Below are positions 1-64,000 of a stretch of 64,000 nt of DNA, piece after piece. Under the pieces are notes generated by a model. That model worked only from the letters and a program-made list of their open reading frames with translations. It did not search any database and was not told the origin of the DNA. Where the stretch lies: NCBI GenBank assembly GCA_016744135.1, contig JADGEX010000001.1, positions 124,001-188,000 on the forward strand. The letters run 5' to 3'. Numbering within the stretch: position 1 is the first letter of the stretch; the number at the start of each line of letters is the position of its first letter. The translations under genes were made by a program, and so were the position numbers. The stretch comes from Pseudodesulfovibrio sp. (GTDB lineage Bacteria; Desulfobacterota; Desulfovibrionia; Desulfovibrionales; Desulfovibrionaceae).

Positions 1-2
1 CA

Positions 3-317
3 GATCTGCTTTTGACGGCAGATTGTGTCCCTGTAGCCATGCCATCTTATCATAGTGAATATGTCGCCGGACGTGTTGTGGTTTTGGGTTGCCCCAAGTT
101 TGACAATCAAATGGAATATGTAGAAAAGCTGGCCGATATTTTGACCGAGAATGATTTGAAATCCATCACAGTTTTGGAAATGGAAGTGCCATGTTGTTCC
201 TCCATGTCAGTGATTTTGCGTGAAGCCGTGAAGCGCGCCGGAAAAAAGGTCGATACTGTTCGACTGACAGTCGGTAGAAATGGTAACGTTCTGGAAACTG
301 TTCCTTTGGAATTTTAG
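3..317 (+). CDS. C-terminal part of a 4Fe-4S ferredoxin-like protein (cut by window edge)
   Basis: The reading frame is open from the window edge, so only the last 104 codons are seen. The visible part contains an ADCVPVA stretch, then GRVVVLGCPKFD and a MEVPCCSS stretch near the middle. From memory this resembles the C-terminal half of Desulfovibrio 4Fe-4S binding proteins that pair a ferredoxin domain with a Cys-containing second domain. The ferredoxin Cys motifs themselves would lie upstream of the window. The stop is 15 bases before the cupin gene, so the two are probably co-transcribed with the sulfite-reductase-like genes that follow. An electron-transfer or cluster-carrying role is inferred, not shown. 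Confidence 0.6.
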   Translation, partial: DLLLTADCVPVAMPSYHSEYVAGRVVVLGCPKFDNQMEYVEKLADILTENDLKSITVLEMEVPCCSSMSVILREAVKRAGKKVDTVRLTVGRNGNVLETVPLEF

Positions 318-332
318 CAAGGAGTTTATCCC

Positions 333-650
333 ATGAAGAAGACTGAATTATTCAATGAGCATGGTTTCAAGGACTTGACGTTTTCCAACTTCTTGGTGCA
401 CGAATCAGAGTTCATGAAGGTGATCAATTTCAACTTTCGGGCCGGGCAGCAACTTCCTGTGCATTCCCATGAACTGGAAGGAGAATTGACCCTGACCATT
501 CTTGAAGGTGAAGGTGAATTCCTGGCTGCGGATGGTGCGACCATGCCAGCTCGTACCGGTGATATATTGGTGTCGGAAATTGCAGAACCTCACGGCGTGA
601 GGGCCACGACTGATATGCGTGTCCTCGTAACCATAGCTCCCCCTATTTAA
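333..650 (+). CDS. small cupin-domain protein
   Basis: This 105-residue protein is a single cupin barrel. The metal-binding pattern is visible as PVHSHELEGE in the first cupin motif (two His, then Glu) and EPHGVRA in the second. It has no signal peptide, so it is cytoplasmic. An AAGGAG sits just before the ATG. It lies between the ferredoxin-like gene and the sulfite-reductase-like gene with one base before the next ATG, which points to one operon and translational coupling. The substrate is not deducible; cupins of this size are often metal-dependent sensors or small-molecule enzymes. Confidence 0.75.
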   Translation: MKKTELFNEHGFKDLTFSNFLVHESEFMKVINFNFRAGQQLPVHSHELEGELTLTILEGEGEFLAADGATMPARTGDILVSEIAEPHGVRATTDMRVLVTIAPPI

Positions 651-651
651 G

Positions 652-1317
652 ATGGAAATTAAAGAATATATAAAAGAACTCCCAATGCGAGCCGTCAAGC
701 CCCGAGGTGACGGCTCGTTTACTGTGGTGCCTCAGATGAGCCAGGGGCAGGTAGCAGCCAGGCAACTCGCCGCCATTCAGAGCGTTGTGGAAGAATACGG
801 TTTGCCCGGAATTCGTGTCACGGCAGGGCAGCGTGTCATGATCGATGGTGTATCCGCTGATATTCTTCGGGAAGTGGTGGAAAAAGTAGGGCCTGTCGGA
901 GATGTTTTTAGACATAAGGTCCAATCCTGCTTGGGAACGACCGGCTGTAGGCTTGCCATGCAGGATTCCATGGGATTGGCAGCAAGGATGGAGGAATTTT
1001 TGAAGGATTACTCTTTGCCTACCAAACTCAAGTCCAGTGTTTCCGGCTGTTCAATGTGCTGCGCGGAGTCCTTGATTCGCGATATCGGATTGATCGGGCG
1101 CAAGACTGGCTGGACTGTTTCTTTTGGTGGAAATGGAGGGAAACGTGTTCGTCAAGGAGATGTCCTTGCGCAGGATGTCACCGAAATTGAAGCCTTTGAA
1201 ATAATCGGAAAGGCGCTTGATTTTTATGCGGAAAACGCCAAGGTTAAAGAACGCACTGCGCGATTTGCAGAGCGTGTTGGTGTGGACGCTATCAAGAAAG
1301 CAATCTTTGGCGAATAA
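652..1317 (+). CDS. nitrite/sulfite reductase-like siroheme protein, paralogue 1
   Basis: This 221-residue protein has the ferredoxin-like half-domain followed by the siroheme/4Fe-4S half of the nitrite and sulfite reductase family. The four cluster Cys are visible as QSCLGTTGC (about residue 93-100) and SGCSMCCAES (about 136-145). It is much shorter than assimilatory sulfite reductase (about 550 residues) and resembles the small single-module proteins common in sulfate reducers. It starts one base after the cupin stop and has no clear own ribosome site, so it is probably coupled. The next gene is a close relative broken by the island. The redox substrate is unknown; a role in sulfite or nitrite chemistry, or in siroheme or d1-heme handling, is inference from the family. 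Confidence 0.75.
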   Translation: MEIKEYIKELPMRAVKPRGDGSFTVVPQMSQGQVAARQLAAIQSVVEEYGLPGIRVTAGQRVMIDGVSADILREVVEKVGPVGDVFRHKVQSCLGTTGCRLAMQDSMGLAARMEEFLKDYSLPTKLKSSVSGCSMCCAESLIRDIGLIGRKTGWTVSFGGNGGKRVRQGDVLAQDVTEIEAFEIIGKALDFYAENAKVKERTARFAERVGVDAIKKAIFGE

Positions 1318-1344
1318 CTATTCTTATATTTGGAGTTTGTAATC

Positions 1345-1755
1345 ATGGCTCAGAAAGAGACACCCAAGGGCGCGATACTTCAGCGTGACAAGAAAACTTA
1401 TGCCATCGTTCCCAGAACGCCTGTAGGGTTGGTCACGCCGGATGTCCTTGAAGCCCTCGCCCGGGTCGGTCGGAAATTTGAAATTCCGATTATGAAAATT
1501 ACATCGGGTCAGCGGATTGCTCTTGTCGGTCTCGAAGAAGAGCAAGTGGATGCCGTTTGGGAAGACCTCAAGATGGACATCGGTCCAGCAGTGGGGTTGT
1601 GCGTGCATTATGTGCAGGCGTGCCCCGGCACTGAAGTTTGCAAGCTCGGTATTCGTGATTCATTGGGACTTGGCTTGGAACTCGAAGAGATGTTTGTGGG
1701 TAAGGAATTGCCTGCAAAACTTAAAGTTGGCGTGTCCGGCTGTCCCATGTGTTGC
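1345..1755 (+). pseudogene. 5' part of nitrite/sulfite reductase-like gene, paralogue 2, disrupted by island
   Basis: Translation from the ATG at 1345 (GGAG at 1332-1335) matches the intact paralogue at 10601-11254 through KGAILQRDK, TPVG, ITSGQR, CVHYVQACPGT and VSGCPMCC. After the Cys-Cys codons at 1750-1755 the frame runs into island sequence and stops at 1782. The missing end lies 30 kb away at 32212-32466. Joining base 1749 to base 32212 restores CCC-ATG-TGC-TGT-GCT-GAA and a gene of about 219 codons, the same size as the paralogues. The gene as it stands lacks half of the siroheme domain and should be inactive. Confidence 0.92.
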
Positions 1756-1815
1756 TGCTTTACACCGCACTTTACTATGTAAACTTAGACGACTTTTATC
1801 TTTTTTTAATAGAAG

Positions 1816-1845
1816 GATAGGGATTGACACCCTATCTTTTTTTTT
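1816..1845 (+). terminator. rho-independent terminator at left island end
   Basis: GATAGGG and CCCTATC form a perfect 7-bp stem with a 7-base loop, followed by nine T. It lies between the broken host gene and the recombinase operon and should stop read-through from the host operon into the island. Confidence 0.88.
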
Positions 1846-1848
1846 GAG

Positions 1849-1877
1849 TTGTGATTTCATGTAAACTGTAATAAAAT
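1849..1877 (+). promoter_or_regulatory. candidate sigma70 promoter of the recombinase operon
   Basis: TTGTGA (1849-1854) and TAAAAT (1872-1877) are 17 bases apart, directly behind the terminator and about 25 bases before the first recombinase start. One TGTAAAC repeat lies in the spacer, so a bound recombinase could repress this promoter. The promoter is a pattern match only. Confidence 0.5.
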
Positions 1878-1901
1878 ATTTTGTAAACAAATGGTGTGAT
1901 C

Positions 1902-3182
1902 ATGTCGTATACTGTTGTCGAAAATATTGGTTTAGACGGAGAGCGTCTTCCTGTTCTTCTGGCTCCAGATGGGGGGGTTCCATTTTTGCCCGCGTACTAT
2001 GTGGCAAGTATTTGTCGTCCTAGAGATTCTTCTTCGACAATAACTATAAAGCTTAATAATATTAAGTTCTTGTATGAGTGGACAAAGATATGTGGCTTTG
2101 ACCTTGAAAGGCGTTTTGAAAGTTCTGAAATGTTGTCGTCTAGAGAGATCGATAGTTTAGTTTATGTCTGTCGACTGCGTATGAAGAGTTTGAAAGCGGA
2201 ATATACTTATGCTTCAAATACAGTTTCTCCCAAAGACGTCGGCATAGTGCGAATAGGTGAGCAGCCTCCGAAGCTGGGTGACTCGAGTGAAATTTTTGTA
2301 AACCATTCAACTCAAGCAAGGCGTTTGGATAGTATTGCTAAGTATCTACAATGGATGAGTTTTGAGCTGATGAAAAATTTGGATCGAGCAAATCCTGAGT
2401 ATGAAAATAGAGTTGAAGCTACAAATAGAGTCATAGGTTGGATAAGGCACAGAATTCCGAGGCATATGGCAAGAAGTCAAAGTCGGTTATCTCCTCCACG
2501 TGGTTTTGAGAAGGAAGTACAGGACATAATTCTCGATCTTGTTGAGTCTGCCAATGTTAATAACCCTTGGAAAAACAAGTTTGTAAGGATCAGGAATCAG
2601 CTCTATATCACTATGTGTGTGATGCTTGGTCTGAGAATGGGTGAATCTCTAAGTTTGAAATTAGAAGATGTCTATCTGATGGGTGATCGCCCTAGAATTG
2701 ATATTGTCAGAAGGCCAGATGATCCTGATGAAAGTCGTATCCCAGCTCCGAAAGTAAAAACTTTGGAGCGTTCACTAGCTCTTGGCTCTTCTTGGGTGAA
2801 ACTGTTACCACTGTATTTGAAATATCGAAGGCGTCTTCGAGGAGCCAAGAAGCATCCTTATCTGTTTGTTTCAAGAACAGGCACCCCTCTGGCCTATAGC
2901 TCTGCTTGCAAGATTTTTACGACCTTGAGGGATAAGCACAGTCAATTGCCAAATGATTTGACACAGCATGTGATTAGGCATGCGTGGAACGAGCGGTTTT
3001 CTGAATATGCTGATGCTTCTGGGGTGTCAGCAGATGATGTTCGTGAAATACGAAGAGAAGCAATGGGGTGGAGCGTTAGTTCTGTTATGCCTGAAAAGTA
3101 TAATCAAAGATTCATCCAAAGAAAAACAGATGAAATATCAGTTCTGATGCAGGAACAAATGTTAGAGGATTGGCCTACATGA
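1902..3182 (+). CDS. tyrosine recombinase 1 of the island (TnpA/GmtY-like position)
   Basis: A site-specific tyrosine recombinase of about 426 residues. Catalytic positions can be read: Arg I in LGLRMGES (about residue 245), HxxR as HVIRH (about 356-359) and the nucleophile in EKYNQRF (Tyr about 400). The set therefore looks complete. The N-terminal half should be the core-binding SAM-like domain. The ATG at 1902 is preferred; a GTG six bases earlier is possible, and neither has a strong ribosome site. It is the first gene of a seven-gene operon and its TGA overlaps the ATG of the next recombinase (ATGA). The gene looks more A/T-rich than the helicase gene of the same operon. It probably acts with the next protein, as TnpA and TnpB of Tn554 do. 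Confidence 0.85.
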   Translation: MSYTVVENIGLDGERLPVLLAPDGGVPFLPAYYVASICRPRDSSSTITIKLNNIKFLYEWTKICGFDLERRFESSEMLSSREIDSLVYVCRLRMKSLKAEYTYASNTVSPKDVGIVRIGEQPPKLGDSSEIFVNHSTQARRLDSIAKYLQWMSFELMKNLDRANPEYENRVEATNRVIGWIRHRIPRHMARSQSRLSPPRGFEKEVQDIILDLVESANVNNPWKNKFVRIRNQLYITMCVMLGLRMGESLSLKLEDVYLMGDRPRIDIVRRPDDPDESRIPAPKVKTLERSLALGSSWVKLLPLYLKYRRRLRGAKKHPYLFVSRTGTPLAYSSACKIFTTLRDKHSQLPNDLTQHVIRHAWNERFSEYADASGVSADDVREIRREAMGWSVSSVMPEKYNQRFIQRKTDEISVLMQEQMLEDWPT

Positions 3183-4783
3183 GCAGTGTTGCTCCAAATA
3201 TAGAGTACACCCTTCCAAATGAAACCATCAGTCTTCAGGGGATTGTGTTTGATCCCAGCCCCAACCATTGGGAGCTTTCAGATGGATCTTACCGGCGGCA
3301 TTTTTATTTTGATGATATTCAGAGTAAGGCTACAGCTAATTTCTTTCGGAATATAAAAAGGGTTACGATTCATTTTGTGGAAGTGAATAGTCTCTCGACA
3401 GCTTTTATGTATCATAAGGCTGTTGAGAGTTTTTTTCGTGATTGTGTAGATGCAGATAGCTCAATAAATCAATTCTCATTCTCAAGACTTGTCAACTTTT
3501 TTGACAAATCACGTAAGTCACATTGTCGATCACTGAAGGCCTATGTTGAAAAGTTCTATGAATTGAAACTAGATGGTGTTGAAGATGATGTCTATTTTTT
3601 TGTTAAGAGTAAAAAATTTACAGAGGTTGGTTATCAGGCTGTCATGACCTGTGACCCTGAAAAAGGGCCATACACAGTGCAAGAATATCAAAGCCTCTTT
3701 AAAGACGTATTTGAATTGTACGCTGCTGGAAAAGTGGATGATTCATTCTGTCTGATGTTTTTGCTGATGCACTTGCTTGGGTGCAGACCTAGGCAGATTT
3801 CGTGGTTAAAAGTATGTGACTTTAAACAAGTTATTGTTGATGGAGTTGTCTCGAAATATATCCTTTCTGTCCCAAGAGATAAGCAAGGCCATGTTGAACC
3901 TCGTGTGGAATTTCGGGATAGAACAGTCACTTCAGACTTAGCTTTCTTGATTCAAAGAAGAATTGAGACCGTAAAAAATGAATATTCTTCGCTATATTAT
4001 GATGAAAATTATGATTTAAGCCAGTTACCTTTGGTCTACTCCAAGTGGGACAAAAATGAAAATGGTCCTTTGAAATATCATCCCTTGGTGACAGCTCTTA
4101 ATTCTCGTTTTAGATGTCACGCCTCAAGAAAAGTTCATATTCCATCTAGGACAGGAAAACAGCTTAGCATTTCATCTCGTAGAGCACGGTACTATTTAGG
4201 TACTTCGTTGGCTTTGCAGGGGTATGGGCCTAATATTATAGCTCAAATGTTGGACCATTCAAATACAGTCACATGCCGAGCGTATGTTCGTTTGGGGCAA
4301 GAAATGGCCGATATCATTGAGAAAGGGGTAGCCCAATACTACGCCCCCCTGATAGACTCATTTAAAGGCAAAGTTTTTGATAAGCCTAATCTGGTGGGCA
4401 CAAGGCAAACATACACCCCCGTTAGAACCTCAGACCTCTCCAAAGAAACAGGGGTGTGCGTGAAACCTACTGGATGCGGAGTTTATTTAGCAGACTCTTT
4501 AGAGCCAGAAACTTATCTCTCCCGTATTCCTTTTAGTTGCTACACCTGTCTTTCCTTCAATGCCTGGAATGACATCGAAACTCATGAAGAGCATTTGAAG
4601 ATTCTGAAGCGAGAGCGCGATCTTCATTTGAGAGCCTTCGAAGAAAGAGGGCAGGCCATTCAACCCAGTTTAGCCATGTCTTTTGATTTGACCATTCATG
4701 CAATCGAGAGGGTTATTATAAAAATACAACAGGGTGAAGTTGTAGAACTCGACCTTGAAGACGACATGGTTGACTCTTTCTGA
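3179..4783 (+). CDS. tyrosine recombinase 2 of the island, with Cys-rich C-terminus
   Basis: About 534 residues, starting at the ATG that overlaps the previous stop. Arg I is in GCRPRQIS (about 203). The HxxR box reads RRAR (about 334-337), with Arg in place of His. LDHSNT (His about 360) and RAYV (Tyr about 369) follow with the normal 23- and 9-residue spacing of XerC/D-type enzymes. After the catalytic domain comes a tail with CVKPTGC and then SCYTC, a spacing that could bind zinc. TnpB-type partners of Tn554-like elements are similar in being long and having extra C-terminal sequence. The tail may contact DNA or the partner recombinase; this is inference. Confidence 0.8.
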   Translation: MSSVAPNIEYTLPNETISLQGIVFDPSPNHWELSDGSYRRHFYFDDIQSKATANFFRNIKRVTIHFVEVNSLSTAFMYHKAVESFFRDCVDADSSINQFSFSRLVNFFDKSRKSHCRSLKAYVEKFYELKLDGVEDDVYFFVKSKKFTEVGYQAVMTCDPEKGPYTVQEYQSLFKDVFELYAAGKVDDSFCLMFLLMHLLGCRPRQISWLKVCDFKQVIVDGVVSKYILSVPRDKQGHVEPRVEFRDRTVTSDLAFLIQRRIETVKNEYSSLYYDENYDLSQLPLVYSKWDKNENGPLKYHPLVTALNSRFRCHASRKVHIPSRTGKQLSISSRRARYYLGTSLALQGYGPNIIAQMLDHSNTVTCRAYVRLGQEMADIIEKGVAQYYAPLIDSFKGKVFDKPNLVGTRQTYTPVRTSDLSKETGVCVKPTGCGVYLADSLEPETYLSRIPFSCYTCLSFNAWNDIETHEEHLKILKRERDLHLRAFEERGQAIQPSLAMSFDLTIHAIERVIIKIQQGEVVELDLEDDMVDSF

Positions 4784-4791
4784 GGACTCGT

Positions 4792-5253
4792 ATGCCCAAA
4801 AACATTACTCCTGAAATTCTCGCCAAACTTGAGCCGTATCTCGAGCAGCTTGATGCGTCTTGGGATGCCCAATCTGAAAGTCTGCGCCAGCCCACATTGC
4901 CAATCACACCTGATGGCAAGGTTAATGTGCGGGCCATTGCAAAGGCTATTGGTCTACGCCAGAGCCAGGAGCAACATTTCTATCGCAAACCAGAGCTAGC
5001 TACTCCCGTAAATGCACTGTGTTTGGTCCAAGGGGTCAAATCAATTGGCTCTCGTGTGCTCGCAGATCAAAGCGACAAAGCCGCCGCAGATCGCCTAGCA
5101 AGGACCACAACCGAAAAGAACAACCTTGCCCGCGTTCTCGCAGAAAAAGAGGCTGAGATCGAATCCTTACGCGAAGAGAATGCCATGCTTCTTTCAAGGT
5201 TGGCGCAAATCGAATCCACTGGGACTTCTCTCCGCACCGAATGGCCGGAGTAA
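4792..5253 (+). CDS. small HTH plus coiled-coil protein 1 (TnpC-like)
   Basis: A 153-residue protein with two parts. Residues about 40-70 (NVRAIAKAIGLRQSQ then FYRKPEL) look like a small helix-turn-helix. Residues about 95-145 are a heptad-rich helix (EKNNLARVLAEKEAEIESL then REENAMLLSRLAQIE). This layout recalls TnpC of Tn554-like transposons, an accessory factor that sets orientation or efficiency. Its stop overlaps the start of the helicase gene by 13 bases. It has no signal peptide or membrane segment. A DNA-bound adaptor for recombinases 1 and 2 is the best guess. Confidence 0.6.
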   Translation: MPKNITPEILAKLEPYLEQLDASWDAQSESLRQPTLPITPDGKVNVRAIAKAIGLRQSQEQHFYRKPELATPVNALCLVQGVKSIGSRVLADQSDKAAADRLARTTTEKNNLARVLAEKEAEIESLREENAMLLSRLAQIESTGTSLRTEWPE

Positions 5254-7373
5254 CAGTGCAGATTCAGGTTAAGCGCATAGTCAGCCAGAAGGCTTACGGT
5301 ACTATCTTCGCTGGGAAAATTCTCAATGATGAACGGGCCTGCGATCAAATCCAGGTCAAAGTCATTGCTGCGCGTATTGTGGGCGTTCCCTCATTGGGTG
5401 AAACATGGGAAGTATCCGGACCGATCAAGCACACGAAGTGGGGTGATCAGATGGAGGCTGAATACGCATACCGTCAGAAGCCCACAGGCAAGCTTCTGAT
5501 TAATTTCCTGTCCAATACTTGCCCGGGTGTGGGCCCGACCCGAGCAAATCGTTTGTGGGATATGTGGGGCAACAATCTGCCCAATGTTCTGTCCAGTGGA
5601 AGCGTGTCTGAAATAGCCCAAGTGATTGCGCCCAGCCGTCCTCTTCTCTCTATTCGGCTTGCTTCTCTAGTCTGCCGTGAATGGAAACGGCTGGAAGCAG
5701 AATCCGACTTAGCTGCATGGTTCCAATCTTATGGGATAGACTCTCCCCGGCTTTTGAAAATCTGTTCCACCACATTTGGAACAGATGTTGTGAATCGGCT
5801 CCGCAACAATCCTTGGTGTATGGCGTCAATGATGAGCTGGGAACAATGCGATGCGTTGGGTCTCAAGGTGCTTTTTGAAATTGGATCGGCTGCACCTCAG
5901 GCTTCAAACAAACGACTTCTTGGGGCCGTTGATTCTGCTGTCAGAGATATTCTAGCGTCCGGTTCTACCTCAGTTGGTCTCTTTGATCTGGAAGCACTGC
6001 TAATGGCTAAATTGGATGATTCTAAGCTAGTGTGCGATGCCGTACAGCTCGGGCTTGAATTCGGTGCAGTCCTCCACCGTGACGGCAAGTGGATGCCGCC
6101 TGGATCAGCCTTCATGGAACGATCTGTTATCGGAGCTTTGCGACAGCTTGAGGACGATGGCCAGATCAAAGTCGATGAGCAAAACGTCAGGAACATACTC
6201 ACAACGCTTAGTGCTGGTCACATCAGGCCCGACGAGGAACAGTTTCAGGCCATGCTTCAGATTTTGCGCTCGCCTCTTTCTTGTCTGGTAGGCGGCGCAG
6301 GAACTGGTAAGACCACGATCCTGCGTTACGTCGTACGGCTCTGGCACAGGCTTGGCGGCAACGCCCTCATGGCAACCCTTTCGGGTAAAGCTGCATTGAA
6401 ACTGAGTCAAAGCACGGGCCTGCAGGCAAAGACGTTAACCCGTACCTTGGCCGAACTCGAAGAAGAGAACGACCTGGCTGAGATCAACGAAAGGACATTA
6501 GTTGTTATTGATGAGGCCAGTATGGTTGATCTGGCTACTTTTCATGCGTTGATGAAGCATATGAAAAAAGAGTCCCGGTTGCTTCTGTCGGGTGATCCTG
6601 CACAGCTTCCCCCAATTGGCTTCGGCCTTGTTTTCCATGAGCTTGTGAAGGACGATTCTATCACGGTTAGGCTCAACAAGATTTATCGACAGGCCGCAGA
6701 CAGCGGCATCCCCTTGGTGGCAAAGGCTTTGCGCGATAGGCGTATGCCCACTTTTTCTCAGTATCAGGGAAAAGGTGAAGGTGTCTCCTTCATCCCGGCT
6801 TCACTGGAATCAATCCCGGCAATCATTGAACAGGTCGTGAACGACTTTGGCGGCTTCGAGGACTTGATGATCATTACCTCAACTAACCGTGGCCCGGCTG
6901 GTGTGGGGCAGCTCAATCGCCAGTTCCATGACAAGTATAAGCAGCAAAACAACTTGCCCGAACTCAAGGGCAGCTTGGGGCAATACTTCTGTCCAGGCGA
7001 GCCGGTGATTCACCTTAAGAACGACTACCAGCGTGGAGTCTACAACGGCAGTCTGGGGCATATTTTGGACGTCGATCGTGGCGAATATGACCTTACGGCA
7101 AACCTTGATGATAAAGTCGTCAGGTTCGACGCGAGGCAGATCATCGATCTCTCTTTGGCCTATGCGATTACTTGCCACAAGTGCCAAGGTTCTCAGGTGA
7201 AGCGAGTCATTGTCCCGATTTACCAGACTAGGTTGCTCGACCCCTCATGGTTGTATACGGCCATTACAAGGGCCGAAAAGCAAGTCGTGCTTACGGGTGA
7301 CAAAAAAGAGTTTGAACGGGCCTTAGAACGGAAATTCGCGGCTGATTGTCGCAATGTAGGGCTTAGGTGGTAG
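5241..7373 (+). CDS. RecD2-like superfamily 1B DNA helicase
   Basis: A 710-residue protein with RecD2/YrrC architecture: an N-terminal OB-like segment (residues 1-85), a helix-hairpin-helix (CPGVGPTRANRLW, about 94-106), Walker A GGAGTGKTT (about 350-358), Walker B VVIDEASMVD (about 421-430) and the C-terminal helicase motifs TCHKCQGSQ and YTAITRAEKQVVL. All motifs needed for ATPase and translocation are present. It overlaps the upstream coiled-coil gene and ends one base before the phosphoesterase ATG. RecD2 enzymes unwind DNA 5' to 3'. Inside a recombinase operon it may process the excised circle, replicate it, or resolve strand-exchange intermediates; no such role is proven. A degenerate second copy lies at 11357-11570. 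Confidence 0.85.
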   Translation: MAGVTVQIQVKRIVSQKAYGTIFAGKILNDERACDQIQVKVIAARIVGVPSLGETWEVSGPIKHTKWGDQMEAEYAYRQKPTGKLLINFLSNTCPGVGPTRANRLWDMWGNNLPNVLSSGSVSEIAQVIAPSRPLLSIRLASLVCREWKRLEAESDLAAWFQSYGIDSPRLLKICSTTFGTDVVNRLRNNPWCMASMMSWEQCDALGLKVLFEIGSAAPQASNKRLLGAVDSAVRDILASGSTSVGLFDLEALLMAKLDDSKLVCDAVQLGLEFGAVLHRDGKWMPPGSAFMERSVIGALRQLEDDGQIKVDEQNVRNILTTLSAGHIRPDEEQFQAMLQILRSPLSCLVGGAGTGKTTILRYVVRLWHRLGGNALMATLSGKAALKLSQSTGLQAKTLTRTLAELEEENDLAEINERTLVVIDEASMVDLATFHALMKHMKKESRLLLSGDPAQLPPIGFGLVFHELVKDDSITVRLNKIYRQAADSGIPLVAKALRDRRMPTFSQYQGKGEGVSFIPASLESIPAIIEQVVNDFGGFEDLMIITSTNRGPAGVGQLNRQFHDKYKQQNNLPELKGSLGQYFCPGEPVIHLKNDYQRGVYNGSLGHILDVDRGEYDLTANLDDKVVRFDARQIIDLSLAYAITCHKCQGSQVKRVIVPIYQTRLLDPSWLYTAITRAEKQVVLTGDKKEFERALERKFAADCRNVGLRW

Positions 7374-7374
7374 A

Positions 7375-8085
7375 ATGAAAAAAATCCTGATCTGCGGCGA
7401 TATCCACGGTGATTTTCAGGTCCTTAATTGGCTCTGTGAAACACAACAACCCAATCAAATAATACAGGTTGGGGATTTTGGCTATTGGCCTCGTTTGCCA
7501 GATCACGGCTGGCCGCCTGAGAACCCTTCTCTTCATAATGAAGGTGTTGTTATCCGCTGGATCGATGGCAACCATGAGGACCATTACTCTCTATCCAAGA
7601 TAGCGGCTACGGGAAATACCGAAGTCCTGCCTAACGTCTACTACCAGCCTCGTGGATCAGTTTTGGCGCTTCCCAATGGTCAGAATATTTTGTTCTTTGG
7701 TGGAGCTTCTTCAGGCGATCAGTGGAGAAGAATCGAAGGATTGGATTGGTTTCAAAATGAAATCCCTTCTGCTGCAGATATCGCTAAAATTCCTGATGAC
7801 ATCGAGATCGATATTGTAATCTCACATACTGCCCCTCAAAGTTTCAAGCTGCGTGAAGGCCCACCCCCCAAAGGGTATGCCTCTGCTCCTTGGCTTGCAA
7901 AGCACAGTGAGAAGACTCGCCAGATTTTGGACACAATCCTTCATCGCTATAAACCGAAGCATTGGTACTTTGGGCACTTCCACATGCACCAGATTGGGCA
8001 ATATGAAGAAACAGGAACTAAATGGACCGCACTGGCCATGCCAATGGAAGACGGCGAACAATGGTGGGCAGAACTGGGGGACTAA
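7375..8085 (+). CDS. calcineurin-like metallophosphoesterase
   Basis: A 236-residue protein with the full dimetal phosphoesterase set: GDIHGD at the N-terminus, GDFGYW, GNHED, SHTAP and GHFHMH near the C-terminus. It is cytoplasmic and single-domain. The family ranges from nucleotide phosphatases to nucleases of the SbcD/Mre11 kind; this short form lacks the capping domain of SbcD. It sits between a helicase and a recombinase with spacings of 1 and 25 bases, so it is part of the same transcript. Coupling of a phosphoesterase to a RecD-like helicase suggests nucleic-acid processing, but the substrate cannot be read from sequence. Confidence 0.8.
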   Translation: MKKILICGDIHGDFQVLNWLCETQQPNQIIQVGDFGYWPRLPDHGWPPENPSLHNEGVVIRWIDGNHEDHYSLSKIAATGNTEVLPNVYYQPRGSVLALPNGQNILFFGGASSGDQWRRIEGLDWFQNEIPSAADIAKIPDDIEIDIVISHTAPQSFKLREGPPPKGYASAPWLAKHSEKTRQILDTILHRYKPKHWYFGHFHMHQIGQYEETGTKWTALAMPMEDGEQWWAELGD

Positions 8086-8110
8086 TTGGAGCAATAGAAC
8101 GAGGAAAACT

Positions 8111-10162
8111 ATGGCGCAAATCATACATTTTAAACCTAAGCGTGAGGTAGACGCGATTGAGAACGTTAACGCTTTTATCGCAATGGCCAAGAATGAGTTG
8201 ACCGTCTTTGGCGCTAATCTGGATTGGGGTGATGTGAAGTGGCCAATTTCGAAGACTATTGAACTTCGATCTAGGAAGAGTGGAAATCAGTATTGGTATC
8301 GTTTTGGAGATGACTCAAGAGATGATAATCCGGTAAAAATGGAAAAGCCATTCGTTGATTTTGCTAAAGCCTATTTGCGGTACTCTTATGGGATGAAGCA
8401 TGTTAAAGATTTAGCTTCACAAATGGGTGCTCTTAAAGCTCTTGGACAAGCCTTGGTAAATGTACACAGTGTTCCGTGTGTTACTAACATAGATATAAAT
8501 GTGCTAAATGAAGCCCAAAGGTTGGCAGTTGATTATTATTGTCACAACAATGCAGCAAGCGTCTGTGCTAAGTTAGAAGTCCTTTCCAAGTTCCTGAATG
8601 ATAACTCTTTATTGAAGATTCCTCCCATGCGGTGGGTTCGATCTGTGCGGCAGAACAGTCCGGGTCGTGAGCCGGGGAAAGCCTATTTAGAACATCGGTC
8701 AGACAAGCTGCCCACAGATCGTTCACTGTATGCGTTGGGTGAGATTTATAACGATCCTAAAGATCAAATCTGTAAAGTTATTTCCTCTATTGGGGTTATA
8801 CTTCTCTCAAATCCTTGTAGAATTAGTGAAGTTTTGTCTATGCGCACTGACTGTGTGGTTTATAATCATGAAGGCATAGAAGGAGCTATTGGTTTGCGTT
8901 GGTTCCCCGCAAAAGGTGGGACACCATTAACTAAGCCTGTCCCCAGAGGGTGGAAGGAGCTTACTCTAGAAGCGCTTGGTAAAATTCTGAACGTTACCGA
9001 AAAAGCAAGAGAAATTGCTCTATGGTACGAAGACAACCCTGGAGAAATGTATCTCCCTCAAGAGTATAGTTATCTTAGAAGTGAAGAGTATATTGACCAT
9101 GTCGCTTTGAAGGGATTGTTGAATTGTGGAAGGGCTCATATTTACCACAAGATTTTTAAAGGGTTTGGTATTGAACCTATTTATAAAAACAAAAATAGCT
9201 ACCGGGTTCGATTTAAAGACATTGAGAAATATGTTTTGTCGTTGTTACCGGATAACTTCCCGTATTTTCATAAAGAATCTGGATTGAAATACTCAGATTG
9301 CTTGTTAGTCTTCCCTCTTCATTGGTTCAAAGATTATACTAAGGCATATGAGAATGTCATGATCCAGCCTGTTAGCATGAGTACGGTTTGTAGATTGTTT
9401 GGATCAGCTTCTTACGCTAATACTATCTTTGCCAGACACGGACTTACTGAAGAGGATGGTAGTCCAATAAAGATTTCAACGCATAACTTCCGTCATTATC
9501 AAGATACGGTGAGTGAATATGGTGGAATTGCTCAGCAGACTCGTGCTTATTTTGCTGGTCGAAAAGACATAAGACACAATCAGGCTTACTCTCATGCTGA
9601 TAAGGTCGTTCTGGCTGAGAAAGCCTTAACCATAAATGATCAAAGCGATGCTTCTCCAAGCAATACTAATTTTACGAATGAAATTTATAACCAGCCAGCT
9701 TTGTTGGCAGAGTACCTAGAGCGACAGCTTAATGAGATGGTTAACGTCATTGATGTTGGGTTCTGTACATTAGGTGACGGTCAAATCTGTCCAAAGATTG
9801 GTGACCATTTTCTATGTTCCAACTCTCTTTTTGTGAAAGGAGACAGTCGGTTCTCCCAATCGTTGCTGCCGTTGATAAATAAGATGGAGAAGGAAATTGC
9901 TGATTGCCAAGAGGCGCATCCCATAGTCGGAATTGATCCTTCTCTGATACATCACAAACAGGTCTTGTCAGTTCTTAAGGGATTAAATGCAATTAATGAA
10001 AATCCTGATATCCCAGATAATAGTTTTGTCAAACTCATACCTGGCAAAGACTTTTCACAAATTATAGTTGCCCATTATGAAAGGGGGCAAGAATACTTGG
10101 AAGAAGGGCAAGACAGCTCTTTCCCTTTATTGAAGGTAGGTGAGCTATGCCTGAGCGTTTAA
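8111..10162 (+). CDS. tyrosine recombinase 3 of the island (large, GmtZ/TnpB-like)
   Basis: A 683-residue protein whose ATG at 8111 has GAGGA upstream. A longer frame overlapping the phosphoesterase exists but is unlikely to be used. The catalytic set is visible: Arg I in PCRISEVL (about 237), HNFRH (about 458-462) and the Tyr in NQAYSH (about 493), with the 32-residue Arg II to Tyr spacing of canonical enzymes. About 190 residues follow the Tyr, including a region with spaced Cys (GFCTLGDGQIC, then CSNSLF). The last 16 bases overlap the next small gene. The size and the small partner recall the integrase plus accessory protein of gamma-mobile-trio elements; this assignment needs a profile search. 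Confidence 0.82.
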   Translation: MAQIIHFKPKREVDAIENVNAFIAMAKNELTVFGANLDWGDVKWPISKTIELRSRKSGNQYWYRFGDDSRDDNPVKMEKPFVDFAKAYLRYSYGMKHVKDLASQMGALKALGQALVNVHSVPCVTNIDINVLNEAQRLAVDYYCHNNAASVCAKLEVLSKFLNDNSLLKIPPMRWVRSVRQNSPGREPGKAYLEHRSDKLPTDRSLYALGEIYNDPKDQICKVISSIGVILLSNPCRISEVLSMRTDCVVYNHEGIEGAIGLRWFPAKGGTPLTKPVPRGWKELTLEALGKILNVTEKAREIALWYEDNPGEMYLPQEYSYLRSEEYIDHVALKGLLNCGRAHIYHKIFKGFGIEPIYKNKNSYRVRFKDIEKYVLSLLPDNFPYFHKESGLKYSDCLLVFPLHWFKDYTKAYENVMIQPVSMSTVCRLFGSASYANTIFARHGLTEEDGSPIKISTHNFRHYQDTVSEYGGIAQQTRAYFAGRKDIRHNQAYSHADKVVLAEKALTINDQSDASPSNTNFTNEIYNQPALLAEYLERQLNEMVNVIDVGFCTLGDGQICPKIGDHFLCSNSLFVKGDSRFSQSLLPLINKMEKEIADCQEAHPIVGIDPSLIHHKQVLSVLKGLNAINENPDIPDNSFVKLIPGKDFSQIIVAHYERGQEYLEEGQDSSFPLLKVGELCLSV

Positions 10163-10548
10163 CTCCAGATCGTATAAAAGCGATAGTTTCTGTTATCAAT
10201 GACCTAACGGGCAAGATTACATGGGATAACATTGTTGAAAAGTCTGCTCGATCTATTGGTATTAAGTATTCTAGGCAAACCCTTCAGAAATATGACGATA
10301 TCAAGAGTGCATATTACGCTAAAAAAGATCATAACAGCGAATCCCAAGGGCATAAGATTTCATTTTCACCTCAAGAGATGAAAAAAAAGCAAGATCGAAT
10401 TAGTGCGCTTGAAGATGAAAATGCTAAACTCAAGCTGATGGTATCCACTCAGGCCGCCCAACTTGTAAAATGGGCCTACAACGCTGCATCAAGAAATCTG
10501 ACAAAGGCCGATCTCGAAAAGCCCATGCCTCCTACTGAGCGACGTTGA
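10147..10548 (+). CDS. small HTH plus coiled-coil protein 2 (GmtX/TnpC-like)
   Basis: A 133-residue protein. The N-terminal part has KITWDNIVEKSA, then KYSRQTLQKYDDI, a helix-turn-helix-like pattern that I associate with small partners of trio recombinases. The second half is a coiled coil (KKKQDRISALEDENAKLKL). It overlaps recombinase 3 by 16 bases, so the two are made in similar amounts. It is related in plan, but not visibly in sequence, to the protein at 4792-5253, so each recombinase set seems to have its own adaptor. It is the last gene of the recombination operon. Confidence 0.6.
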   Translation: MPERLTPDRIKAIVSVINDLTGKITWDNIVEKSARSIGIKYSRQTLQKYDDIKSAYYAKKDHNSESQGHKISFSPQEMKKKQDRISALEDENAKLKLMVSTQAAQLVKWAYNAASRNLTKADLEKPMPPTERR

Positions 10549-10600
10549 TTGGCATTCTGTAAGGGTAATGAATCTTAAAAATACCAAGGAGAAATCCGCA

Positions 10601-11254
10601 ATGACCGACACTCCCAAAGGTGCAATCTTACAACGTGATAAATGTACTTATGCCATTGTTCCTCGGACTCCTGTGGGAATTGTGACCCCAGATGACTTGG
10701 AGCGTATAGCTGGAGTTGCCAGAAAATATGAGATCCCGGTCATCAAAATCACTTCGGGACAACGGTTCGCCTTAGTGGGTATGAAAGGTGAAGATGTGGA
10801 CCCTATTTGGTCTGACTTGGGGTTAGACATAGGAAAAGCTACTGAATTGTGTGTGCATTACGTTCAAGCTTGTCCTGGTACGGCAGTTTGTAAATTTGGA
10901 GTGCAGGACTCTCTGGGACTTGGCATAGAGTTGGAAGCTTTTTTTACCTCCCTGGATCTTCCTGCCAAAGCCAAAATAGGGGTGTCTGGGTGTCCTCTAT
11001 GCTGCGGTGAGAGCTTTGTGCGTGACATTGGCCTTTTTGGTAAGAAATCGGGTTGGACTTTGGTTATAGGCGGAAGTTCGGCCCGTCGTCCTCGCATTGG
11101 TGATATTCTGGCTGAAGATCTGGATAAAGACAGTGTGCTGGCATTAACGAAGCAATTTTTGGAATACTATAATTCCAACGCGAAAAAACGAGAGCGTACT
11201 GCTCGCTTCGTCGACCGGGTTGGTATAGACAACGTCAAGGAAAAATTACTTTAG
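10601..11254 (+). CDS. intact nitrite/sulfite reductase-like protein carried by the island, paralogue 3
   Basis: A 217-residue protein starting at the ATG at 10601 (AAGGAG at 10586-10591). It is co-linear with the interrupted gene over its full length, with identical stretches such as KGAILQRDK, YAIVPRTPVG and CVHYVQACPGT. The Cys motif reads SGCPLCCGES, encoded TGC-TGC at the position where the host copy is cut. It lies 52 bases after the recombinase operon and could be transcribed with it. The simplest reading is that the island destroys the host gene and supplies a working substitute. It differs at many residues from the host fragments, so it is not a recent duplicate. Confidence 0.85.
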   Translation: MTDTPKGAILQRDKCTYAIVPRTPVGIVTPDDLERIAGVARKYEIPVIKITSGQRFALVGMKGEDVDPIWSDLGLDIGKATELCVHYVQACPGTAVCKFGVQDSLGLGIELEAFFTSLDLPAKAKIGVSGCPLCCGESFVRDIGLFGKKSGWTLVIGGSSARRPRIGDILAEDLDKDSVLALTKQFLEYYNSNAKKRERTARFVDRVGIDNVKEKLL

Positions 11255-11278
11255 AAAGCTGTCGAATACATTGTAATT

Positions 11279-11323
11279 CCAGCTCTTCCTTGATGTTGTA
11301 TTGAACAGCAAAAATAGAGCTGG
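11279..11323 (+). repeat. inverted repeat behind the carried reductase gene, possible weak terminator
   Basis: CCAGCTCT (11279-11286) and AGAGCTGG (11316-11323) are perfect 8-bp arms with a 29-base loop. They follow the stop of the reductase-like gene. No T-run follows, so the terminator reading is weak. Confidence 0.3.
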
Positions 11324-11356
11324 GATTTATACTTTCGCATCAATTTTGTCTTCCTC

Positions 11357-11570
11357 TTACCAAGGAGAAGGTGAAGGTGTCTTCTTTATCCTAGCTGTGA
11401 GAGCTTGATGAGCGTTCCGCTCAACTTACCGTGGCCCGGCTGGTGTGTTGCCCGATTATCACCACCTCTTTGACAGCTTCAAGCAGCAAACCAACTTGCT
11501 TGAGTTCAAGGAGGGGACAACGTTTCTGCATATTGCTTGGTATTGGCTGTCTCATGTTTTGGAGGTTGTA
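11357..11570 (+). pseudogene. decayed fragment of a second recD2-like helicase gene
   Basis: Bases 11361-11396 match the helicase gene at 6765-6800 in 30 of 36 positions, and 11420-11447 match 6878-6905 in 27 of 28. Between them about 54 bases are lost relative to the intact gene. Weaker similarity continues to about 11560 (GCAGCAAACCAACTTGC, then TTTCTGCAT and ATGTTTTGGAGGT). Stops occur in every frame. This is therefore a relic of another copy of the same helicase family, in the same order and strand. It fills the 315-base gap before the cytochrome gene, and its last bases now provide that gene's GGAGG ribosome site. Confidence 0.85.
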
Positions 11571-12040
11571 TGAATAAGCTGTGTCGTCTGTGTGTGATGG
11601 TTATTTTGATCTTATTGGGGGTGTCTGTTCATGTGGCTGCTCACCAAGGGCTTAACCACGAAGAACCTACAAAGCACGCTTCAGCGATGATGCGGACTCA
11701 AAAAGCTATCCCTAATGAGTACAAGGTGATGGATAGGACTCCTGTTACTCCTGATGTTGCATCAATAGAGAAGGGCAAAGCTCTATTCAATGAGAATTGC
11801 AGCATGTGCCACGGTGAAAAGGGAGATGGCAAGGGAGAGCTTATTTCGGATATGGAGTTGTCCATAGCTAGCTTTAGGGACAAAAAGCACAGTGAGATGT
11901 ATGGGCCAGGTGAAAAATACTGGATCATTCAAAATGGAGTGGATGCTTTGGAGATGCCTGCTTTTCCGGAATTCTCGCCTGAGGAACGGTGGGCGCTGGT
12001 GAATTATATCATCTACTCTTTGCAGAATGAGAAGCCTTAA
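11570..12040 (+). CDS. periplasmic monohaem cytochrome c
   Basis: A 156-residue class I cytochrome c. The ATG at 11570 follows GGAGG at 11561. A signal peptide is evident (NKLCRL, hydrophobic core, cleavage after VAAH or nearby). The haem site is CSMCH at about residue 80, and the likely distal ligand is the Met of ALEMPAFPEF. It ends NYIIYSL as small cytochrome c domains do. It stands alone between the helicase relic and the oppositely oriented kinase-like gene. An electron carrier linked to copper or other metal stress is possible from the neighbours, but no partner enzyme is encoded nearby. Confidence 0.8.
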   Translation: MNKLCRLCVMVILILLGVSVHVAAHQGLNHEEPTKHASAMMRTQKAIPNEYKVMDRTPVTPDVASIEKGKALFNENCSMCHGEKGDGKGELISDMELSIASFRDKKHSEMYGPGEKYWIIQNGVDALEMPAFPEFSPEERWALVNYIIYSLQNEKP

Positions 12041-12065
12041 GAGCTGGGCTTTCTTTGCTTAAATT

Positions 12066-12096
12066 AAGAAAGGCCGTTCATTGGACGGCCTTTCTT
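12066..12096. terminator. bidirectional terminator between cytochrome and kinase-like gene
   Basis: AAGAAAGGCCGT and ACGGCCTTTCTT form a perfect 12-bp stem with a 7-base loop. It sits between two convergent genes and can serve both strands. Confidence 0.85.
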
Positions 12097-12112
12097 GTTT
12101 CTTGAAGGTTGA

Positions 12113-13114
12113 TTACTTTTCCATTTCTCGTGGGATAGTAACTGTAAATACCGACCCCTTCCCGACGACACTACGGGCTGTGATATCACCACCCAATTCT
12201 TTTAGGGTCTTCTTGCAGGCAGCAAGGCTGATGCCCGTCCCCCCCTCCTTGGTGGTAAAGAAGGGGGTGAAAAGCTTGTTTACATGCTCTTCAGCTATGC
12301 CGGAACCTTGATCTTCCACATCCAGCGTACAGTGATCACCATGTCTACGAGTTGTAATAAATACACTGGCACCTGCCTTGGAGGCGTCCTTGGCGTTATC
12401 GAGCAGCTTGGATAACACCCATAATACAGAATTTTTGGAAACCTTTGTCGGGCAACCACTGAGGTCTTTTCTTACTTCGAGGTTGATTCCTTTTTCTCGG
12501 TAGTGAATTTTGTATAGCTTTACCAACTCCAGAACTGCATCGTTTATGTCGATAGTTGATAGATTGAGGGTTTCCTTGGCTGCATATTGGGTCATTGAGC
12601 GGCTTAACGAATCTATGGTATCCAATTCTGCTCTGAAATCCTTATTAAGCTCAGCCTTTGCCAATCCGTCGCTCTTATTGAAAAGCCTTTTTAGCGCGTC
12701 AATATTATCCTTGACTTCCCAGCTGATGACCCCGACTGTTTCGCCTAGAGTGGCGAGCTTTTCGGCATTGATGAGTTCCTGGGTCTTCTTGCGTTGGTTG
12801 TCGGAGAGCCAACCGAGGAGGGCTGCTGAGAAGATGAAAACCGCGACCTGGGAAATCATGAGGGCGGCAGGCATGTGGGCACTGTCTGCCACCATTCCGA
12901 GGATAAAAAGAGCGGACACAATTATAGCTGTCACTACGCCGGACTTAAGGCCGAACCAGAATGCAGCAAGGAGGATCGGGATGAAAAAAAGTTCCCGATG
13001 GACTCCATGAAGTCCGAGGCTGCCGTGGAGGCCGCTGAAGTGAAGTCCTGCTATGGCGACGATACTAAAAATCAGGACGTACATTTTGATCCCATGCTTC
13101 GCTATCTTATTCAT
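12113..13114 (-). CDS. membrane histidine-kinase-like protein lacking the phospho-acceptor His
   Basis: A 333-residue protein with an N-terminal block of four to five hydrophobic helices (residues about 8-105) and a C-terminal kinase module. The dimerisation box reads TVGVISWEVKDNI where functional kinases have a His at the Trp position (compare VAHEVRNP in the kinase at 17956-19797). The codon is TGG, so this is not an ambiguous call. The ATP-binding parts are kept: LLDNAKDAS (N box), DQGSGI (G1), FFTTKEGGTG (F and G2). It may bind ATP and regulate by conformation, or be phosphorylated elsewhere. It is oriented like the PP2C phosphatase at 21318-23414 and was its neighbour before the Tn3-type insertion. 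Confidence 0.8.
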   Translation of the reverse strand: MNKIAKHGIKMYVLIFSIVAIAGLHFSGLHGSLGLHGVHRELFFIPILLAAFWFGLKSGVVTAIIVSALFILGMVADSAHMPAALMISQVAVFIFSAALLGWLSDNQRKKTQELINAEKLATLGETVGVISWEVKDNIDALKRLFNKSDGLAKAELNKDFRAELDTIDSLSRSMTQYAAKETLNLSTIDINDAVLELVKLYKIHYREKGINLEVRKDLSGCPTKVSKNSVLWVLSKLLDNAKDASKAGASVFITTRRHGDHCTLDVEDQGSGIAEEHVNKLFTPFFTTKEGGTGISLAACKKTLKELGGDITARSVVGKGSVFTVTIPREMEK

Positions 13115-13192
13115 GACAACTCCTTCGTTGAGACCCTACAATAATATCTGCATTCAGTTTTATTTGTAAACAGACGGGGCGCAGCTATGCCT

Positions 13193-13197
13193 TATAA
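13193..13197. repeat. target-site duplication, left copy
   Basis: TATAA directly outside the left inverted repeat. The same five bases flank the right end at 21298-21302. Confidence 0.9.
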
Positions 13198-13235
13198 GGG
13201 GGCACTCCATAGAGCGGACAAAGTTGCACGTTAAG
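13198..13235 (+). repeat. left 38-bp inverted repeat of the Tn3-family transposon
   Basis: It begins GGGGGCACTCCATAGAGCGG and shares GGGG-CACTCCATAGA, GG, AAA and GCACG with the right end. The last few bases overlap the 3' end of the transposase gene, as is common in this family. Confidence 0.9.
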
Positions 13236-16155
13236 GCGTTTGGCCAAGATTCCAGATATAATCTCCTGTGAGATTGATGTGCTCCCATCCAAGCGGAGAA
13301 AGGTAGCTCTGAAACTCCTCCGGAACATCCATTTCCTCTCGTACTTTTTTCACGGCCTTTTCCAGATAGACCGTGTTCCAGAGGATTATCGTAGCTACGA
13401 CAAGGTTTAGACCAGAAGTCCTATAGCACTGGCTTTCAAAAGAACGATCTCGGACTTCTCCGAGTCGATTGAAAAACACTGCACGAGCAAGTGCGTTTCT
13501 GGACTCCCCTTTGTTCAGACCGGCTTGAACACGAGAACGGAGTTCTGGCTTTTTGACCCAATCCAATAGGAAAAGAGTCCTTTCCAAACGCCCAAGCTCG
13601 CGTATGGCCAAAGCCAATTTGTTTTGCCGTGGATAGGAGGCCAACTTACGAATTATGAGGGATGCCGTAACGGTTCCCAATCGAATTGAGCTTGCCAGCC
13701 TCAATATCTCTTCCCATTGGTTCTCAATGTCCTTTTGCTTGATCTTTGATCCTATCAACGGCTCCAGGTCAGCCCAGCGTTTTGCGCTGCCAAAGGTGTA
13801 TAGTTTTACGTCACCTATGTTGCGAATTCGGGGAGCAAAACGAAATCCGAGCAAATGGCAAAGAGCAAACACATGGTCCGTAAAACCTGCGGTGTCAGTG
13901 TAGTGTTCTTCAATATTGAGATTGCTTTCATGGTAAAGCAAGCCGTCCAGGACATAGGTTGCATCGCGTGCTGTTGCGTTGATGAGCTGGCTGTGAAATG
14001 GGGTGTATTGATCCGAGATGTGGGTGTAGAAAATCACACCGGGATCTCGCCCATATCGAGCATTTACATCTCCGAGGCCTCGACCAACACTGCCAAGAGG
14101 AAAGTGCTGCCCGTCTGAAGACGAGGTGGAGCCATCGCCCCACTGTCCTGCAAGTGGAATTATGTGGTGGTAATTGGTTATCTCAGCCAACCCTCTGGAA
14201 TAGCATTCGCTTCTGACATACCAATCCGAAACCCAAGACAACTGTTTATACGAGGCCCCGGAACTAGCCTCTGCCATCCTTGTCAGTCCAAGATTAATCC
14301 CATCTGAGAGAATCACTGACAAAAGAGATTCCTTGTCTTGAGATGGTTGGCCAGTTCTCAAATGAGTGAATTGTTCGGTGAAACCTGTCCATTGATCTAC
14401 TTCAATGAGGAGATCGGTAATTTTAATGCGAGGAAGCTCTGCATATACGCGCCGGCTGAATTGCTTGGCTTCATCGGGAACAGAGTTACCCCTATATGGT
14501 TGCATTGAAAGCCTACCATTCTTGAGACAAACCGTATCCAAATCATTGCTTCTGAGAAGCCTTTGGAATTCTTCCAACTGACTTTCAAGGAGTTCTTTCC
14601 GCTCTGAGATGTATCTTGTGCAATCCGTTTCGACCGCTACAGGTATTTCACGAGACTCCTGAAGCTGACGAAAAGCGGAAGGGCCCATGAGGTATTCGTT
14701 GAAATCTTCGAATTGACGGCTGCCTGGTACCCATACATCGCCAGAACGGAGTCGGTTACGGAGTTCGCTTAAAGCGCACAGTTCATAGTACCTACGGTTC
14801 AGGCCATCAGTTTCGAAAATAAATGGTTGCCAGCGTTTTGGGATAAATGAAGTAGGAACTTGGTCGGGCAATTTGCGTTTGCCCGTTTTGTTCATGTCAC
14901 GGATGATATCAATAGCTGTAAGAACATCCCGTCCACCAGAGCTTGCACGGAAGTCAAAATGCTCCAACATGGTTGGAGCATACCGCCGAATCTGATTGAA
15001 ACTCGTGTCAACATAATGGAGATAATCGAACCGCTGAGGTTGAGACAGGTTTTCAGCAGCTTCAACCGTTGCACGAAAATCATCCCAGGACAGTTCAGCC
15101 TCGATTAGCTCCCAAGGGTCTAAATGCTCCTCACGCGCTTTGATTAAGGCTTGGCCAAGCTTTGAGAAAACGTTGACGGTTGTTTTGATGTTCTTTGCAT
15201 CATCTTGTAGCTGAGTAGCCTGTTTTCGTTGGCTACGCCGCATTAGGGAGCCAATGATGCGGTCATGCATGTTGACGACCTCATCCATTAAGGAGCGTTG
15301 AATTTCAAGCAAGCATACGGTCATGATCGTATACCGTCTTTGTTCATTCAACATTCGCAGATTATGCACAGCAATTCGATTACCTTCTTGGGCAAGTTGC
15401 TTGCGGCGAATTGTCGGTACTGCGTCCAAGACCTCGGAAGGAAGATCAAGCAACCGGATAGCGGCCAACTTTTCCATTATCAAAATCACATTTATAGGAG
15501 AAGGACGGCCAGCAGGTTGACGAATCCATGAAAGTCTACTCTGTGATTTCTCGCCTCGTGGATTAAGCCAAAATTCAAGATCAGCCTGGTGCCTGTCGGA
15601 CAACAGGCCGGTCACTTCATTGTAGACTCTGCGATCTGCTTGGATCTTCACCTGGGCAACGAGGCGTTCCACAACTGTCAAAGCAGGATGCAGAATTTTG
15701 CGACGTCTCAATTCATTTAGGGTTGCACCTACAAGGAAAGTACTCTTTGGATTGTCTACAGCAATTGGCGTCAGCCAGCGCACCATCTCTTGATAGTGAC
15801 TATCTCCAAATCTTGAAAGCCGGAAAAACTCTATCAAGGTCTTAAAATGCTCTCTGCGCGTCTGGTCTCTGTCCGCGTAGCCACAGAAGACTTCCGACTC
15901 TTCTCCTATTTGCTCTGCAATGAATTCGACCAAGGAATCGGGAATTTCATCATCGGGTCGTAAGGCCCTTCCAGGGAATTTGATGAGACAGAGTTGTAAA
16001 GCAAATCCGAGCCGATTGCGTGGCCGTCTACATTTGGAAATAAGTGCAAGTTCGTCTTCGTCCAAAACGTAGTACCGTGTGAGTAAATCCGGAACGCTTG
16101 GTAAGACTTCAAAAACGGTTCTCTGGGAAGAGGAAAGGACTGTTCTGCGAGGCAT
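13231..16155 (-). CDS. tnpA: Tn3-family transposase
   Basis: A 974-residue protein of the normal length for Tn3-family TnpA (about 950-1010). The N-terminal DUF4158-like DNA-binding part is followed by the large DDE domain. Recognisable family segments are ADRDQTRREHF near residue 100, and YHESNLNIEEHYTDTAGFTD and FALCHLLGFRFAPRIR around residues 730-770. It ends LTGDYIWNLG, close to the family consensus. No frameshift or stop is seen. It is divergent from the resolvase gene. It catalyses replicative transposition to a cointegrate, using the terminal repeats at 13198 and 21297. Confidence 0.95.
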   Translation of the reverse strand: MPRRTVLSSSQRTVFEVLPSVPDLLTRYYVLDEDELALISKCRRPRNRLGFALQLCLIKFPGRALRPDDEIPDSLVEFIAEQIGEESEVFCGYADRDQTRREHFKTLIEFFRLSRFGDSHYQEMVRWLTPIAVDNPKSTFLVGATLNELRRRKILHPALTVVERLVAQVKIQADRRVYNEVTGLLSDRHQADLEFWLNPRGEKSQSRLSWIRQPAGRPSPINVILIMEKLAAIRLLDLPSEVLDAVPTIRRKQLAQEGNRIAVHNLRMLNEQRRYTIMTVCLLEIQRSLMDEVVNMHDRIIGSLMRRSQRKQATQLQDDAKNIKTTVNVFSKLGQALIKAREEHLDPWELIEAELSWDDFRATVEAAENLSQPQRFDYLHYVDTSFNQIRRYAPTMLEHFDFRASSGGRDVLTAIDIIRDMNKTGKRKLPDQVPTSFIPKRWQPFIFETDGLNRRYYELCALSELRNRLRSGDVWVPGSRQFEDFNEYLMGPSAFRQLQESREIPVAVETDCTRYISERKELLESQLEEFQRLLRSNDLDTVCLKNGRLSMQPYRGNSVPDEAKQFSRRVYAELPRIKITDLLIEVDQWTGFTEQFTHLRTGQPSQDKESLLSVILSDGINLGLTRMAEASSGASYKQLSWVSDWYVRSECYSRGLAEITNYHHIIPLAGQWGDGSTSSSDGQHFPLGSVGRGLGDVNARYGRDPGVIFYTHISDQYTPFHSQLINATARDATYVLDGLLYHESNLNIEEHYTDTAGFTDHVFALCHLLGFRFAPRIRNIGDVKLYTFGSAKRWADLEPLIGSKIKQKDIENQWEEILRLASSIRLGTVTASLIIRKLASYPRQNKLALAIRELGRLERTLFLLDWVKKPELRSRVQAGLNKGESRNALARAVFFNRLGEVRDRSFESQCYRTSGLNLVVATIILWNTVYLEKAVKKVREEMDVPEEFQSYLSPLGWEHINLTGDYIWNLGQTP

Positions 16156-16291
16156 TTGAACCCACTTGTATCTTTTCTAGAATCAATAACGTATTGTTAA
16201 CATAGTTTGTGATACGGAATAAGGTACAGGATATCGTACCTACCTGAACTATATTGGACATGTAACTCAAACGAGGGTTTGTGAACAGCCT
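16156..16291. other. intergenic res region between tnpA and tnpR
   Basis: The 136-base gap between the divergent transposition genes is A/T-rich and contains short inverted elements such as GGTAC-N8-GTACC. In Tn3-family elements this is where the resolvase binds (res) and where both promoters lie. The individual subsites cannot be assigned by eye. Confidence 0.6.
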
Positions 16292-16918
16292 ATGAAAATT
16301 GGTTACGCACGAGTGTCAAAAGCTGATGGCTCACAAAATTTAGATCTCCAACGAGATGCTTTGCTGAAGGCAGGAGTTCCTGCTGAGCGCATTTATGAAG
16401 ACATGGCTTCCGGCAAGAAAGGCAAACGTCCAGGTTTGGACGCTTGCCTAAAAGCTCTACGCCAAGGAGACATTCTGTTGATTTGGAAGCTTGATCGCCT
16501 AGGGCGAGATCTCAAGCACCTTGTATGCGTGGTGCAAGAACTTGCTGAGAAGGATATTGGCTTTAAAGTCCTCACAGGGCGTGGGGCAGATATCGACACA
16601 ACCTCTGCAAGTGGCAAGCTGATTTTTGGCATCTTCGCAGCCCTTGCCGAGTTCGAGCGTGAATTGATCAGAGAGCGAACCATGGCAGGGCTTGAAGCCG
16701 CCCGCGCTCGCGGTCGCAAGGGAGGACGGCGATTCGCTCTAAACAAGACCCAAGTACAAATGGCGCAAGCTGCAATGAAAAACAAGACAACTAGCGTGAG
16801 GAATCTCTGTAAAGAGCTTGGGGTAACACGGGTCACCCTTTATAGGTATGTAAGTCCAAGTGGTGCGTTAAGGGGGCATGGCATACAGGTTTTAAATCCA
16901 CATGCCCCACATGCATAA
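16292..16918 (+). CDS. tnpR: serine resolvase of the Tn3-family transposon
   Basis: A 208-residue small serine recombinase. The catalytic Ser is in GYARVSKADGSQNLDLQ (about residue 9). IWKLDRLGR (about 67-75) and the long E helix (AEFERELIRERT) follow. The C-terminal helix-turn-helix is visible (SVRNLCKELGVTRVTLYRYV). The last 18 residues are longer than usual. It resolves the cointegrate made by the transposase at res and normally represses both genes. Confidence 0.93.
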   Translation: MKIGYARVSKADGSQNLDLQRDALLKAGVPAERIYEDMASGKKGKRPGLDACLKALRQGDILLIWKLDRLGRDLKHLVCVVQELAEKDIGFKVLTGRGADIDTTSASGKLIFGIFAALAEFERELIRERTMAGLEAARARGRKGGRRFALNKTQVQMAQAAMKNKTTSVRNLCKELGVTRVTLYRYVSPSGALRGHGIQVLNPHAPHA

Positions 16919-16945
16919 GTCGTCAACTTCATTTATTGCGATATC

Positions 16946-17209
16946 TTATTGTCTTGTCAGCACTTCCTTCATTCGTTGGTATTCATCCGCAGTGAGTTCT
17001 CCCTTTGCGAATTTTTCCTTGATGATGTTCAGGGAGTCATCCCTGTCTGGTCGTCCACCTTGTCGGGAGGTGAAGGCTTGAAAGAGTTTGGAGATGAGGT
17101 ACACCGCAATCAATGCGAAAAGTATCATCCAAATGAATCCAAACATGCCGCCTCCCATGAACCAGCCGGGGCCACCGCCATTCAATATTCCAAAATTACA
17201 ACTCCACAT
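16946..17209 (-). CDS. small membrane protein with C-terminal SHOCT domain
   Basis: An 87-residue protein: a Gly-rich start, one hydrophobic helix (FGFIWMILFALIAVYLI, about 24-40), a basic linker, and a SHOCT motif at the end (IIKEKFAKGELTADEYQRM). SHOCT domains are short C-terminal helices of unknown role, often found in membrane proteins of metal-stress loci. It is 70 bases downstream of the ZraP-like gene on the same strand, with a GGGGGAG/CTCCCCC hairpin in the gap that may reduce its expression. Its own AAGGAG is 8 bases before the ATG. A membrane-anchored accessory of the ZraP system is likely. Confidence 0.75.
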   Translation of the reverse strand: MWSCNFGILNGGGPGWFMGGGMFGFIWMILFALIAVYLISKLFQAFTSRQGGRPDRDDSLNIIKEKFAKGELTADEYQRMKEVLTRQ

Positions 17210-17278
17210 GATTTAATCTCCTTATGAGCATGAGAGGTGAGGGGGAGTTTCCTCCCCCATCGAATTCGAGATTCAGAC

Positions 17279-17710
17279 CTACCAACGGGGGCAGTTGTAG
17301 CTATTGAAACCCATCATGCCGCGTCCCATGCCTCGGCCCATACCACGCCCCATCATGCCGGGACCCATCATGCCATTGGTCGGGAGATTCTGAGCAGCAG
17401 CCTTTTCATTGAGGGTGGTGATGCCCTCATTGATCTGCTCTGTCAGGCTGCGGACCTTCTTTGCATCAGGATTAGGACTGGCCATGATAGCGGCCAGTTC
17501 AGCGCGGTCTGCATCAATCTCTGCCCTCAGCTTGGCGGTGGAGTTCAGGAAGTCCTGATACGCCTTGTTGTTGGTGTCGAAGGATTGTGCATTGTATCCA
17601 TTGCCATTCCAGCCTCCGCAGTTGCCGTATCCCCATGCCATTGCATCGGTTGCGACGAAAGCGAGACCAACAGCCATAACCAGTGCCAAAGCGATAATGT
17701 TCTTCTTCAT
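17279..17710 (-). CDS. ZraP-like periplasmic zinc/metal-binding chaperone
   Basis: A 143-residue protein. The ATG at 17710 has AGGAG upstream and starts a clean signal peptide (KKNIIALALVMAVGLAF, cleavage after MAWG or DAMA). The mature protein has an aromatic Gly/Asn-rich start, a long helical part (RAELAAIMASPNPDAKKV, then RSLTEQINEG) typical of the CpxP/Spy/ZraP fold, and a Met/Gly-rich tail of MGRGMGRG repeats that could bind soft metal ions. It is divergent from the sensor-kinase gene. A sigma54-type promoter lies 50 bases upstream. In enterobacteria ZraP is made under ZraSR control and buffers envelope metal stress; the same wiring is likely here. Confidence 0.85.
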   Translation of the reverse strand: MKKNIIALALVMAVGLAFVATDAMAWGYGNCGGWNGNGYNAQSFDTNNKAYQDFLNSTAKLRAEIDADRAELAAIMASPNPDAKKVRSLTEQINEGITTLNEKAAAQNLPTNGMMGPGMMGRGMGRGMGRGMMGFNSYNCPRW

Positions 17711-17759
17711 GATAATTTCTCCTATTGAGTGTTTTGTGAACAAGCTTTGCAATGACTAA

Positions 17760-17775
17760 GGCAAGACTGATGCCA
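17760..17775 (-). promoter_or_regulatory. sigma54 (-24/-12) promoter of the ZraP-like operon
   Basis: On the minus strand the sequence is TGGCATCAGTCTTGCC, close to the consensus TGGCAC-N5-TTGCA. It gives a leader of about 40 bases before the ATG. The neighbouring response regulator carries the sigma54-activating AAA+ domain, which supports the call. Confidence 0.8.
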
Positions 17776-17905
17776 AAGAATGACAAAAACCTACAAGCCG
17801 CACTTAATATTGGAGAAAAGTATTTTCCAGCGGAATCCGCCGCGTAATCTGGATTGCGAAGGTAGGCGTGAGTGCTTAAAAAGTGTACACATGAGACATG
17901 CAGAG

Positions 17906-17922
17906 TGTCTAAATTTTAGACA
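17906..17922. promoter_or_regulatory. 17-bp palindrome, candidate enhancer site for the ZraR-like activator
   Basis: TGTCTAAATTTTAGACA has perfect 8-bp arms around one central T. It lies about 130 bases upstream of the ZraP-type sigma54 promoter and 34 bases before the kinase gene, the usual distance for an upstream activating sequence. Partial copies (GAGACATG, CTGTCTCG) flank it. Confidence 0.6.
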
Positions 17923-17955
17923 GGCTGTCTCGATCTGAAAAAGGAAAGCCGAATA

Positions 17956-19797
17956 ATGAAGAAAAGAATCAACATTTTTTTGGGAAATATGTCGCCTTGG
18001 GCTGTTATCGGAATGAGCCTTATCCTTGTAATCGTGGTGCTCGTTTTGGCATTCATGAATTACAATCGCGAAAAACAATATATGGGACGGGTGCTCAGTG
18101 AGAAAGGCTCGGCCTTGATCAAAGCCTTTGAAGCAGGAACACGTACTGGAATGATGGGCATGCTCGGTGAGGGACCCAACCTGCAGGTGTTGATGCAAGA
18201 GATCGCGACCCAACCCGACATCCTCTACATTGCCGTGGTAGACTCCTCCGGAGAAATTCTTGCACATAGTAATGAGGTTGAAATCGGTCAGCAGTTTATT
18301 TCCGAAAAGGATATGACCGAGTTGGCTGTCACCAAGGATTCTCAGTGGCGTGTCGTAGGTGAATCCGAAGGCACAAAGTCTTTCGAGGTGTACAAGCGAT
18401 TCCTCCCTGTTTTGGCACAGCGCACACAATCTGACCAACCTGCCACAATGCAGCAAAGAAGAAGCCAAATGATGCAGCGCATGATGGGCAGACAGTCAGG
18501 AGACATGTCCGATGATTGGTGCCAACCGGGCTGGATGAGTGGACTTAAACAGGACAGGATATTAGACCCAGCCGAACGACCTGCCATATTTATCGGTATG
18601 GACGTAGCTCCGTTCGAGGAGGCCATTGCCGAAGACGTTTCATTAACATTGACCATGTCAGGTATCCTGCTGCTCTTGGGCCTTGGTGGCGTGGTGTCCT
18701 TGTTCTGGATGCAAAGCCACACACGGTCCAAGAAACTTTTGCAGGACTCTCAAGCGTTGACCGCAGAGATGGTAGCGAACATCCCAGAAGGTCTGGTTGT
18801 ATGTGATCCTGATGGACGAATCACCTATGCAAACGACATTGCCCTTGCTCTGTTGGCGCGTGATTATGATGATATCACACGGATTGTGGGACAACAGGCC
18901 AAAACGTTCTTGCCCGATGAACTCTGGGTGCTTCGCTCCTCAGTAAATACCGAACAGCAGGTAGTTGAGAAAGAAATGGAACTTGCGTTGAATGACGGAC
19001 GTAAGTTGCCTATAGCGGCGGTTGTTACTGACATCATCACCGAAGAGGGAGTCAATGTCGGCCAGTTGTTTATGGTTCGCGACCTGAGTCAGGTCAAAGA
19101 ACTCCAAGAAGAGGTTCGCAAAGCCGATAGGATGGCAGCTATTGGTCATCTTGCCGCAGGTGTTGCTCATGAGGTGCGCAACCCTCTGAGTTCCATCAAG
19201 GGCTATGCAACCTACTTCGGCTCCCTTTTTGATGAAGGCAGCGACAATCGAAAGGCAGCAGAGGTCATGACCTCTGAAGTTGATCGACTGAACCGAGTCA
19301 TATCCGAACTCCTTGAAATGGCTCGTCCGGCTGACGTCAAACTGCGCGACACGGATGTCTCAACGCTTCTTGAAAGCTCTCTGCGCTTGGTTAAACAGGA
19401 AGCCGAAAGCGCGGGCGTGTCCGTGTCCTTGGAGGCAGCCAAAGACATAGGAAATGTCACCCTCGACCCGGATCGAATGACACAAGCCATGATCAACCTC
19501 TATGTCAATGCCATTCAGGCCATGCCGGATGGAGGCTCACTTGCAGTCAATGCCAGCAGACAAGAGGCTTCCTTGCAGTTGACGGTTTCAGATACAGGTG
19601 CAGGTCTTCCTGACGCTGACGTGTCGCGCATATTTGATCCGTACTTCACGACCAAACAGACCGGAACAGGGTTGGGCCTTGCCATCGTGAGCAAGATTGT
19701 CGAAGCCCATTCCGGCGAAATCACAGTTGAATATACCGGGCCAAATGGAACAGCTTTTACCATTCTCATTCCGATAGAATCAAAAGGAACGGCGTAA
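17956..19797 (+). CDS. sensor histidine kinase, ZraS-like
   Basis: A 613-residue membrane sensor. One transmembrane helix lies at about residues 14-35, then a periplasmic domain of about 190 residues containing a Met/Gln/Arg-rich segment (QQRRSQMMQRMMGRQ) that could sense a soft metal, a second helix at about 230-252, a PAS domain (ANIPEGLVVCDPDGRI), and HisKA with the acceptor His in AGVAHEVRNP. The ATP-binding domain has N, G1 and G2 boxes (YVNAIQAM, DTGAGL, TGTGLGLAIV). AAGGA precedes the ATG. The next gene, two bases after the stop, encodes the cognate regulator. Copper, silver or zinc is the likely signal, judged from the passenger genes. Confidence 0.87.
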   Translation: MKKRINIFLGNMSPWAVIGMSLILVIVVLVLAFMNYNREKQYMGRVLSEKGSALIKAFEAGTRTGMMGMLGEGPNLQVLMQEIATQPDILYIAVVDSSGEILAHSNEVEIGQQFISEKDMTELAVTKDSQWRVVGESEGTKSFEVYKRFLPVLAQRTQSDQPATMQQRRSQMMQRMMGRQSGDMSDDWCQPGWMSGLKQDRILDPAERPAIFIGMDVAPFEEAIAEDVSLTLTMSGILLLLGLGGVVSLFWMQSHTRSKKLLQDSQALTAEMVANIPEGLVVCDPDGRITYANDIALALLARDYDDITRIVGQQAKTFLPDELWVLRSSVNTEQQVVEKEMELALNDGRKLPIAAVVTDIITEEGVNVGQLFMVRDLSQVKELQEEVRKADRMAAIGHLAAGVAHEVRNPLSSIKGYATYFGSLFDEGSDNRKAAEVMTSEVDRLNRVISELLEMARPADVKLRDTDVSTLLESSLRLVKQEAESAGVSVSLEAAKDIGNVTLDPDRMTQAMINLYVNAIQAMPDGGSLAVNASRQEASLQLTVSDTGAGLPDADVSRIFDPYFTTKQTGTGLGLAIVSKIVEAHSGEITVEYTGPNGTAFTILIPIESKGTA

Positions 19798-19799
19798 AT

Positions 19800-21170
19800 A
19801 TGAGTGCCAAGATTTTAGTTGTAGACGACGACAAAGCACACCTCTCAATGCTCAAAACTATGCTCACGGGGTGGGCGTACGCAGTTGTGGGCGTGGAAGA
19901 TGGTGGAGACGCCATTGAGAAAGTGAAGAAGGCTCCCTTTGACGCTGTTCTGATGGACGTCAGAATGGCAAGAATCGGTGGCATTGAAGCCCTGAGCCAG
20001 ATCAAGGATTATAACCCCGCCATTCCAGTTGTGATCATGACCGCATACTCTTCCGTCGACACAGCCGTGGAGGCGATGAAGTTGGGGGCGTACGATTACC
20101 TGACCAAGCCCCTGAACTTTGATGAACTCAAAATGACTTTGGAGCGTTCTCTGGACCACATGACGCTCATCAAGGAAAACCAATCCCTCAAAGAGAGAAT
20201 ATCGGAAGACTCAAGCCTGACGGACATTATCGGCAACAGCAAGCCCATGAATGAGCTTGTCAGCATGGTGAAAACAGTTGCCTCGACGGAGGCCACGATT
20301 TTGATCTCCGGCGAGAGCGGTACCGGGAAGGAGTTGTTTGCCAAAGCGATCCACGCAAACAGCAACCGGAAGAAGGCACCGCTTGTGACTGTCAATTGCG
20401 CAGCCCTGACTGACACCCTTTTGGAGTCCGAGCTGTTTGGTCACGAAAAAGGTGCGTTCACTGGAGCAGACAAGAAAAGGGATGGCCGTTTCATGCAGGC
20501 CAACGGTGGCTCCATATTCTTGGATGAGGTTGGTGAAATACCGATGCCCATGCAGGCCAAGTTGCTCCGAGCTATTCAAGAGCGAGAAATCCAACGAGTC
20601 GGCAGTGACAAAGTCTTAAAGGTTGATGTCCGAATCATCGCAGCGACTAACAGAGACCTCTTGGTTGAAGTCGAAAAAGGGACTTTCCGAGAAGACCTTT
20701 ATTACAGGCTGAACGTGGTGAACCTCTGGATTCCGTCTTTGAAGGAGCGTGGAGAGGATACGCCGCTGTTGGCTACATTTTTCTTGAAACGTTTCTCCGA
20801 GTTCAACAGAAAGCAGTTGAAGGGATTTACCCCCATGGCAATGGATGTGCTCGTGAAATACGATTGGCCCGGAAATGTTCGTGAACTGGAAAACGCAGTG
20901 GAAAGAGCAGTCATTCTTTCCGCTGGTGAATATGTGTCTGAAAAGGATTTGCCTCCAGCACTCACGCAGCATTTCGAAAACGTTTGTGGCTCCAATGGAA
21001 GCCAGCATCACGTCGGCGGCAAGTCGCTGCAAGAGATCGAAAAGGTTGCCATCGAAGAAACGCTGACACAGACGGAAGGCAACAAAAGCGAGGCGGCAAA
21101 GTTGCTGGGCATCACGCGCACGACGTTGGACAATAAGATCAAGAAGTATGAAATATTTATTAAGAAATAA
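19800..21170 (+). CDS. sigma54-dependent response regulator, ZraR/NtrC-like
   Basis: A 456-residue activator in three parts. The receiver domain has acidic residues near DDDKAHL, the phospho-acceptor Asp in VLMDVRM (about 53) and the Lys in LTKPL. The AAA+ domain has Walker A GESGTGKE, the sigma54 contact loop GAFTGA and Walker B IFLDEVG. The C-terminal Fis-type helix-turn-helix reads GNKSEAAKLLGITRTTLDNKI. It is translationally close to the kinase gene. It should activate the ZraP-type promoter at 17760-17775, and possibly the near-consensus sigma54 site before cusC, which lies outside the transposon. It is the last gene before the right transposon end. Confidence 0.92.
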   Translation: MSAKILVVDDDKAHLSMLKTMLTGWAYAVVGVEDGGDAIEKVKKAPFDAVLMDVRMARIGGIEALSQIKDYNPAIPVVIMTAYSSVDTAVEAMKLGAYDYLTKPLNFDELKMTLERSLDHMTLIKENQSLKERISEDSSLTDIIGNSKPMNELVSMVKTVASTEATILISGESGTGKELFAKAIHANSNRKKAPLVTVNCAALTDTLLESELFGHEKGAFTGADKKRDGRFMQANGGSIFLDEVGEIPMPMQAKLLRAIQEREIQRVGSDKVLKVDVRIIAATNRDLLVEVEKGTFREDLYYRLNVVNLWIPSLKERGEDTPLLATFFLKRFSEFNRKQLKGFTPMAMDVLVKYDWPGNVRELENAVERAVILSAGEYVSEKDLPPALTQHFENVCGSNGSQHHVGGKSLQEIEKVAIEETLTQTEGNKSEAAKLLGITRTTLDNKIKKYEIFIKK

Positions 21171-21259
21171 CGATCGCGTTTTTTTACTGTCTCGCAATTA
21201 GAAATTATTATTACAACAGTCAGACATTTAAGAGGAGGGGGAACCACTTGGGGCGCTTT

Positions 21260-21297
21260 CTAAGCGTGCGTTTTTTCCCTTTCTATGGAGTGTCCCC
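21260..21297 (-). repeat. right 38-bp inverted repeat of the Tn3-family transposon
   Basis: Read inward from the right end the sequence begins GGGGACACTCCATAGAAAGG, matching the left repeat at GGGG-CACTCCATAGA and again at GCACG further in. It is followed outside by TATAA. Confidence 0.9.
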
Positions 21298-21302
21298 TAT
21301 AA
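21298..21302. repeat. target-site duplication, right copy
   Basis: TATAA, identical to 13193-13197. Confidence 0.9.
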
Positions 21303-21317
21303 CTTTCTCATGGAGTG

Positions 21318-23414
21318 CTACGGAAGGCGAACGATTGCTATCGTGATGTCATCTTCCTGCATGATCTCCCCTCGGAAACGATTCAGCGTTTGGGTGAGTA
21401 TTTCGATCAGCTTGGCAGCCGAAGCTTTTTTGTTGTCCCTGATGAGAGCTTTCAACCTGTCCTTGCCGAACATCTCGCCGTCGGGGGAAGTCATCTCCCA
21501 GATTCCATCGGTGCCGACGATAACAAGTTGACCACTTTTCAGGTCTGATCGTTCGTTGAGTTCGAACTCGACATCGTTAATAACACCAAGCGGCAGGCCA
21601 TCTCCGCCCAGTTCTTCAAAGTCATCTGTTGTCAGGCTGTAAACAAGAGCGGGGTCGTGTCCTGCTCTTACCCAGCGTATGGTTTGTGTTTGCGTGAGTT
21701 CCAAAAGGAAGAGGGTCATGAAGCGACCCGACTGATCCACGTCTTCGCTGATCAAGCGGTTTGCATTTTGGACTGCCACATGAAGAGGCTCTCCTGCGCC
21801 GATATGGCTGCGGAGGTATGCGCGTGCAGATGACATCATCAACGCGGCAGGTACGCCGTGTCCACTGACGTCTCCAACAGCCACTACGAGACTGACTTCG
21901 CCACCCTCCCGCCGAGGAATGAATCCGAAGTAGTCGCCGCCCGTTTCGTCGCAGTACATGCTTGTTGCCGCTATATCCGCTCCTCGGAAATGGGGCACTT
22001 CCGAAGGAAGCAGGTCCTGCTGAACCTGTTGCGCCATTTCCAGTGAATTCTTCAGTGCGACTCTTTCCTCCAGTTCGGGGACCATTTTGTTAAACGATTG
22101 TCCCAGTTGACCTATTTCGTCTTTGCCTCGGACGTCAGCCCGCGCGGAAAAATCGCCTTTGGCCACTCTCCCGACAGCAGTTGCGAGAGCTGAAACATTT
22201 CTTGTTACCAGTTTGGATGAAAGGAAGGCGAGTACGATGACGAGCAAGGCAACGCCAAGGACGACATAACTCATTGTCTGATCGTGCTTTCCTACCTGTG
22301 TCAGGATGAATTCCTTTGCCGTGAGAGCTTCACGCACGATGTCGGTCTTGGGGACGATAATCATGAGAGCTGCGCCACCCTGATCAATGGGGGCGTATGC
22401 CCAGAGAGCGTCATTGCCTTCATACGGCATTTCCGTGACACCCGGCGTGAGTGCCCGAAGCGCATTCATCATGATTCCGTATTGCTCTTTATCCGTAGAA
22501 ATAAGCCAAGCGTCTTCTTCCGGGACGATCCAGTGGTTGCGCATGCCGTTCTGGGCTATTTCCCTAGCTATGACTTTGAGTCGACTTTCATTGGTTTTGG
22601 GGTCGACCTCTGGTGCGACAAGAATTGAGATTGCCTGTTCGGAAAATATGGAGACATGATGACTCTTGTGCAACAAGGCACCAACAGGAATCACAATGCT
22701 TGCGCTTCCTTGCAGTCCGCCTTTGGCATCACGGATGGGGGCGGTGACTCGGAAAGCGATTCTTCGGGTTCGGGAGTCGATGGTCGGGGGAGACCAGCTC
22801 AAAGTCTGGGCCAGTGGCTGCCGTTCGTTGTTGCGCCCTCGCATCATCGGCATTGTGTCCGAAGGCTTTGGGTATATGACCGTATTCCCGTCAGGGAGGC
22901 GAACCTCAATCCATAGAGTCAGTTTGGGGTATTCAAATTTCACTTGTCCCAAAAGAGGCAACAGCATTGAGTTTAGATGTGCAACATCAGGAGCTTTGGT
23001 ACTTCCTTTGGCTCCTTGTGTTTTTATGGATGTGAAATCTACGAGAAGCTCCCGGCGGCCTCTCATGTGGAGTGAATAATAGTCTGCCTGTGCTTCCGGG
23101 ATTTGTGCTGTGGGCGGTTGGTATGATTGGTCAGGCATCGTATGTGAATGGCCGTATAATACTCCTTCGATTTTTGAGGCAAGAAATAGGGTGCTGCTTT
23201 CCAGGAGCTGCTTTTCTCGCTTGAGAACGCGTGCATGGTCTTCAACTATTCGCTTTAGTCCAGTGCTGGCTTTGTGAACCAGGGTGTTGGAACTGCGGAC
23301 CGCGAGGCTTTCTCCCAGTTGGAGCAAATCTTTCTGTACCCCTGTCCGGACAACCAGCAGGGGGGCAAGAGAAATCAGGAGTAGAAGGATTAGCAGTTTG
23401 TAGCGGATGCCCAT
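21318..23414 (-). CDS. membrane sensor PP2C-type serine phosphatase (SpoIIE/RsbU-like)
   Basis: A 698-residue protein starting at the ATG at 23414, five bases after GGAG. It has an N-terminal membrane helix (about 5-22), an extracytoplasmic sensory region of about 350 residues, a second membrane helix (about 375-396), a HAMP domain (RVAKGDFSARADVRGKDEIG), a linker helix (LEMAQQVQQDLLPSEVP) and the SpoIIE phosphatase domain. Metal-binding acids are in ETGGDYFGF, AVGDVSGHG, GTDGIWE and MQEDDITIAIV. The usual partners (anti-sigma kinase, STAS protein) are absent. The only nearby protein with a GHKL ATPase domain is the acceptor-less kinase-like protein at 12113-13114, which was adjacent before the transposon insertion, so the two may form an unusual signalling pair. 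Confidence 0.85.
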   Translation of the reverse strand: MGIRYKLLILLLLISLAPLLVVRTGVQKDLLQLGESLAVRSSNTLVHKASTGLKRIVEDHARVLKREKQLLESSTLFLASKIEGVLYGHSHTMPDQSYQPPTAQIPEAQADYYSLHMRGRRELLVDFTSIKTQGAKGSTKAPDVAHLNSMLLPLLGQVKFEYPKLTLWIEVRLPDGNTVIYPKPSDTMPMMRGRNNERQPLAQTLSWSPPTIDSRTRRIAFRVTAPIRDAKGGLQGSASIVIPVGALLHKSHHVSIFSEQAISILVAPEVDPKTNESRLKVIAREIAQNGMRNHWIVPEEDAWLISTDKEQYGIMMNALRALTPGVTEMPYEGNDALWAYAPIDQGGAALMIIVPKTDIVREALTAKEFILTQVGKHDQTMSYVVLGVALLVIVLAFLSSKLVTRNVSALATAVGRVAKGDFSARADVRGKDEIGQLGQSFNKMVPELEERVALKNSLEMAQQVQQDLLPSEVPHFRGADIAATSMYCDETGGDYFGFIPRREGGEVSLVVAVGDVSGHGVPAALMMSSARAYLRSHIGAGEPLHVAVQNANRLISEDVDQSGRFMTLFLLELTQTQTIRWVRAGHDPALVYSLTTDDFEELGGDGLPLGVINDVEFELNERSDLKSGQLVIVGTDGIWEMTSPDGEMFGKDRLKALIRDNKKASAAKLIEILTQTLNRFRGEIMQEDDITIAIVRLP

Positions 23415-23741
23415 AAACACTCCGTTGAGTGGCGATTTATCATATGAAACCGTATCATATTGGCACAGAAAGGTGTACAGTATATGAGGTCAGTATACCA
23501 TAATGACTGGCACGGCTATCTTGTGAACAAGAATAGCCCATCGTTATGGCATGAGGCGTTGTTTTTCATGAATGATGACGTTTTTTGCACATACGCACAA
23601 ATATTGTGAATGGGTGTGCGCTAAATCATACTAAATTGATCGGAATTAATGATTGGATATCTCTCTAACTGGCAATAATAAAAGGGCTTCAAGCGGATGG
23701 CACGTAGATTGATTGTATTTGAACAAACGGATGGAGTTTGG
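23415..23741. promoter_or_regulatory. 327-base regulatory gap between the phosphatase gene and the cus operon
   Basis: No gene is seen here. It holds CACAAATATTGTG (23596-23608), a perfect palindrome about 90 bases upstream of the sigma54-like site, which could be an activator site. It also holds a longer imperfect hairpin around CTTGTGAACAAG (about 23519-23531). The transcription starts of two divergent units should lie here. Confidence 0.5.
23698..23713 (+). promoter_or_regulatory. candidate sigma54 promoter of the cus operon
   Basis: TGGCACGTAGATTGAT has a perfect -24 element and correct spacing, but the -12 element is TTGAT rather than TTGCT. It predicts a start about 17 bases before the cusC ATG, leaving just room for the GGAG. 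It would place the operon under the sigma54 activator at 19800-21170. Confidence 0.5.
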
Positions 23742-25103
23742 ATGAAGTTGGTAAAAGCCTCATTTTTCATTGTTTCGTTGGTTGCGACTGTGCTTTGTGT
23801 CGCCCCCAACTCGCATGCTCAAGAACAGGAGAACCTGTCAGGAAATATCCCAGGCAGCTATCTTGGTGCCAGGGCTGAGTTGGGTGAGTTGAAGCTTTTT
23901 TTGCAGCGGGCAGCCGAAAGCAACAATGAACTCCGAGCCGCATTTCAGAAGTGGCAGGCGGCGATAAAGCGTTCCGACCGGGCTGATGTGCTACCCGATC
24001 CCAAATTCAATTTCGGGTACTACACGACTCCTCTTGAGACACGTGGCGGCCCGGCCAGGTACAAGTATGGCCTGGCACAGACACTACCGTTTTTCGGCAA
24101 GCTGGACTATAAGGAGCAGATGGCACTTCGGGAAGCGGATGGCCTTAAAGCAAAGCTCAATGGTCTCAAGCTTACGACATTCTATCAGGTCAAGCGAGTG
24201 TATTACGAATACGCTTACCTTGCCCGTGCCATCGACATTACCGAGGAAAACATCGAGTTGATGAAGTACTTGGAGAAGATAGCTACTGCCCGATATACCA
24301 CGGGGTCGGCCAAGCATGCTGATGTCATTCGTCCACAGGTCGAGCTCGGCAAGCTGGAAGATCGGCTCAATTCTCTCAATGATCTCAAGTATCCACTGGC
24401 AGCCCAGCTCAATGCCTTGTTGGACCGTCCGGTCAAGACGGAAATTGCGTTTCCTCCTTCCATTCCGATCATGACGATGACCGATTCGCCCGATGATCTT
24501 GACGCTGAGCTTCAGGCGGCGAATCCTAACCTGTTGTACTGGGAAACGGTTGTGAAGAAGGAAGAGGCTGGCAAAAGATTGGCCGAGAGGAACTATTATC
24601 CTGATTTCACCTTCGGGGTGGACGTCACGGAAGTGGATGACGCTCGCAATTCTGGAGTGATCGGCGATGGGCAGAATCCCGTCATGACCTCCATGTCTTT
24701 CAATATTCCGATTTGGCTTGGAGCGCGAGAGGCTGCCGTGGACGAAAGTCAGGCAAAAATATTGGCAGCCAGACGGAGTCGTATCGGTCTGGAGCAGAAA
24801 CTTCGCGCAAGCCTGGAATTGGCTCTCTACAAGTATCGCGACGCTGGCAGGAAAATAAATCTGTATCGGGACACGCTTGTTCCCAAGGCAGAACAGGCGC
24901 TTGGTGTGACCGTGGAAGCATTCATGACCGGCCAGGGCACCTCGCTTGATATGATTGATGCCGAAAAGACTTTGTTGGAATTACAGCTCGCCTACTACCG
25001 GGCGCTGACTGATCAGGCCCAGCGTCTGGCTGAGATTGAAACTCTGGTGGGACGCGAACTTCCGTGCGAGTTCCATGGGTCGCTTTTGAAGAAGGATAAG
25101 TAA
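23742..25103 (+). CDS. cusC: outer-membrane factor of the RND efflux system (CusC/TolC-like)
   Basis: A 453-residue protein. The ATG at 23742 follows GGAG and begins a signal peptide (KLVKASFFIVSLVATVLC, cleavage after SHA). The mature part has two outer-membrane-efflux repeats of long helices (for example AAESNNELRAAFQKWQAA and LAERNYYPDFTFGVD, with SARYT-type turns). There is no lipobox Cys at the cleavage site, unlike E. coli CusC. It starts the operon cusC-YHS-cusB-cusA and should form the channel through the outer membrane for periplasmic copper or silver export. Confidence 0.85.
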   Translation: MKLVKASFFIVSLVATVLCVAPNSHAQEQENLSGNIPGSYLGARAELGELKLFLQRAAESNNELRAAFQKWQAAIKRSDRADVLPDPKFNFGYYTTPLETRGGPARYKYGLAQTLPFFGKLDYKEQMALREADGLKAKLNGLKLTTFYQVKRVYYEYAYLARAIDITEENIELMKYLEKIATARYTTGSAKHADVIRPQVELGKLEDRLNSLNDLKYPLAAQLNALLDRPVKTEIAFPPSIPIMTMTDSPDDLDAELQAANPNLLYWETVVKKEEAGKRLAERNYYPDFTFGVDVTEVDDARNSGVIGDGQNPVMTSMSFNIPIWLGAREAAVDESQAKILAARRSRIGLEQKLRASLELALYKYRDAGRKINLYRDTLVPKAEQALGVTVEAFMTGQGTSLDMIDAEKTLLELQLAYYRALTDQAQRLAEIETLVGRELPCEFHGSLLKKDK

Positions 25104-25106
25104 ATT

Positions 25107-25370
25107 ATGCGAATTGACGGGATATTTACTCCATTCATTTTCATGGTTGTTTTTATGCTCGTCGCCGGCATCGCCCATGCGGCTCCCGGCAACCAGAAAA
25201 AATGTCCTGTCATGGGCTTTGATGTCAGCCGCGATTTGTTCACAGATTACCAGGCTAGGCGTATTTATTTCTGCTGTTCGGCCTGTCCAGGCGATTTTAA
25301 GAAGCAGCCTGATTTCTACATGGAAAAGATGCGCCGCGACGGCGTTGTCCTGGAAGAAGTCTCGGCGTGA
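25107..25370 (+). CDS. exported YHS-domain metal-binding protein
   Basis: An 87-residue protein with a signal peptide (IDGIFTPFIFMVVFMLVAG, cleavage after AHA) and a single YHS-like domain: KCPVMGFDV, then YFCCSACPGDFKK. Three to four Cys in this arrangement bind copper-type metals in related proteins. It begins three bases after the cusC stop, inside the operon. It probably acts as a periplasmic metal carrier feeding the efflux adaptor, similar in role to CusF although unrelated in fold. Confidence 0.78.
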   Translation: MRIDGIFTPFIFMVVFMLVAGIAHAAPGNQKKCPVMGFDVSRDLFTDYQARRIYFCCSACPGDFKKQPDFYMEKMRRDGVVLEEVSA

Positions 25371-25422
25371 TGTTCGCATCATGAGCCGACCATGAACGAT
25401 ATAAGTTGAAGTAGGGGATACC

Positions 25423-27549
25423 ATGAGCAGGTTCAGAAGCACCAAGCTGGTCATAATTATCATACTGGTCAGTGTTATCGCATTCTCCGTAGGGTATCTT
25501 GTGAAGGACACGAGTTCTCCGACCACTGAAACCGTTCTGGATGAGCATGCCGAGCACGGCCTTGAGAGCAAGGTTGACGAGTCTGGCAACATCATCTGGA
25601 CATGTTCCATGCATCCCCAAATCCAACTCCCCGAGCCGGGCAATTGTCCCATCTGTTTTATGGAACTGATCCCTCTGGAGAAGAAGGACACTTCCGAGCA
25701 GACGAGTCTACGAGAAATTGAACTGTCCGAAAGTGCGCGCAAGTTGGCAGGCATTGTCACTGAACCGGTGCAAAGGTTGGATGTGAATGTCGAAATTCGC
25801 ATGGTCGGCAAGGTTGATTATGACGAGACACGAGTCCGAGCGATAACGGCGTGGACTGGTGGGCGAGTGGACAAGATATATGTAGATTACACCGGCGGCC
25901 TGGTAAAGAAGGGCCAGCCCATGGTCTCGATATACAGTCCCGAACTTTTGACGGCACAAGCCGAGCTGATTGAATCCATTCGCACGTTGCGAGACCTCAA
26001 GGACAGCAAGTTGGAGATCGTTAAGAATACGGCGAAGCGGACTGAAGAAGCTGCCAGAGAGAAGCTGCGTCTTCTGGGGTTGAAGAAGAGCCAGGTCGAC
26101 AGGGTTGTGCGTGACGGCAAGGCTTCCGACCACATTACGCTCTACGCCCCCCAAGGGGGCGTGATCCTGGCCAAGAATGTCAACGAGGGCCAGTACGTCA
26201 AGACGGGCGCTTCAATTTACTCCATCGCTGATCTTTCCTCGTTGTGGGTGATGTTGGAGGCCTATGAATCTGATCTGCCGTGGATCGAACTCGGCCAGCA
26301 GATAGAGTTTCAGACTGAGGCATATCCAGGCAAGACGTTTAAGGGCAAGGTTGTCTACATTGACCCCATAGTAACTGAGAAGACCCGTACTGTTCGGGTT
26401 CGGCTTGAAGTCCCGAATAAGGACGGTAGTCTGAAGCCCGGCATGTTGGTTCGTGCCTCCCAGAAGAAGGGAGGCGACAGCAAGCAACAGACTGAGCTTC
26501 CATTGGTCATTCCGGCATCAGCTCCTTTGCTGACTGGCAAGCGAGCCATTGTCTACGTCGTTGATCCCGACAACCCAGGCAAGTACGAAGGTCGTGAGAT
26601 TGTACTCGGCGCCAAGGCCAACAACTACTACATCGTCCGAAGTGGCCTTGAGGAGAGCGACGAGGTTGTCACCAAGGGCAATTTCAAGATCGACAGCGCG
26701 GTTCAGATCGTTGCCAAGCCGAGCATGATGAATCCTGCCACTTCAACCACTCCCGTTGAAGATGAATTGCCGCCGTTGTTCCTGTCCAAGATCCGACTTC
26801 TTGATGCGACATTCCAAAGCCTTGCCACAGAAGTCGCTACCGCCGAATTGGCAAAGACTCATCTTGCTTTTGGGCAGTTCAACAAGGAACTGCGGCTTAT
26901 AGATGGATCTTCTCTGACAGGGGAATCAGCCCTGAGGTGGCGCGAATACTCCATGCTATTGAGTAATGACGCCATGATCGGTGCAGAAGCTCCCAACGAA
27001 AAGCGGTTGAACGAAATTTTTGCTGAGATGGAAAGGCATTACGCAACACTCCGCTCTGCCTTCAAGCTGGATGCTCCTGCGGCAGAACTGACTGCTCCGG
27101 AAGAATTCAAGAAGCAGCTCGGTGTGGTCTTTGCCGAATATGAGCCCATGTCCGAAGCATTGGCCGCAGACAATTTGCAGGCAGCGAAGCTGGCGGCAAT
27201 ACAGGTTGCAGCCGCTTTGCAGAAGGTGGACATGAGCATTCTGAATGGCCCCGCCCATAACGTCTGGATGCCTGCTTTGAAGAAGATAAACGACGGGCTT
27301 GAGGCAGTGAATGAGGCCGAAGACATCGTCGCGGTCAGGGCCGGATTTGAGCCGATTTCCGTGGGGCTCTCCGAAGCAATCCTCAAGCTTGGCGTTGAGA
27401 CCAGCGGTCCCTTGTATGAGATATTCTGCCCAATGGCATTCGACTACGAAGGTGCCACCTGGCTTCAGCGGGATGAGAGTGTTCGCAACCCGTATATGGG
27501 GAGTGCGATGCTGACCTGCGGTGAAACCAACCAGCAGCTCAAGCAATAA
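25423..27549 (+). CDS. cusB: periplasmic adaptor of the RND efflux system (CusB-like) with extra metal-binding domains
   Basis: A 708-residue protein, much longer than usual CusB (about 400). The order is: membrane anchor (LVIIIILVSVIAFSVGYLV), heavy-metal-binding domain (WTCSMHPQIQLPEPGNCPIC, about 64-83), the lipoyl/hairpin/barrel body of a membrane-fusion protein (GGRVDKIYVDYTGGLVKKGQ, then ILAKNVNEGQYVKTG), then a C-terminal DUF3347-like region of about 240 residues ending with a short YHS-like stretch (YEIFCPMAF, then NPYMGSAMLTCGE). It links inner pump and outer channel and probably loads metal at both ends. It starts 52 bases after the YHS gene. Confidence 0.87.
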   Translation: MSRFRSTKLVIIIILVSVIAFSVGYLVKDTSSPTTETVLDEHAEHGLESKVDESGNIIWTCSMHPQIQLPEPGNCPICFMELIPLEKKDTSEQTSLREIELSESARKLAGIVTEPVQRLDVNVEIRMVGKVDYDETRVRAITAWTGGRVDKIYVDYTGGLVKKGQPMVSIYSPELLTAQAELIESIRTLRDLKDSKLEIVKNTAKRTEEAAREKLRLLGLKKSQVDRVVRDGKASDHITLYAPQGGVILAKNVNEGQYVKTGASIYSIADLSSLWVMLEAYESDLPWIELGQQIEFQTEAYPGKTFKGKVVYIDPIVTEKTRTVRVRLEVPNKDGSLKPGMLVRASQKKGGDSKQQTELPLVIPASAPLLTGKRAIVYVVDPDNPGKYEGREIVLGAKANNYYIVRSGLEESDEVVTKGNFKIDSAVQIVAKPSMMNPATSTTPVEDELPPLFLSKIRLLDATFQSLATEVATAELAKTHLAFGQFNKELRLIDGSSLTGESALRWREYSMLLSNDAMIGAEAPNEKRLNEIFAEMERHYATLRSAFKLDAPAAELTAPEEFKKQLGVVFAEYEPMSEALAADNLQAAKLAAIQVAAALQKVDMSILNGPAHNVWMPALKKINDGLEAVNEAEDIVAVRAGFEPISVGLSEAILKLGVETSGPLYEIFCPMAFDYEGATWLQRDESVRNPYMGSAMLTCGETNQQLKQ

Positions 27550-27561
27550 CCGGGGTGTCAC

Positions 27562-30500
27562 ATGGCTAACGAACAAGAGACTCCCATAGGAGCGACTACG
27601 CTGACAGACAAGCTCATCAGGTTTTGCCTGCAAAATAAGCTGGTGGTCTTCCTGCTCGTTGGCATGGCCATGGGATGGGGGCTTGTCGTTGCCCCGTTTG
27701 ATTGGCGCATCGACGGTCTTCCCCGTGATCCCGTCCCCGTGGACGCCATCCCTGACATTGGTGAGAATCAACAGATTGTCTTTACCGAGTGGATGGGCCG
27801 TTCTCCGCAGGACATGGAGGATCAAGTCACGTATCCGCTCACGGTGGCCCTGCTCGGCATTCCGGGCGTCAAGACGGTTCGAAGCTACTCCATGTTCGGC
27901 TTTTCGACCATCTACGTCATCTTTAATGAGGACGTGGAGTTCTATTGGTCTCGTTCAAGGCTTCTTGAAAAGGTAAGCAGCTTACCTCCGGGAACATTGC
28001 CCCAAGGGGTTAAGCCGACTCTGGGGCCGGATGCAACCGCGCTTGGGCAGGTGTTCTGGTACACTCTTGAGGGGCGGGACGAGAACGGCAATCCTGTTGG
28101 CGGCTGGGACCCGGATGAATTGCGAAGTATACAGGATTGGTACGTCCGCTATGCTCTGCTCGGAGCAGGAGGCGTCAGCGAAACGGCGTCTGTCGGCGGC
28201 TTCGTCAAGGAATACCAAATCGACGTGGACCCGGATGCACTGCGCACCACCGGGGTCAAGCTGGAAGACGTGTTCTCTGCGGTCAAGATGTCCAATCTCG
28301 ATGTCGGTGCCCGTACGATTGAAATCAACAGCGTTGAATATCTCATTCGAGGCATTGGCTTCGTCAAGAACCTTGCAGACATTGAGAAGTCTGTCATCAA
28401 GATCGTCAACAATGTTCCCATTCGAGTGAAGGATGTGGCCAAGGTCACGCTTGGTCCGGCCCTGCGCCGAGGAGTGCTGGACAAGGGCGGTACCGAAGCC
28501 GTCGGCGGTGTCGTTGTTGTTCGCTATGGCGAAAACCCTTTACAGGCCATTAAGAACGTCAAGGAAGTCATCAAGGAAATTTCTCCGGGTCTGCCCAGCA
28601 AGGTCTTGCCTGACGGAACTGTGAGCAAGGTGACCATTGTTCCCTTCTATGACAGGTCAGGCCTTATCAACGAAACTCTGGGTACCCTGAACACGGCGCT
28701 AACCGAAGAAATACTCATCACCATCATTGTCGTACTGATAGCCGTGATGCACCTGAAGAGTTCCCTGTTGATTTCTTCACTGCTCCCCATGGCTGTAATG
28801 ATGTGTTTCATCGGCATGAAGGTCTTTCGCGTGGATGCCAATATCGTTGCCTTATCCGGTATTGCCATCGCCATCGGAACCATGGTTGATATGGGAATCA
28901 TCATCTGTGAGAACATCCTCAAGAAATTTGAGCAGGGGGCAACAGGCGAGAGTAGGCTCAAGCTTATATTTGATGGGGCTTCCGAGGTGGGTAGCGCGAT
29001 CATGACGGCTGTTGCAACCACCATTGTCAGCTTTCTGCCCGTGTTTGCAATGGAAGGGCCTGAAGGCAAGCTCTTCAAGCCGCTTGCGTATACCAAGACG
29101 TTTGCCTTGGTCGCCTCGATCATTGTTGCTCTTACCGTCCTGCCGGCCATTGCGCATCTCATTTACAAGCGTGATGACCGAGAGTGCCCAAAACGTAGCG
29201 CGGACTTTCTTATTGGCGGAAGCTATATTCTGGCCGGCATCGGTATAGCTGTTTTCGTGAAGTGGTGGATCGGCGTGATCCTGCTCATTCCGGGCCTTCA
29301 AAAGATATTCTCTGAATCGCTGCATCCCCGTCTGGACGCCCTTATTAGCAGAGTCATGAATATCGGTGTGGTCACGGCTGTCGCCATCGTGCTGGCGACC
29401 CACTGGCTGCCTCTGGGGCCGGAAAAGGGAGATGTGCTGAACTTCGTCTTCGTGGCTTGCCTGATTGGTGGCCTGATGTTGTTCTTCCAGGTTTTCCAAC
29501 GCGGTTATCCCCGGATGCTGGCATGGGTTCTTGATCACAAGACTCTGTTTTTAGTCATGCCTGTCGCTGTGATTTTGTTTGGCGGTTTTATCTGGCTTGG
29601 CGGCAACGTCATGACTGGCTGGCTGCCGGACTCTGTTCGCGCTTCTCGCCCTGTGGCGGCAATCATTCATGCCTTCCCGGGATTGGGTAAGGAGTTCATG
29701 CCTCCACTGGATGAAGGCTCGTTCTTGTATATGCCCACGACCATGCCGCATGCTTCCATTGGTGAAGTGCAAGACGTTTTGTCCAAGCAGGATATGTCCA
29801 TCCTGAGTATTCCTGAAGTGGAGAGCGCAGTCGGTAAGCTTGGACGAGCAGAAACGCCCTTGGACCCGGCTCCGGTTTCCATGATTGAAACTGTCATCAA
29901 CTACAAGCCTGAGTATCTTGTGGATGAGAGTGGGAAGCGTCTCCGGTTTAGCTTTGATGAAAGCCAGAAGGATTACTTTCGTTCAGCTGAAGGTGAGCCT
30001 CTCCCCGCAGGTGATGGCTTGCCCTACATCGTACAGGGCTTTTACCCCCGCGAAGAGGAAGGAAAGCTCATCCCTGACGAAGAAGGTAAGCCCTTTCGCT
30101 TATGGAGAAGTTCGCTTGATCCTGATTTGAATCCTGGTCGGGACGCATGGAAGGGAGTTCGGAATCCCAATGACATCTGGGATGACATTGCCAAGGCGGC
30201 AGAGCTTCCTGGAACCACTTCGGCTCCTAAGTTGCAACCCATTGCGGCCCGTATCGTGATGCTCCAATCCGGCATGCGTGCCCCTATGGGCATCAAGGTC
30301 AAGGGGCCGGATTTGCCCACCATTGAATCGTTCGGTCTTCAGTTGGAGCGTCTTCTCAAGGATGTCCCGTCAATCGAACCCGCAGCCGTTATTGCCGACC
30401 GTATTGTCGGCAAGCCATATCTGGAAATCGTCATCGACCGTGAAGCCATATCCCGTTACGGAATCAGGTTGAAGAAGGTTCAGGACGTCATCGAAGTCGC

Positions 30501-31512
30501 AGTTGGCGGCAAGATGCTCTCCACCACTGTTGAAGGAAGGGAGCGATATCCCATGAGGGTGCGCTACATGCGTGAGCTTCGCGATAGTATCGAAGCCCTC
30601 AACAGCATTCTTGTTGCCGCGCCTTCCGGTGAGCAAATCCCTCTGAAGCAATTGGCTAATTTGCGGTACGTTCGCGGCCCCCAGGTCATCAAGAGTGAAG
30701 ACACGTTCCTTATCGGTTACGTCCTGTTCGACAAGAAGCCAGGCTTTGCGGAAGTGGATGTCGTTGAAAGTGCACGGCAATACATTGATAGCAAGATCGC
30801 ATCCGGTGAACTCGTTATTCCAAGCGGTGTGTCCTACGAATTTGCTGGGAATTATGAGAATCAGGTTCGCGCTCAGAAGAAGCTGGCGGTTATCCTCCCC
30901 TTAGCTCTCCTGGTCATCGTGCTTATCCTTTACCTCCAGTTCAAGTCTGTGGCGACAACTCTGATGGTCTTTTCTGGTATCCTTGTGGCTTGGTCCGGTG
31001 GTTTCATGATGATTTGGCTGTACGGCCAGGATTGGTTCCTGAACTTCAGTGTATTCGGATCAAGTATGCGTGACCTCTTCCAAGTGAGCCCCATCAATTT
31101 GAGTGTCGCCATTTGGGTTGGTTTCCTCGCACTTTTCGGAATCGCCTCTGATGACGGAGTCATTATGGCCACTTATCTTGATGAGAGCCGTGACAGCAGG
31201 GATATGAGTAGTGTCCCGGCCATTCGCAAGGCCATTCTTGAAGGTGCCAAGCGCCGCATTCGTCCGGCCTTGATGACTTCGGCCACAACAATTCTTGCTC
31301 TCATTCCCGTACTGACTTCCACGGGGCGCGGGGCCGATATCATGGTACCGATGGCAATCCCTTCATTTGGGGGAATGACAATAGCGATTCTGACCGTGTT
31401 CGTTGTGCCGACACTCTATTGCATGGTGGAGGAATTCAAGTTCCACAGGTCAGACAGATGTCCACCGCGCAGAAAAATTTTCCCATGGCGGATAAACAAG
31501 ACAGTAAACTAA
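27562..31512 (+). CDS. cusA: heavy-metal RND efflux pump (CusA-like), unusually long
   Basis: A 1316-residue pump, about 260 residues longer than typical CusA/CzcA. The N-terminal half shows VDAIPDIGENQQIVFTEW and DVEFYWSRSRLLEKV, and the transmembrane block has GTMVDMGIIICEN and VSFLPVFAMEGPEGKLF, all typical of the family. Two insertions explain the length. One, after HLIYKRDDRECP (about residue 540), adds hydrophobic segments, perhaps four extra helices. The other, around residues 775-880, is a charged periplasmic stretch (GFYPREEEGKLIPDEE). The C-terminal half ends with GIASDDGVIMATYL and RRIRPALMTSATTILALIP. It exports Cu(I)/Ag(I)-type ions by proton antiport. It follows cusB by 12 bases. 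Confidence 0.9.
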   Translation: MANEQETPIGATTLTDKLIRFCLQNKLVVFLLVGMAMGWGLVVAPFDWRIDGLPRDPVPVDAIPDIGENQQIVFTEWMGRSPQDMEDQVTYPLTVALLGIPGVKTVRSYSMFGFSTIYVIFNEDVEFYWSRSRLLEKVSSLPPGTLPQGVKPTLGPDATALGQVFWYTLEGRDENGNPVGGWDPDELRSIQDWYVRYALLGAGGVSETASVGGFVKEYQIDVDPDALRTTGVKLEDVFSAVKMSNLDVGARTIEINSVEYLIRGIGFVKNLADIEKSVIKIVNNVPIRVKDVAKVTLGPALRRGVLDKGGTEAVGGVVVVRYGENPLQAIKNVKEVIKEISPGLPSKVLPDGTVSKVTIVPFYDRSGLINETLGTLNTALTEEILITIIVVLIAVMHLKSSLLISSLLPMAVMMCFIGMKVFRVDANIVALSGIAIAIGTMVDMGIIICENILKKFEQGATGESRLKLIFDGASEVGSAIMTAVATTIVSFLPVFAMEGPEGKLFKPLAYTKTFALVASIIVALTVLPAIAHLIYKRDDRECPKRSADFLIGGSYILAGIGIAVFVKWWIGVILLIPGLQKIFSESLHPRLDALISRVMNIGVVTAVAIVLATHWLPLGPEKGDVLNFVFVACLIGGLMLFFQVFQRGYPRMLAWVLDHKTLFLVMPVAVILFGGFIWLGGNVMTGWLPDSVRASRPVAAIIHAFPGLGKEFMPPLDEGSFLYMPTTMPHASIGEVQDVLSKQDMSILSIPEVESAVGKLGRAETPLDPAPVSMIETVINYKPEYLVDESGKRLRFSFDESQKDYFRSAEGEPLPAGDGLPYIVQGFYPREEEGKLIPDEEGKPFRLWRSSLDPDLNPGRDAWKGVRNPNDIWDDIAKAAELPGTTSAPKLQPIAARIVMLQSGMRAPMGIKVKGPDLPTIESFGLQLERLLKDVPSIEPAAVIADRIVGKPYLEIVIDREAISRYGIRLKKVQDVIEVAVGGKMLSTTVEGRERYPMRVRYMRELRDSIEALNSILVAAPSGEQIPLKQLANLRYVRGPQVIKSEDTFLIGYVLFDKKPGFAEVDVVESARQYIDSKIASGELVIPSGVSYEFAGNYENQVRAQKKLAVILPLALLVIVLILYLQFKSVATTLMVFSGILVAWSGGFMMIWLYGQDWFLNFSVFGSSMRDLFQVSPINLSVAIWVGFLALFGIASDDGVIMATYLDESRDSRDMSSVPAIRKAILEGAKRRIRPALMTSATTILALIPVLTSTGRGADIMVPMAIPSFGGMTIAILTVFVVPTLYCMVEEFKFHRSDRCPPRRKIFPWRINKTVN

Positions 31513-31528
31513 CTTTAAGGAGTTAATT

Positions 31529-31984
31529 ATGAAAAAAATGACAACACTCGCTTTTGTTTTTGTCCTGACTTTGATGGTCGCAGGCATTGCCTCTGCCGCT
31601 TCCAACATGGACCACGACAACATGAAAATGGATGGTAAATCCGTCTCCATGCATGACGGCATGAAAATGATGGAAGACAACCTGCACATGATGAAAATGG
31701 ATGTCGCAAACATGAAGAAGGACCCCGCTAATCGCAAGAAGCATATGGGGCCTATGAACAAGCATATGACCGAAATGCACCATGGCATGGAGGCCGTTAA
31801 AGGCCACGCCATGAAGAAGGGCGACAAGTCCACACAGGGCCACATGAAACAGTTGGACAAGGATATGATGACCCTGATGAAAGGAATGGGTAAGACCAAG
31901 AAGGACCCCAAAAGCGGCATCCCCATGATGGAAGGCAGTATCATGAAGATGGAGAAGACTTTGGGCAAAATGAAGAAGATGTAA
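31529..31984 (+). CDS. exported Met-, Lys- and His-rich protein, likely metal buffer
   Basis: A 151-residue protein with a signal peptide (TTLAFVFVLTLMVAGIASA). The mature part has about 28 Met, many as MxxM, HMM or MKM, mixed with Lys and His, and few aromatic residues. Such composition is known for periplasmic Cu(I)/Ag(I) binding proteins such as the Met-rich parts of CopA/PcoE/SilE. AAGGAG precedes the ATG. It is 16 bases after cusA and closes the operon. It probably binds metal that the pump then removes. No known domain is recognised. Confidence 0.75.
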   Translation: MKKMTTLAFVFVLTLMVAGIASAASNMDHDNMKMDGKSVSMHDGMKMMEDNLHMMKMDVANMKKDPANRKKHMGPMNKHMTEMHHGMEAVKGHAMKKGDKSTQGHMKQLDKDMMTLMKGMGKTKKDPKSGIPMMEGSIMKMEKTLGKMKKM

Positions 31985-32028
31985 GAACAAGAGCAGGCTA
32001 GCTATCTAAGCTAGCCTGCTCTTGTTGT
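31985..32028. terminator. strong hairpin ending the cus operon
   Basis: AACAAGAGCAGGCTAGC and its exact complement form a 17-bp stem with a 7-base loop right after the stop. No long T-run follows, so it may act as a barrier to decay as well as a terminator. Confidence 0.75.
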
Positions 32029-32211
32029 CTATAATGCGAATTGGTGTTGGTTGTTTCTCTTGGGCAAGAAATTGTTAATTTGTTAAGTGGAAAAGTTCTT
32101 TCTTGATAAACTTCTTTACAAAATAGTTCTACAAGCTGTTATCGTAGTAAATTAATTCTTTTTATACTAATTATTTACATACACACTTGACAAAAAAAAT
32201 AGTATATATAA
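32029..32211. other. A/T-rich right end of the island
   Basis: No gene is visible in these 183 bases. They are strongly A/T-rich and contain TTTACAAAA (about 32114-32122) and TTTACATA (32174-32181), the inverse of the TGTAAA repeats at the left end. They end at the junction with the host gene. Confidence 0.6.
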
Positions 32212-32466
32212 TGCTGTGCTGAAAGTTATGTGCGTGATGTAGGCCTTATTGGAAAACCGAAAGGGTGGACTATGGTCGTTGGTGGTAATGCTTCGGGCAG
32301 GCCGCGCATTGCGGATGTGCTGGCAGAAGAACTAACTCGACAGGAAGCAGTCGAGTTGGTGAAACGTTTTCTTGATTATTATCGTGACAATGCCGGGAAA
32401 CGCAGTCGTTCTGCGCGTTTGTTGAAAAAAGTCGGTATTGACGAAGTCAAGAAAGCCATATTATAG
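32212..32466 (+). pseudogene. 3' part of the interrupted nitrite/sulfite reductase-like gene, paralogue 2
   Basis: The frame reads Cys-Cys-Ala-Glu-Ser-Tyr-Val-Arg-Asp-Val-Gly and continues to KKVGIDEVKKAIL, co-linear with the last 84 residues of paralogues 1 and 3. A TAA lies directly before the first Cys codon, so the fragment cannot be read from the island side in this frame. A GTG at 32230 could start a short peptide but has no clear ribosome site. Confidence 0.92.
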
Positions 32467-32489
32467 GCGTGCTGAAAAAAATATGAATG

Positions 32490-32511
32490 CGGCTCTGAGT
32501 GATCAGGGCCG
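32490..32511 (+). terminator. weak hairpin after the interrupted gene
   Basis: CGGCTCTGA and TCAGGGCCG pair with one wobble around GTGA, followed by a T/G-rich stretch. This was probably the terminator of the original reductase operon. Confidence 0.5.
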
Positions 32512-32630
32512 TTGTTGTTTGTAACGATCTAATATTATTGATTCGTACAGTTTTTCATGATGTTGCACTGGATGGGAAACACGCGTAGAAGGGATGGGGT
32601 TTTTACTCTCATCCACACAGGAGTTGTCTT

Positions 32631-33998
32631 TTGAGGGTTATCATCATTGGAGCCGGCGAGGTCGGATTTCACCTCTCTCAGCGGTTGGCGGTAGAAAACA
32701 AAGAAGTCGTCGTTATTGATACGAGCGACGAAGCTTTGAGGAAAATCGCTGAAACTTCGGATGTGCAGACTATTAAAGGGTCGGGCAGCAGTCCGAAAGT
32801 TCTCGAAGAAGCCGGTGTCGACAAGGCTGATATTTTTTTAGCTGTGACCGATTCTGATGAGATCAATCTTCTTGCTTGTTCTTTTGCCAATCTGTTAAAT
32901 CCAAATGTCACCAAACTTGCCCGTGTCCGTAGTGAGATGTATACTGATTACAAGAGTTTACTTACTGAACACGGAGCAAAGATCACCAAGATAATCAACC
33001 CGGACGAAGAGGTTGTGAATTCGGTTTTACGCCTTATGAGTGTGCCGGGGGCTGTGGAGATCAATGAATTTGCCAATGGCAAAATTCGTTTGATTGGTGT
33101 CAATTTACCTGAAGATAGCCATTTAATCGGAAGCAAATTGTATAATTTGCGAGAGAAGATTGGTGATGATCTTGGTATCGTTATCGCTGCTTTGGTCAGG
33201 GATGGCGAGTTGATTATTCCTAGCGGTTTGGATGTCATTAAAAAGGACGATCTCGTGTATTTCGTCTGTGATATCCGGGATCAGGATGAAATTCTCCGAC
33301 AGCTTGGAATTTTTGCTGAGCCTGTGCGCAAGGTTATGATTATTGGCGGCGGCAACATCGGCTTCCGTTTAGCCAAAGCTCTGGATAATAAGTATTATCA
33401 TACCCGTTTACTTGAAAACCGACAAAAGCGGTGTGAATATCTCTCTGAACATCTAGATCGTCCGATTGTCCTTATGGGAGATTCAACGGATCAGGAAATT
33501 CTCCGGGAAGAGAACATTCAGGATATGGATATGGTTATTGCCGTGACGGGTGATGAAGAGACTAATATTTTGTCTTGTCTTCTAGCCAAGAGTCTTGGTG
33601 CCAAGAGTACTGTTACTCGTGTGAATAATTTTGGGTATATGCCTTTGATCGAGCCGATTGGTATCGATTATGTGGTCTGTCCACGCCAGTCGGCAATCAA
33701 CACGTTGCTTCATTTTATTCGACGTGGAAAGATTATTTCCTCTGTCTCTATCAAAGGAGAGGCCGCGGAAGCTCTTGAAGCTGTTGCTCAGGAGGATTCT
33801 CCTATTGTGGGCAAAGAGGTTAAGGATCTTGGATTTCCCAGAGGGTGTCTTGTCTTGTGTTTTCAGCGTGGTGACGACGTTGTTATTCCTCGGGGTGATA
33901 CTGTGGTGGAACCCAATGACAGATTGATCATTATTTCCACCAGACAAAATATTCCCAAAGTGGAAAAAGTGCTGACCACGACGGTGGAGTTTTTCTAG
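32631..33998 (+). CDS. trkA: Trk potassium uptake regulator TrkA
   Basis: A 455-residue protein starting at TTG (AGGAG upstream at 32620). It is a tandem of two RCK units: Rossmann motif VIIIGAGEVGFH at the N-terminus and MIIGGGNIGFRLAKAL at about residue 236, each followed by a TrkA_C domain. The length matches the family (about 455). It binds NAD(H) and nucleotides in the cytoplasm and gates the TrkH channel, whose gene begins on the base after the stop. It is the first intact gene to the right of the island. Confidence 0.94.
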   Translation: MRVIIIGAGEVGFHLSQRLAVENKEVVVIDTSDEALRKIAETSDVQTIKGSGSSPKVLEEAGVDKADIFLAVTDSDEINLLACSFANLLNPNVTKLARVRSEMYTDYKSLLTEHGAKITKIINPDEEVVNSVLRLMSVPGAVEINEFANGKIRLIGVNLPEDSHLIGSKLYNLREKIGDDLGIVIAALVRDGELIIPSGLDVIKKDDLVYFVCDIRDQDEILRQLGIFAEPVRKVMIIGGGNIGFRLAKALDNKYYHTRLLENRQKRCEYLSEHLDRPIVLMGDSTDQEILREENIQDMDMVIAVTGDEETNILSCLLAKSLGAKSTVTRVNNFGYMPLIEPIGIDYVVCPRQSAINTLLHFIRRGKIISSVSIKGEAAEALEAVAQEDSPIVGKEVKDLGFPRGCLVLCFQRGDDVVIPRGDTVVEPNDRLIIISTRQNIPKVEKVLTTTVEFF

Positions 33999-35462
33999 AT
34001 GCGTTGGAAATATGTTCTCCACATCATCGGTGCGCTGGTCGCCTGTATCGGGCTGACCATGGTTTTACCTTTCGGTTGGGGGTTGTATTACGGTGATGGT
34101 ACCGCTTATCCCATAGGTCTATCCATGGGGATCACTGTTATCGCTGGCGGTCTGGCTTTTGCCTTTTTCCGTGACTCAGAAGCTTCGAAAAAATCTTCTG
34201 TCATGACCCACCGCGAGGGCATGGCCATTGTTGCCTTGGGCTGGTTTGCGGCCGGAGTTTTCGGAGGACTGCCGTTCTATCTGGGCGGTACGTTTGAATC
34301 CGTGGTGGATTGTGTTTTTGAATCTTTGTCTGGTTTCAGTACAACTGGATCATCGGTTTTGGTTGATATCGAGAGCGTACCCCGTGGCCTGTTATTCTGG
34401 CGGAGTCTTACACATTGGCTTGGCGGCATGGGGATTATTGTATTTTCCCTTGCCATTCTGCCGTTTTTGGGGATTGGTGGCATGCAGCTGTACAAGGCTG
34501 AGGTGCCGGGACCATCTCCTGATAAGCTCAAGCCGCGTATTAAGGATACAGCCATGACCTTATGGAAGGTCTATCTGTTGTTCAGTGCTGTGGAAACAGT
34601 GTTGCTTATGTTTGGCGGCATGGATCTTTTTGACGCCCTATGCCACACCTTCGGCACCATGGCGACAGGGGGATTCTCTACCAGAAATACTTCGGTTGCC
34701 GCTTTTGATAGCGCGTATATTGACTACGTCATTACTGTGTTCATGGTTATTGCCGGTGTTAATTTCTCTTTACATTATCTTTTGTTGAAAGGGCGGTTCA
34801 AAGTCCTTATCAAAGATCCGGAATTTCGGGTTTTTGCCTTTATGATTGCCATTTTTATCGCAATTATAACTGTATTTGTTTATGCGGAAGGAAATTACGA
34901 TACTGTTTCCGATTCCATCAGATATACGTCATTTCAAGTTGCTTCTATCTTGACCACAACGGGTTTTGCCACGGCAGACTATGAATTGTGGCCCGGGGTT
35001 ACTCAGGCCATATTGTTGTTTTGCATGTTCGTGGGCGGATGTGCCGGTTCGACTGGCGGTGGCATGAAGGTCATGCGCATCATGCTGCTGTTCAAGCAGT
35101 CCTACCAGGAATTGTTTAGACTCATTCATCCTAGGGCTGTTAGTCATGTGAAGATGGGTAGAACTGTGGTTAAGGATGACGTCATCAGCGGTGTATGGGG
35201 CTTCTTTATACTTTGGCTCGGCCTGTTGGTCCTTGCGGCCTTTATTGTTGCTTCCACGGGGGTTGATGTTGTTACTTCGTTTGCCGCCGCTTTGGCTTGC
35301 ATCGGTAATATTGGTCCTGGTATTGGAGGGGTCGGCCCAACGGATAATTTTGCGTGGCTTCCCGACATTGCAAAATGGGTTCTGACTTTTTGTATGGTTT
35401 TAGGAAGGCTTGAAATTTATACTGTTATTATTCTCTTCGTACCGGAGTTTTGGCGAAAATAA
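33999..35462 (+). CDS. trkH: Trk potassium channel subunit TrkH
   Basis: A 487-residue membrane protein with about ten hydrophobic helices. The selectivity-filter-like loops of the family are seen as SGFSTTGSS, ATGGFSTRN, TTTGFATADYE and GNIGPGIGGVGP. MRWKYVLHIIG is a typical start. It has no gap to trkA, so expression is coupled. It imports K+ driven by the membrane potential. Confidence 0.94.
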   Translation: MRWKYVLHIIGALVACIGLTMVLPFGWGLYYGDGTAYPIGLSMGITVIAGGLAFAFFRDSEASKKSSVMTHREGMAIVALGWFAAGVFGGLPFYLGGTFESVVDCVFESLSGFSTTGSSVLVDIESVPRGLLFWRSLTHWLGGMGIIVFSLAILPFLGIGGMQLYKAEVPGPSPDKLKPRIKDTAMTLWKVYLLFSAVETVLLMFGGMDLFDALCHTFGTMATGGFSTRNTSVAAFDSAYIDYVITVFMVIAGVNFSLHYLLLKGRFKVLIKDPEFRVFAFMIAIFIAIITVFVYAEGNYDTVSDSIRYTSFQVASILTTTGFATADYELWPGVTQAILLFCMFVGGCAGSTGGGMKVMRIMLLFKQSYQELFRLIHPRAVSHVKMGRTVVKDDVISGVWGFFILWLGLLVLAAFIVASTGVDVVTSFAAALACIGNIGPGIGGVGPTDNFAWLPDIAKWVLTFCMVLGRLEIYTVIILFVPEFWRK

Positions 35463-35480
35463 TTGAATTGTTAAGAAATG

Positions 35481-35521
35481 AAAAAGCCCGGCAATACATG
35501 TGTTGCCGGGCTTTTTTTTTT
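35481..35521 (+). terminator. rho-independent terminator after trkAH
   Basis: AGCCCGGCAA and TTGCCGGGCT form the stem, followed by a long T-run (ten or more). Confidence 0.93.
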
Positions 35522-35666
35522 GCGAATTTATGGTTTCCAATATACGTTTTATTTATCTAGAAATATACTATATTTTTTCTAGAGTCGTTGTTGGGCAACG
35601 GTTTCTGTCCTGTGATTTAAGAATCCTTTCAAAAGAGCTGTGTGAATATGTTGTGTTGTGAGATGG

Positions 35667-35708
35667 TAAAAAAAAGGGTGAAATTCATAATTATTATGAA
35701 TTTCACCC
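35667..35708 (-). terminator. rho-independent terminator of the nadC-nadA-nadB operon
   Basis: GGGTGAAATTCATAA and its complement form a 14-15 bp stem. On the minus strand it is followed by a T-run (AAAAAAAA on plus). Confidence 0.9.
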
Positions 35709-35741
35709 GAACAGTTGGTGTAAGAAGAAAGCTCGTCAGGT

Positions 35742-37331
35742 TTAGTCAATGCGATAGTGACAGCCTTTTGTCTTTGTGTTTCTTAGGGCAGCAAGAGTGA
35801 TGATGTATGCGGCCTGTGACCCATGGAAAAGATCAATGATGTTTTTGCTGACTTCGGTTTCGCGATAGAAATCCTGAAGATTTTTCGTTAATTTGCGCAT
35901 GTCGGAGAAGGCGCGGCCCAATCTGTTGCTTGTTCGCGCGATGCCCACGTAATTCCACATGGTGTTACGAATGTTAGACCAGTCCTGAGCGATCAGAGCT
36001 GGGTCTTCATTGTGCTCGTGTCCAATGCTGATCCAGTCTGGGATTGATTCATTGAGTTTACGACTGAGGGCGGCAGAATGGTTCATGCGCGAAATCATAT
36101 CTTGTCCAGCACTGTAACCCCAGAGCATTCCTTCCAGTAGTGACGTGCTTGCTAGTCTGTTGGCACCGTGGACGCCGGTACAGCTGCATTCGCCAGCTGC
36201 GTAAAGCTTTTCAAGCGTAGAGCGACCTCGGTTATCTACGAGAATACCACCGCAGAAATAGTGCGCGGCAGGGACGACAGGGACCGGATCTTTGCTTATG
36301 TCTATGCCCATCTCTCGACATTTTTTGGAAATGGTAGGGAAGCGCTTGTTGACATCTTCCTTGATGCCGGAGGTGTCGAGATACACACAGTCGTCGTCGA
36401 TTTGGAGCATCTCGTCCATGATTGCACGGGTAACAATGTCGCGCGGAGCAAGGTCTGCGCGGGTGTCGTACCGTGGCATGAACGGGTCGCCTTTGGAGTT
36501 AATGAGTACCGCTCCTTCACCACGTACAGCCTCAGACACCAGAAAACGCCGTTCTCCGCGTTTTGAGCCTTCGTAAAGAGCTGTAGGGTGGAACTGTACA
36601 TATTCACAGTTCATAAGCCTTGCACCGGCTCTGTGGGCCATTGCAAGGCCGGAGCCTATCGAGCTGGAAGTGTTTGTTGTGTGCAGGTAAATTTGTCCGA
36701 TGCCGCCTGTAGCCAGCATGGTGAATTTAGACAAGATGGTTTCCACTTTGCCCAGATTTTCATTGAAGACATAGGCGCCAATGCATTGATTGGAAAGATT
36801 GTATTTGAAATCAAGGTGTTTGGCGTGATGCTGTGTGGTCAAGAGGTCAATGGCAGTTCGTTTGGTCAGGACACGGATATTTTCATGTGCTTCAACAGCG
36901 GCGCTGAGGACTTCCATGATGTTTCGACCTGTGTGGTCGTCACAATACAGAATACGAGCTAGACCGTGGCCGCCTTCGCGAGTCAGATACCAATCGCCAG
37001 GTTTGCGTTGGTTGAAGGGGATTTTGTATTTTTCAAGAAAGGTTTCCTGAAGAACTTCCGGGCCTTTACGAGCCAGAAAACGTACTGCACGCGTGAAGTT
37101 GTGTTTCCATCCTGCTGTCAGGATGTCTTTTTCCAACAATTTAGGATCATCGTTTTCGTTGCGATAAACGATGCCGCCTTGCGCGAGAGAGGTGTTGCCG
37201 TTGGTGAGATCTTCTCCGGCTGTGATGATAATGACGTCATGCCCTTGGTCGGCCAGGGTGAGAGCTGCCATGGATCCGGCAATACCGGATCCGATAATAA
37301 GAGCATCGCTTTGCAATCGGAAATTGTTCAT
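35742..37331 (-). CDS. nadB: L-aspartate oxidase
   Basis: A 529-residue flavoprotein of the succinate dehydrogenase/fumarate reductase family. The FAD motif is DALIIGSGIAGSMAAL. TSLAQGGI and the substrate loop HPTALYEG are visible, as is CSCTGVHGANRLASTSLLEG, all typical of NadB. It oxidises aspartate to iminoaspartate, the first step of NAD synthesis. It is the last gene of the minus-strand operon nadC-nadA-nadB, 26 bases after nadA. In anaerobes fumarate, rather than oxygen, is the likely electron acceptor. Confidence 0.95.
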   Translation of the reverse strand: MNNFRLQSDALIIGSGIAGSMAALTLADQGHDVIIITAGEDLTNGNTSLAQGGIVYRNENDDPKLLEKDILTAGWKHNFTRAVRFLARKGPEVLQETFLEKYKIPFNQRKPGDWYLTREGGHGLARILYCDDHTGRNIMEVLSAAVEAHENIRVLTKRTAIDLLTTQHHAKHLDFKYNLSNQCIGAYVFNENLGKVETILSKFTMLATGGIGQIYLHTTNTSSSIGSGLAMAHRAGARLMNCEYVQFHPTALYEGSKRGERRFLVSEAVRGEGAVLINSKGDPFMPRYDTRADLAPRDIVTRAIMDEMLQIDDDCVYLDTSGIKEDVNKRFPTISKKCREMGIDISKDPVPVVPAAHYFCGGILVDNRGRSTLEKLYAAGECSCTGVHGANRLASTSLLEGMLWGYSAGQDMISRMNHSAALSRKLNESIPDWISIGHEHNEDPALIAQDWSNIRNTMWNYVGIARTSNRLGRAFSDMRKLTKNLQDFYRETEVSKNIIDLFHGSQAAYIITLAALRNTKTKGCHYRID

Positions 37332-37357
37332 GACGGGGCCTTAGCACGTCTGCCAGT

Positions 37358-38398
37358 CTAGGAGCAAACTTTGAGCATGCGCTCAAGAGCCAGTTTTGCT
37401 GGTTCCTTGATGGAGTCGCTCACAGTGACAGGCGTAGCGGTTTCAAGGTTATCAAGCGTGTGGGCCAGTTTTTCCACGGTTATCTTGGCCATATCGTCGC
37501 ATTGGCTTGCAATGAGCGGTTTGATGGTCTTTTCGCCTTTGTACTGGTCTGCCAATCGGTTAACGAGGTTTACCTCGGTACCAATGTAAATGGTTGCTCC
37601 TTGAGGAGCCTCGGCAGCATATTTTATTAGATAGGTGGTCGAGCCGTTGCCGTCGGAAGCGTGAACCAATGCCGGATCGCATTCGGGGTGAACGACAATA
37701 CGAGCTTCCGGTTCAGCAGCACGAATCGCCTCGATGGTGTCGAGTGAAAATTCTTCATGAATTGGGCAGTATCCCGGCCAAATGATGAACTGCTTGTCGT
37801 CAGTCATGGATGGCGTGACATACAATTCAGGATCACCTTCGATGACATCGACCGGCAGAAGAATGCGTTCTTCTTCGGGGATGCCGAGTGCATTGGCACT
37901 GTTGCGGGCCAGATGTTTGTCCGGCAGAAAGAGGACACCGTCACCTTGTTTTATGGCCCAGGAGAGCATGGTTTGAGCGTTGGCAGAGGTGCAGACTGAA
38001 CCACCATATTCTCCCACCACGGCTTTGACGGCTGCTGAGGAGTTCACATAGGTCAGTGGAACAATCTTTCGACCATTTTTTTGGAGGATATCAAGAACCT
38101 GTCTGACTCGTTTACCTTCAGCCATGTCAGCCATGGGGCAGGTTGCGGAGGTGTCCGGAATGTGGATTTTTTGGTCCGGTCGGCAAAGAATGGCAGCAGA
38201 TTCAGCCATGAAAAACACACCACAGAACACTATGTGTTTTGCTTTAAGGTCGTTGATTTTGCGGGCCAACTCAAGAGAATCACCACGAACATCGGTGAAG
38301 GCAATGACTTCGTCCGACTGGTAATGATGGCCGAGAATGGACAGGGATTCGCCCATGGTCTCCTTAATCCTAATGATGGTGTCCTTGGGGTTTTCCAC
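37358..38398 (-). CDS. nadA: quinolinate synthase
   Basis: A 346-residue 4Fe-4S enzyme that condenses iminoaspartate with dihydroxyacetone phosphate. The family segments LGHHYQSDEV, CGVFFMAESA, CPMADMAEG, VNSSAAVKA, HPECDP and GSTTYL are visible and include the cluster Cys. The length matches NadA. It lies 11 bases downstream of nadC in the operon. Confidence 0.96.
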   Translation of the reverse strand: MENPKDTIIRIKETMGESLSILGHHYQSDEVIAFTDVRGDSLELARKINDLKAKHIVFCGVFFMAESAAILCRPDQKIHIPDTSATCPMADMAEGKRVRQVLDILQKNGRKIVPLTYVNSSAAVKAVVGEYGGSVCTSANAQTMLSWAIKQGDGVLFLPDKHLARNSANALGIPEEERILLPVDVIEGDPELYVTPSMTDDKQFIIWPGYCPIHEEFSLDTIEAIRAAEPEARIVVHPECDPALVHASDGNGSTTYLIKYAAEAPQGATIYIGTEVNLVNRLADQYKGEKTIKPLIASQCDDMAKITVEKLAHTLDNLETATPVTVSDSIKEPAKLALERMLKVCS

Positions 38399-38409
38399 AG
38401 TGTTCCTCT

Positions 38410-39282
38410 TTATGATAAAGGTATAAATTTCATACTGAAATCAGATGATATTGCTGAGTGAGTCAGCTTGCCCACCGAGATGAAATTCGGGCCAAGGTCA
38501 GCGATCTCTCGGATGTTGTCCAAAGATATGTTGCCACTAATTTCTGTTTCAATGTTCTTCGGAATGATTCCCAAAGCGGTTTTGGCTGTTTCTGCATCCA
38601 TGTTGTCGAGCATGATGCGCTTGATGTCACACTGACTTGCTTCTTCTACTTCTTCAAGAGTGCGGCATTCAACTTCAATGGGCGGGCAGGGTGAGTGTAC
38701 CGTCTGGAGTTGGTTGACGGCCTGTGAAATAGATCCGGCCCGATCAATGTGATTGTCCTTGAGCATGAGCATGTCAGACAGTGTGAGGCGGTGATTTTTG
38801 CCACCACCGGCGAGTACTGCGTATTTTTCAGGAAAACGAAGGCCTGGCAGAGTTTTTCGTGTGTCGAGAAGTTGGGTTTTGGTTCCCTTAAGAGCTTCAA
38901 CGTAGCTCGCTGTCAGGTTGGCAATACCGGAGAGATGGCAGAGGAAATTCATAATAACTCTTTCTGCTTTGAGCAGTTGAAGAGCTGGGCCTTGGATGGC
39001 GGCCACCATTGTCCCTTCAGAGACGGTGTCACCTTCATCCACATTGAGGTGGGTCTGGCATTCCTCGCTACCGAATTCAAGGATCATCGGTATGAGAGGT
39101 AGGCCGGCAACAACGGTTTTTTGTTTTGCCACAATCATGGCTTGTGCCATGTCGTTTTCAGTGAACAGGCCCATGCTGGTCAGATCCGAGGCATCCTCGG
39201 CAAGGGCGATACGGATGGTCGCCAGCAGGAACATTTTGGCTTCAGCCTGGAAAAAATCGTCAAAAGCGTTGGTGGGCATCAT
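38410..39282 (-). CDS. nadC: nicotinate-nucleotide pyrophosphorylase (carboxylating)
   Basis: A 290-residue quinolinate phosphoribosyltransferase. Family motifs seen: EDASDLTS (N-terminal), LSGIANLTA, DTRKTLPGLRFPEKYAV, GGGKNHRLTLSDMLMLKDNH and EVECRTLEE. The ATG at 39282 is preferred because the family starts close to this point; an upstream ATG at 39315 would add 11 residues. It is the first gene of the NAD operon. Confidence 0.93.
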   Translation of the reverse strand: MMPTNAFDDFFQAEAKMFLLATIRIALAEDASDLTSMGLFTENDMAQAMIVAKQKTVVAGLPLIPMILEFGSEECQTHLNVDEGDTVSEGTMVAAIQGPALQLLKAERVIMNFLCHLSGIANLTASYVEALKGTKTQLLDTRKTLPGLRFPEKYAVLAGGGKNHRLTLSDMLMLKDNHIDRAGSISQAVNQLQTVHSPCPPIEVECRTLEEVEEASQCDIKRIMLDNMDAETAKTALGIIPKNIETEISGNISLDNIREIADLGPNFISVGKLTHSAISSDFSMKFIPLS

Positions 39283-39438
39283 TTTATCCAATGTAAATAG
39301 GGTAGATGAACGCAATTAAGGCACGGATGTTGTTTCGTCAAGGGGAACGACTGTTGATGAAATATTTCACAATTATATAACGCATGAAATGGCGTATTTC
39401 TTTGACCTTGAGGTTGAATTGGGCTAGGTCAAGTCCCC

Positions 39439-40776
39439 ATGAGTGTAGAGAAGAAAAATACAACTTTGCAGGATGAAAATTTCGATGGTTTAACCGCTGC
39501 CGAAATTGAAGCCCAGCACCCTGCGGATGCTGCCGATACCATTGAAGGTCTCGACATTTCCGATCAGGTGAAATTTATTAAGCAGCTTCCTGTCAAGGAT
39601 GCTGCTGATTCCATTGCGGAGATGGATGATCTCGACCAGCAGGCACTCATTGTCAACTTAAATAAAGGGTTGGCAGCTCGCATTCTTGAACACATGGCTC
39701 CAGATGACGCTACAGACCTTTTGGAAGGATTGGAAGAGGAGCAGCGTCGGGCCTTGTTGAATATGGTTACGGCAGAAGACAGGGCCGAGCTCAACACGCT
39801 TCTGACTTTTGATCCAGATACGGCCGGTGGTGTCATGAACACCGAGGTGGTCATTCTTGATCAGGATCTTACTGCCGATGAGGCCATTGCCAAGATTCGT
39901 GAAGAAGTCGAAGACAAGGAAATTCCGTATTACGCATATTTGACGGACAAAAAAGATCGTCTGGAAGGTGTGGTTTCTTTGCGTGATTTGCTGCTTGCCA
40001 AGCGGGGAGTGATTCTCAAGGAGCTGGTCAAGACCCAGAGTCTGATTACTGTTGGATATAATATAGATAAGGAAGAGGTCGCGCACCTCATTGCCCACTA
40101 TAATTTATTGGCTTTACCTGTCGTTGATTTTGGCAATCGTCTTCTTGGCGTTGTTACCGTTGATGATGTCATTGATATTATTCATGAAGAAGCCAGTGAA
40201 GATATGCAGACCATGGTTGGTGCCGGTGCGGATGAAACCACGGATTCTCCTGTTGGATTTTCCGTGAGAAAAAGACTTCCGTGGCTTATCATCAACGTTC
40301 TTTTTTCTGCCCTTTCAGCTTGGGTGGTCCATCTGTTTGAGGGAAATATTTCCGAAATGGCAGTGCTTGCCGTGTTGATGCCCATTGTTGCAAATCAGGC
40401 CGGAAATGCCGGACAGCAAGCCTTGGCCGTCATGATTCGTCAGCTTGCCATGGAGCGCTTTGATCGTAAGCGGGCATGGTTATCGGTTTTCAGGGAATTA
40501 CGTATTGGTTTACTGAACGCAATGATCATTTCCTCTCTTGTTTTTGGAGTTGGTTTTGTTGTTTCCGGAAAGTTGATTCTTTCACTGGTTATGGGGATGG
40601 CGTTAGGCGTCGATATGATCCTCGGAGCAGTTGCAGGAGCTTCAATACCTCTTTTGCTTAAGGAGATGGGGCGTGACCCGGCGCAGGCCTCAAGTATTTT
40701 CCTAACGGCGATTACTGATTCCATGGGGTTTTTCTTTCTGCTTGGTTTGGCCGGTCTGGTCTTGCTAAACGGATGA
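39439..40776 (+). CDS. mgtE: magnesium transporter MgtE
   Basis: A 445-residue protein with the MgtE order: acidic N domain of helical repeats (HPADAADTIEGL, then MAPDDATDLLEGL), two CBS domains (about 130-250), and a C-terminal channel domain of five helices (VLAVLMPIVANQAGNAGQQ, then AVAGASIPLLLKEMGRDPAQ, then ITDSMGF). The cytoplasmic acid-rich part senses Mg2+ and closes the pore when it is high. It is a single-gene unit with a strong terminator. Confidence 0.95.
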   Translation: MSVEKKNTTLQDENFDGLTAAEIEAQHPADAADTIEGLDISDQVKFIKQLPVKDAADSIAEMDDLDQQALIVNLNKGLAARILEHMAPDDATDLLEGLEEEQRRALLNMVTAEDRAELNTLLTFDPDTAGGVMNTEVVILDQDLTADEAIAKIREEVEDKEIPYYAYLTDKKDRLEGVVSLRDLLLAKRGVILKELVKTQSLITVGYNIDKEEVAHLIAHYNLLALPVVDFGNRLLGVVTVDDVIDIIHEEASEDMQTMVGAGADETTDSPVGFSVRKRLPWLIINVLFSALSAWVVHLFEGNISEMAVLAVLMPIVANQAGNAGQQALAVMIRQLAMERFDRKRAWLSVFRELRIGLLNAMIISSLVFGVGFVVSGKLILSLVMGMALGVDMILGAVAGASIPLLLKEMGRDPAQASSIFLTAITDSMGFFFLLGLAGLVLLNG

Positions 40777-40795
40777 TTTGATTTCACAAGATTAC

Positions 40796-40834
40796 AAAAA
40801 GGGCCGTCTCAATACTCTTGAGACGGCCCTTTTT
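40796..40834. terminator. bidirectional terminator between mgtE and cheZ
   Basis: GGGCCGTCTC and GAGACGGCCC form a perfect stem with A5 before and T5 after, between two convergent genes. Confidence 0.92.
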
Positions 40835-40852
40835 GTATGAATGAACGCTTGA

Positions 40853-41590
40853 TTAGTCGAGGCCGAGTGAAGCGAGCAGATCGTCTACATCGCCTTGATT
40901 GGTGCCTGCGGTCGGTCCTTGCAATTTTGAAGTAGCTTGGGTCTTGGCGGATTCAGATAAGGAATCGATGTCCTGTTGAGGCTCTTTTTCGCGTTGTTGA
41001 ATCATAAGCCCAGTGGCAAGCATGACTTCGCGGACGATTTTTTCAATCTGTCTGATGGAATTGATAATTTTTTTGATACGTTGGCCGGTCAAATCCTGAA
41101 AGCTCAGAGAGACCATTATGTTGGATAGGTCCGTGCCAAGGGTTTTGTTGATTTCTTCAAGTTTTTTGCGGTTTGACTTTGTCACGCCACCGGACTCAAA
41201 GCCTTTGACGATGGTGGCCACGGAGCCTTGAAGTTCTTGGAGTTTTTCAACGATGTCGATGATTTCTACTGCGGCTTTTTCCGTAGATTGCATGACGGCA
41301 TCAAGTTGGTCTGAGGCTTCGGAAAAGAATTCTTCAGGATTAATATCGGTTTCGATACTTTTGATTTCTTTGCCGCCTCGGGCAACTTTGACTTCCTGAT
41401 ATATTTGTTTGAGGCCTTCTTGAAGGTCGTCGTTAACTCTTCGGTAGAATTCCCCTTCAAGAAGAGCCTTGGAAAGGCTGGTGGCGATTTCTCGCTCGAC
41501 AGAAGCTCGGATGGTATCTTTAAGGCTATCGACAAGTTGGTCGGTTACCTGTTCCATCATCTTTTTTACCAGAGCGTCATTGCTGGTCAT
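40853..41590 (-). CDS. cheZ: chemotaxis phosphatase CheZ
   Basis: A 245-residue helical protein. The central hairpin carries VSLSFQDLTGQRIKKII, the active-site region with the catalytic Gln. The C-terminus ends DVDDLLASLGLD, the CheY-binding tail, joined by a flexible Gln/Thr-rich linker. AGGAG precedes the ATG. It dephosphorylates CheY-P. It is followed upstream by a PilZ gene on the same strand, which suggests a motility cluster. Confidence 0.9.
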   Translation of the reverse strand: MTSNDALVKKMMEQVTDQLVDSLKDTIRASVEREIATSLSKALLEGEFYRRVNDDLQEGLKQIYQEVKVARGGKEIKSIETDINPEEFFSEASDQLDAVMQSTEKAAVEIIDIVEKLQELQGSVATIVKGFESGGVTKSNRKKLEEINKTLGTDLSNIMVSLSFQDLTGQRIKKIINSIRQIEKIVREVMLATGLMIQQREKEPQQDIDSLSESAKTQATSKLQGPTAGTNQGDVDDLLASLGLD

Positions 41591-41609
41591 ATATCAACTC
41601 CTGAAGGGG

Positions 41610-42128
41610 CTACATTTTTGAATTTCTAATTTGTTCACGCTGTTGTTTGAAAACGAATTGAACGATGGTTTCCATATCTGAACCACGCATGTCGACAAAT
41701 TCAAATCTGTAGAGCCCTGTATCGGATTCCTTGTCCAGTATTCGACCTTTGGAACCGGCCATTTGGACAGGCATTTGGCTGAGAACCAATATTATTTCCA
41801 ATGGATCATCAGGCTTGAATTGTTCGTTGGAGCGAAATTTGACGCCTGCGCCTGATATTTCCATGATTTCAATATCAATGGAAAAGTCTGAGCGGACACT
41901 GTCCTTGCTCAGTATGCCGATGACTTGATCGAGCTTTCTGTCCATTTCGGCCAGGAATGTCGTTAATTCTTCCGGGAGTTTGCTGTTTCTGAACAAGGCT
42001 TCACGAGAGGCCGACAGATGCCCTAAGTCTCCAGAGAACAGTTGAGGAGAGTCGATGGACTGCATGGGACGGGCATGTCCCTTCAGTCTGACAGGTATGC
42101 GTGAGAAGGATCGTTTTTCTTCGCTCAT
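41610..42128 (-). CDS. PilZ-domain protein
   Basis: A 172-residue protein. The ATG at 42128 is chosen because it starts directly before the RSFSRIPVRLKG segment, whose Arg pair fits the c-di-GMP-binding RxxxR motif. A downstream DIEIMEISGAGVKFRS matches the D/NxSxxG part of PilZ. The two motifs are separated by about 80 residues instead of about 30, so a helical insert is present between them. It probably links c-di-GMP to motility, as cheZ is the next gene. Confidence 0.75.
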   Translation of the reverse strand: MSEEKRSFSRIPVRLKGHARPMQSIDSPQLFSGDLGHLSASREALFRNSKLPEELTTFLAEMDRKLDQVIGILSKDSVRSDFSIDIEIMEISGAGVKFRSNEQFKPDDPLEIILVLSQMPVQMAGSKGRILDKESDTGLYRFEFVDMRGSDMETIVQFVFKQQREQIRNSKM

Positions 42129-42145
42129 GAGGCCCCCCGGATCGG

Positions 42146-42589
42146 TTATTGTCTGGTGTTTTCGTCCAGATCTAAAGTCATGGCCTTGACCGGGCAGACC
42201 CTGGTACACATGCCGCAAGCTGAACATTTCTCAACATCAAAGACGATGGTCTTATCACTTTTTTCCAAGGTCAAAGCATCGGTCGGGCACATGGCTGTGC
42301 AGACGCCGCAATGAATGCAGGACTCCTCGTTGCGGAAAATCTTGTGGGCAACAGGTGTGATGCGGACGCCATTTTCTTTGAGGTAGCCGATGCCTTTATG
42401 GAAATCTTCTTCCATTCCAGACAATTCCAACGTCATTGTGCCTTCGTGTCGAGGGCTGATGTCCGCTTTGAGAATATTGAAACTCAAGTCGAAATTGCGC
42501 AGAAGGTTGCAGACTACCGGACGACCGGAAACAGTCGGCGGGAATGAGAGATAAACGATTTTTCGGAAGCCTTTGATGATTTCTTTCAT
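42146..42589 (-). CDS. NIL-domain ferredoxin, 2x[4Fe-4S]
   Basis: A 147-residue protein. The N-terminal 75 residues form an ACT-like NIL domain (KIVYLSFPPTVSGRPVVCNLL). The second half is a bacterial ferredoxin with two cluster motifs, CIHCGVCTAMCPTDAL and CSACGMCTRVCPVKAM. In anaerobes and sulfate reducers such fusions often occur with methionine or cysteine metabolism. It is 17 bases before the PilZ gene on the same strand. Confidence 0.88.
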   Translation of the reverse strand: MKEIIKGFRKIVYLSFPPTVSGRPVVCNLLRNFDLSFNILKADISPRHEGTMTLELSGMEEDFHKGIGYLKENGVRITPVAHKIFRNEESCIHCGVCTAMCPTDALTLEKSDKTIVFDVEKCSACGMCTRVCPVKAMTLDLDENTRQ

Positions 42590-42638
42590 TGATTTACCCT
42601 GAATGGAGATTCTGGCACACCCCTACGGATGGCAGCAA

Positions 42639-43565
42639 TTATTTCATTTTATCCAATGAACGTTTAGCCTGCGTGGCTTCAACGGACTTGGGGAACTTCT
42701 TGAGAATTTCATCAAAACGCATTTTTGCGAGCTCCGGCTTGCCAAGATAATTCCAGGAATAACCGGATTTGAGGAGAGCGGACTTGTACTTGGAACTCTT
42801 CTTGTACTTTTCGATGACATCTTCGAAGAGGATGACAGCCCGTGCATAATCTTTAAGTTTGAAATAGCATTGGCCTTGCCAAAAGACAGCACTGGGTGTG
42901 TAGGGATGCTTTTTGAAAGTGTCCGTGAATTCTGCCCAATATGAACGAGCCTTCTCAAATTTATTTTCTTTGTACAGAGCATACGCCTTGTCATAAAGGG
43001 CCTTTGCCGGGTCTGTGTCGGCAGGCGGCGTGACCTGGGCAGGGGGCATGGAGCCCTCCGGAGTTGTTGCTGTTAGTGCGTCAGGGGTATTCGGTGTGGC
43101 ACCGTCTTCACCTGCTACTACCGGAGCAAGGGCCGCTGCCCGTTCTTCTCGAACTTTGGGCAAATCCACCTGCAACTGATTTTCCAGTGCAAATTCGATT
43201 TCGGCCAATCGCTCAGCCAGGCTATCCATGGTTAATGTAGAGTCAGTCGCACCGACCTGTCGGTCCATGCGGATATTAACTTCATCCATTTCACCTCGAA
43301 GTTTGGCGAAATCTGCTCGCAAGGATTGAATTTCAGCCCACATGTCGGCAGAACGTTCTCGGATGGGCGAGTTTGATTTTTCGATTTCATTCTTGAGAAG
43401 CTGCTTGGATTCTTCAAGTTCAGATTCGAGTTGCTTCATACGGTTTAGGTCTTGTTGACGTTCTCCTTGTAGTGTTTCCATATCGGTTTTGCTAGCACAA
43501 CCGATGAGTGAAAATAGGGATATAACCAACAGCAGTACAGTGAAATTCTTTGCAATTTTCATCAT
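42639..43565 (-). CDS. lipoprotein with coiled coil and TPRs (CpoB/YbgF-like)
   Basis: A 308-residue exported lipoprotein: signal with lipobox LIGC (Cys at about 23), a coiled-coil region (MKQLESELEESKQLLKNEI), a Pro/Thr-rich linker, and C-terminal tetratricopeptide repeats (AKALYDKAYALYKENKFEKA, then PSAVFWQGQCYFKLKDYARA). This plan is that of CpoB/YbgF, the Tol-Pal associated cell-division factor. The tol-pal genes are not in the window. Its start overlaps the end of the small membrane gene upstream (ATGATG). Confidence 0.8.
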   Translation of the reverse strand: MMKIAKNFTVLLLVISLFSLIGCASKTDMETLQGERQQDLNRMKQLESELEESKQLLKNEIEKSNSPIRERSADMWAEIQSLRADFAKLRGEMDEVNIRMDRQVGATDSTLTMDSLAERLAEIEFALENQLQVDLPKVREERAAALAPVVAGEDGATPNTPDALTATTPEGSMPPAQVTPPADTDPAKALYDKAYALYKENKFEKARSYWAEFTDTFKKHPYTPSAVFWQGQCYFKLKDYARAVILFEDVIEKYKKSSKYKSALLKSGYSWNYLGKPELAKMRFDEILKKFPKSVEATQAKRSLDKMK

Positions 43566-43789
43566 TTCATTAAGCTCCCTCTTTTTCTACCGAGGAAAAG
43601 ATACGCCAGAGCGCCTAAAATGGGAATAAAAATGCATATCTGCATCCAGAGGGTCTTTTCGTTAGAGGATCCGAAATTTCGTTTCCATACATCGAGTATG
43701 GTCCAGACACTGAAGGAAAAGCAAATGAGAATGGAAATAGAGACAATGGCCCATTGAGTTGTTGTCAGGGCTGAAAAGTCCGCGAACAT
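43562..43789 (-). CDS. small membrane protein, PLDc_N family
   Basis: A 75-residue protein with two hydrophobic helices and the family pattern VWTILDVWKRNF, then IPILGALAYLFLGRKRG. The family (phospholipase D N-terminal-like) has no catalytic part by itself. It overlaps the CpoB-like gene by four bases and follows lspA, so the three are one transcript. The function is unknown. Confidence 0.75.
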   Translation of the reverse strand: MFADFSALTTTQWAIVSISILICFSFSVWTILDVWKRNFGSSNEKTLWMQICIFIPILGALAYLFLGRKRGSLMK

Positions 43790-43816
43790 AATTATTTCTC
43801 CTTTGACGGCAGGGGA

Positions 43817-44302
43817 TTAATCCTGTTCCGAATTGCGCTGAAGAAGCATTGACAAAATGATGCAACCTGCACCGACAGTCAGGGCACTGTCTGCAATGTT
43901 GAAGGCGGGCCAATGATATGTGCCCACGTAAACGTCCAGAAAATCAATGACCGAGCCTAGCCAGATGCGATCAATGGCGTTGCCGATGGCGCCACCTGCA
44001 ATCATGCCCAAACCGGCGATCATCCATGTGTCTTTTCCTTTGGTCGACTTGAGCATGTAGCCTATGGCAAATACGGCAACGACCGATATCGCGATGAACA
44101 TCGGTCGTTGCCAGTCAATATTTTCGTCATCCAAAAAACCCCAGGCCGCGCCCTTATTCAGAACGTGTACCAAATTGAAAAAGCCCGGAATCACCTTGAA
44201 ACCGGTCCACGGTTCAATAGTGTTGAGCACCCACAACTTGGTGATCTGATCAAGTGCGACAGTGGCCGCAGCCCATATGGTTGCCAGAGTATACCGGTTC
44301 AT
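43817..44302 (-). CDS. lspA: lipoprotein signal peptidase II
   Basis: A 161-residue membrane peptidase with four helices. The two catalytic Asp are in GNAIDRIW and FNIADSAL. It cleaves lipoprotein signal peptides before the lipidated Cys. It follows ileS by seven bases, an arrangement conserved in many proteobacteria. The lipobox protein encoded downstream is a possible substrate. Confidence 0.95.
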   Translation of the reverse strand: MNRYTLATIWAAATVALDQITKLWVLNTIEPWTGFKVIPGFFNLVHVLNKGAAWGFLDDENIDWQRPMFIAISVVAVFAIGYMLKSTKGKDTWMIAGLGMIAGGAIGNAIDRIWLGSVIDFLDVYVGTYHWPAFNIADSALTVGAGCIILSMLLQRNSEQD

Positions 44303-44309
44303 TCTGGCC

Positions 44310-47126
44310 TTATGCGAAGGTTTTCAGGACAGCGGTACAACGGGGACATGCGTCCGGGTATGCTTCATCTGTTCCCAAGTCTTCGCTGATGCGCCAGCAC
44401 CGTTCACACTTTTCGCCAGTTGCGGCTTCAACAGAGACCTTGAGGTCATCCATGTCTTCGCCTTGATAGGCGTCGGCGGGCGCATTTTCAGCGTCATCCA
44501 ACACCAGCTTGGATACGATAAAGAATTCGCGCGGGTCGATGTCGTTGGATTCCACAAGCGCGCGGATTTCTTTGGTCGCGAAAAGCGTGACTTGTGCGTC
44601 AAGGGATTTGCCAATGACGCGGTCTTTGCGTTTGGGTTCGATGGCCTTGTTTACTTCGGCGCGAACCTGAACCAGTTTTTCCCAACGGGCGCGTTCCGCG
44701 TCATCCATGCCAGTGGCATCGGGTGCAAAGCGGAGTGCGAAAACAGTTTTGTCCTGCGGCAGAGCCTTTTTAATGGCTTCCGGCAGGTTTTGGAACGCTT
44801 CTTCTGCTGTGAAGGAAAGGACCGGAGCCATATCTTCTAACAACATGAGTAGGGTTTGCCACAGTACGGTTTGAGCCGAGCGGCGTTTCAGGCCGTTTTC
44901 TTCTTCTACATACAGACGGTCCTTGATGATATCCAGATAGAAAGCGGACAGATCGACCACACACAGGTTGTGCAGGGTGTGATAGACCTTATGGAATTCA
45001 AAGTTTCTGTATGCTTCCTGAATGGTCTCGTGATGACGGGACACCATGTCCAGTGCGTAGCGGTCAAGCGGCTGCATGTCGGCTGCTGCGACTTTGTTCG
45101 CAGGGTCGAAGTCATTTAGGTTGGACAGCAGGTAGCGGCAGGTATTGCGGATACGACGGTACGCGTCCACGAGCCTGTTTAGAGTTTCATCCGAGATGCG
45201 AATGTCTTCCTGATAATTGGAAGCCGAAACCCACATACGCAAAATTTCAGCACCAAATTTGTCGATAATTTCCTGCGGGGCAATGACGTTGCCGATGGAC
45301 TTGGACATTTTACGGCCTTCGGCATCGACCACGTAGCCGTGAGTCAGGACGGTCTTGTAAGGCGGTACTTCGCGTGTGCCGATGGAAGCGAGCAGAGAGC
45401 TGTGGAACCAGCCTCGGTGCTGGTCAGAACCTTCAAGGTACAGATCAGCGGGGAAGCGGGTTTCATTGCGCTGTTCAACCACGGCGGCATAGCTGGTGCC
45501 GGAGTCGAACCAGACATCCAAAATGTCGGTTTCACGTTTCCAGTGGGTTCCACCGCATTTGGCGCATTTCAGGCCTTTGGGAACGATTTCTTCAAGCGGA
45601 GCTTCGAACCAGTAGTCACAGCCTGTTTCGTGCTGTGCATATTTGTCACAGATGTCGTAGACCCACTGAGCGTCGAACCATGTCTCGTCGCAGTCTTCGC
45701 AGATCAACGCGGAGATGGGAACTCCCCAGTTGCGTTGACGGGAAATACACCAGTCAGGCCTATTCTCAACCATGTTGTAAATTCGTTCTTTACCCCAAGA
45801 CGGGACCCATTGGACATCGTTACGGATTGCGTCCAGTGCTCGGGTGCGCAGATCGTTCTCATCCATGCCGACAAACCACTGGGTGGTTGCACGGAAGATG
45901 ACTGGCTTCTTGCAGCGCCAACAATGGGGATAGGAGTGGGTGATGTCTTCGGAAGCCATAAGATTGCCGACCTCAGTCAGTTTTTCGATGACCTTGGGGT
46001 TGGCGTCCCAGACATTCAGACCTGCAAAGTGTTCGACTTCCTGAAGGAATTCACCTCGATCATTCATGGGGGAGTAAACTTCCAGCCCATTTTTGAGGCC
46101 GGTTTCAAAGTCTTCACGGCCATGTCCGGGGGCAGTATGAACACAACCTGTACCGGTTTCCAGCGTGACGTAGTCAGCAAGAACAACCGGAGAGGGGCGA
46201 TCGTATATGGGGTGTTTTGCCTGAAGGCCTTCCAGTTCTGCGCCGCGAACGGTTGTCAGGATTTTTGGAGTTTCCCATCCAAATTTTGCGGTGCATTCTT
46301 CAAGCAGTCCTTCGGCCAGGACGTAGTAGTCTCCACCAACTTCAACCAACACGTAGTCGAAGTCGGGGTGCACGGCCACGGCCATGTTGTCAGGAATGGT
46401 CCACGGCGTCGTGGTCCAGATAAGGATGAATAGCTTGTTGATGTCGACATCAGCGATCTTTTTGAACTTTTCGTCAGCCATGGGGAAACGAACGTAGATG
46501 GACGGGGAGGTGTGGTCCTCGTATTCTACTTCGGCTTCGGCCAGAGCTGTGCGGCAATCGCAGCACCAATAAATGGGCTTTTTGCCACGCACAACGCCAT
46601 CACGTTCCATGAATCGGCCCAGTTCGCGGGCAGTGGCTGCCTCGTATTCAGGCTTCATGGTCATGTACGGGTCGTCCCAGACGCCGAGTACGCCCAGACG
46701 TTTGAATTCCTTGCGCTGGGTGTCCAACCACTTGGCGGCGTAAGATCGACAAATTTTGCGGATGGTCAGCGTGTCGAGTTCTTTATTCTTTTTCTTGAGT
46801 TCCTGTTCAACTTTGTGCTCAATGGGCAGACCATGACAATCCCAGCCGGGAACGTATTGAGCTTTCTGTCCCTGCATGTTTCGGGATTTGACGACGATGT
46901 CCTTGAGAACCTTGTTCAGAGCGGTCCCCATGTGAATGTGGCCGTTGGCATAGGGAGGACCATCATGCAGAACATACTCATTGTCTGCGTCACCGGCAGC
47001 AACCATAGCGTCGTAAGATTTGTTTTGTTCCCAGAACTTGAGCATCTCAGGCTCGCGTTGCTTGAGGTTGGCCTTCATGGGAAATTTGGTCTTAGGCAGG
47101 AGCAGGGTTTTCTTATAGTCGCTCAT
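44310..47126 (-). CDS. ileS: isoleucyl-tRNA synthetase
   Basis: A 938-residue class I synthetase. The signature sequences are [17 protein letters not shown] (HIGH box HIHM), the editing domain ([24 protein letters not shown]), [12 protein letters not shown], and [10 protein letters not shown] (KMSKS). The C-terminal zinc site has CERCW and CPRC. The bacterial type, length and both zinc ligands are normal. It is the first gene of the ileS-lspA operon. Confidence 0.97.
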
Positions 47127-47336
47127 GGGTTTCGTTTCCTCCAGGAACCGTATATTTCTATAGATGAAAGTCTGTGTTTAAATGAGTCGGCGTAGATTGG
47201 TATAAGCCGGACCGTAAGTCAAGTGTTGCGCCTTTTTTGCGATCAATTGCACAATGTTTACATGGCAACAGAAACATGTTTTGTGCTAAATGGACTAGAG
47301 CGGTCTGGAATAATACTTTTAGAATTTGGAGAATAT

Positions 47337-47960
47337 ATGGGCGTTCATAAGAAAAATCGTGAAATGGAAGATTTGAAAGCGAATTACATGAAGAAATCAT
47401 CAGCTATATTTTTGGCGGTTGTCGCTTTGCTTGTAGGGGCTTTCATTGGTAACACGGTTACCTCATTATATATGGGGCAACAACAGGCCCGGTCAGGCGG
47501 GACGGTGCCGCAGCAGCAGAACAGCGATGAGCCGCATCAGGCCAACCCGGTTGCCTTGGCGAATTTGGAAAAAGCAGCGGCAGATGATCCAACCAATGCG
47601 GATAAGTGGATTGAACTTGGCAATTTCTGTTTTGATCATGATCTGTCTGCACAGGCGGTAACCGCATATGAACGCGCTTTAGAGTTGGTGCCAATGAAGG
47701 TCAATGTCTGGTCGGATTTAGGCGTCATGTATAGGCGTACGAAACAGTATGAGAAAGCTGTAGAAGCGTTTGGTAATGCTGCGTCATTAGATCCCAAACA
47801 TTTGACTTCACGCTTTAATATGGGAATAGTATACCTGTATGACCTTAAGGACCAAGCCTCTGCTATTAAAGAATGGAAGGGCATACTGGCTGTTGATCCG
47901 AATGCGAAAACACCTTCAGGCGAAAGTTTGGCAGCCATGGTGAAAGACCTGGAAAAATAA
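47337..47960 (+). CDS. membrane-anchored tetratricopeptide-repeat protein
   Basis: A 207-residue protein. The ATG at 47337 is preferred (GGAG at 47328); longer starts lie in the ileS promoter region. One membrane helix near the N-terminus (SAIFLAVVALLVGAFIG) follows a charged cytoplasmic stretch. At least three TPRs follow (DPTNADKWIELGNFCFDHDL, then NVWSDLGVMYRRTKQYEKA, then LTSRFNMGIVYLYDLKDQA). It probably presents the repeats to the periplasm. It is divergent from ileS. The partner is unknown; it resembles CcmH/NrfG-like TPR proteins of cytochrome maturation. Confidence 0.72.
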   Translation: MGVHKKNREMEDLKANYMKKSSAIFLAVVALLVGAFIGNTVTSLYMGQQQARSGGTVPQQQNSDEPHQANPVALANLEKAAADDPTNADKWIELGNFCFDHDLSAQAVTAYERALELVPMKVNVWSDLGVMYRRTKQYEKAVEAFGNAASLDPKHLTSRFNMGIVYLYDLKDQASAIKEWKGILAVDPNAKTPSGESLAAMVKDLEK

Positions 47961-47972
47961 TCTGATAGCGAT

Positions 47973-48011
47973 AAAAAAAGGGAAGGATGGTATACCATCC
48001 TTCCCTTTTTT
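47973..48011. terminator. bidirectional terminator between the TPR gene and cysE
   Basis: GGGAAGGATGG and CCATCCTTCCC form a perfect stem around TATA, with an A-run before and T-run after, between convergent genes. Confidence 0.93.
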
Positions 48012-48031
48012 GCGTTTATATTCTCGACAGA

Positions 48032-48952
48032 TTAGATGCCGCCGCCATTTTCAAAGGATTGTTGCGTCGCTCGGGACTGGACAATCTGTGCGCCAGACGG
48101 AACATCACGTGTGATCCAGACGTTACCGCCAATGACCGCGCCTTTGCCGATGGTGACACGGCCAAGAATGGTTGACCCCGCATAGACGATGACATCGTCT
48201 TCAACGATTGGATGTCTTGGCAGTCCCTTGATCAAACGTTCATCATCCCCTTTGGGGAAGCTTTTGGCACCAAGAGTGACACCCTGATAAATACGGACAT
48301 TATCGCCAATGATGGTTGTCTCTCCGATAACCGTGCCTGTTCCATGATCAATGAAAAAACTTTTTCCGATGTTCGCCCCCGGATGGATATCGATACCCGT
48401 GTTCGAGTGGGCCATTTCTCCAATGATCCGTGGGATAATATCCACACCTAATAGGTATAGTTCGTGGGCAATACGATGATTGGTCAAAGCCCTGATAGAC
48501 GGGTAGCAAAAAATGGTTTCGCCGTGTGTTTTTGCGGCAGGGTCGCCATCGTAGGCTGCTTCTACATCGGCTAAAAGCAGTTCTCTGATTTTTGGCAGTT
48601 TTGTTATGAATTCTTGAGCAATACGTTTTGCCCGAGCTTCGCAATCACTGCATTTGTCCTTTTCTATCGAATCGCAAACAAAACAATACCCTCGATTGAT
48701 CTGGTCTGCCAGTGTCCGCACCAACTGATCCAGTGTGGAACCGATATAATAGGGCATGGTGTCCGGTGTTATTTCGGACGGCCCGTAATACCCGGGGAAT
48801 AAAACAGATCTGAGGTCCTCGACAATTTTGGAGAGGATTTCAACGGATGGCATGGGGGCTTCTTCCGTATACCTATGTGAAGCCGGTCCGCTGCTGCCGG
48901 ATTCGACCAGCAGCGCGACAACGTCGGCAAGGGAATATGTCGTGTTACTCAT
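48032..48952 (-). CDS. cysE: serine O-acetyltransferase
   Basis: A 306-residue enzyme with an N-terminal helical domain and a left-handed beta-helix of hexapeptide repeats: HPGANIGKSFFIDHGTGTVI and GETTIIGDNVRIYQGVTLGA, then YAGSTILGRVTIGKGAVIGG. The His of IDHGTG is catalytic. It belongs to the longer EpsC-type form. An unusual part is CFVCDSIEKDKCSDC (about residues 92-106), a CxxC-N9-CxxC pattern that might hold a metal or cluster. It makes O-acetylserine for the next gene, cysK, 9 bases upstream on the same strand. Confidence 0.9.
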   Translation of the reverse strand: MSNTTYSLADVVALLVESGSSGPASHRYTEEAPMPSVEILSKIVEDLRSVLFPGYYGPSEITPDTMPYYIGSTLDQLVRTLADQINRGYCFVCDSIEKDKCSDCEARAKRIAQEFITKLPKIRELLLADVEAAYDGDPAAKTHGETIFCYPSIRALTNHRIAHELYLLGVDIIPRIIGEMAHSNTGIDIHPGANIGKSFFIDHGTGTVIGETTIIGDNVRIYQGVTLGAKSFPKGDDERLIKGLPRHPIVEDDVIVYAGSTILGRVTIGKGAVIGGNVWITRDVPSGAQIVQSRATQQSFENGGGI

Positions 48953-48961
48953 GGGCTTCCT

Positions 48962-49882
48962 TTATTCGAAAAGCGAGGTGCTTAGATACCGTTCGCCAGT
49001 GTCACAGACAATAAAAACAATGAGCTTACCGGTGTTCTCCGGTCTTTTGGCCAGTTCTATGGCTGCCGCGCAGTTAGCTCCAGAGGATATGCCGCACAGA
49101 ATGCCTTCTGTCATGATCATTTGTTTGGCTGTTTCCAAAGCGGTATCGTTATCAATTTGAATAATTTCATTAATGATATCTGTATTCAGGATCCCTGGAA
49201 CAAAGCCTGCTCCGATGCCTTGGATCATATGTGGGCCGGGCTTTCCGCCGGAAAGTACCGGGGATGCTTGCGGTTCCACGGCAATGGCCTGAAGTTCCGG
49301 TTTCTTTTTCTTGAGGGCTTCGCCGACGCCGGTAATTGAGCCACCTGTGCCGACTCCGGCTACGAAGATGTCTACTTTGCCGTCTGTATCATTCCAGATT
49401 TCACGGGCGGTTGTTTTGCGATGCATTGCAGGGTTGTCGGCATTTTCGAATTGTTGGAGCATGAAAGCGTTGTCAGTTTCACGGACAATTTCTTCAGCGC
49501 GATCAATAGCTCCCTGCATGCCTTTGGTTGCTGAGGTAAGGACTAGTTCAGCACCGAATCCCCTGAGCAATTTGCGCCGTTCGATACTCATGCTTTCAGG
49601 CATGGTCAGAATAAGTCTTAACCCTTTGACCGCACAGACAAAGGCCAAGCCAATTCCGGTGTTACCGCTGGTTGGTTCTACCAAAGTGGTTTCCGGTGTG
49701 ATCGTGCCTTTTTCCAAAGCGGCCTCGATCATATTCTTGGCGATACGGTCTTTGACCGAGGCGCATGGATTATTGAACTCAAGCTTGGCAACTAAGGTTG
49801 CATCCAGTCCTTCCGAGAGTTTGTTCAAGCGAACCATCGGTGTGTTGCCGACGAGTTCTGTCATGTCTTGCGCTATTTTCAT
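48962..49882 (-). CDS. cysK: cysteine synthase A (O-acetylserine sulfhydrylase)
   Basis: A 306-residue PLP enzyme. The cofactor Lys is in NPCASVKDRIA, the phosphate loop in GVGTGGSITGVG, and the substrate loop is EPTSGNTGIGLA. Length and motifs are standard. It uses sulfide and O-acetylserine to make cysteine. It sits between cysE and nifS in one operon, so sulfur flows to cysteine and then to Fe-S clusters. Confidence 0.95.
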   Translation of the reverse strand: MKIAQDMTELVGNTPMVRLNKLSEGLDATLVAKLEFNNPCASVKDRIAKNMIEAALEKGTITPETTLVEPTSGNTGIGLAFVCAVKGLRLILTMPESMSIERRKLLRGFGAELVLTSATKGMQGAIDRAEEIVRETDNAFMLQQFENADNPAMHRKTTAREIWNDTDGKVDIFVAGVGTGGSITGVGEALKKKKPELQAIAVEPQASPVLSGGKPGPHMIQGIGAGFVPGILNTDIINEIIQIDNDTALETAKQMIMTEGILCGISSGANCAAAIELAKRPENTGKLIVFIVCDTGERYLSTSLFE

Positions 49883-49903
49883 CGGAAACTCCTTTGGGTG
49901 TTT

Positions 49904-51082
49904 TTATAGACCAAGCCCTTGTTTCTCAGGAGAAAACGGTGAGAGTTTCCTCAAGTTTTCTATGATAGGGGGCAGAGTTTTCAGTACGAAATCAATTTCT
50001 TCTTCCGTGTTGAAGCGACTCAGGCTGAATCTGATCGAACCATGCGCAAAAGTGAATGGAACATCCATTGCCCGGAGGACATGAGACGGTTCTAGGCTGC
50101 CGGATGTACAGGCTGAACCGGAACTGGCTGCAATGCCTACCTGATCGATCATTAAGAGGATGGCCTCGCCTTCGACATAGCCGAAAGAGATGTTCGACGT
50201 ATTGGGCAGGCGGTTGTTTTTGTCGCCGTTGAGAATCGAATTAGGGACAGCGGCAAGCAGGCCGTTTTCCAATTTATCTCGCAAGGCACGAACTTCGGTG
50301 TTTTCTGTGTCCATGTTTTCATGGGCCAGTTCACACGCTTTACCCAGAGCGATAATGCCTGTGGTATTTTCAGTGCCTGCACGACGGCTGCCTTCCTGAT
50401 GACCGCCAATGAGAAATGGACGGAAGGGCGATCTTTTGCGGACAAATAGGGCCCCAACGCCTTTGGGAGCGTGTAGCTTGTGCCCGGATAAGGATAGCAT
50501 GTCCACCGGGACGTTCTTGAGGTCGATAGGAACTTTGCCAACCGCCTGAACTGCGTCAGTGTGGAAAAGTACGTCGTTGTTCTTGGCAATTTTAGCCATT
50601 TCTTCAATCGGATAAATATTGCCGGTTTCGTTATTGGCCCACATGATGGAAATGATGGCTGTATCAGGACGGATAGCCGCTTTGTATTCATCCATATCAA
50701 GACGGCCGTGTTCATCCGTACCCAGATATGTAACTTCGTAGTCATCCTTTTTTTCGAGGAATTTACAAAAACTTAGAACAGCAGGATGTTCCACTGCGGT
50801 GGTGATGATGTGCCGTTTTTTCGGTTGGGCGGTCAGAGCTGATCTGATAGCGGTGTTGTCAGATTCCGAACCACAGGAAGTGAAGAGAATTTCTTCGGGC
50901 AGGCAATTGAGGGTCTTGGCGACCGATGCACGTGCCTTTTTTATTTCTACGCCAACCTGACCACCGAAGCGGTGCATGGACGAGGGATTTCCGTAGAGTT
51001 CAGAAAAGTACGGCTTGATGGCTTCGAAGACAGCCGGATCAACCTGAGTTGTCGCGTTGTTGTCGAGATAGATAGTCTTCAT
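49904..51082 (-). CDS. nifS: cysteine desulfurase NifS
   Basis: A 392-residue class V aminotransferase-fold enzyme. The start is YLDNNATTQVD, the PLP Lys is in LSGHKLHAPKG, and the persulfide Cys is in GSACTSGSLEPSHVL, the short loop of the NifS/IscS class. It passes sulfur to NifU, whose gene is two bases upstream. No nitrogenase genes are present, so it probably serves general cluster assembly. Confidence 0.94.
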   Translation of the reverse strand: MKTIYLDNNATTQVDPAVFEAIKPYFSELYGNPSSMHRFGGQVGVEIKKARASVAKTLNCLPEEILFTSCGSESDNTAIRSALTAQPKKRHIITTAVEHPAVLSFCKFLEKKDDYEVTYLGTDEHGRLDMDEYKAAIRPDTAIISIMWANNETGNIYPIEEMAKIAKNNDVLFHTDAVQAVGKVPIDLKNVPVDMLSLSGHKLHAPKGVGALFVRKRSPFRPFLIGGHQEGSRRAGTENTTGIIALGKACELAHENMDTENTEVRALRDKLENGLLAAVPNSILNGDKNNRLPNTSNISFGYVEGEAILLMIDQVGIAASSGSACTSGSLEPSHVLRAMDVPFTFAHGSIRFSLSRFNTEEEIDFVLKTLPPIIENLRKLSPFSPEKQGLGL

Positions 51083-51084
51083 TA

Positions 51085-51939
51085 TTATGCCTCCCGTACC
51101 GTGAGGTCTGGGTCGACCTTTTCTCGGAGTTTGCCTTCCACCAGATTGTGCAGGGTGGCTTGGCTAGAAGGGCAACCGGAACACATGCCCATGAATTGAA
51201 CCACGACCATACCGCCGTCAATGTCCACCAGCCTGATATCTCCACCGTCGGCTTGTAATGCCGGGCGGATGTCATCATCAATGACTGATTCGATGAGGTG
51301 CATGCGCTGGATGTTGGTCATGCCCTGTGCCGGGAAAGCCGGTTTGGAGGAGGGCGTTTCACAAACGGATTCACCATGGGCCTGAGCCAGAAGTTTTTCC
51401 AGATCACCAATGCATTTCCCACATCCGCCACCGGCTTTGGTGAAGTTAGTGACATCTTCTACTGTCTGAAGATCATTTTCCTTGATGGCGTGAAGAATTT
51501 CTTCATCAAAAATACCAAAACATTCACAGATGAGTTCACCTTCATGGGAGTGCTCTGCCTGAGGCGGAGCTTCGCCGCGCATGTTTTTCAGTGCTTGTTC
51601 AAGAGCTTCCTGTCCCATGACTGAACAGTGCATTTTCTCTCTGGGCAGTCCTCCCAGATATTCAGCGATATCCTTATTGGTCAGCTTTTCGGCTTCTTCA
51701 ACAGGCTTGCCGATGAGCAGTTCCGTGAGGGCAGAGCTGGACGCGATTGCGCTGGCACAGCCGAAAGTTTGAAATTTTGCATCTGTGATGATGCCGTTGT
51801 CGTCCACTTGAATGTAGAGCGTCAAGGCATCTCCGCAGGCCAGAGATCCGACTTCTCCCACTCCGTCCGCGTTATCAATGGTTCCAACATTCCGAGGATT
51901 GAGGAAATGGTCTTTTACCTTATCTGTATATTCCCACAT
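51085..51939 (-). CDS. nifU: Fe-S cluster scaffold NifU
   Basis: A 284-residue three-domain NifU. The ATG at 51939 begins MWEYTDKVKDHFLNPRNVG, the usual NifU start. The N-terminal scaffold has Cys in SLACGDA, FGCASAI and MHCSVMG. The central BFD-type 2Fe-2S domain has CECFGI and GGGCGKC. The C-terminal domain has MCSGCPSS. All cluster ligands are present. It heads the run nifU-nifS-cysK-cysE on the minus strand. Confidence 0.94.
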   Translation of the reverse strand: MWEYTDKVKDHFLNPRNVGTIDNADGVGEVGSLACGDALTLYIQVDDNGIITDAKFQTFGCASAIASSSALTELLIGKPVEEAEKLTNKDIAEYLGGLPREKMHCSVMGQEALEQALKNMRGEAPPQAEHSHEGELICECFGIFDEEILHAIKENDLQTVEDVTNFTKAGGGCGKCIGDLEKLLAQAHGESVCETPSSKPAFPAQGMTNIQRMHLIESVIDDDIRPALQADGGDIRLVDIDGGMVVVQFMGMCSGCPSSQATLHNLVEGKLREKVDPDLTVREA

Positions 51940-52006
51940 GATTGTCTCCAATAGTGCTGATATTTTTATCGTCAGACATTGATAATCATTAATCACCAAA
52001 GGTCAA

Positions 52007-52267
52007 TTACAGAGACATAAGTCCTGGAACCTGAGCTGCCTTTTCATAGATTTCCATAACATGATCCGAGGAGCACATGGTTGAAATCATGGTGATGCTC
52101 GTATATTTCCCTGTCTTTGATTGACGGAGCTTCAGTTCTTCTTTCGGAAACAATTCTTTGAATTGATCGAGATTACCTGCAGGTACTATAAATTTATATA
52201 CATATGGACAGGGCCATTGATGGTGTCCATCCAACGCTTGCTTGAATTGTTCTCGCTTGTCTGTCAT
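52007..52267 (-). CDS. DUF493 (YbeD-like) family protein
   Basis: An 86-residue protein with the DUF493 pattern YVYKFIVPAGNLDQFKELF and GKYTSITMISTMCSSDHVMEIYEKA. E. coli YbeD has an ACT-like fold of unknown function. AGGAG lies before the ATG. It is 68 bases upstream of nifU on the same strand and may be part of that transcript. Confidence 0.82.
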   Translation of the reverse strand: MTDKREQFKQALDGHHQWPCPYVYKFIVPAGNLDQFKELFPKEELKLRQSKTGKYTSITMISTMCSSDHVMEIYEKAAQVPGLMSL

Positions 52268-52477
52268 ATAATTCTCCTATCTATACTAGATGGTAGCGGT
52301 CTATATTAAATTTATTCAATCTGTCAAAAGTTGAAAGATTGCCTTCAAAGATCTAAATATTTGAGTTAAATGCAATGAGACTAAAGTAAAATTATAACAT
52401 CATTTTCTAACGGGTTTTAATATGCTGTTTTTATCATCGGATTTCAAAATGGAAATACGCGATAATAATGAGGAAAA

Positions 52478-54616
52478 ATGAGCGATACTGTTGATGTTCT
52501 CGTCGTGGATGACGAACGAATCAATCTCAAATTGGTCGAAGGCATACTCAAAGGGTATGACTTTAATCTTGTAACAGCGTTGTCCGGGGCTCAGGCCTTA
52601 GAGTGTCTGTCCAATCATGATTTTGCAGTAGCTCTACTGGATGTCATGATGCCCGGTATGGATGGCTTCGAACTTGCCGAACGGATTCGTAGCTCCGAGT
52701 CCACTCGTGATATACCAATAATTTTCATTACGGCCATAAGCAAGGACCAGCGACATGTTTTTCGTGGATACGAACTTGGAGCGGTTGATTATTTATTCAA
52801 GCCTGTCGAGCCAGAGGTGCTTCGGAGCAAGATGAATATCTTTGCCGATTTGCATCGTAAAAAGCGGCATCTGGAAGAAACGACATATCGCCTTGAGGCC
52901 ACGGTGAAGCAATTGGAGGCATCCAAGGCTGCATTGGAAAAGTCCGAGCAGCGATATCGGCTGGTTGCTGATTATAATTATGATTGGGAGTGCTGGATAG
53001 GTCCAGAGGGAGATATTCGGTATATTTCGCCATCGTGCGAACGTATCAGTGGATATTCTCCTGATGCCTATGTGCAGGACCCAGATCTTTTTGGGAAAAT
53101 AGTTCATCCCGATGATCGGCCGGGATGGTTCAGTTTCATGAATGACGAAGCTGTTGGAGGCGACGAGAATCTTGATTTTAGAATTTATGACTCCAACGTC
53201 AAGGTCCGGTGGTTGAGTCTTATCAAGCATGCAATCAGGACCGAAGAAGGGACCAATCTTGGCATCAGAATAAGCATGCGTGATATTACCAATCGAAAAC
53301 GCATGGAAGAGCAACTCAAACATAGCGCCCTCCACGACACACTCACAGGGCTGCCGAATCGAGTTTTATTTTTGGACAGATTGAGCCAAGCTGTTGATAG
53401 ATCTGTTGAGGATAGTGATTATTACGCTGCCTTGTTTATCAATCTGGATAGATTTCAAGCTGTCAATGATCACTATGGACATGCTGTTGGGGATACGTTG
53501 ATGATGCGTATCAGCGAGAATTTGAAGGGGATCGTTCGGCCATTGGATACGGTTGCCCGTTTTGGTGGAGATGAATTCGGAATATTGATTCATGAGATGG
53601 ACAATGTGTTGGATGTACAGGCGCTAATTAAAGAAATTCATAATTCATTTAGTAAATCTGTTGAAGTTGAAGGTATTAAGTTCAACGTATCTGCCAGCAT
53701 CGGATATGATATTGCCTCTGGTACACAGGTGGAGTCGGAGGAGCTTGTTCACAACGCACAGGTTGCCATGAATGAAGCCAAAGATAGCGGTAAAAATCGT
53801 TATGTAGCTTATCATAAGAGCATGCGTGAAGGCGTGATCAACATTTTAGCTGTTGAAAATGATCTCAAGAGAGCTTTGAAGGCTCGAGAGTTTGAAGCTT
53901 ATTATCAACCTATTGTGAATTTGGCGGATGGTAGGCTTTATGGATTTGAGGCACTTGCTCGTTGGAATCATCCAGAGCGGGGGATGGTCAATCCCGGTGA
54001 GTTTATTCCGGTAGCCGAAGAGACTGGGTTGATTGTTGAGCTTGGTATGCAGATACTTGAGCAGGCATGCGGTGTCATGAATACTTGGCGTAAGAAACAT
54101 CCGATTGCTTCGGAATTGACTATTGCCGTCAATATCTCAGCCAAGCAGTTTGGGGAATCCTCACTGGCTGCGGATGTGGCAAGTCTCTTGGAACGCTCCG
54201 GATTGCCTTCATACTGTCTTAAATTGGAGATCACGGAAACTGTTGTCATGTTGGATGCCATGAAATCAACCAATCAGCTGAATCTTTTGAAAGACCTCGG
54301 AATTTTGTTGTCTATCGACGATTTTGGAACCGGTTATTCCTCCATGAGTTATTTGCAAAAGTTCCCCACGGATCAACTAAAGATTGATTTGAGCTTTGTG
54401 CAGCGGATGGAATCGGCTCCTGAAAATATAGAAATTATAAGAGCCATTGTGAATATGGCGCATAGTTTACGCCTTCGTGTTGTGGCGGAGGGCATCGAAA
54501 CCGAGAGGCAAAGGGACTTGCTTTATTCATTGCAATGCGATTACGGTCAGGGATATTTATATTCGAAGCCGCTGTGTGAAGCGGATGCCGAAGATTTTGT
54601 TAAGAATTCTGAATAA
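52478..54616 (+). CDS. response regulator with PAS, GGDEF and EAL domains
   Basis: A 712-residue cytoplasmic signalling protein. The receiver domain (1-125) has the acceptor Asp in ALLDVMMPGMDG. A coiled coil leads to a PAS domain (YRLVADYNYDWECWIGPEG). The GGDEF domain has RFGGDEFGI, an intact active site. The EAL domain has GFEALARWNHPERG, EITET and DDFGTGYSS, so the phosphodiesterase residues also look complete. It may make or break c-di-GMP depending on state. A PilZ protein in this window could be an effector. Confidence 0.93.
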   Translation: MSDTVDVLVVDDERINLKLVEGILKGYDFNLVTALSGAQALECLSNHDFAVALLDVMMPGMDGFELAERIRSSESTRDIPIIFITAISKDQRHVFRGYELGAVDYLFKPVEPEVLRSKMNIFADLHRKKRHLEETTYRLEATVKQLEASKAALEKSEQRYRLVADYNYDWECWIGPEGDIRYISPSCERISGYSPDAYVQDPDLFGKIVHPDDRPGWFSFMNDEAVGGDENLDFRIYDSNVKVRWLSLIKHAIRTEEGTNLGIRISMRDITNRKRMEEQLKHSALHDTLTGLPNRVLFLDRLSQAVDRSVEDSDYYAALFINLDRFQAVNDHYGHAVGDTLMMRISENLKGIVRPLDTVARFGGDEFGILIHEMDNVLDVQALIKEIHNSFSKSVEVEGIKFNVSASIGYDIASGTQVESEELVHNAQVAMNEAKDSGKNRYVAYHKSMREGVINILAVENDLKRALKAREFEAYYQPIVNLADGRLYGFEALARWNHPERGMVNPGEFIPVAEETGLIVELGMQILEQACGVMNTWRKKHPIASELTIAVNISAKQFGESSLAADVASLLERSGLPSYCLKLEITETVVMLDAMKSTNQLNLLKDLGILLSIDDFGTGYSSMSYLQKFPTDQLKIDLSFVQRMESAPENIEIIRAIVNMAHSLRLRVVAEGIETERQRDLLYSLQCDYGQGYLYSKPLCEADAEDFVKNSE

Positions 54617-54650
54617 ATCGCAAGACTAGAAAGCAATTGGAGCTGTGTCC

Positions 54651-54833
54651 ATGAACCTCAGTGCCCCGCAGTTGATCACCTGGATCATCGGAGTCCTCAT
54701 CGGCCTTCTCGGTATACTTATTCAAATCGATGTTATGTCTGTTCCCGCTTTGGAAAATGTGATTCAGCCGTTTTGGCTGGTCTCAACCGGATTCATCGTT
54801 CTGGCAGTATCCAACGTGTTCCGCAGTTTGTAG
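54651..54833 (+). CDS. small two-helix membrane protein
   Basis: A 60-residue protein whose ATG follows TTGGAG. It has two hydrophobic segments (ITWIIGVLIGLLGILIQI and FWLVSTGFIVLAVSNVF). It is 34 bases after the c-di-GMP gene. No family is recognised. Confidence 0.6.
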   Translation: MNLSAPQLITWIIGVLIGLLGILIQIDVMSVPALENVIQPFWLVSTGFIVLAVSNVFRSL

Positions 54834-54886
54834 GCGGTTTTTCCCCTGAAAAAGATCAATCGACCGGAAGGTCCCGGAGTCTTTGC

Positions 54887-55054
54887 ATGAATTTGTTGCG
54901 GCTGAATATTTGGCGGAAGATGATTCTGGTAGGTTTTGTGGTGGCTGTTGTTGCCATGTTTGCCATTGATTGGGGGTATCATTTCCATATAGGTCACGTC
55001 GTTCGTCTTTTCGTGGGCGCAGCAGCTTTCTGGTTGGCTGTAGACCGACTGTAA
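54887..55054 (+). CDS. small membrane protein
   Basis: A 55-residue protein with GGAG before the ATG and two hydrophobic stretches (MILVGFVVAVVAMFAI and VRLFVGAAAFWLAV). It follows the previous small membrane gene by 53 bases and probably shares its transcript. The function is unknown. The 225 bases after it, up to the ilv leader, hold no gene that I can see. Confidence 0.55.
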   Translation: MNLLRLNIWRKMILVGFVVAVVAMFAIDWGYHFHIGHVVRLFVGAAAFWLAVDRL

Positions 55055-55279
55055 AGTTAGACCGATCAGTCCATGATCTCGTATGGCTACCACAGATAGA
55101 CAGGCGGTAAACTATCAAGAGTTGGTTAAGAATGACGAGTTCGCAATATGTTTTTTTTCTTTGATGTTTTGATTAAGTAAACACTGAAAATGAAAAAGCT
55201 GGAATGAATGACGAAACAGCTTGACCTTTCCAAGGGACAGGACTAGTTGTCTTTTTTAGAAACGAAAAGGATTTTCCCA

Positions 55280-55390
55280 ATGCAGCGTGATTTGAACACC
55301 ATTTCTAACATCCCCGCCAGCCTAGTAGTGGTCAGCGTATGCGTCGTAGTAGACGTAGTAGTATGTTGTGTCAAAACGGACGCGCCATAA
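55280..55390 (+). CDS. valine-rich leader peptide of the ilvBN attenuator
   Basis: A 36-codon frame with AAGGA before the ATG. Codons 15-31 encode one Leu and eleven Val in a 17-residue stretch, with two Ile and another Leu earlier. This excess of the pathway's end products is the mark of an attenuation leader. The stop lies 24 bases before the terminator hairpin. Scarce charged tRNA-Val would stall the ribosome within codons 16-31 and allow transcription of ilvB. Confidence 0.9.
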   Translation: MQRDLNTISNIPASLVVVSVCVVVDVVVCCVKTDAP

Positions 55391-55414
55391 CGGGATCATT
55401 TTTAACGAATTTTC

Positions 55415-55448
55415 AACCCCCGTCGGTGCTTCCGGCGGGGGTTTTTCT
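55415..55448 (+). terminator. attenuator terminator before ilvB
   Basis: AACCCCCGTCGG and CCGGCGGGGGTT form a 12-bp stem with one wobble and a TGCTT loop, followed by T5CT3. A competing pairing is possible between CCCCGCC (55312-55318, inside the leader gene) and GGCGGGG of the 3' arm (55434-55440). Confidence 0.9.
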
Positions 55449-55494
55449 TTTGAATCCCGCCAAACGCTCCGGGGCACACATGAGGAGATGAGTA

Positions 55495-57171
55495 ATGAAA
55501 TTGAGTGGTGCGGAAATTATTATCAAATTGTTGGAACGGCAGGGAATAGATACTATCGCAGGTATCCCTGGTGGTGCCAATCTGCCCATGTATGATGCGT
55601 TGGGGCAGAGTGACTCCATTCGGCATATTCTGACCCGCCATGAGCAGGGAGCCGGCTTTATTGCTCAGGGCATGGCTCGCGTTACGGGCAAGCCGGCGGT
55701 GTTTTTCGCTACCTCCGGGCCGGGAGCGACCAATACCTTGACGGCTATTGCCGATGCCAAGCTTGATTCCATCCCTATTATCTGTATTACCGGGCAGGTG
55801 CCGCTTTCCATGATCGGTACTGACGCTTTTCAGGAAGTCGACACATATGGCCTGAGCGTTCCCATTACGAAGCATAATTTTCTTGTTCGTTCCGTAAAAG
55901 ATTTGCTTGATGTCATACCTGCTGCGTTTCGTATAGCGTCAAGTGGTCGGCCCGGGCCTGTGGTTGTTGATGTTCCCAAAGATGTGCAGATGGCCATGTG
56001 TGAATTTGATGCGTGGCCGGAAATTGGCGAACGTGAACCGACTGAGGAGTTGATCCCGGCCGAAATCAGACGGGCTGCTGATATGATTAACAAGGCGGAA
56101 AGGCCTGTTTTGTATCTTGGCGGTGGCGTTATTCAATCCGATTCGGCTGCCGAGGCCCTTGCTTTGGCGGAAAAGGCGGGTATCCCGTCCGCAATGACCC
56201 TTATGGGGTTGGGGGTTATTCCGACGGATAATCCGCTCTGTTTGGGAATGCTGGGTATGCATGCGGCCCGTTATACCAATATGGCCTTGGAAGAATGTGA
56301 TTTGCTTGTTGCCGTGGGTGTGCGTTTTGATGACCGTGCAACCGGCAAGGTTCCGGAATTTTGTCCCAATGCTAAAGTGATTCATATGGATATCGATCCG
56401 AGTGAATTGGATAAAATTAAAACATCCACAGCATCTGTCACTGGCGACGTCCTTGATATTTTTCAAGCCTTGATTCCACAGGTTGAGGAAAAGGTACGCG
56501 AAGTATGGAATGCGCAGGTTCAGGCGTTGAAGAATGATCATCCAATGTTGATACCGCATGCCGAGGACCCGACATCAGCGTATGGAGTCGTGTTGAAAGC
56601 GGCTGAACTGGCCGGAGAAACTGCGATTGTATGTACTGATGTCGGGCAGCATCAGATGCGGACCGCTCAAGTATATCCTTTCAAACATCCGCGCCAATGG
56701 CTGACATCTGGTGGTCTTGGCACCATGGGATTTGGTATGCCCGCATCAATTGGTGCCGCTTTGGCAGCCCCGGATCGTTCAGTGATTTGTTTCAGCGGTG
56801 ACGGTTCGATTATGATGAATATTCAGGACTTGGCTACAGCCATGGAATACGACATCCCGATCAAGATCATTTTGACCAACAACAATGCGCTTGGTTTGGT
56901 TCGTCAGCAACAGGATCTGTTTTACGGCAAACGGTATTTTGCTTCCGATTATTCAAAAAGCGTCGATTTTATCAAAATTGCGGATGGGTTTGGTATCAAT
57001 ACTCATGATTTGGGCACAAGTAGCAATCCCGCCAAGACGTTGGAAGAAGCGTTGGCGGAGTCTGGTCCGTCCTTGATCCATGTGCCCCTTAGTCCCGATG
57101 ACCCTGTCTATCCGATGGTCCCTCCGGGTGCTGCGAATTCTGAAATGATTGGAGGTGAGAAAAATGTGTAA
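55495..57171 (+). CDS. ilvB: acetolactate synthase large subunit
   Basis: A 558-residue thiamine-diphosphate enzyme. [14 protein letters not shown] and the Glu of TRHEQGAGF are at the N-terminus, and the ThDP motif [19 protein letters not shown] is in the C-terminal domain. GAGGAG precedes the ATG. It makes acetolactate or acetohydroxybutyrate for valine, leucine and isoleucine. Its stop overlaps the start of ilvN. Control by the upstream attenuator is clear from sequence. Confidence 0.95.
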
Positions 57172-57442
57172 GCAAACGGTTCTCGAGTTGTCGGTGAACA
57201 ATCATCCCGGTGTGATGTCTCATATTTGTGGGCTTTTTGCCCGCAGGGCCTACAACGTTGAAGGTATTGCCTGTATGCCGATTAATGGCGGTGGCAAGAG
57301 TAAAATATGGTTGCTTGTCAACGCGGATCATCGACTGGATCAAATGATTAAACAGGTAGACAAACTGGAAGACGTTTTAGGGGTAGAGCGTCACGACCAC
57401 GGACATGAGGTTTTTATGAAGATGTCTGAATTTGTTCAATAA
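57164..57442 (+). CDS. ilvN: acetolactate synthase small regulatory subunit
   Basis: A 92-residue ACT-domain protein. The ATG at 57164 (GGAGG at 57151) is chosen over an upstream start; it overlaps the ilvB stop by 8 bases. The ACT part is [20 protein letters not shown] and [11 protein letters not shown]. It is of the short IlvN type and lacks the C-terminal domain of IlvH. It should confer valine feedback on IlvB. Confidence 0.9.
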
Positions 57443-57467
57443 AAAAAGAATATGAGCTTCTGTGTGA

Positions 57468-57499
57468 AAGGCCGACAAAATGTCGGCCTTTTTTTTGTG
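57468..57499 (+). terminator. rho-independent terminator after ilvBN
   Basis: AAGGCCGACA and TGTCGGCCTT pair around AAA, followed by eight T. Confidence 0.93.
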
Positions 57500-57582
57500 T
57501 ATGAAACATGCTCCCCTAAAGATAGTGCCGAACTCGTCGATAACACATACGGAAGACTTTAACTGCATCTCCGGGAGAGAGA

Positions 57583-58416
57583 ATGTCGCTGTCCGATATT
57601 GAAAAGAATTTTTTGTATACGTATTCCTCCCAACTGTTGCAGCAGGATATGCTGACAAATCAGCTGTTTGGTGCGTCCAAGATGGGACAAGATCTTCGAA
57701 GTCTTGTCCTTGGTGGTCCTGTGCGTGCAGAAACTTTTACCAATCCTTTTGAAGAGGCCATCAGCGGGCAGTTGCGGTCTGATGCCGGGGCAACTCGACA
57801 GGCGTCTCGGAACGTTGGAGAAGCGGCCTCTATGGTTGGTGTGGCACGGACCGACATGGCGACCATCGCTGATGCTCTGGAAGATATGGAAGATATTATC
57901 GACAAGATTAATACCGGAGAACTTGATGAAAATAGTGCAGTTGTCAAGGCTGACTACGATGCACTCTTGGACAAAATAACAGGTACGATTTCCAATTCGG
58001 ATTACAACGGTATTGCCCTGTTGGATGGTTCTCAGTGGGGAACGGACCAGATTGATGCCACAGGCAATGTGCACATTCAATCCAGCAAAAGTGGTGGCTT
58101 TGATGTCACGTTTCATAATGTTGATGGATATGATTGGACGGTGTTTGACAGTGCAGACCTCGTGGATGCCGGAGACAGAGCAACTCAATTGGCATCTGTT
58201 CAATCCTATTTGTCGGATATGAGTGCTATTCAGGATGTTTACGCTGGTAAAGAGGACAGTTTGCAGGCGCAGGAACTTCATTTACAGAGTCAAGCGCAAC
58301 TTCTCGATCAGGCCGCACAGATGCGCAAGCCTTCTGACCCGAGTTATTCTATGGAGCAACTCTTGGCGGACCTTATTATTAGAGAAAGTGGAACGTTATT
58401 CGATAGCAACGGTTAG
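57583..58416 (+). CDS. flagellin-like protein
   Basis: A 277-residue protein related to flagellins. It has the helical D0/D1-like segment (RQASRNVGEAASMVGVARTD, then ALEDMEDIIDKINTGE) and SNSDYNGIALLDGS, a widely conserved flagellin stretch. The N-terminus (SLSDIEKNFLYTYSSQLLQQ) and C-terminus (YSMEQLLADLIIRESG) do not match the usual flagellin ends that form the filament core. GGGAGAG precedes the ATG. It is alone, without fliD/fliS nearby. It may be a minor filament or junction protein, or a secreted relative; its role is uncertain. Confidence 0.65.
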   Translation: MSLSDIEKNFLYTYSSQLLQQDMLTNQLFGASKMGQDLRSLVLGGPVRAETFTNPFEEAISGQLRSDAGATRQASRNVGEAASMVGVARTDMATIADALEDMEDIIDKINTGELDENSAVVKADYDALLDKITGTISNSDYNGIALLDGSQWGTDQIDATGNVHIQSSKSGGFDVTFHNVDGYDWTVFDSADLVDAGDRATQLASVQSYLSDMSAIQDVYAGKEDSLQAQELHLQSQAQLLDQAAQMRKPSDPSYSMEQLLADLIIRESGTLFDSNG

Positions 58417-58478
58417 TGAAATTTTGGTAAGGAAAAGTATACAACGGGTCATTAAATTGATGTTTTTTATGATGCAAT

Positions 58479-58514
58479 AAGAAAACCGTCATTCCGATGT
58501 AGAATGGCGGTTTC
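58479..58514. terminator. terminator between the flagellin-like gene and tRNA unit A
   Basis: AAACCGTCATTC and GAATGGCGGTTT pair with wobbles around CGATGTA. It serves the minus-strand tRNA unit and probably also the plus-strand gene. Confidence 0.75.
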
Positions 58515-58520
58515 GATATA

Positions 58521-58596
58521 TGGAGCTGTCGAGCAGGATTGAACTGCCTACCTCGTCCTTACCAAGGACGCGCTCTACCAACTGAGCTACGACAGC
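58521..58596 (-). tRNA. tRNA-Thr (anticodon GGT), unit A
   Basis: On the minus strand a complete cloverleaf: acceptor GCTGTCG/CGACAGC, anticodon loop TTGGTAA in stem CGTCC/GGACG, T-loop GTTCAATCC. Encoded CCA after discriminator T. Reads ACC/ACU codons. Confidence 0.96.
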
Positions 58597-58663
58597 CTCT
58601 GGTCAGGCTATGCTACGAAATGATGGGCCGACCGTGAGCCGGTCCATCGGGGTATTTCGTAAT

Positions 58664-58740
58664 TGGTCGGGATGAGAGGATTTGAACCTCCGGCCCCTTG
58701 ACCCCCAGTCAAGTGCGCTACCAGACTGCGCTACATCCCG
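58664..58740 (-). tRNA. tRNA-Pro (anticodon GGG), unit A
   Basis: Minus strand: acceptor CGGGATG/CATCCCG, anticodon loop CTGGGGG in stem CTTGA/TCAAG, T-arm GGTTCAAATCC, encoded CCA. It precedes tRNA-Thr in transcription order. Confidence 0.96.
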
Positions 58741-58752
58741 ACGCGAAGAGAG

Positions 58753-58781
58753 TAACTATATGTGACAGCGGAGAGTGTCAA
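58753..58781 (-). promoter_or_regulatory. promoter of tRNA unit A
   Basis: On the minus strand TTGACA (58781-58776) and TAGTTA (58758-58753) are 17 bases apart. The same two boxes occur before unit B. Confidence 0.75.
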
Positions 58782-58923
58782 CCATTGATTGGTGTAATGT
58801 GTAAATCTTTTGATCCAAGTGAGTTAAAGAGGAAGAAGTGTCTGGTTGAGGAAGGAGAACGGGTGGTAAAGCTCAATAAAAACCGAGTTCTTTTATGCCT
58901 GAATTTTGGTGTCGAAATGGAAA

Positions 58924-58960
58924 AAAGAAAACCGCCAATCCGAAGATTAGCGGTTTTAAT
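58924..58960 (-). terminator. terminator of tRNA unit B
   Basis: AAAACCGC and GCGGTTTT flank an imperfect inner stem (CAATC/GATTA), directly after the second tRNA-Thr on the minus strand. Confidence 0.75.
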
Positions 58961-58963
58961 ATA

Positions 58964-59039
58964 TGGAGCTGACGAGCAGGATTGAACTGCCTACCTCGTC
59001 CTTACCAAGGACGCGCTCTACCGATTGAGCTACGTCAGC
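58964..59039 (-). tRNA. tRNA-Thr (anticodon GGT), unit B
   Basis: Same anticodon arm and T arm as unit A. Acceptor is GCTGACG/CGTCAGC with both strands changed together, and the D-loop reads AATCGGTAG in place of AGTTGGTAG. CCA is encoded. Confidence 0.96.
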
Positions 59040-59103
59040 ATTCCGTCTGTTTTTGATGAAATGCTGGACCGATTTGACTCGGTCCAGCGGGGGATTCCAT
59101 CAT

Positions 59104-59180
59104 TGGTCGGGATGAAAGGATTTGAACCTTCGGCCCCTTGACCCCCAGTCAAGTGCGCTACCAGGCTGCGCTACATCCCG
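59104..59180 (-). tRNA. tRNA-Pro (anticodon GGG), unit B
   Basis: Nearly identical to the unit A copy, with differences in the T stem (GAAGG for GGAGG side) and D-loop (GCCTGG for GTCTGG). CCA is encoded. Confidence 0.96.
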
Positions 59181-59192
59181 ACGCGAAGTGAG

Positions 59193-59221
59193 TAACTATC
59201 TTTGACCGCTGTGAGTGTCAA
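59193..59221 (-). promoter_or_regulatory. promoter of tRNA unit B
   Basis: TTGACA (59221-59216) and TAGTTA (59198-59193) on the minus strand, spacing 17, identical boxes to unit A. The remaining bases to 59463 show no gene. Confidence 0.75.
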
Positions 59222-59463
59222 TCCTTTTTTTGAGAAAAATGCCAAAGTGGTGGTTTTTTTGAGAATCCCCTTGCTGATTGCGTAGTATATTCTATAAGAT
59301 CATTCATCTGGTCATATTTATAATGGTTTTTCCATGTAAATATGTATTATTAACCACATAAGCATTGACTAAATCATGGGGAAGCGGTTTGTTGCCCTAG
59401 GCCCGAATGACTTGTTCATGTCGGATAAAGAGAAAATAAACATAAATTGATCAGGGGGTTGCC

Positions 59464-60015
59464 ATGGCTGATGAAGCTTTGAAAGATATCAATCAGTTTT
59501 TGACCTTCACTTTAGGTAAAGAAATTTTTGCGTTGGATATCGGGACGGTACGGGAAGTTCTGGAATTAACGTCCATTACTAAGATCCCTAGGACACCCGA
59601 GTTTATGCGTGGTGTTATCAATCTGCGTGGTCATGCCGTTCCGGTTGTGGACATGCGCTTGAAGCTGGGCATGTCGCAGGGTGAAGACACCGTCGATACG
59701 TGCATTATTATTGTCGAGATTGAATTTGAGGGAGAATTCACTGTCATGGGTGCTCTTGTCGATTCCGTACGCGAGGTCTTCGAAATGACTCCGGATACTA
59801 TTGAGCCTGCTCCCAAGATGGGCGCAGCCATCAATGCCGAGTATATTAAGGGAATGGGACGTCAGAACGGGCAGTTCATTATTATCATTGATATCAATAA
59901 GATTTTTTCTGCAGAAGAGCTTGCCATTGCCAAGAATCTGGCAGGAGTGGGCGGTGGAGTCGATCAACCACCTGTTGAAGAGGGTGTGGCGGCAACTTCA
60001 GCAGCCTCAGCTTAA
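59464..60015 (+). CDS. chemotaxis coupling protein CheW
   Basis: A 183-residue CheW-domain protein. FTLGKEIFALDIGTVREVLEL, then GVINLRGHAVPVVDMRLKLG and GQFIIIIDINKIFS are the family landmarks. A 25-residue Ala/Val-rich tail is extra. AGGGGG precedes the ATG. It stands alone, so which chemoreceptor array it serves is not known. Confidence 0.9.
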   Translation: MADEALKDINQFLTFTLGKEIFALDIGTVREVLELTSITKIPRTPEFMRGVINLRGHAVPVVDMRLKLGMSQGEDTVDTCIIIVEIEFEGEFTVMGALVDSVREVFEMTPDTIEPAPKMGAAINAEYIKGMGRQNGQFIIIIDINKIFSAEELAIAKNLAGVGGGVDQPPVEEGVAATSAASA

Positions 60016-60020
60016 CAAAA

Positions 60021-60059
60021 ATAAAAACCCTCGTTCGAAAGAGCGAGGGTTTTTATTTT
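60021..60059. terminator. bidirectional terminator between cheW and the Smr gene
   Basis: ACCCTCG and CGAGGGT, with inner TTC/GAG pairing, flanked by A-rich and T-rich runs, between convergent genes. Confidence 0.92.
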
Positions 60060-60074
60060 ATTTAACAGGTCTTG

Positions 60075-60797
60075 TTATTCATTGTCGTCCCAATTGACCG
60101 TAGTATCCCACTTGATCTTGCCCTGAGTCTTCTTCTGTTTGCGGAGGAGTACGTATAAAGCTCCTGCACCACCATCTTTGGGTTGTGCGGTGCAAAAAGC
60201 CAAAACAACATGTCTGAGTGGCTCTTTGGTCAACCATGTTTCGGTTCCTGTTCGCAGAATCGATTGTCCACCGGGGGAGTTTTTCCCACGGCCAGTGACG
60301 ACCAAGACACATCGATGTCCCTGAAGATAGCTTTCTCGGATGAAGAAGAGCAGATTTTCTTGAGCCTGATCCGCTGTCATACCATGAAGATCGAGGTGAG
60401 TGGCAACGCTAAGCGAGCCGGATTTGAGTTGTTGAAATATTTTGATATCTAGGCCGCGAACATAACCGTACATGAATTCATCAGTGTATTCGAGTTCGAA
60501 TTCGATGTCGCCTCGCATAAATCGTTGAAGGTCTTGGGTTTCATCTTCAACGGAAACGACTTGAGACGGGGCTGTTTCAGCTTGGGGAGCCACCTGTCTG
60601 CCGCTTGCGCCATCCATTTTTTCCACCCCGCGCATGGCGGCCATGAATACTTCTTCGTCTGCTGGTTCATTTTGTGGGTTGACATTTTCTTTTTGAGGCA
60701 CATTTTTGTCGTACGGAAGAGAATAGACATCGTCTTTTTTCTTCTCGAATTTGATCTGCTTGAGATCGCCAAGGTTGTTTATACGCTTCTTTTTCAT
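60075..60797 (-). CDS. Smr-domain protein
   Basis: A 240-residue protein. The N-terminal half is charged and without motif. The C-terminal Smr domain has LDLHGMTADQAQENL, VVTGRGKNSPGG and LRHVVLAFCTAQPKDGGAGA, the landmarks of the MutS2-type endonuclease domain. Stand-alone Smr proteins nick DNA or RNA; some rescue collided ribosomes. No mutS2 is nearby. Confidence 0.88.
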   Translation of the reverse strand: MKKKRINNLGDLKQIKFEKKKDDVYSLPYDKNVPQKENVNPQNEPADEEVFMAAMRGVEKMDGASGRQVAPQAETAPSQVVSVEDETQDLQRFMRGDIEFELEYTDEFMYGYVRGLDIKIFQQLKSGSLSVATHLDLHGMTADQAQENLLFFIRESYLQGHRCVLVVTGRGKNSPGGQSILRTGTETWLTKEPLRHVVLAFCTAQPKDGGAGALYVLLRKQKKTQGKIKWDTTVNWDDNE

Positions 60798-60953
60798 TGC
60801 TTATCCTTCCTTTGGTCGAAACGAGTATATCCAAATGCTTGCATGGAGCAAGCTAAAGAGTTGTGTCCCGCGGCGTTCGTACGATTCGCTGGACTTCCAA
60901 GGCTGCGTTAAGTAATGAGCCTGTTTGCACAAAGACTTAAAGCGAGGGAACAG

Positions 60954-61712
60954 ATGCTGACCATAGAAGACTTGCATGTCAACATCGGCGATAAAGAGGT
61001 CCTCAAGGGGATCAATCTTCAGATAAACGAAGGGGAAACATTTATTTTGTTCGGACCGAATGGTTCGGGCAAGACGTCCCTTCTTATGTCTCTGATGGGC
61101 TTTTCCGGATATAATGTCACCAAGGGAAAGATATACTTTAAAGGACAGGACATCACGGAAGTCCCCATGTATGAACGGGCACGCCTTGGTGTTGGTATGT
61201 CCTTCCAGCGACCCCCGACCATTCATGGCTTGCGGACCCGCCATCTTGTCCAGAGGTGTTCTCGAAAAGGTGAAGTGAATCCTGAAATGTTGGCTGAAAC
61301 CGTCAACATGACCGAATTTTTAGATCGTGATATTAACGCCGGTTTTTCCGGTGGGGAAATCAAACGATCTGAATTACTTCAGCTTATGGCACAGCAGCCT
61401 GACCTCGTACTTTTTGACGAGCCGGAATCAGGCGTTGATATGGAGAACATGCAGTTGGTGGGCAAGGTCGCCCGCGACGTGCTGGATGGTAATTTTAATA
61501 TTACTCCTGATTTGAGCCTGCGTGAGCGCAAGGAACAAACCAGAACAGCCGGACTGATTATCACCCATACCGGTTACATCCTTGATTATGTTAACGCTGA
61601 CCGCGGACAGGTTCTGTATCAGGGCCACCTGTGTTGTGAAGGCCGTCCCAGAGATATTTTGGACCACATCCGGGAGCATGGCTACCAGGAATGTGTTCGC
61701 TGCATGAACTAG
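60954..61712 (+). CDS. sufC: Fe-S assembly ATPase SufC
   Basis: A 252-residue ABC ATPase. The ATG at 60954 has GAGGGA upstream. Walker A is GPNGSGKTS, the signature is FSGGEIKRSE (the SufC form), Walker B is LVLFDEPESGVD and the switch His is in IITHTG. A stretch around PDLSLRERKEQTRT inserts before the switch. It pairs with the SufB-like gene 24 bases downstream; sufS, sufU and sufE are absent. This is the two-gene archaeal/anaerobe type (SmsCB). Confidence 0.9.
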   Translation: MLTIEDLHVNIGDKEVLKGINLQINEGETFILFGPNGSGKTSLLMSLMGFSGYNVTKGKIYFKGQDITEVPMYERARLGVGMSFQRPPTIHGLRTRHLVQRCSRKGEVNPEMLAETVNMTEFLDRDINAGFSGGEIKRSELLQLMAQQPDLVLFDEPESGVDMENMQLVGKVARDVLDGNFNITPDLSLRERKEQTRTAGLIITHTGYILDYVNADRGQVLYQGHLCCEGRPRDILDHIREHGYQECVRCMN

Positions 61713-61736
61713 CAACTCCTTGTGAAGGAGATAGAT

Positions 61737-62897
61737 ATGAATAAAGTCGATCTTACCAATTTCAAGTTTGACGGTCTTCAGCAGGAAGCCATTGATGATT
61801 TGTCTGTTTTGTCCGAAGAGGACAAGGACCAACTCCTCATGGCTGGTGTTGTTTCTGACCTGAGCACGCGTTCCGCTTCTTATTTGCAGATGGATCAGTC
61901 TGCCGTGCATTGTCAGTCCATGGATGATGGTGTTGAGATTATGGACATCAAGGATGCTCTCAAGAAGTATGATGGCCTTAAGGAATACTACTGGACGTTG
62001 GTAGACAAAGATAAGGATGAGTTTACCAAATCTGCCTATGACAATTTGCATGGTGGATATTTCATTCGCGTCAAGGCTGGCGCTAAAATCAAGGACCCCA
62101 TTCAGTCCTGCTTGATGCTTAAGTCCGAGAATGTTGGCCAGAATGTGCACAATCTCGTCATCATCGAAGAGGGGGCAGAGGCGCACATTATTACCGGTTG
62201 TTCCGTGGCTCATGGCACAAAGGCTGGGGCGCATTTGGGTATCTCTGAATTTTTTGTTAAAAAGAACGCATCACTGACTTTTACCATGGTACACAACTGG
62301 AGCGAGGACGTTGCTGTCCGCCCCCGGTCTGCAGGTGTGGTTGAAGAGGGCGGCAAGTTCCTGTCCAATTATGTTCTACTCAAGCCGGTCAAGGACTTAC
62401 AGATGTACCCGTCCATCGAAATGAATGGTCCGCACTCCGTGGCACGTTTCAATTCCGTTGTGATGGCTCCTGAAGGTTCTCATTTGGATATGGGTAACCG
62501 GGTAATCATGAACGCACCGCACACACGGTGTGAGATCATTGCTCGGACCATTTCTACCGGCGGCACGATCATTAATCGTGGTCACATCGGTGCACATCAT
62601 GTGCCGAGTAAGGGGCACCTCGAATGTCAGGGCCTTATTCTTGGTGGTGGTCGTATCTGGGCTATCCCCGAATTGGACGGTACCGTGGAGGGTGTAGAGC
62701 TCTCTCATGAAGCGTCTGTGGGTAAAATTGCACAAGAAGAGATTGAATATCTCATGGCTCGTGGTATGGATGAAGACGAGGCAACCTCGACCATCGTCCG
62801 CGGTTTTCTGAATACCGATATTATGGGGCTGCCCGCTCGGTTACAGAGGGAAATTGATAAGCAGATTGAGGAATTGCAAGCCTCTGACGCCATGTAG
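61737..62897 (+). CDS. sufB: Fe-S scaffold SufB/SufD-like protein
   Basis: A 386-residue SufBD-domain protein starting at the ATG at 61737 (GAAGGAG before it). The parallel beta-helix region has LVIIEEGAEAHIITGCS, RVKAGAKIKDPIQSC and NRGHIGAHHVPSKGHLECQG, ending with the SufB-type helical tail (EATSTIVRGFLNTDIM). It is shorter than E. coli SufB (495) and carries only one SufBD protein for the complex, so it probably forms a SufB2C2 assembly. Confidence 0.87.
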   Translation: MNKVDLTNFKFDGLQQEAIDDLSVLSEEDKDQLLMAGVVSDLSTRSASYLQMDQSAVHCQSMDDGVEIMDIKDALKKYDGLKEYYWTLVDKDKDEFTKSAYDNLHGGYFIRVKAGAKIKDPIQSCLMLKSENVGQNVHNLVIIEEGAEAHIITGCSVAHGTKAGAHLGISEFFVKKNASLTFTMVHNWSEDVAVRPRSAGVVEEGGKFLSNYVLLKPVKDLQMYPSIEMNGPHSVARFNSVVMAPEGSHLDMGNRVIMNAPHTRCEIIARTISTGGTIINRGHIGAHHVPSKGHLECQGLILGGGRIWAIPELDGTVEGVELSHEASVGKIAQEEIEYLMARGMDEDEATSTIVRGFLNTDIMGLPARLQREIDKQIEELQASDAM

Positions 62898-62920
62898 TTT
62901 TTATCGAGAATCAAAAAATA

Positions 62921-62949
62921 AGGCGGTGGCTTTGGCCATCGCCTTTTTT
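62921..62949 (+). terminator. rho-independent terminator after sufCB
   Basis: AGGCGGTGGC and GCCATCGCCT pair (one wobble) around TTTG, followed by T6. Confidence 0.9.
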
Positions 62950-63044
62950 GTGTGCTTTGTGGGAAATACCGCTTGTACAAACGGTTCGGGCGTACTAAAC
63001 AATGGCAAGAAATTACACATCTGCCGAGTTTTTGGAGGGAAAAA

Positions 63045-63632
63045 GTGTCAATAGGAAAGAAAGAAAAGATTCTGAGAGCCGCCCAGGAAATATTCGCTCG
63101 ATGTGGATATGCCGGAACGACCATGAAAATGGTCGCTGAACAGGCTGGAGTGGCATCGGGATTGGTCTTTCATTATTTTGAATCCAAAGAAAATCTCTTC
63201 ATGGTTGCCGGGAGTGAATTGATCGACACAATGATCACTGAACTGCGTGCAAAAACAGATAATTGCAAGTCCGGTTGTGACGCTCTGGGGGCATTTATTG
63301 GAGCATATCTGGATTTTACTGTAGAGAATGAGAAAACATTTCCAACCATTATCCGGTGTTCACCTTTCAGCGATGATAATCCTGATTTGGATCGGGATAA
63401 AATTGGTGCTAAGTTTAGAGAACTTATTGATATGATTGAGGAGTTCTTGCGCCGAGGCGTTGAGGACGGATCTCTCAAAGATTTGCCGGTCACTCAGACT
63501 GCCTTCATGGTTTATGGAAGTATTGTTGGTGCCGTTCGTACCCGTTTTTTGACGCCGTACAAGGTTGCCGAGTTATATGAAGAGGCTCGTCTGTTTATTT
63601 TGCGGAGTGTGTGTACTCCGGAGGCTCTTTAA
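63045..63632 (+). CDS. TetR-family regulator
   Basis: A 195-residue regulator. GTG at 63045 follows GGAGGG and is preferred over longer frames. The N-terminal helix-turn-helix reads ILRAAQEIFARCGYAGTTMK, then AGVASGLVFHYFESKENLF, the TetR signature. The C-terminal ligand domain (about 60-195) has no recognised ligand. It may control the neighbouring membrane gene 35 bases downstream. Confidence 0.9.
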   Translation: MSIGKKEKILRAAQEIFARCGYAGTTMKMVAEQAGVASGLVFHYFESKENLFMVAGSELIDTMITELRAKTDNCKSGCDALGAFIGAYLDFTVENEKTFPTIIRCSPFSDDNPDLDRDKIGAKFRELIDMIEEFLRRGVEDGSLKDLPVTQTAFMVYGSIVGAVRTRFLTPYKVAELYEEARLFILRSVCTPEAL

Positions 63633-63667
63633 TTTAGTGATTTTTCATTTCTATCATATGGTGATGT

Positions 63668-64000
63668 ATGCCTGATTACCGAGGACATCTTGCTGGTGGC
63701 CTTTTTTTTGGCGTCATGGGATTGGTTGGCGCAATACTGCTGGGATGGTTGGTCTTTGACCCACTTCAAGCTATTGGATTGATAGGCTTTTGCCTACTGG
63801 GTGCGTTGTTTCCAGATGTTGATACCAACTCCAAAGGGCAGAATCTTTATTATGCCGTTTTTACCGTGGTGGATTTGGTGTTGATACTCAGGGGGTTATA
63901 TATCTGGGCCGCTTGGTTTGGACTCTTTTCCATGCTTCCGGCTGTCGGGTCGCATCGAGGATGGACGCATACATGGTGGGCAATGCTTTTGGTGCCTGTT
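63668..64000 (+). CDS. YdjM-like membrane-bound metal-dependent hydrolase family (cut by window edge)
   Basis: The frame is open to the window edge; 111 codons are seen. It shows DYRGHLAGGLFFG, LLGALFPDVDTNSKGQ and GSHRGWTHTWW with hydrophobic helices between them. His and Asp pairs of this kind occur in the DUF457/YdjM family, annotated as putative inner-membrane hydrolases. The start is an ATG at 63668 without a strong ribosome site. Confidence 0.75.
   Translation, partial: MPDYRGHLAGGLFFGVMGLVGAILLGWLVFDPLQAIGLIGFCLLGALFPDVDTNSKGQNLYYAVFTVVDLVLILRGLYIWAAWFGLFSMLPAVGSHRGWTHTWWAMLLVPV

Follow-up and report, generated by a model that had tools for sequence, protein, structure and literature searches.

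What kind of mobile element places a helicase and a phosphoesterase among its recombinase genes, and what might the helicase do there? Seven open reading frames near the start of a 64,000-nucleotide stretch of Pseudodesulfovibrio DNA (contig JADGEX010000001.1, positions 124,001 to 188,000; hereafter the window) raise these questions. A preliminary description had read them as a multi-tyrosine-recombinase mobile-element module, tightly packed on one strand: three recombinases (R1 to R3), two adaptors (A1 and A2), a RecD2-like helicase (HEL) and a metallophosphoesterase (MPE). This much holds. With the preferred start codons on which the coordinates rest, all seven genes are on the + strand, with overlaps of 4, 13 and 16 bases and gaps of 8, 1 and 22 bases (Table 1), and homology to gin genes and the borders of the inserted DNA bear out the mobile element.

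An island inserted into a reductase-like gene

A genome of the same species (G159) carries the empty site, as comparison with the window flanks shows: the left flank (window 1-1755) is 100% identical to it and the right flank 99.2%. The seven genes are therefore not the entire element, since the borders lie at 1756 and 32217; they occupy the left portion of an island that measures 30.46 kb in all. The gene that it splits is recognizable from its 5' fragment (query 1330-1779; Pfam NIR_SIR_ferr 9e-14, NIR_SIR 7e-7). The left and right cores are unlike, and no repeat longer than the 6-bp core is evident in the two junction sequences compared. The right core, TGCTGT, is a natural Cys-Cys hexamer of this reductase gene family, standing at the homologous codons in 14 of 42 alignment rows. 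The left end (1756-1901) has a folding z-score of -2.7.

Table 1. Features of the inserted element and its flanks in the window
Feature	Position	Strand	Basis or remark
Whole inserted element (GInt)	1756..32217	+	30,462 bp; empty site in G159 and tail of split gene
Split host gene, 5' fragment	1345..1755	+	Small siroheme nitrite/sulfite reductase-like protein, cut in Cys-Cys codons
Left 6-bp core TGTTGC	1750..1755	+	Identical to empty-site hexamer
Intrinsic-terminator-like hairpin, left end	1811..1841	+	Consensus match only
Promoter-like site 5' of ginA, after hairpin	1849-1877	+	Consensus match only
Recombinase 1 (R1), GinA	1902..3182	+	Phage_integrase 1.4e-11; 33% to first gin gene of pTROUS1, E 2e-58
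Recombinase 2 (R2), GinB	3179..4783	+	27% to second gin gene of pTROUS1, E 4e-39
Adaptor 1 (A1)	4792..5253	+	Small protein, long coiled coil; helicase partner
RecD2-like SF1B helicase (HEL)	5241..7373	+	TIGR01448 6e-105
Calcineurin-like metallophosphoesterase (MPE)	7375..8085	+	Metallophos 5e-12
Recombinase 3 (R3), GinC	8108..10162	+	32% to third gin gene of pTROUS1, E 4e-104
Adaptor 2 (A2), GinD	10147..10548	+	36% to fourth gin gene of pTROUS1, E 2e-24
Intact divergent copy of split target gene	10601..11254	+	Inside element, directly behind ginD
Cargo	11570..31984	.	Pfam on 11 cargo proteins
AT-rich right end	32068..32217	+	23% GC over final 150 bp
Right 6-bp core TGCTGT	32212..32217	+	Differs from target hexamer
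Split host gene, 3' fragment	32218..32466	+	54% identity to carried copy over 84 residues; tail match 32209-32460

Starting 52 bases past ginD, the element carries a copy of the gene that it splits (NIR_SIR 2.7e-26, NIR_SIR_ferr 7e-14; query 10568-11251 or 10598-11251). This copy is 64% identical to the G159 gene, and its best other match among 297 genomes of the class reaches 70%. We reject an ordinary host paralogue, for the copy lies inside the element borders and the three family members of G159 are all at most 64% identical to it. Since no promoter- or terminator-like site was found in 10450-10700, which spans the junction of ginD and the copy, the latter is probably read along with the gin operon. 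Its presence suggests why insertion in the midst of a conserved metabolic gene may be affordable for a GInt: if the complete, divergent copy is functional, the element would spare its host. The cargo encodes cytochrome c, histidine kinases, a Tn3-family transposase with resolvase, a sigma-54 regulator, a SpoIIE phosphatase and OEP/CusB/AcrB-type efflux proteins; no mobilization gene is among the 11 cargo proteins scanned.

The gin operon and the helicase pair within it

Homology identifies the three recombinases and adaptor 2 as products of a ginABCD operon, the defining feature of GInts (Bardaji 2017). All four genes align to gin-type operons of two plasmids, and it is to these, not to the founding Pseudomonas sequences, that the assignment refers; the plasmid operons are located just behind ssb, a place named as a GInt site (PMC5385486). 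Profile searches, proposed at the outset for every protein, gave matches for R1, R2, HEL and MPE. GinB matches Phage_integrase at 0.0047, below the Pfam cut-off, and the NCBIfam site-specific integrase NF041502 at 7e-73 (246 bits, under its cut-off of 350). R3, A1 and A2 have no informative match among Pfam or NCBIfam profiles; R3 and A2 are recognized solely by their homology to the gin-type operon of plasmid pTROUS1. Across 6 homologues R, K, HxxRH, W and Y are invariant in GinA, and HxxRH and Y in GinC; the GinB alignment contained one wrongly framed row (G032a), and invariant residues are given for the other two. A scan of genome contigs with recombinase 2 alone (25 stretches) returned no relative.

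The gene order is GinA-GinB-(A1-HEL-MPE)-GinC-GinD. It had been described as two symmetrical recombinase-plus-adaptor sets, an arrangement that we reject: in all 29 loci found by A1 similarity, the window included, HEL lies directly 3' of A1 on the same strand, and A1 therefore belongs with the helicase. By its profile scores HEL is RecD2-like and no RecD2 equivalog (351.9 bits with TIGR01448, under the cut-off of 500). Its HHH and SH3 domains fall slightly under the Pfam cut-offs, its best solved relative is 3e1s/3gp8 (E 2e-37), and the host encodes a RecD2 of its own elsewhere, 31% identical to HEL over the core. For A1, the AlphaFold2 model (pLDDT 88, pTM 0.56) predicts helices at 6-26, 46-52, 57-65, 67-80 and 87-143, with HTH-like helices and a long coiled coil on our reading; searching solved structures by profile brought up weak coiled-coil matches only.

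All 29 A1 loci adjoin genes of multi-recombinase elements, namely GInts, gamma-mobile-trios and other trios, with the recombinase assignment weak in 11 of them. The pair, always A1 then HEL, takes several positions in distant bacteria, inside the operon or at its end. It stands between ginB and ginC in four loci; two GInts (G156, G221) have an A1-like gene and HEL directly behind ginD; on the Acidiphilium plasmid NZ_CP041717 the pair lies between a VPA1269-family (GmtZ-like) gene and gmtX, and in two loci (L052, L071) directly before a GmtX that scores above the curated cut-off. The betaproteobacterial-type trios are called recombinases on weak grounds, given the profile results: comparison with GinA, profile to profile, gave E 0.014 (probability 3); in L054 the first gene matches a XerA profile at 9e-6 and the third Phage_integrase at 6e-4; and Pfam matched neither of the first two genes of L054, nor the second of L053, nor the first of L064 and L065. 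Viral contigs scanned with the A1 alignment (61 stretches) yielded no match. Among related elements, the right ends of those in G001 and G032 were not located, and a 41-residue fragment of the gene that the first G032 element seems to have split had its own left flank as its sole match among the loci examined.

Does the helicase belong to the machinery? Among the 23 gin operons inspected, which are not a random sample, six have a helicase and 17 have none in the stretch examined, so the helicase is optional. Of the 64 plasmid records matched by recombinase 2, the A1 search likewise recovered none, its single match being a gamma-mobile-trio plasmid; the helicase is thus not needed in general. 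In Pseudomonas, moreover, a minimal ginABCD element is reported to be functional, integrating and excising (Bardaji et al., PMC5385486); excision as a circle, with all four gin genes essential, belongs to the description of GInts. In the sample inspected, relatives of the recombinases thus do largely occur without the helicase and phosphoesterase, the outcome that had been named as evidence against a core role. Yet the constant A1-HEL linkage makes the helicase more than chance cargo, and this distribution marks it as an accessory that recurs and not as part of the core. A neighbourhood survey, also proposed at the outset, confirms the linkage of A1 and HEL; in the loci surveyed the seven genes do not co-occur as a set.

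It is MPE that falls out of the set. Neither the remaining 28 A1-HEL loci nor the remaining 22 gin operons yielded it, and so we reject it as a core gene, as which it had been proposed; it is probably a passenger in this one operon. Relatives of MPE occur on plasmids (23 records) and in phages (313 records), and those among the matches listed are phage and plasmid phosphoesterases with 25-31% identity.

The pair also has a history of its own. In the HEL tree the gamma-mobile-trio label must have changed three or more times along branches with good support. Between four elements of the same genus, agreement at four-fold sites is 49-58% in A1 and HEL and 28-35% in the recombinases and GinD, where 25-30% is expected (Fisher p 3e-4 to 2e-10; 6 of 6 pairs). 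By this measure the surrounding recombinases are older than A1-HEL, and the pair was therefore swapped in. The A1-HEL proteins of these elements are 77-84% identical despite their divergence at four-fold sites, which suggests selection on the proteins. Judged from linkage, tree and site agreement together, A1 and HEL form an accessory module of their own, which multi-tyrosine-recombinase operons of several kinds have acquired.

What the helicase might do

We consider it probable that the locus as a whole is explained by a GInt gin operon, a copy of the target, an accessory A1-HEL processing module and a passenger MPE. Several suggestions can be made regarding the module. Three-recombinase elements form circles, and the empty site is not always detected (PMC10214605, PMC5385486). 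Work on strand-biased circularizing integrative elements (SEs) favours a copy-out route, in which a half-exchanged intermediate must be processed; the text drawn on here leaves the processing enzymes unidentified and mentions no helicase, for this step or elsewhere (PMC10214605). Nor is such a helicase named in the literature surveyed on these elements, a survey that covered sources other than the main gamma-mobile-trio paper. In the element described here, GinA, GinB, GinC and GinD would exchange strands, with a 6-bp stagger, between the Cys-Cys target site and the ends of the element. A1, with its predicted DNA-binding head and coiled coil, would most likely dock the helicase on the recombinase-att complex, and HEL, presumably moving 5'-to-3', would then start unwinding at the strand end that the recombinase sets free. 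The half-exchanged intermediate would not have to wait for helicases of the host before it is replicated or resolved. That the module acts on an intermediate of strand exchange or of circle replication is probable. A more specific idea, which we offer tentatively, is that A1-HEL serves multi-tyrosine-recombinase elements as a dedicated processing module, one that can be exchanged and that GInts, gamma-mobile-trios and other recombinase trios have taken up. Its recombinase-recruited helicase would turn a half-finished exchange into copy-out replication of the element, much as relaxase-linked helicases power rolling-circle transfer.

Alternatively, A1-HEL might be a defence or anti-defence module, protecting against nucleases, that travels in recombinase operons and acts on invading or damaged DNA instead of on recombination of the element. 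HEL does match several PADLOC models, among them the type IV-D CRISPR RecD (5e-58; 195 bits, against 352 for RecD2); a CBASS-like pair lies behind a related operon in G032, in an element without a located right end, and in pEQ011 the gin operon is followed by Avs4. However, no PADLOC model matches A1 or the Gin proteins, and the pair sits within recombinase operons (between ginB and ginC, or between a GmtZ-like gene and gmtX), not in the cargo region, and adjoins multi-recombinase genes at every A1 locus. We regard a defence role as unlikely. Even less probable is that A1, HEL and MPE are all neutral cargo, landed by chance and kept solely by co-transcription. The gin operons that lack the helicase and the working minimal element would fit, and for MPE alone this is probably right; but recurrence of the same pair in GInt, gamma-mobile-trio and other trio operons of distant bacteria, and the apparent selection on its proteins, speak against it for A1 and HEL. 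If instead HEL and MPE were a tyrosyl-DNA processing pair, freeing a DNA end from covalently bound recombinase, they would supply the missing copy-out step. The MPE superfamily includes nucleases, and MPE weakly matches an RNA lariat debranching enzyme (E 0.0014). A pair of which one member was detected in one of 29 loci, and resembles phage and plasmid phosphoesterases, is nevertheless highly improbable in this role.

Whatever its exact action, a helicase that keeps one partner and forms part of such operons in several families offers a concrete candidate for the copy-out processing step, and makes the question of mobility testable by simple gene removal.

Comparison with known systems

The preliminary description had compared the module with Tn554 and the gamma-mobile-trios. 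Some of the latter (GmtY-GmtZ-GmtX) carry the same A1-HEL pair, but the window recombinases are GinA, GinB and GinC. Membership is rejected: the GmtY profile scores 25.7 bits on R1, far under its cut-off of 340, and GmtZ and GmtX match none of the seven proteins. RecD2 resembles HEL over most of its length, whereas HEL falls under the equivalog cut-off, is separate from the host RecD2 and is preceded by A1.

Tn554 (TnpA, TnpB, TnpC) is not known to have a helicase or a target copy. It has a 6-bp footprint, two recombinases (PMC10214605) and a small partner, TnpC, to which GinD is described as similar (Bardaji 2017, PMC5385486). SEs likewise have several recombinases with a small protein, a 6-bp fingerprint and no mobilization gene, a likeness that extends here to the 11 cargo proteins scanned. 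Their core is IntA-Tfp-IntB-Srap, their circularization is strand-biased and leaves no empty site, and GInts are kept distinct from them by sequence and gene order (PMC10214605); the window is set apart by its match to gin-type operons and by that paper's description, not by SE sequences. Junctions with differing hexamers are common to GInt, SE and Tn554-type recombination.

On homology and layout, the nearest counterpart among known systems is the GInt, a name absent from the preliminary description. At the left end four homologous genes keep the same order, cargo follows ginD, the right end is AT-rich, and the left and right copies of a 6-nt core are unlike (here TGTTGC and TGCTGT). GInts are also described with direct, imperfect flanking repeats of 10-17 nt (PMC5385486); in the window, the junction sequences compared have no evident repeat beyond the 6-bp core. 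The window differs in having A1-HEL and MPE between ginB and ginC, in an insertion in mid-gene, at metal-binding Cys codons, and in the full copy of that gene which it carries. The best reading is thus a known kind of element, a GInt, to which a helicase module has been added as a recurrent accessory.

The element and its target gene

The preliminary description placed seven genes on a single strand, and seven open reading frames do lie there; neighbours overlap by 4, 13 or 16 bases or are separated by 8, 1 or 22 bases. Profiles also confirm its calls for recombinase 1 (tyrosine recombinase), recombinase 2 (weaker), the RecD2-like helicase and the metallophosphoesterase. For recombinase 3 and adaptors 1 and 2, neither Pfam nor NCBIfam gave an informative match. 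Residues R, K, HxxRH, W and Y of recombinase 1, which we take to be its catalytic set, are unchanged across six homologues.

Recombinases 1, 2 and 3 and adaptor 2 are collinear with four genes of the plasmids pTROUS1 (33, 27, 32 and 36% identity) and pEQ011 (30, 26, 29 and 31%). In both plasmids, an ssb gene immediately precedes the gin-type operon. Bardaji et al. (PMC5385486) name ssb as a preferred site of GInts. They define these mobile islands by ginABCD, by cargo that follows ginD and by an AT-rich 3' end, and describe flanking repeats of 10-17 nt. That paper likewise has gin operons behind ssb. We saw this arrangement on plasmids and chromosomes (L029, L030, L126, L129 and L130 as annotated; L112, L114 and L115 by our reading). 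The final 150 bp of the window element have 23% GC. On its sequence we file the element as a GInt, its genes being ginA, ginB, ginC and ginD; no repeat longer than the 6-bp core is evident at the junctions compared.

The host gene upstream of recombinase 1 is siroheme nitrite/sulfite reductase-like and is interrupted at its Cys-Cys codons, which leaves the 3' tail 30 kb away from the 5' part. An intact gene is present in G159, a genome of the same species with an empty site. Since G159 DNA matches window 1-1755 at 100% identity and window 32212-38527 at 99.2%, the inserted element measures 30,462 bp. The hexamer at the left junction, TGTTGC, equals the target hexamer, and that at the right junction is TGCTGT. 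Homologous genes have TGCTGC (20), TGCTGT (14), TGTTGC (5) or TGTTGT (3) at these codons, in 42 rows some of which repeat the same tandem genes. As TGCTGT is among these natural hexamers, the right one looks like the footprint of an older insertion into a similar gene.

The element carries a complete reductase-family gene. Its identity is 64% with the gene of G159, 70% with what survives of the host gene's 5' part, and 70% with the best other match in 297 genomes of the class. Consensus matching found no promoter-like or terminator-like site in 10450-10700, and a terminator-like hairpin and promoter-like sites upstream of recombinase 1. We infer that the carried copy stands in for the split gene and is co-transcribed with the gin operon.

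Features of the element and of related loci (window positions unless another locus is named)
Feature	Position	Remark
Inserted element	1756-32217	
Motif TATGTAAA	1776-1783; inverted at about 32171-32178	Near left and right ends; either chance or a possible site of recombinase binding
Seven-gene operon	1902-10548	
Carried reductase-family gene	10601-11254	52 bases behind adaptor 2, inside element
Tn3-family transposase and serine resolvase	13231-16918	Nested in cargo; unflanked by any of four inverted-repeat pairs found in 11200-18000
Genes for heavy-metal-resistance-like protein, sensor kinase and sigma-54 regulator, OEP, CusB-like protein, AcrB-type pump	17279-31984	Looks like an island for metal response and efflux
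3' tail of split gene	32209-32460	
CBASS-like pair (oligonucleotide cyclase, E1-E2 protein)	L013 8176-10937 (G032)	Behind related helicase-bearing gin operon
GinB gene of second G032 element	G032:C1:2024573-2026155 (L015, L016)	Two open pieces, so this element may be decayed
Plasmid-borne recA	L028 15464-16504 (Acidiphilium plasmid)	Beside GMT-type operon with adaptor 1 and helicase

Occurrence of the helicase and of adaptor 1

The preliminary description treated the helicase and phosphoesterase as possible parts of the machinery, and itself proposed judging this by how often related recombinases occur without them. That survey went against the idea. A GinB profile matched 10 loci in 9 of the 297 genomes. 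Six have the helicase. In four of them it sits between ginB and ginC; in G156 and G221 it comes right after ginD, with an adaptor 1-like gene (E 4e-6 and 2e-4). It is absent from the examined stretch at the other four (G162, G103, G012, G014), and from 13 further gin operons (three from 369 genomes of a second class, one from G301, nine of the 64 plasmid records matching recombinase 2). Overall, 6/23 gin operons hold the helicase and 1/23 the phosphoesterase, in a non-random sample that leaves out gin-like operons found through adaptor 1 (L049, L058, L060). The helicase is thus not core to GInts, and the phosphoesterase is a single case.

Searches with adaptor 1 gave five places in the 297 genomes, one record in the plasmid collection and 23 loci in a scan by pattern in which each species was represented by one genome, for a total of 29 loci, the window among them. 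A RecD2-like helicase gene directly follows on the same strand in 29/29, counting L053 and L070, where the contig ends after the helicase gene start; genes of multi-recombinase elements adjoin. The order GinA-GinB-adaptor 1-helicase-GinC-GinD recurs in the window, G001, two elements of G032 and, partially, L049. Others resemble the gamma-mobile-trio (GMT; GmtY, GmtZ, GmtX). The Acidiphilium plasmid has a tyrosine recombinase, a VPA1269-family (GmtZ-like) protein, adaptor 1, helicase and an annotated gmtX. At L052 and L071 the pair is followed by GmtX above the curated cut-off, and an IS3-type gene pair (by our reading) occupies the expected recombinase position of L052. At L050 the pair follows GmtY-like (172 bits, cut-off 340), GmtZ-like (271, cut-off 600) and weak GmtX (19, cut-off 40) matches, and L069 and L070 count as GMT-like because their proteins resemble those of the Acidiphilium plasmid. 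The order is a trio, a small protein and then the pair in G065, L051 and eleven betaproteobacterial-type loci (in these eleven, the recombinase assignment is weakly supported), and other trios accompany the pair at L053, L058, L060, L067 and L068.

Exchange and possible role of the pair

Across four same-genus elements, adaptor 1 and helicase share 77-84% identity, against 33-58% for recombinases and GinD (the two-piece recombinase 2 of the second G032 element left out). Agreement at four-fold sites is 49-58% against 28-35%, with 25-30% expected from composition (Fisher p 3e-4 to 2e-10 in 6/6 pairs, sites treated as independent), and GC is 0.50-0.54 for the pair and 0.40-0.46 for the recombinases. 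By these contrasts, the pair is more recent than the divergence of its neighbouring genes. A tree of 27 element helicases and the host's own RecD2 (31% identical to the window helicase) places GInt helicases in one group and has at least three GMT-label changes on well-supported branches. One gain plus two losses could account for the three; several branches are long, leaving details unsure.

An AlphaFold2 model of adaptor 1 (24 sequences; pLDDT 88, pTM 0.56) has four short helices, predicted and in our reading HTH-like, then a single long helix, 87-143. Its profile gave only weak coiled-coil-type matches to solved structures (best E 0.025).

A tyrosine recombinase frees an end with a 5'-hydroxyl, and helicases of the RecD2 type travel 5' to 3'. 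For SEs, strand-biased circularizing integrative elements (PMC10214605), the proposed model is single-strand exchange, a bound integrase needing removal and a circle made by replication; for GInts (PMC5385486), circles are reported in all bacteria tested and empty sites in some only. Combining these accounts with that end and polarity, we propose that adaptor 1 would recruit the helicase to the recombinase-att complex and that the helicase would start unwinding at the end thus released, allowing replication or resolution of the intermediate. Host helicases would serve elements lacking their own.

Among the matches listed, titles and opening abstract lines name no helicase in GInts, SEs or gamma-mobile-trios, and the main GMT paper may describe one; the word "helicase" is absent from the main text of PMC5385486 and PMC10214605. 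The element is of a known kind, a GInt. Its new features are an adaptor-helicase module, both recurrent and exchangeable, and a carried gene that probably replaces the target.
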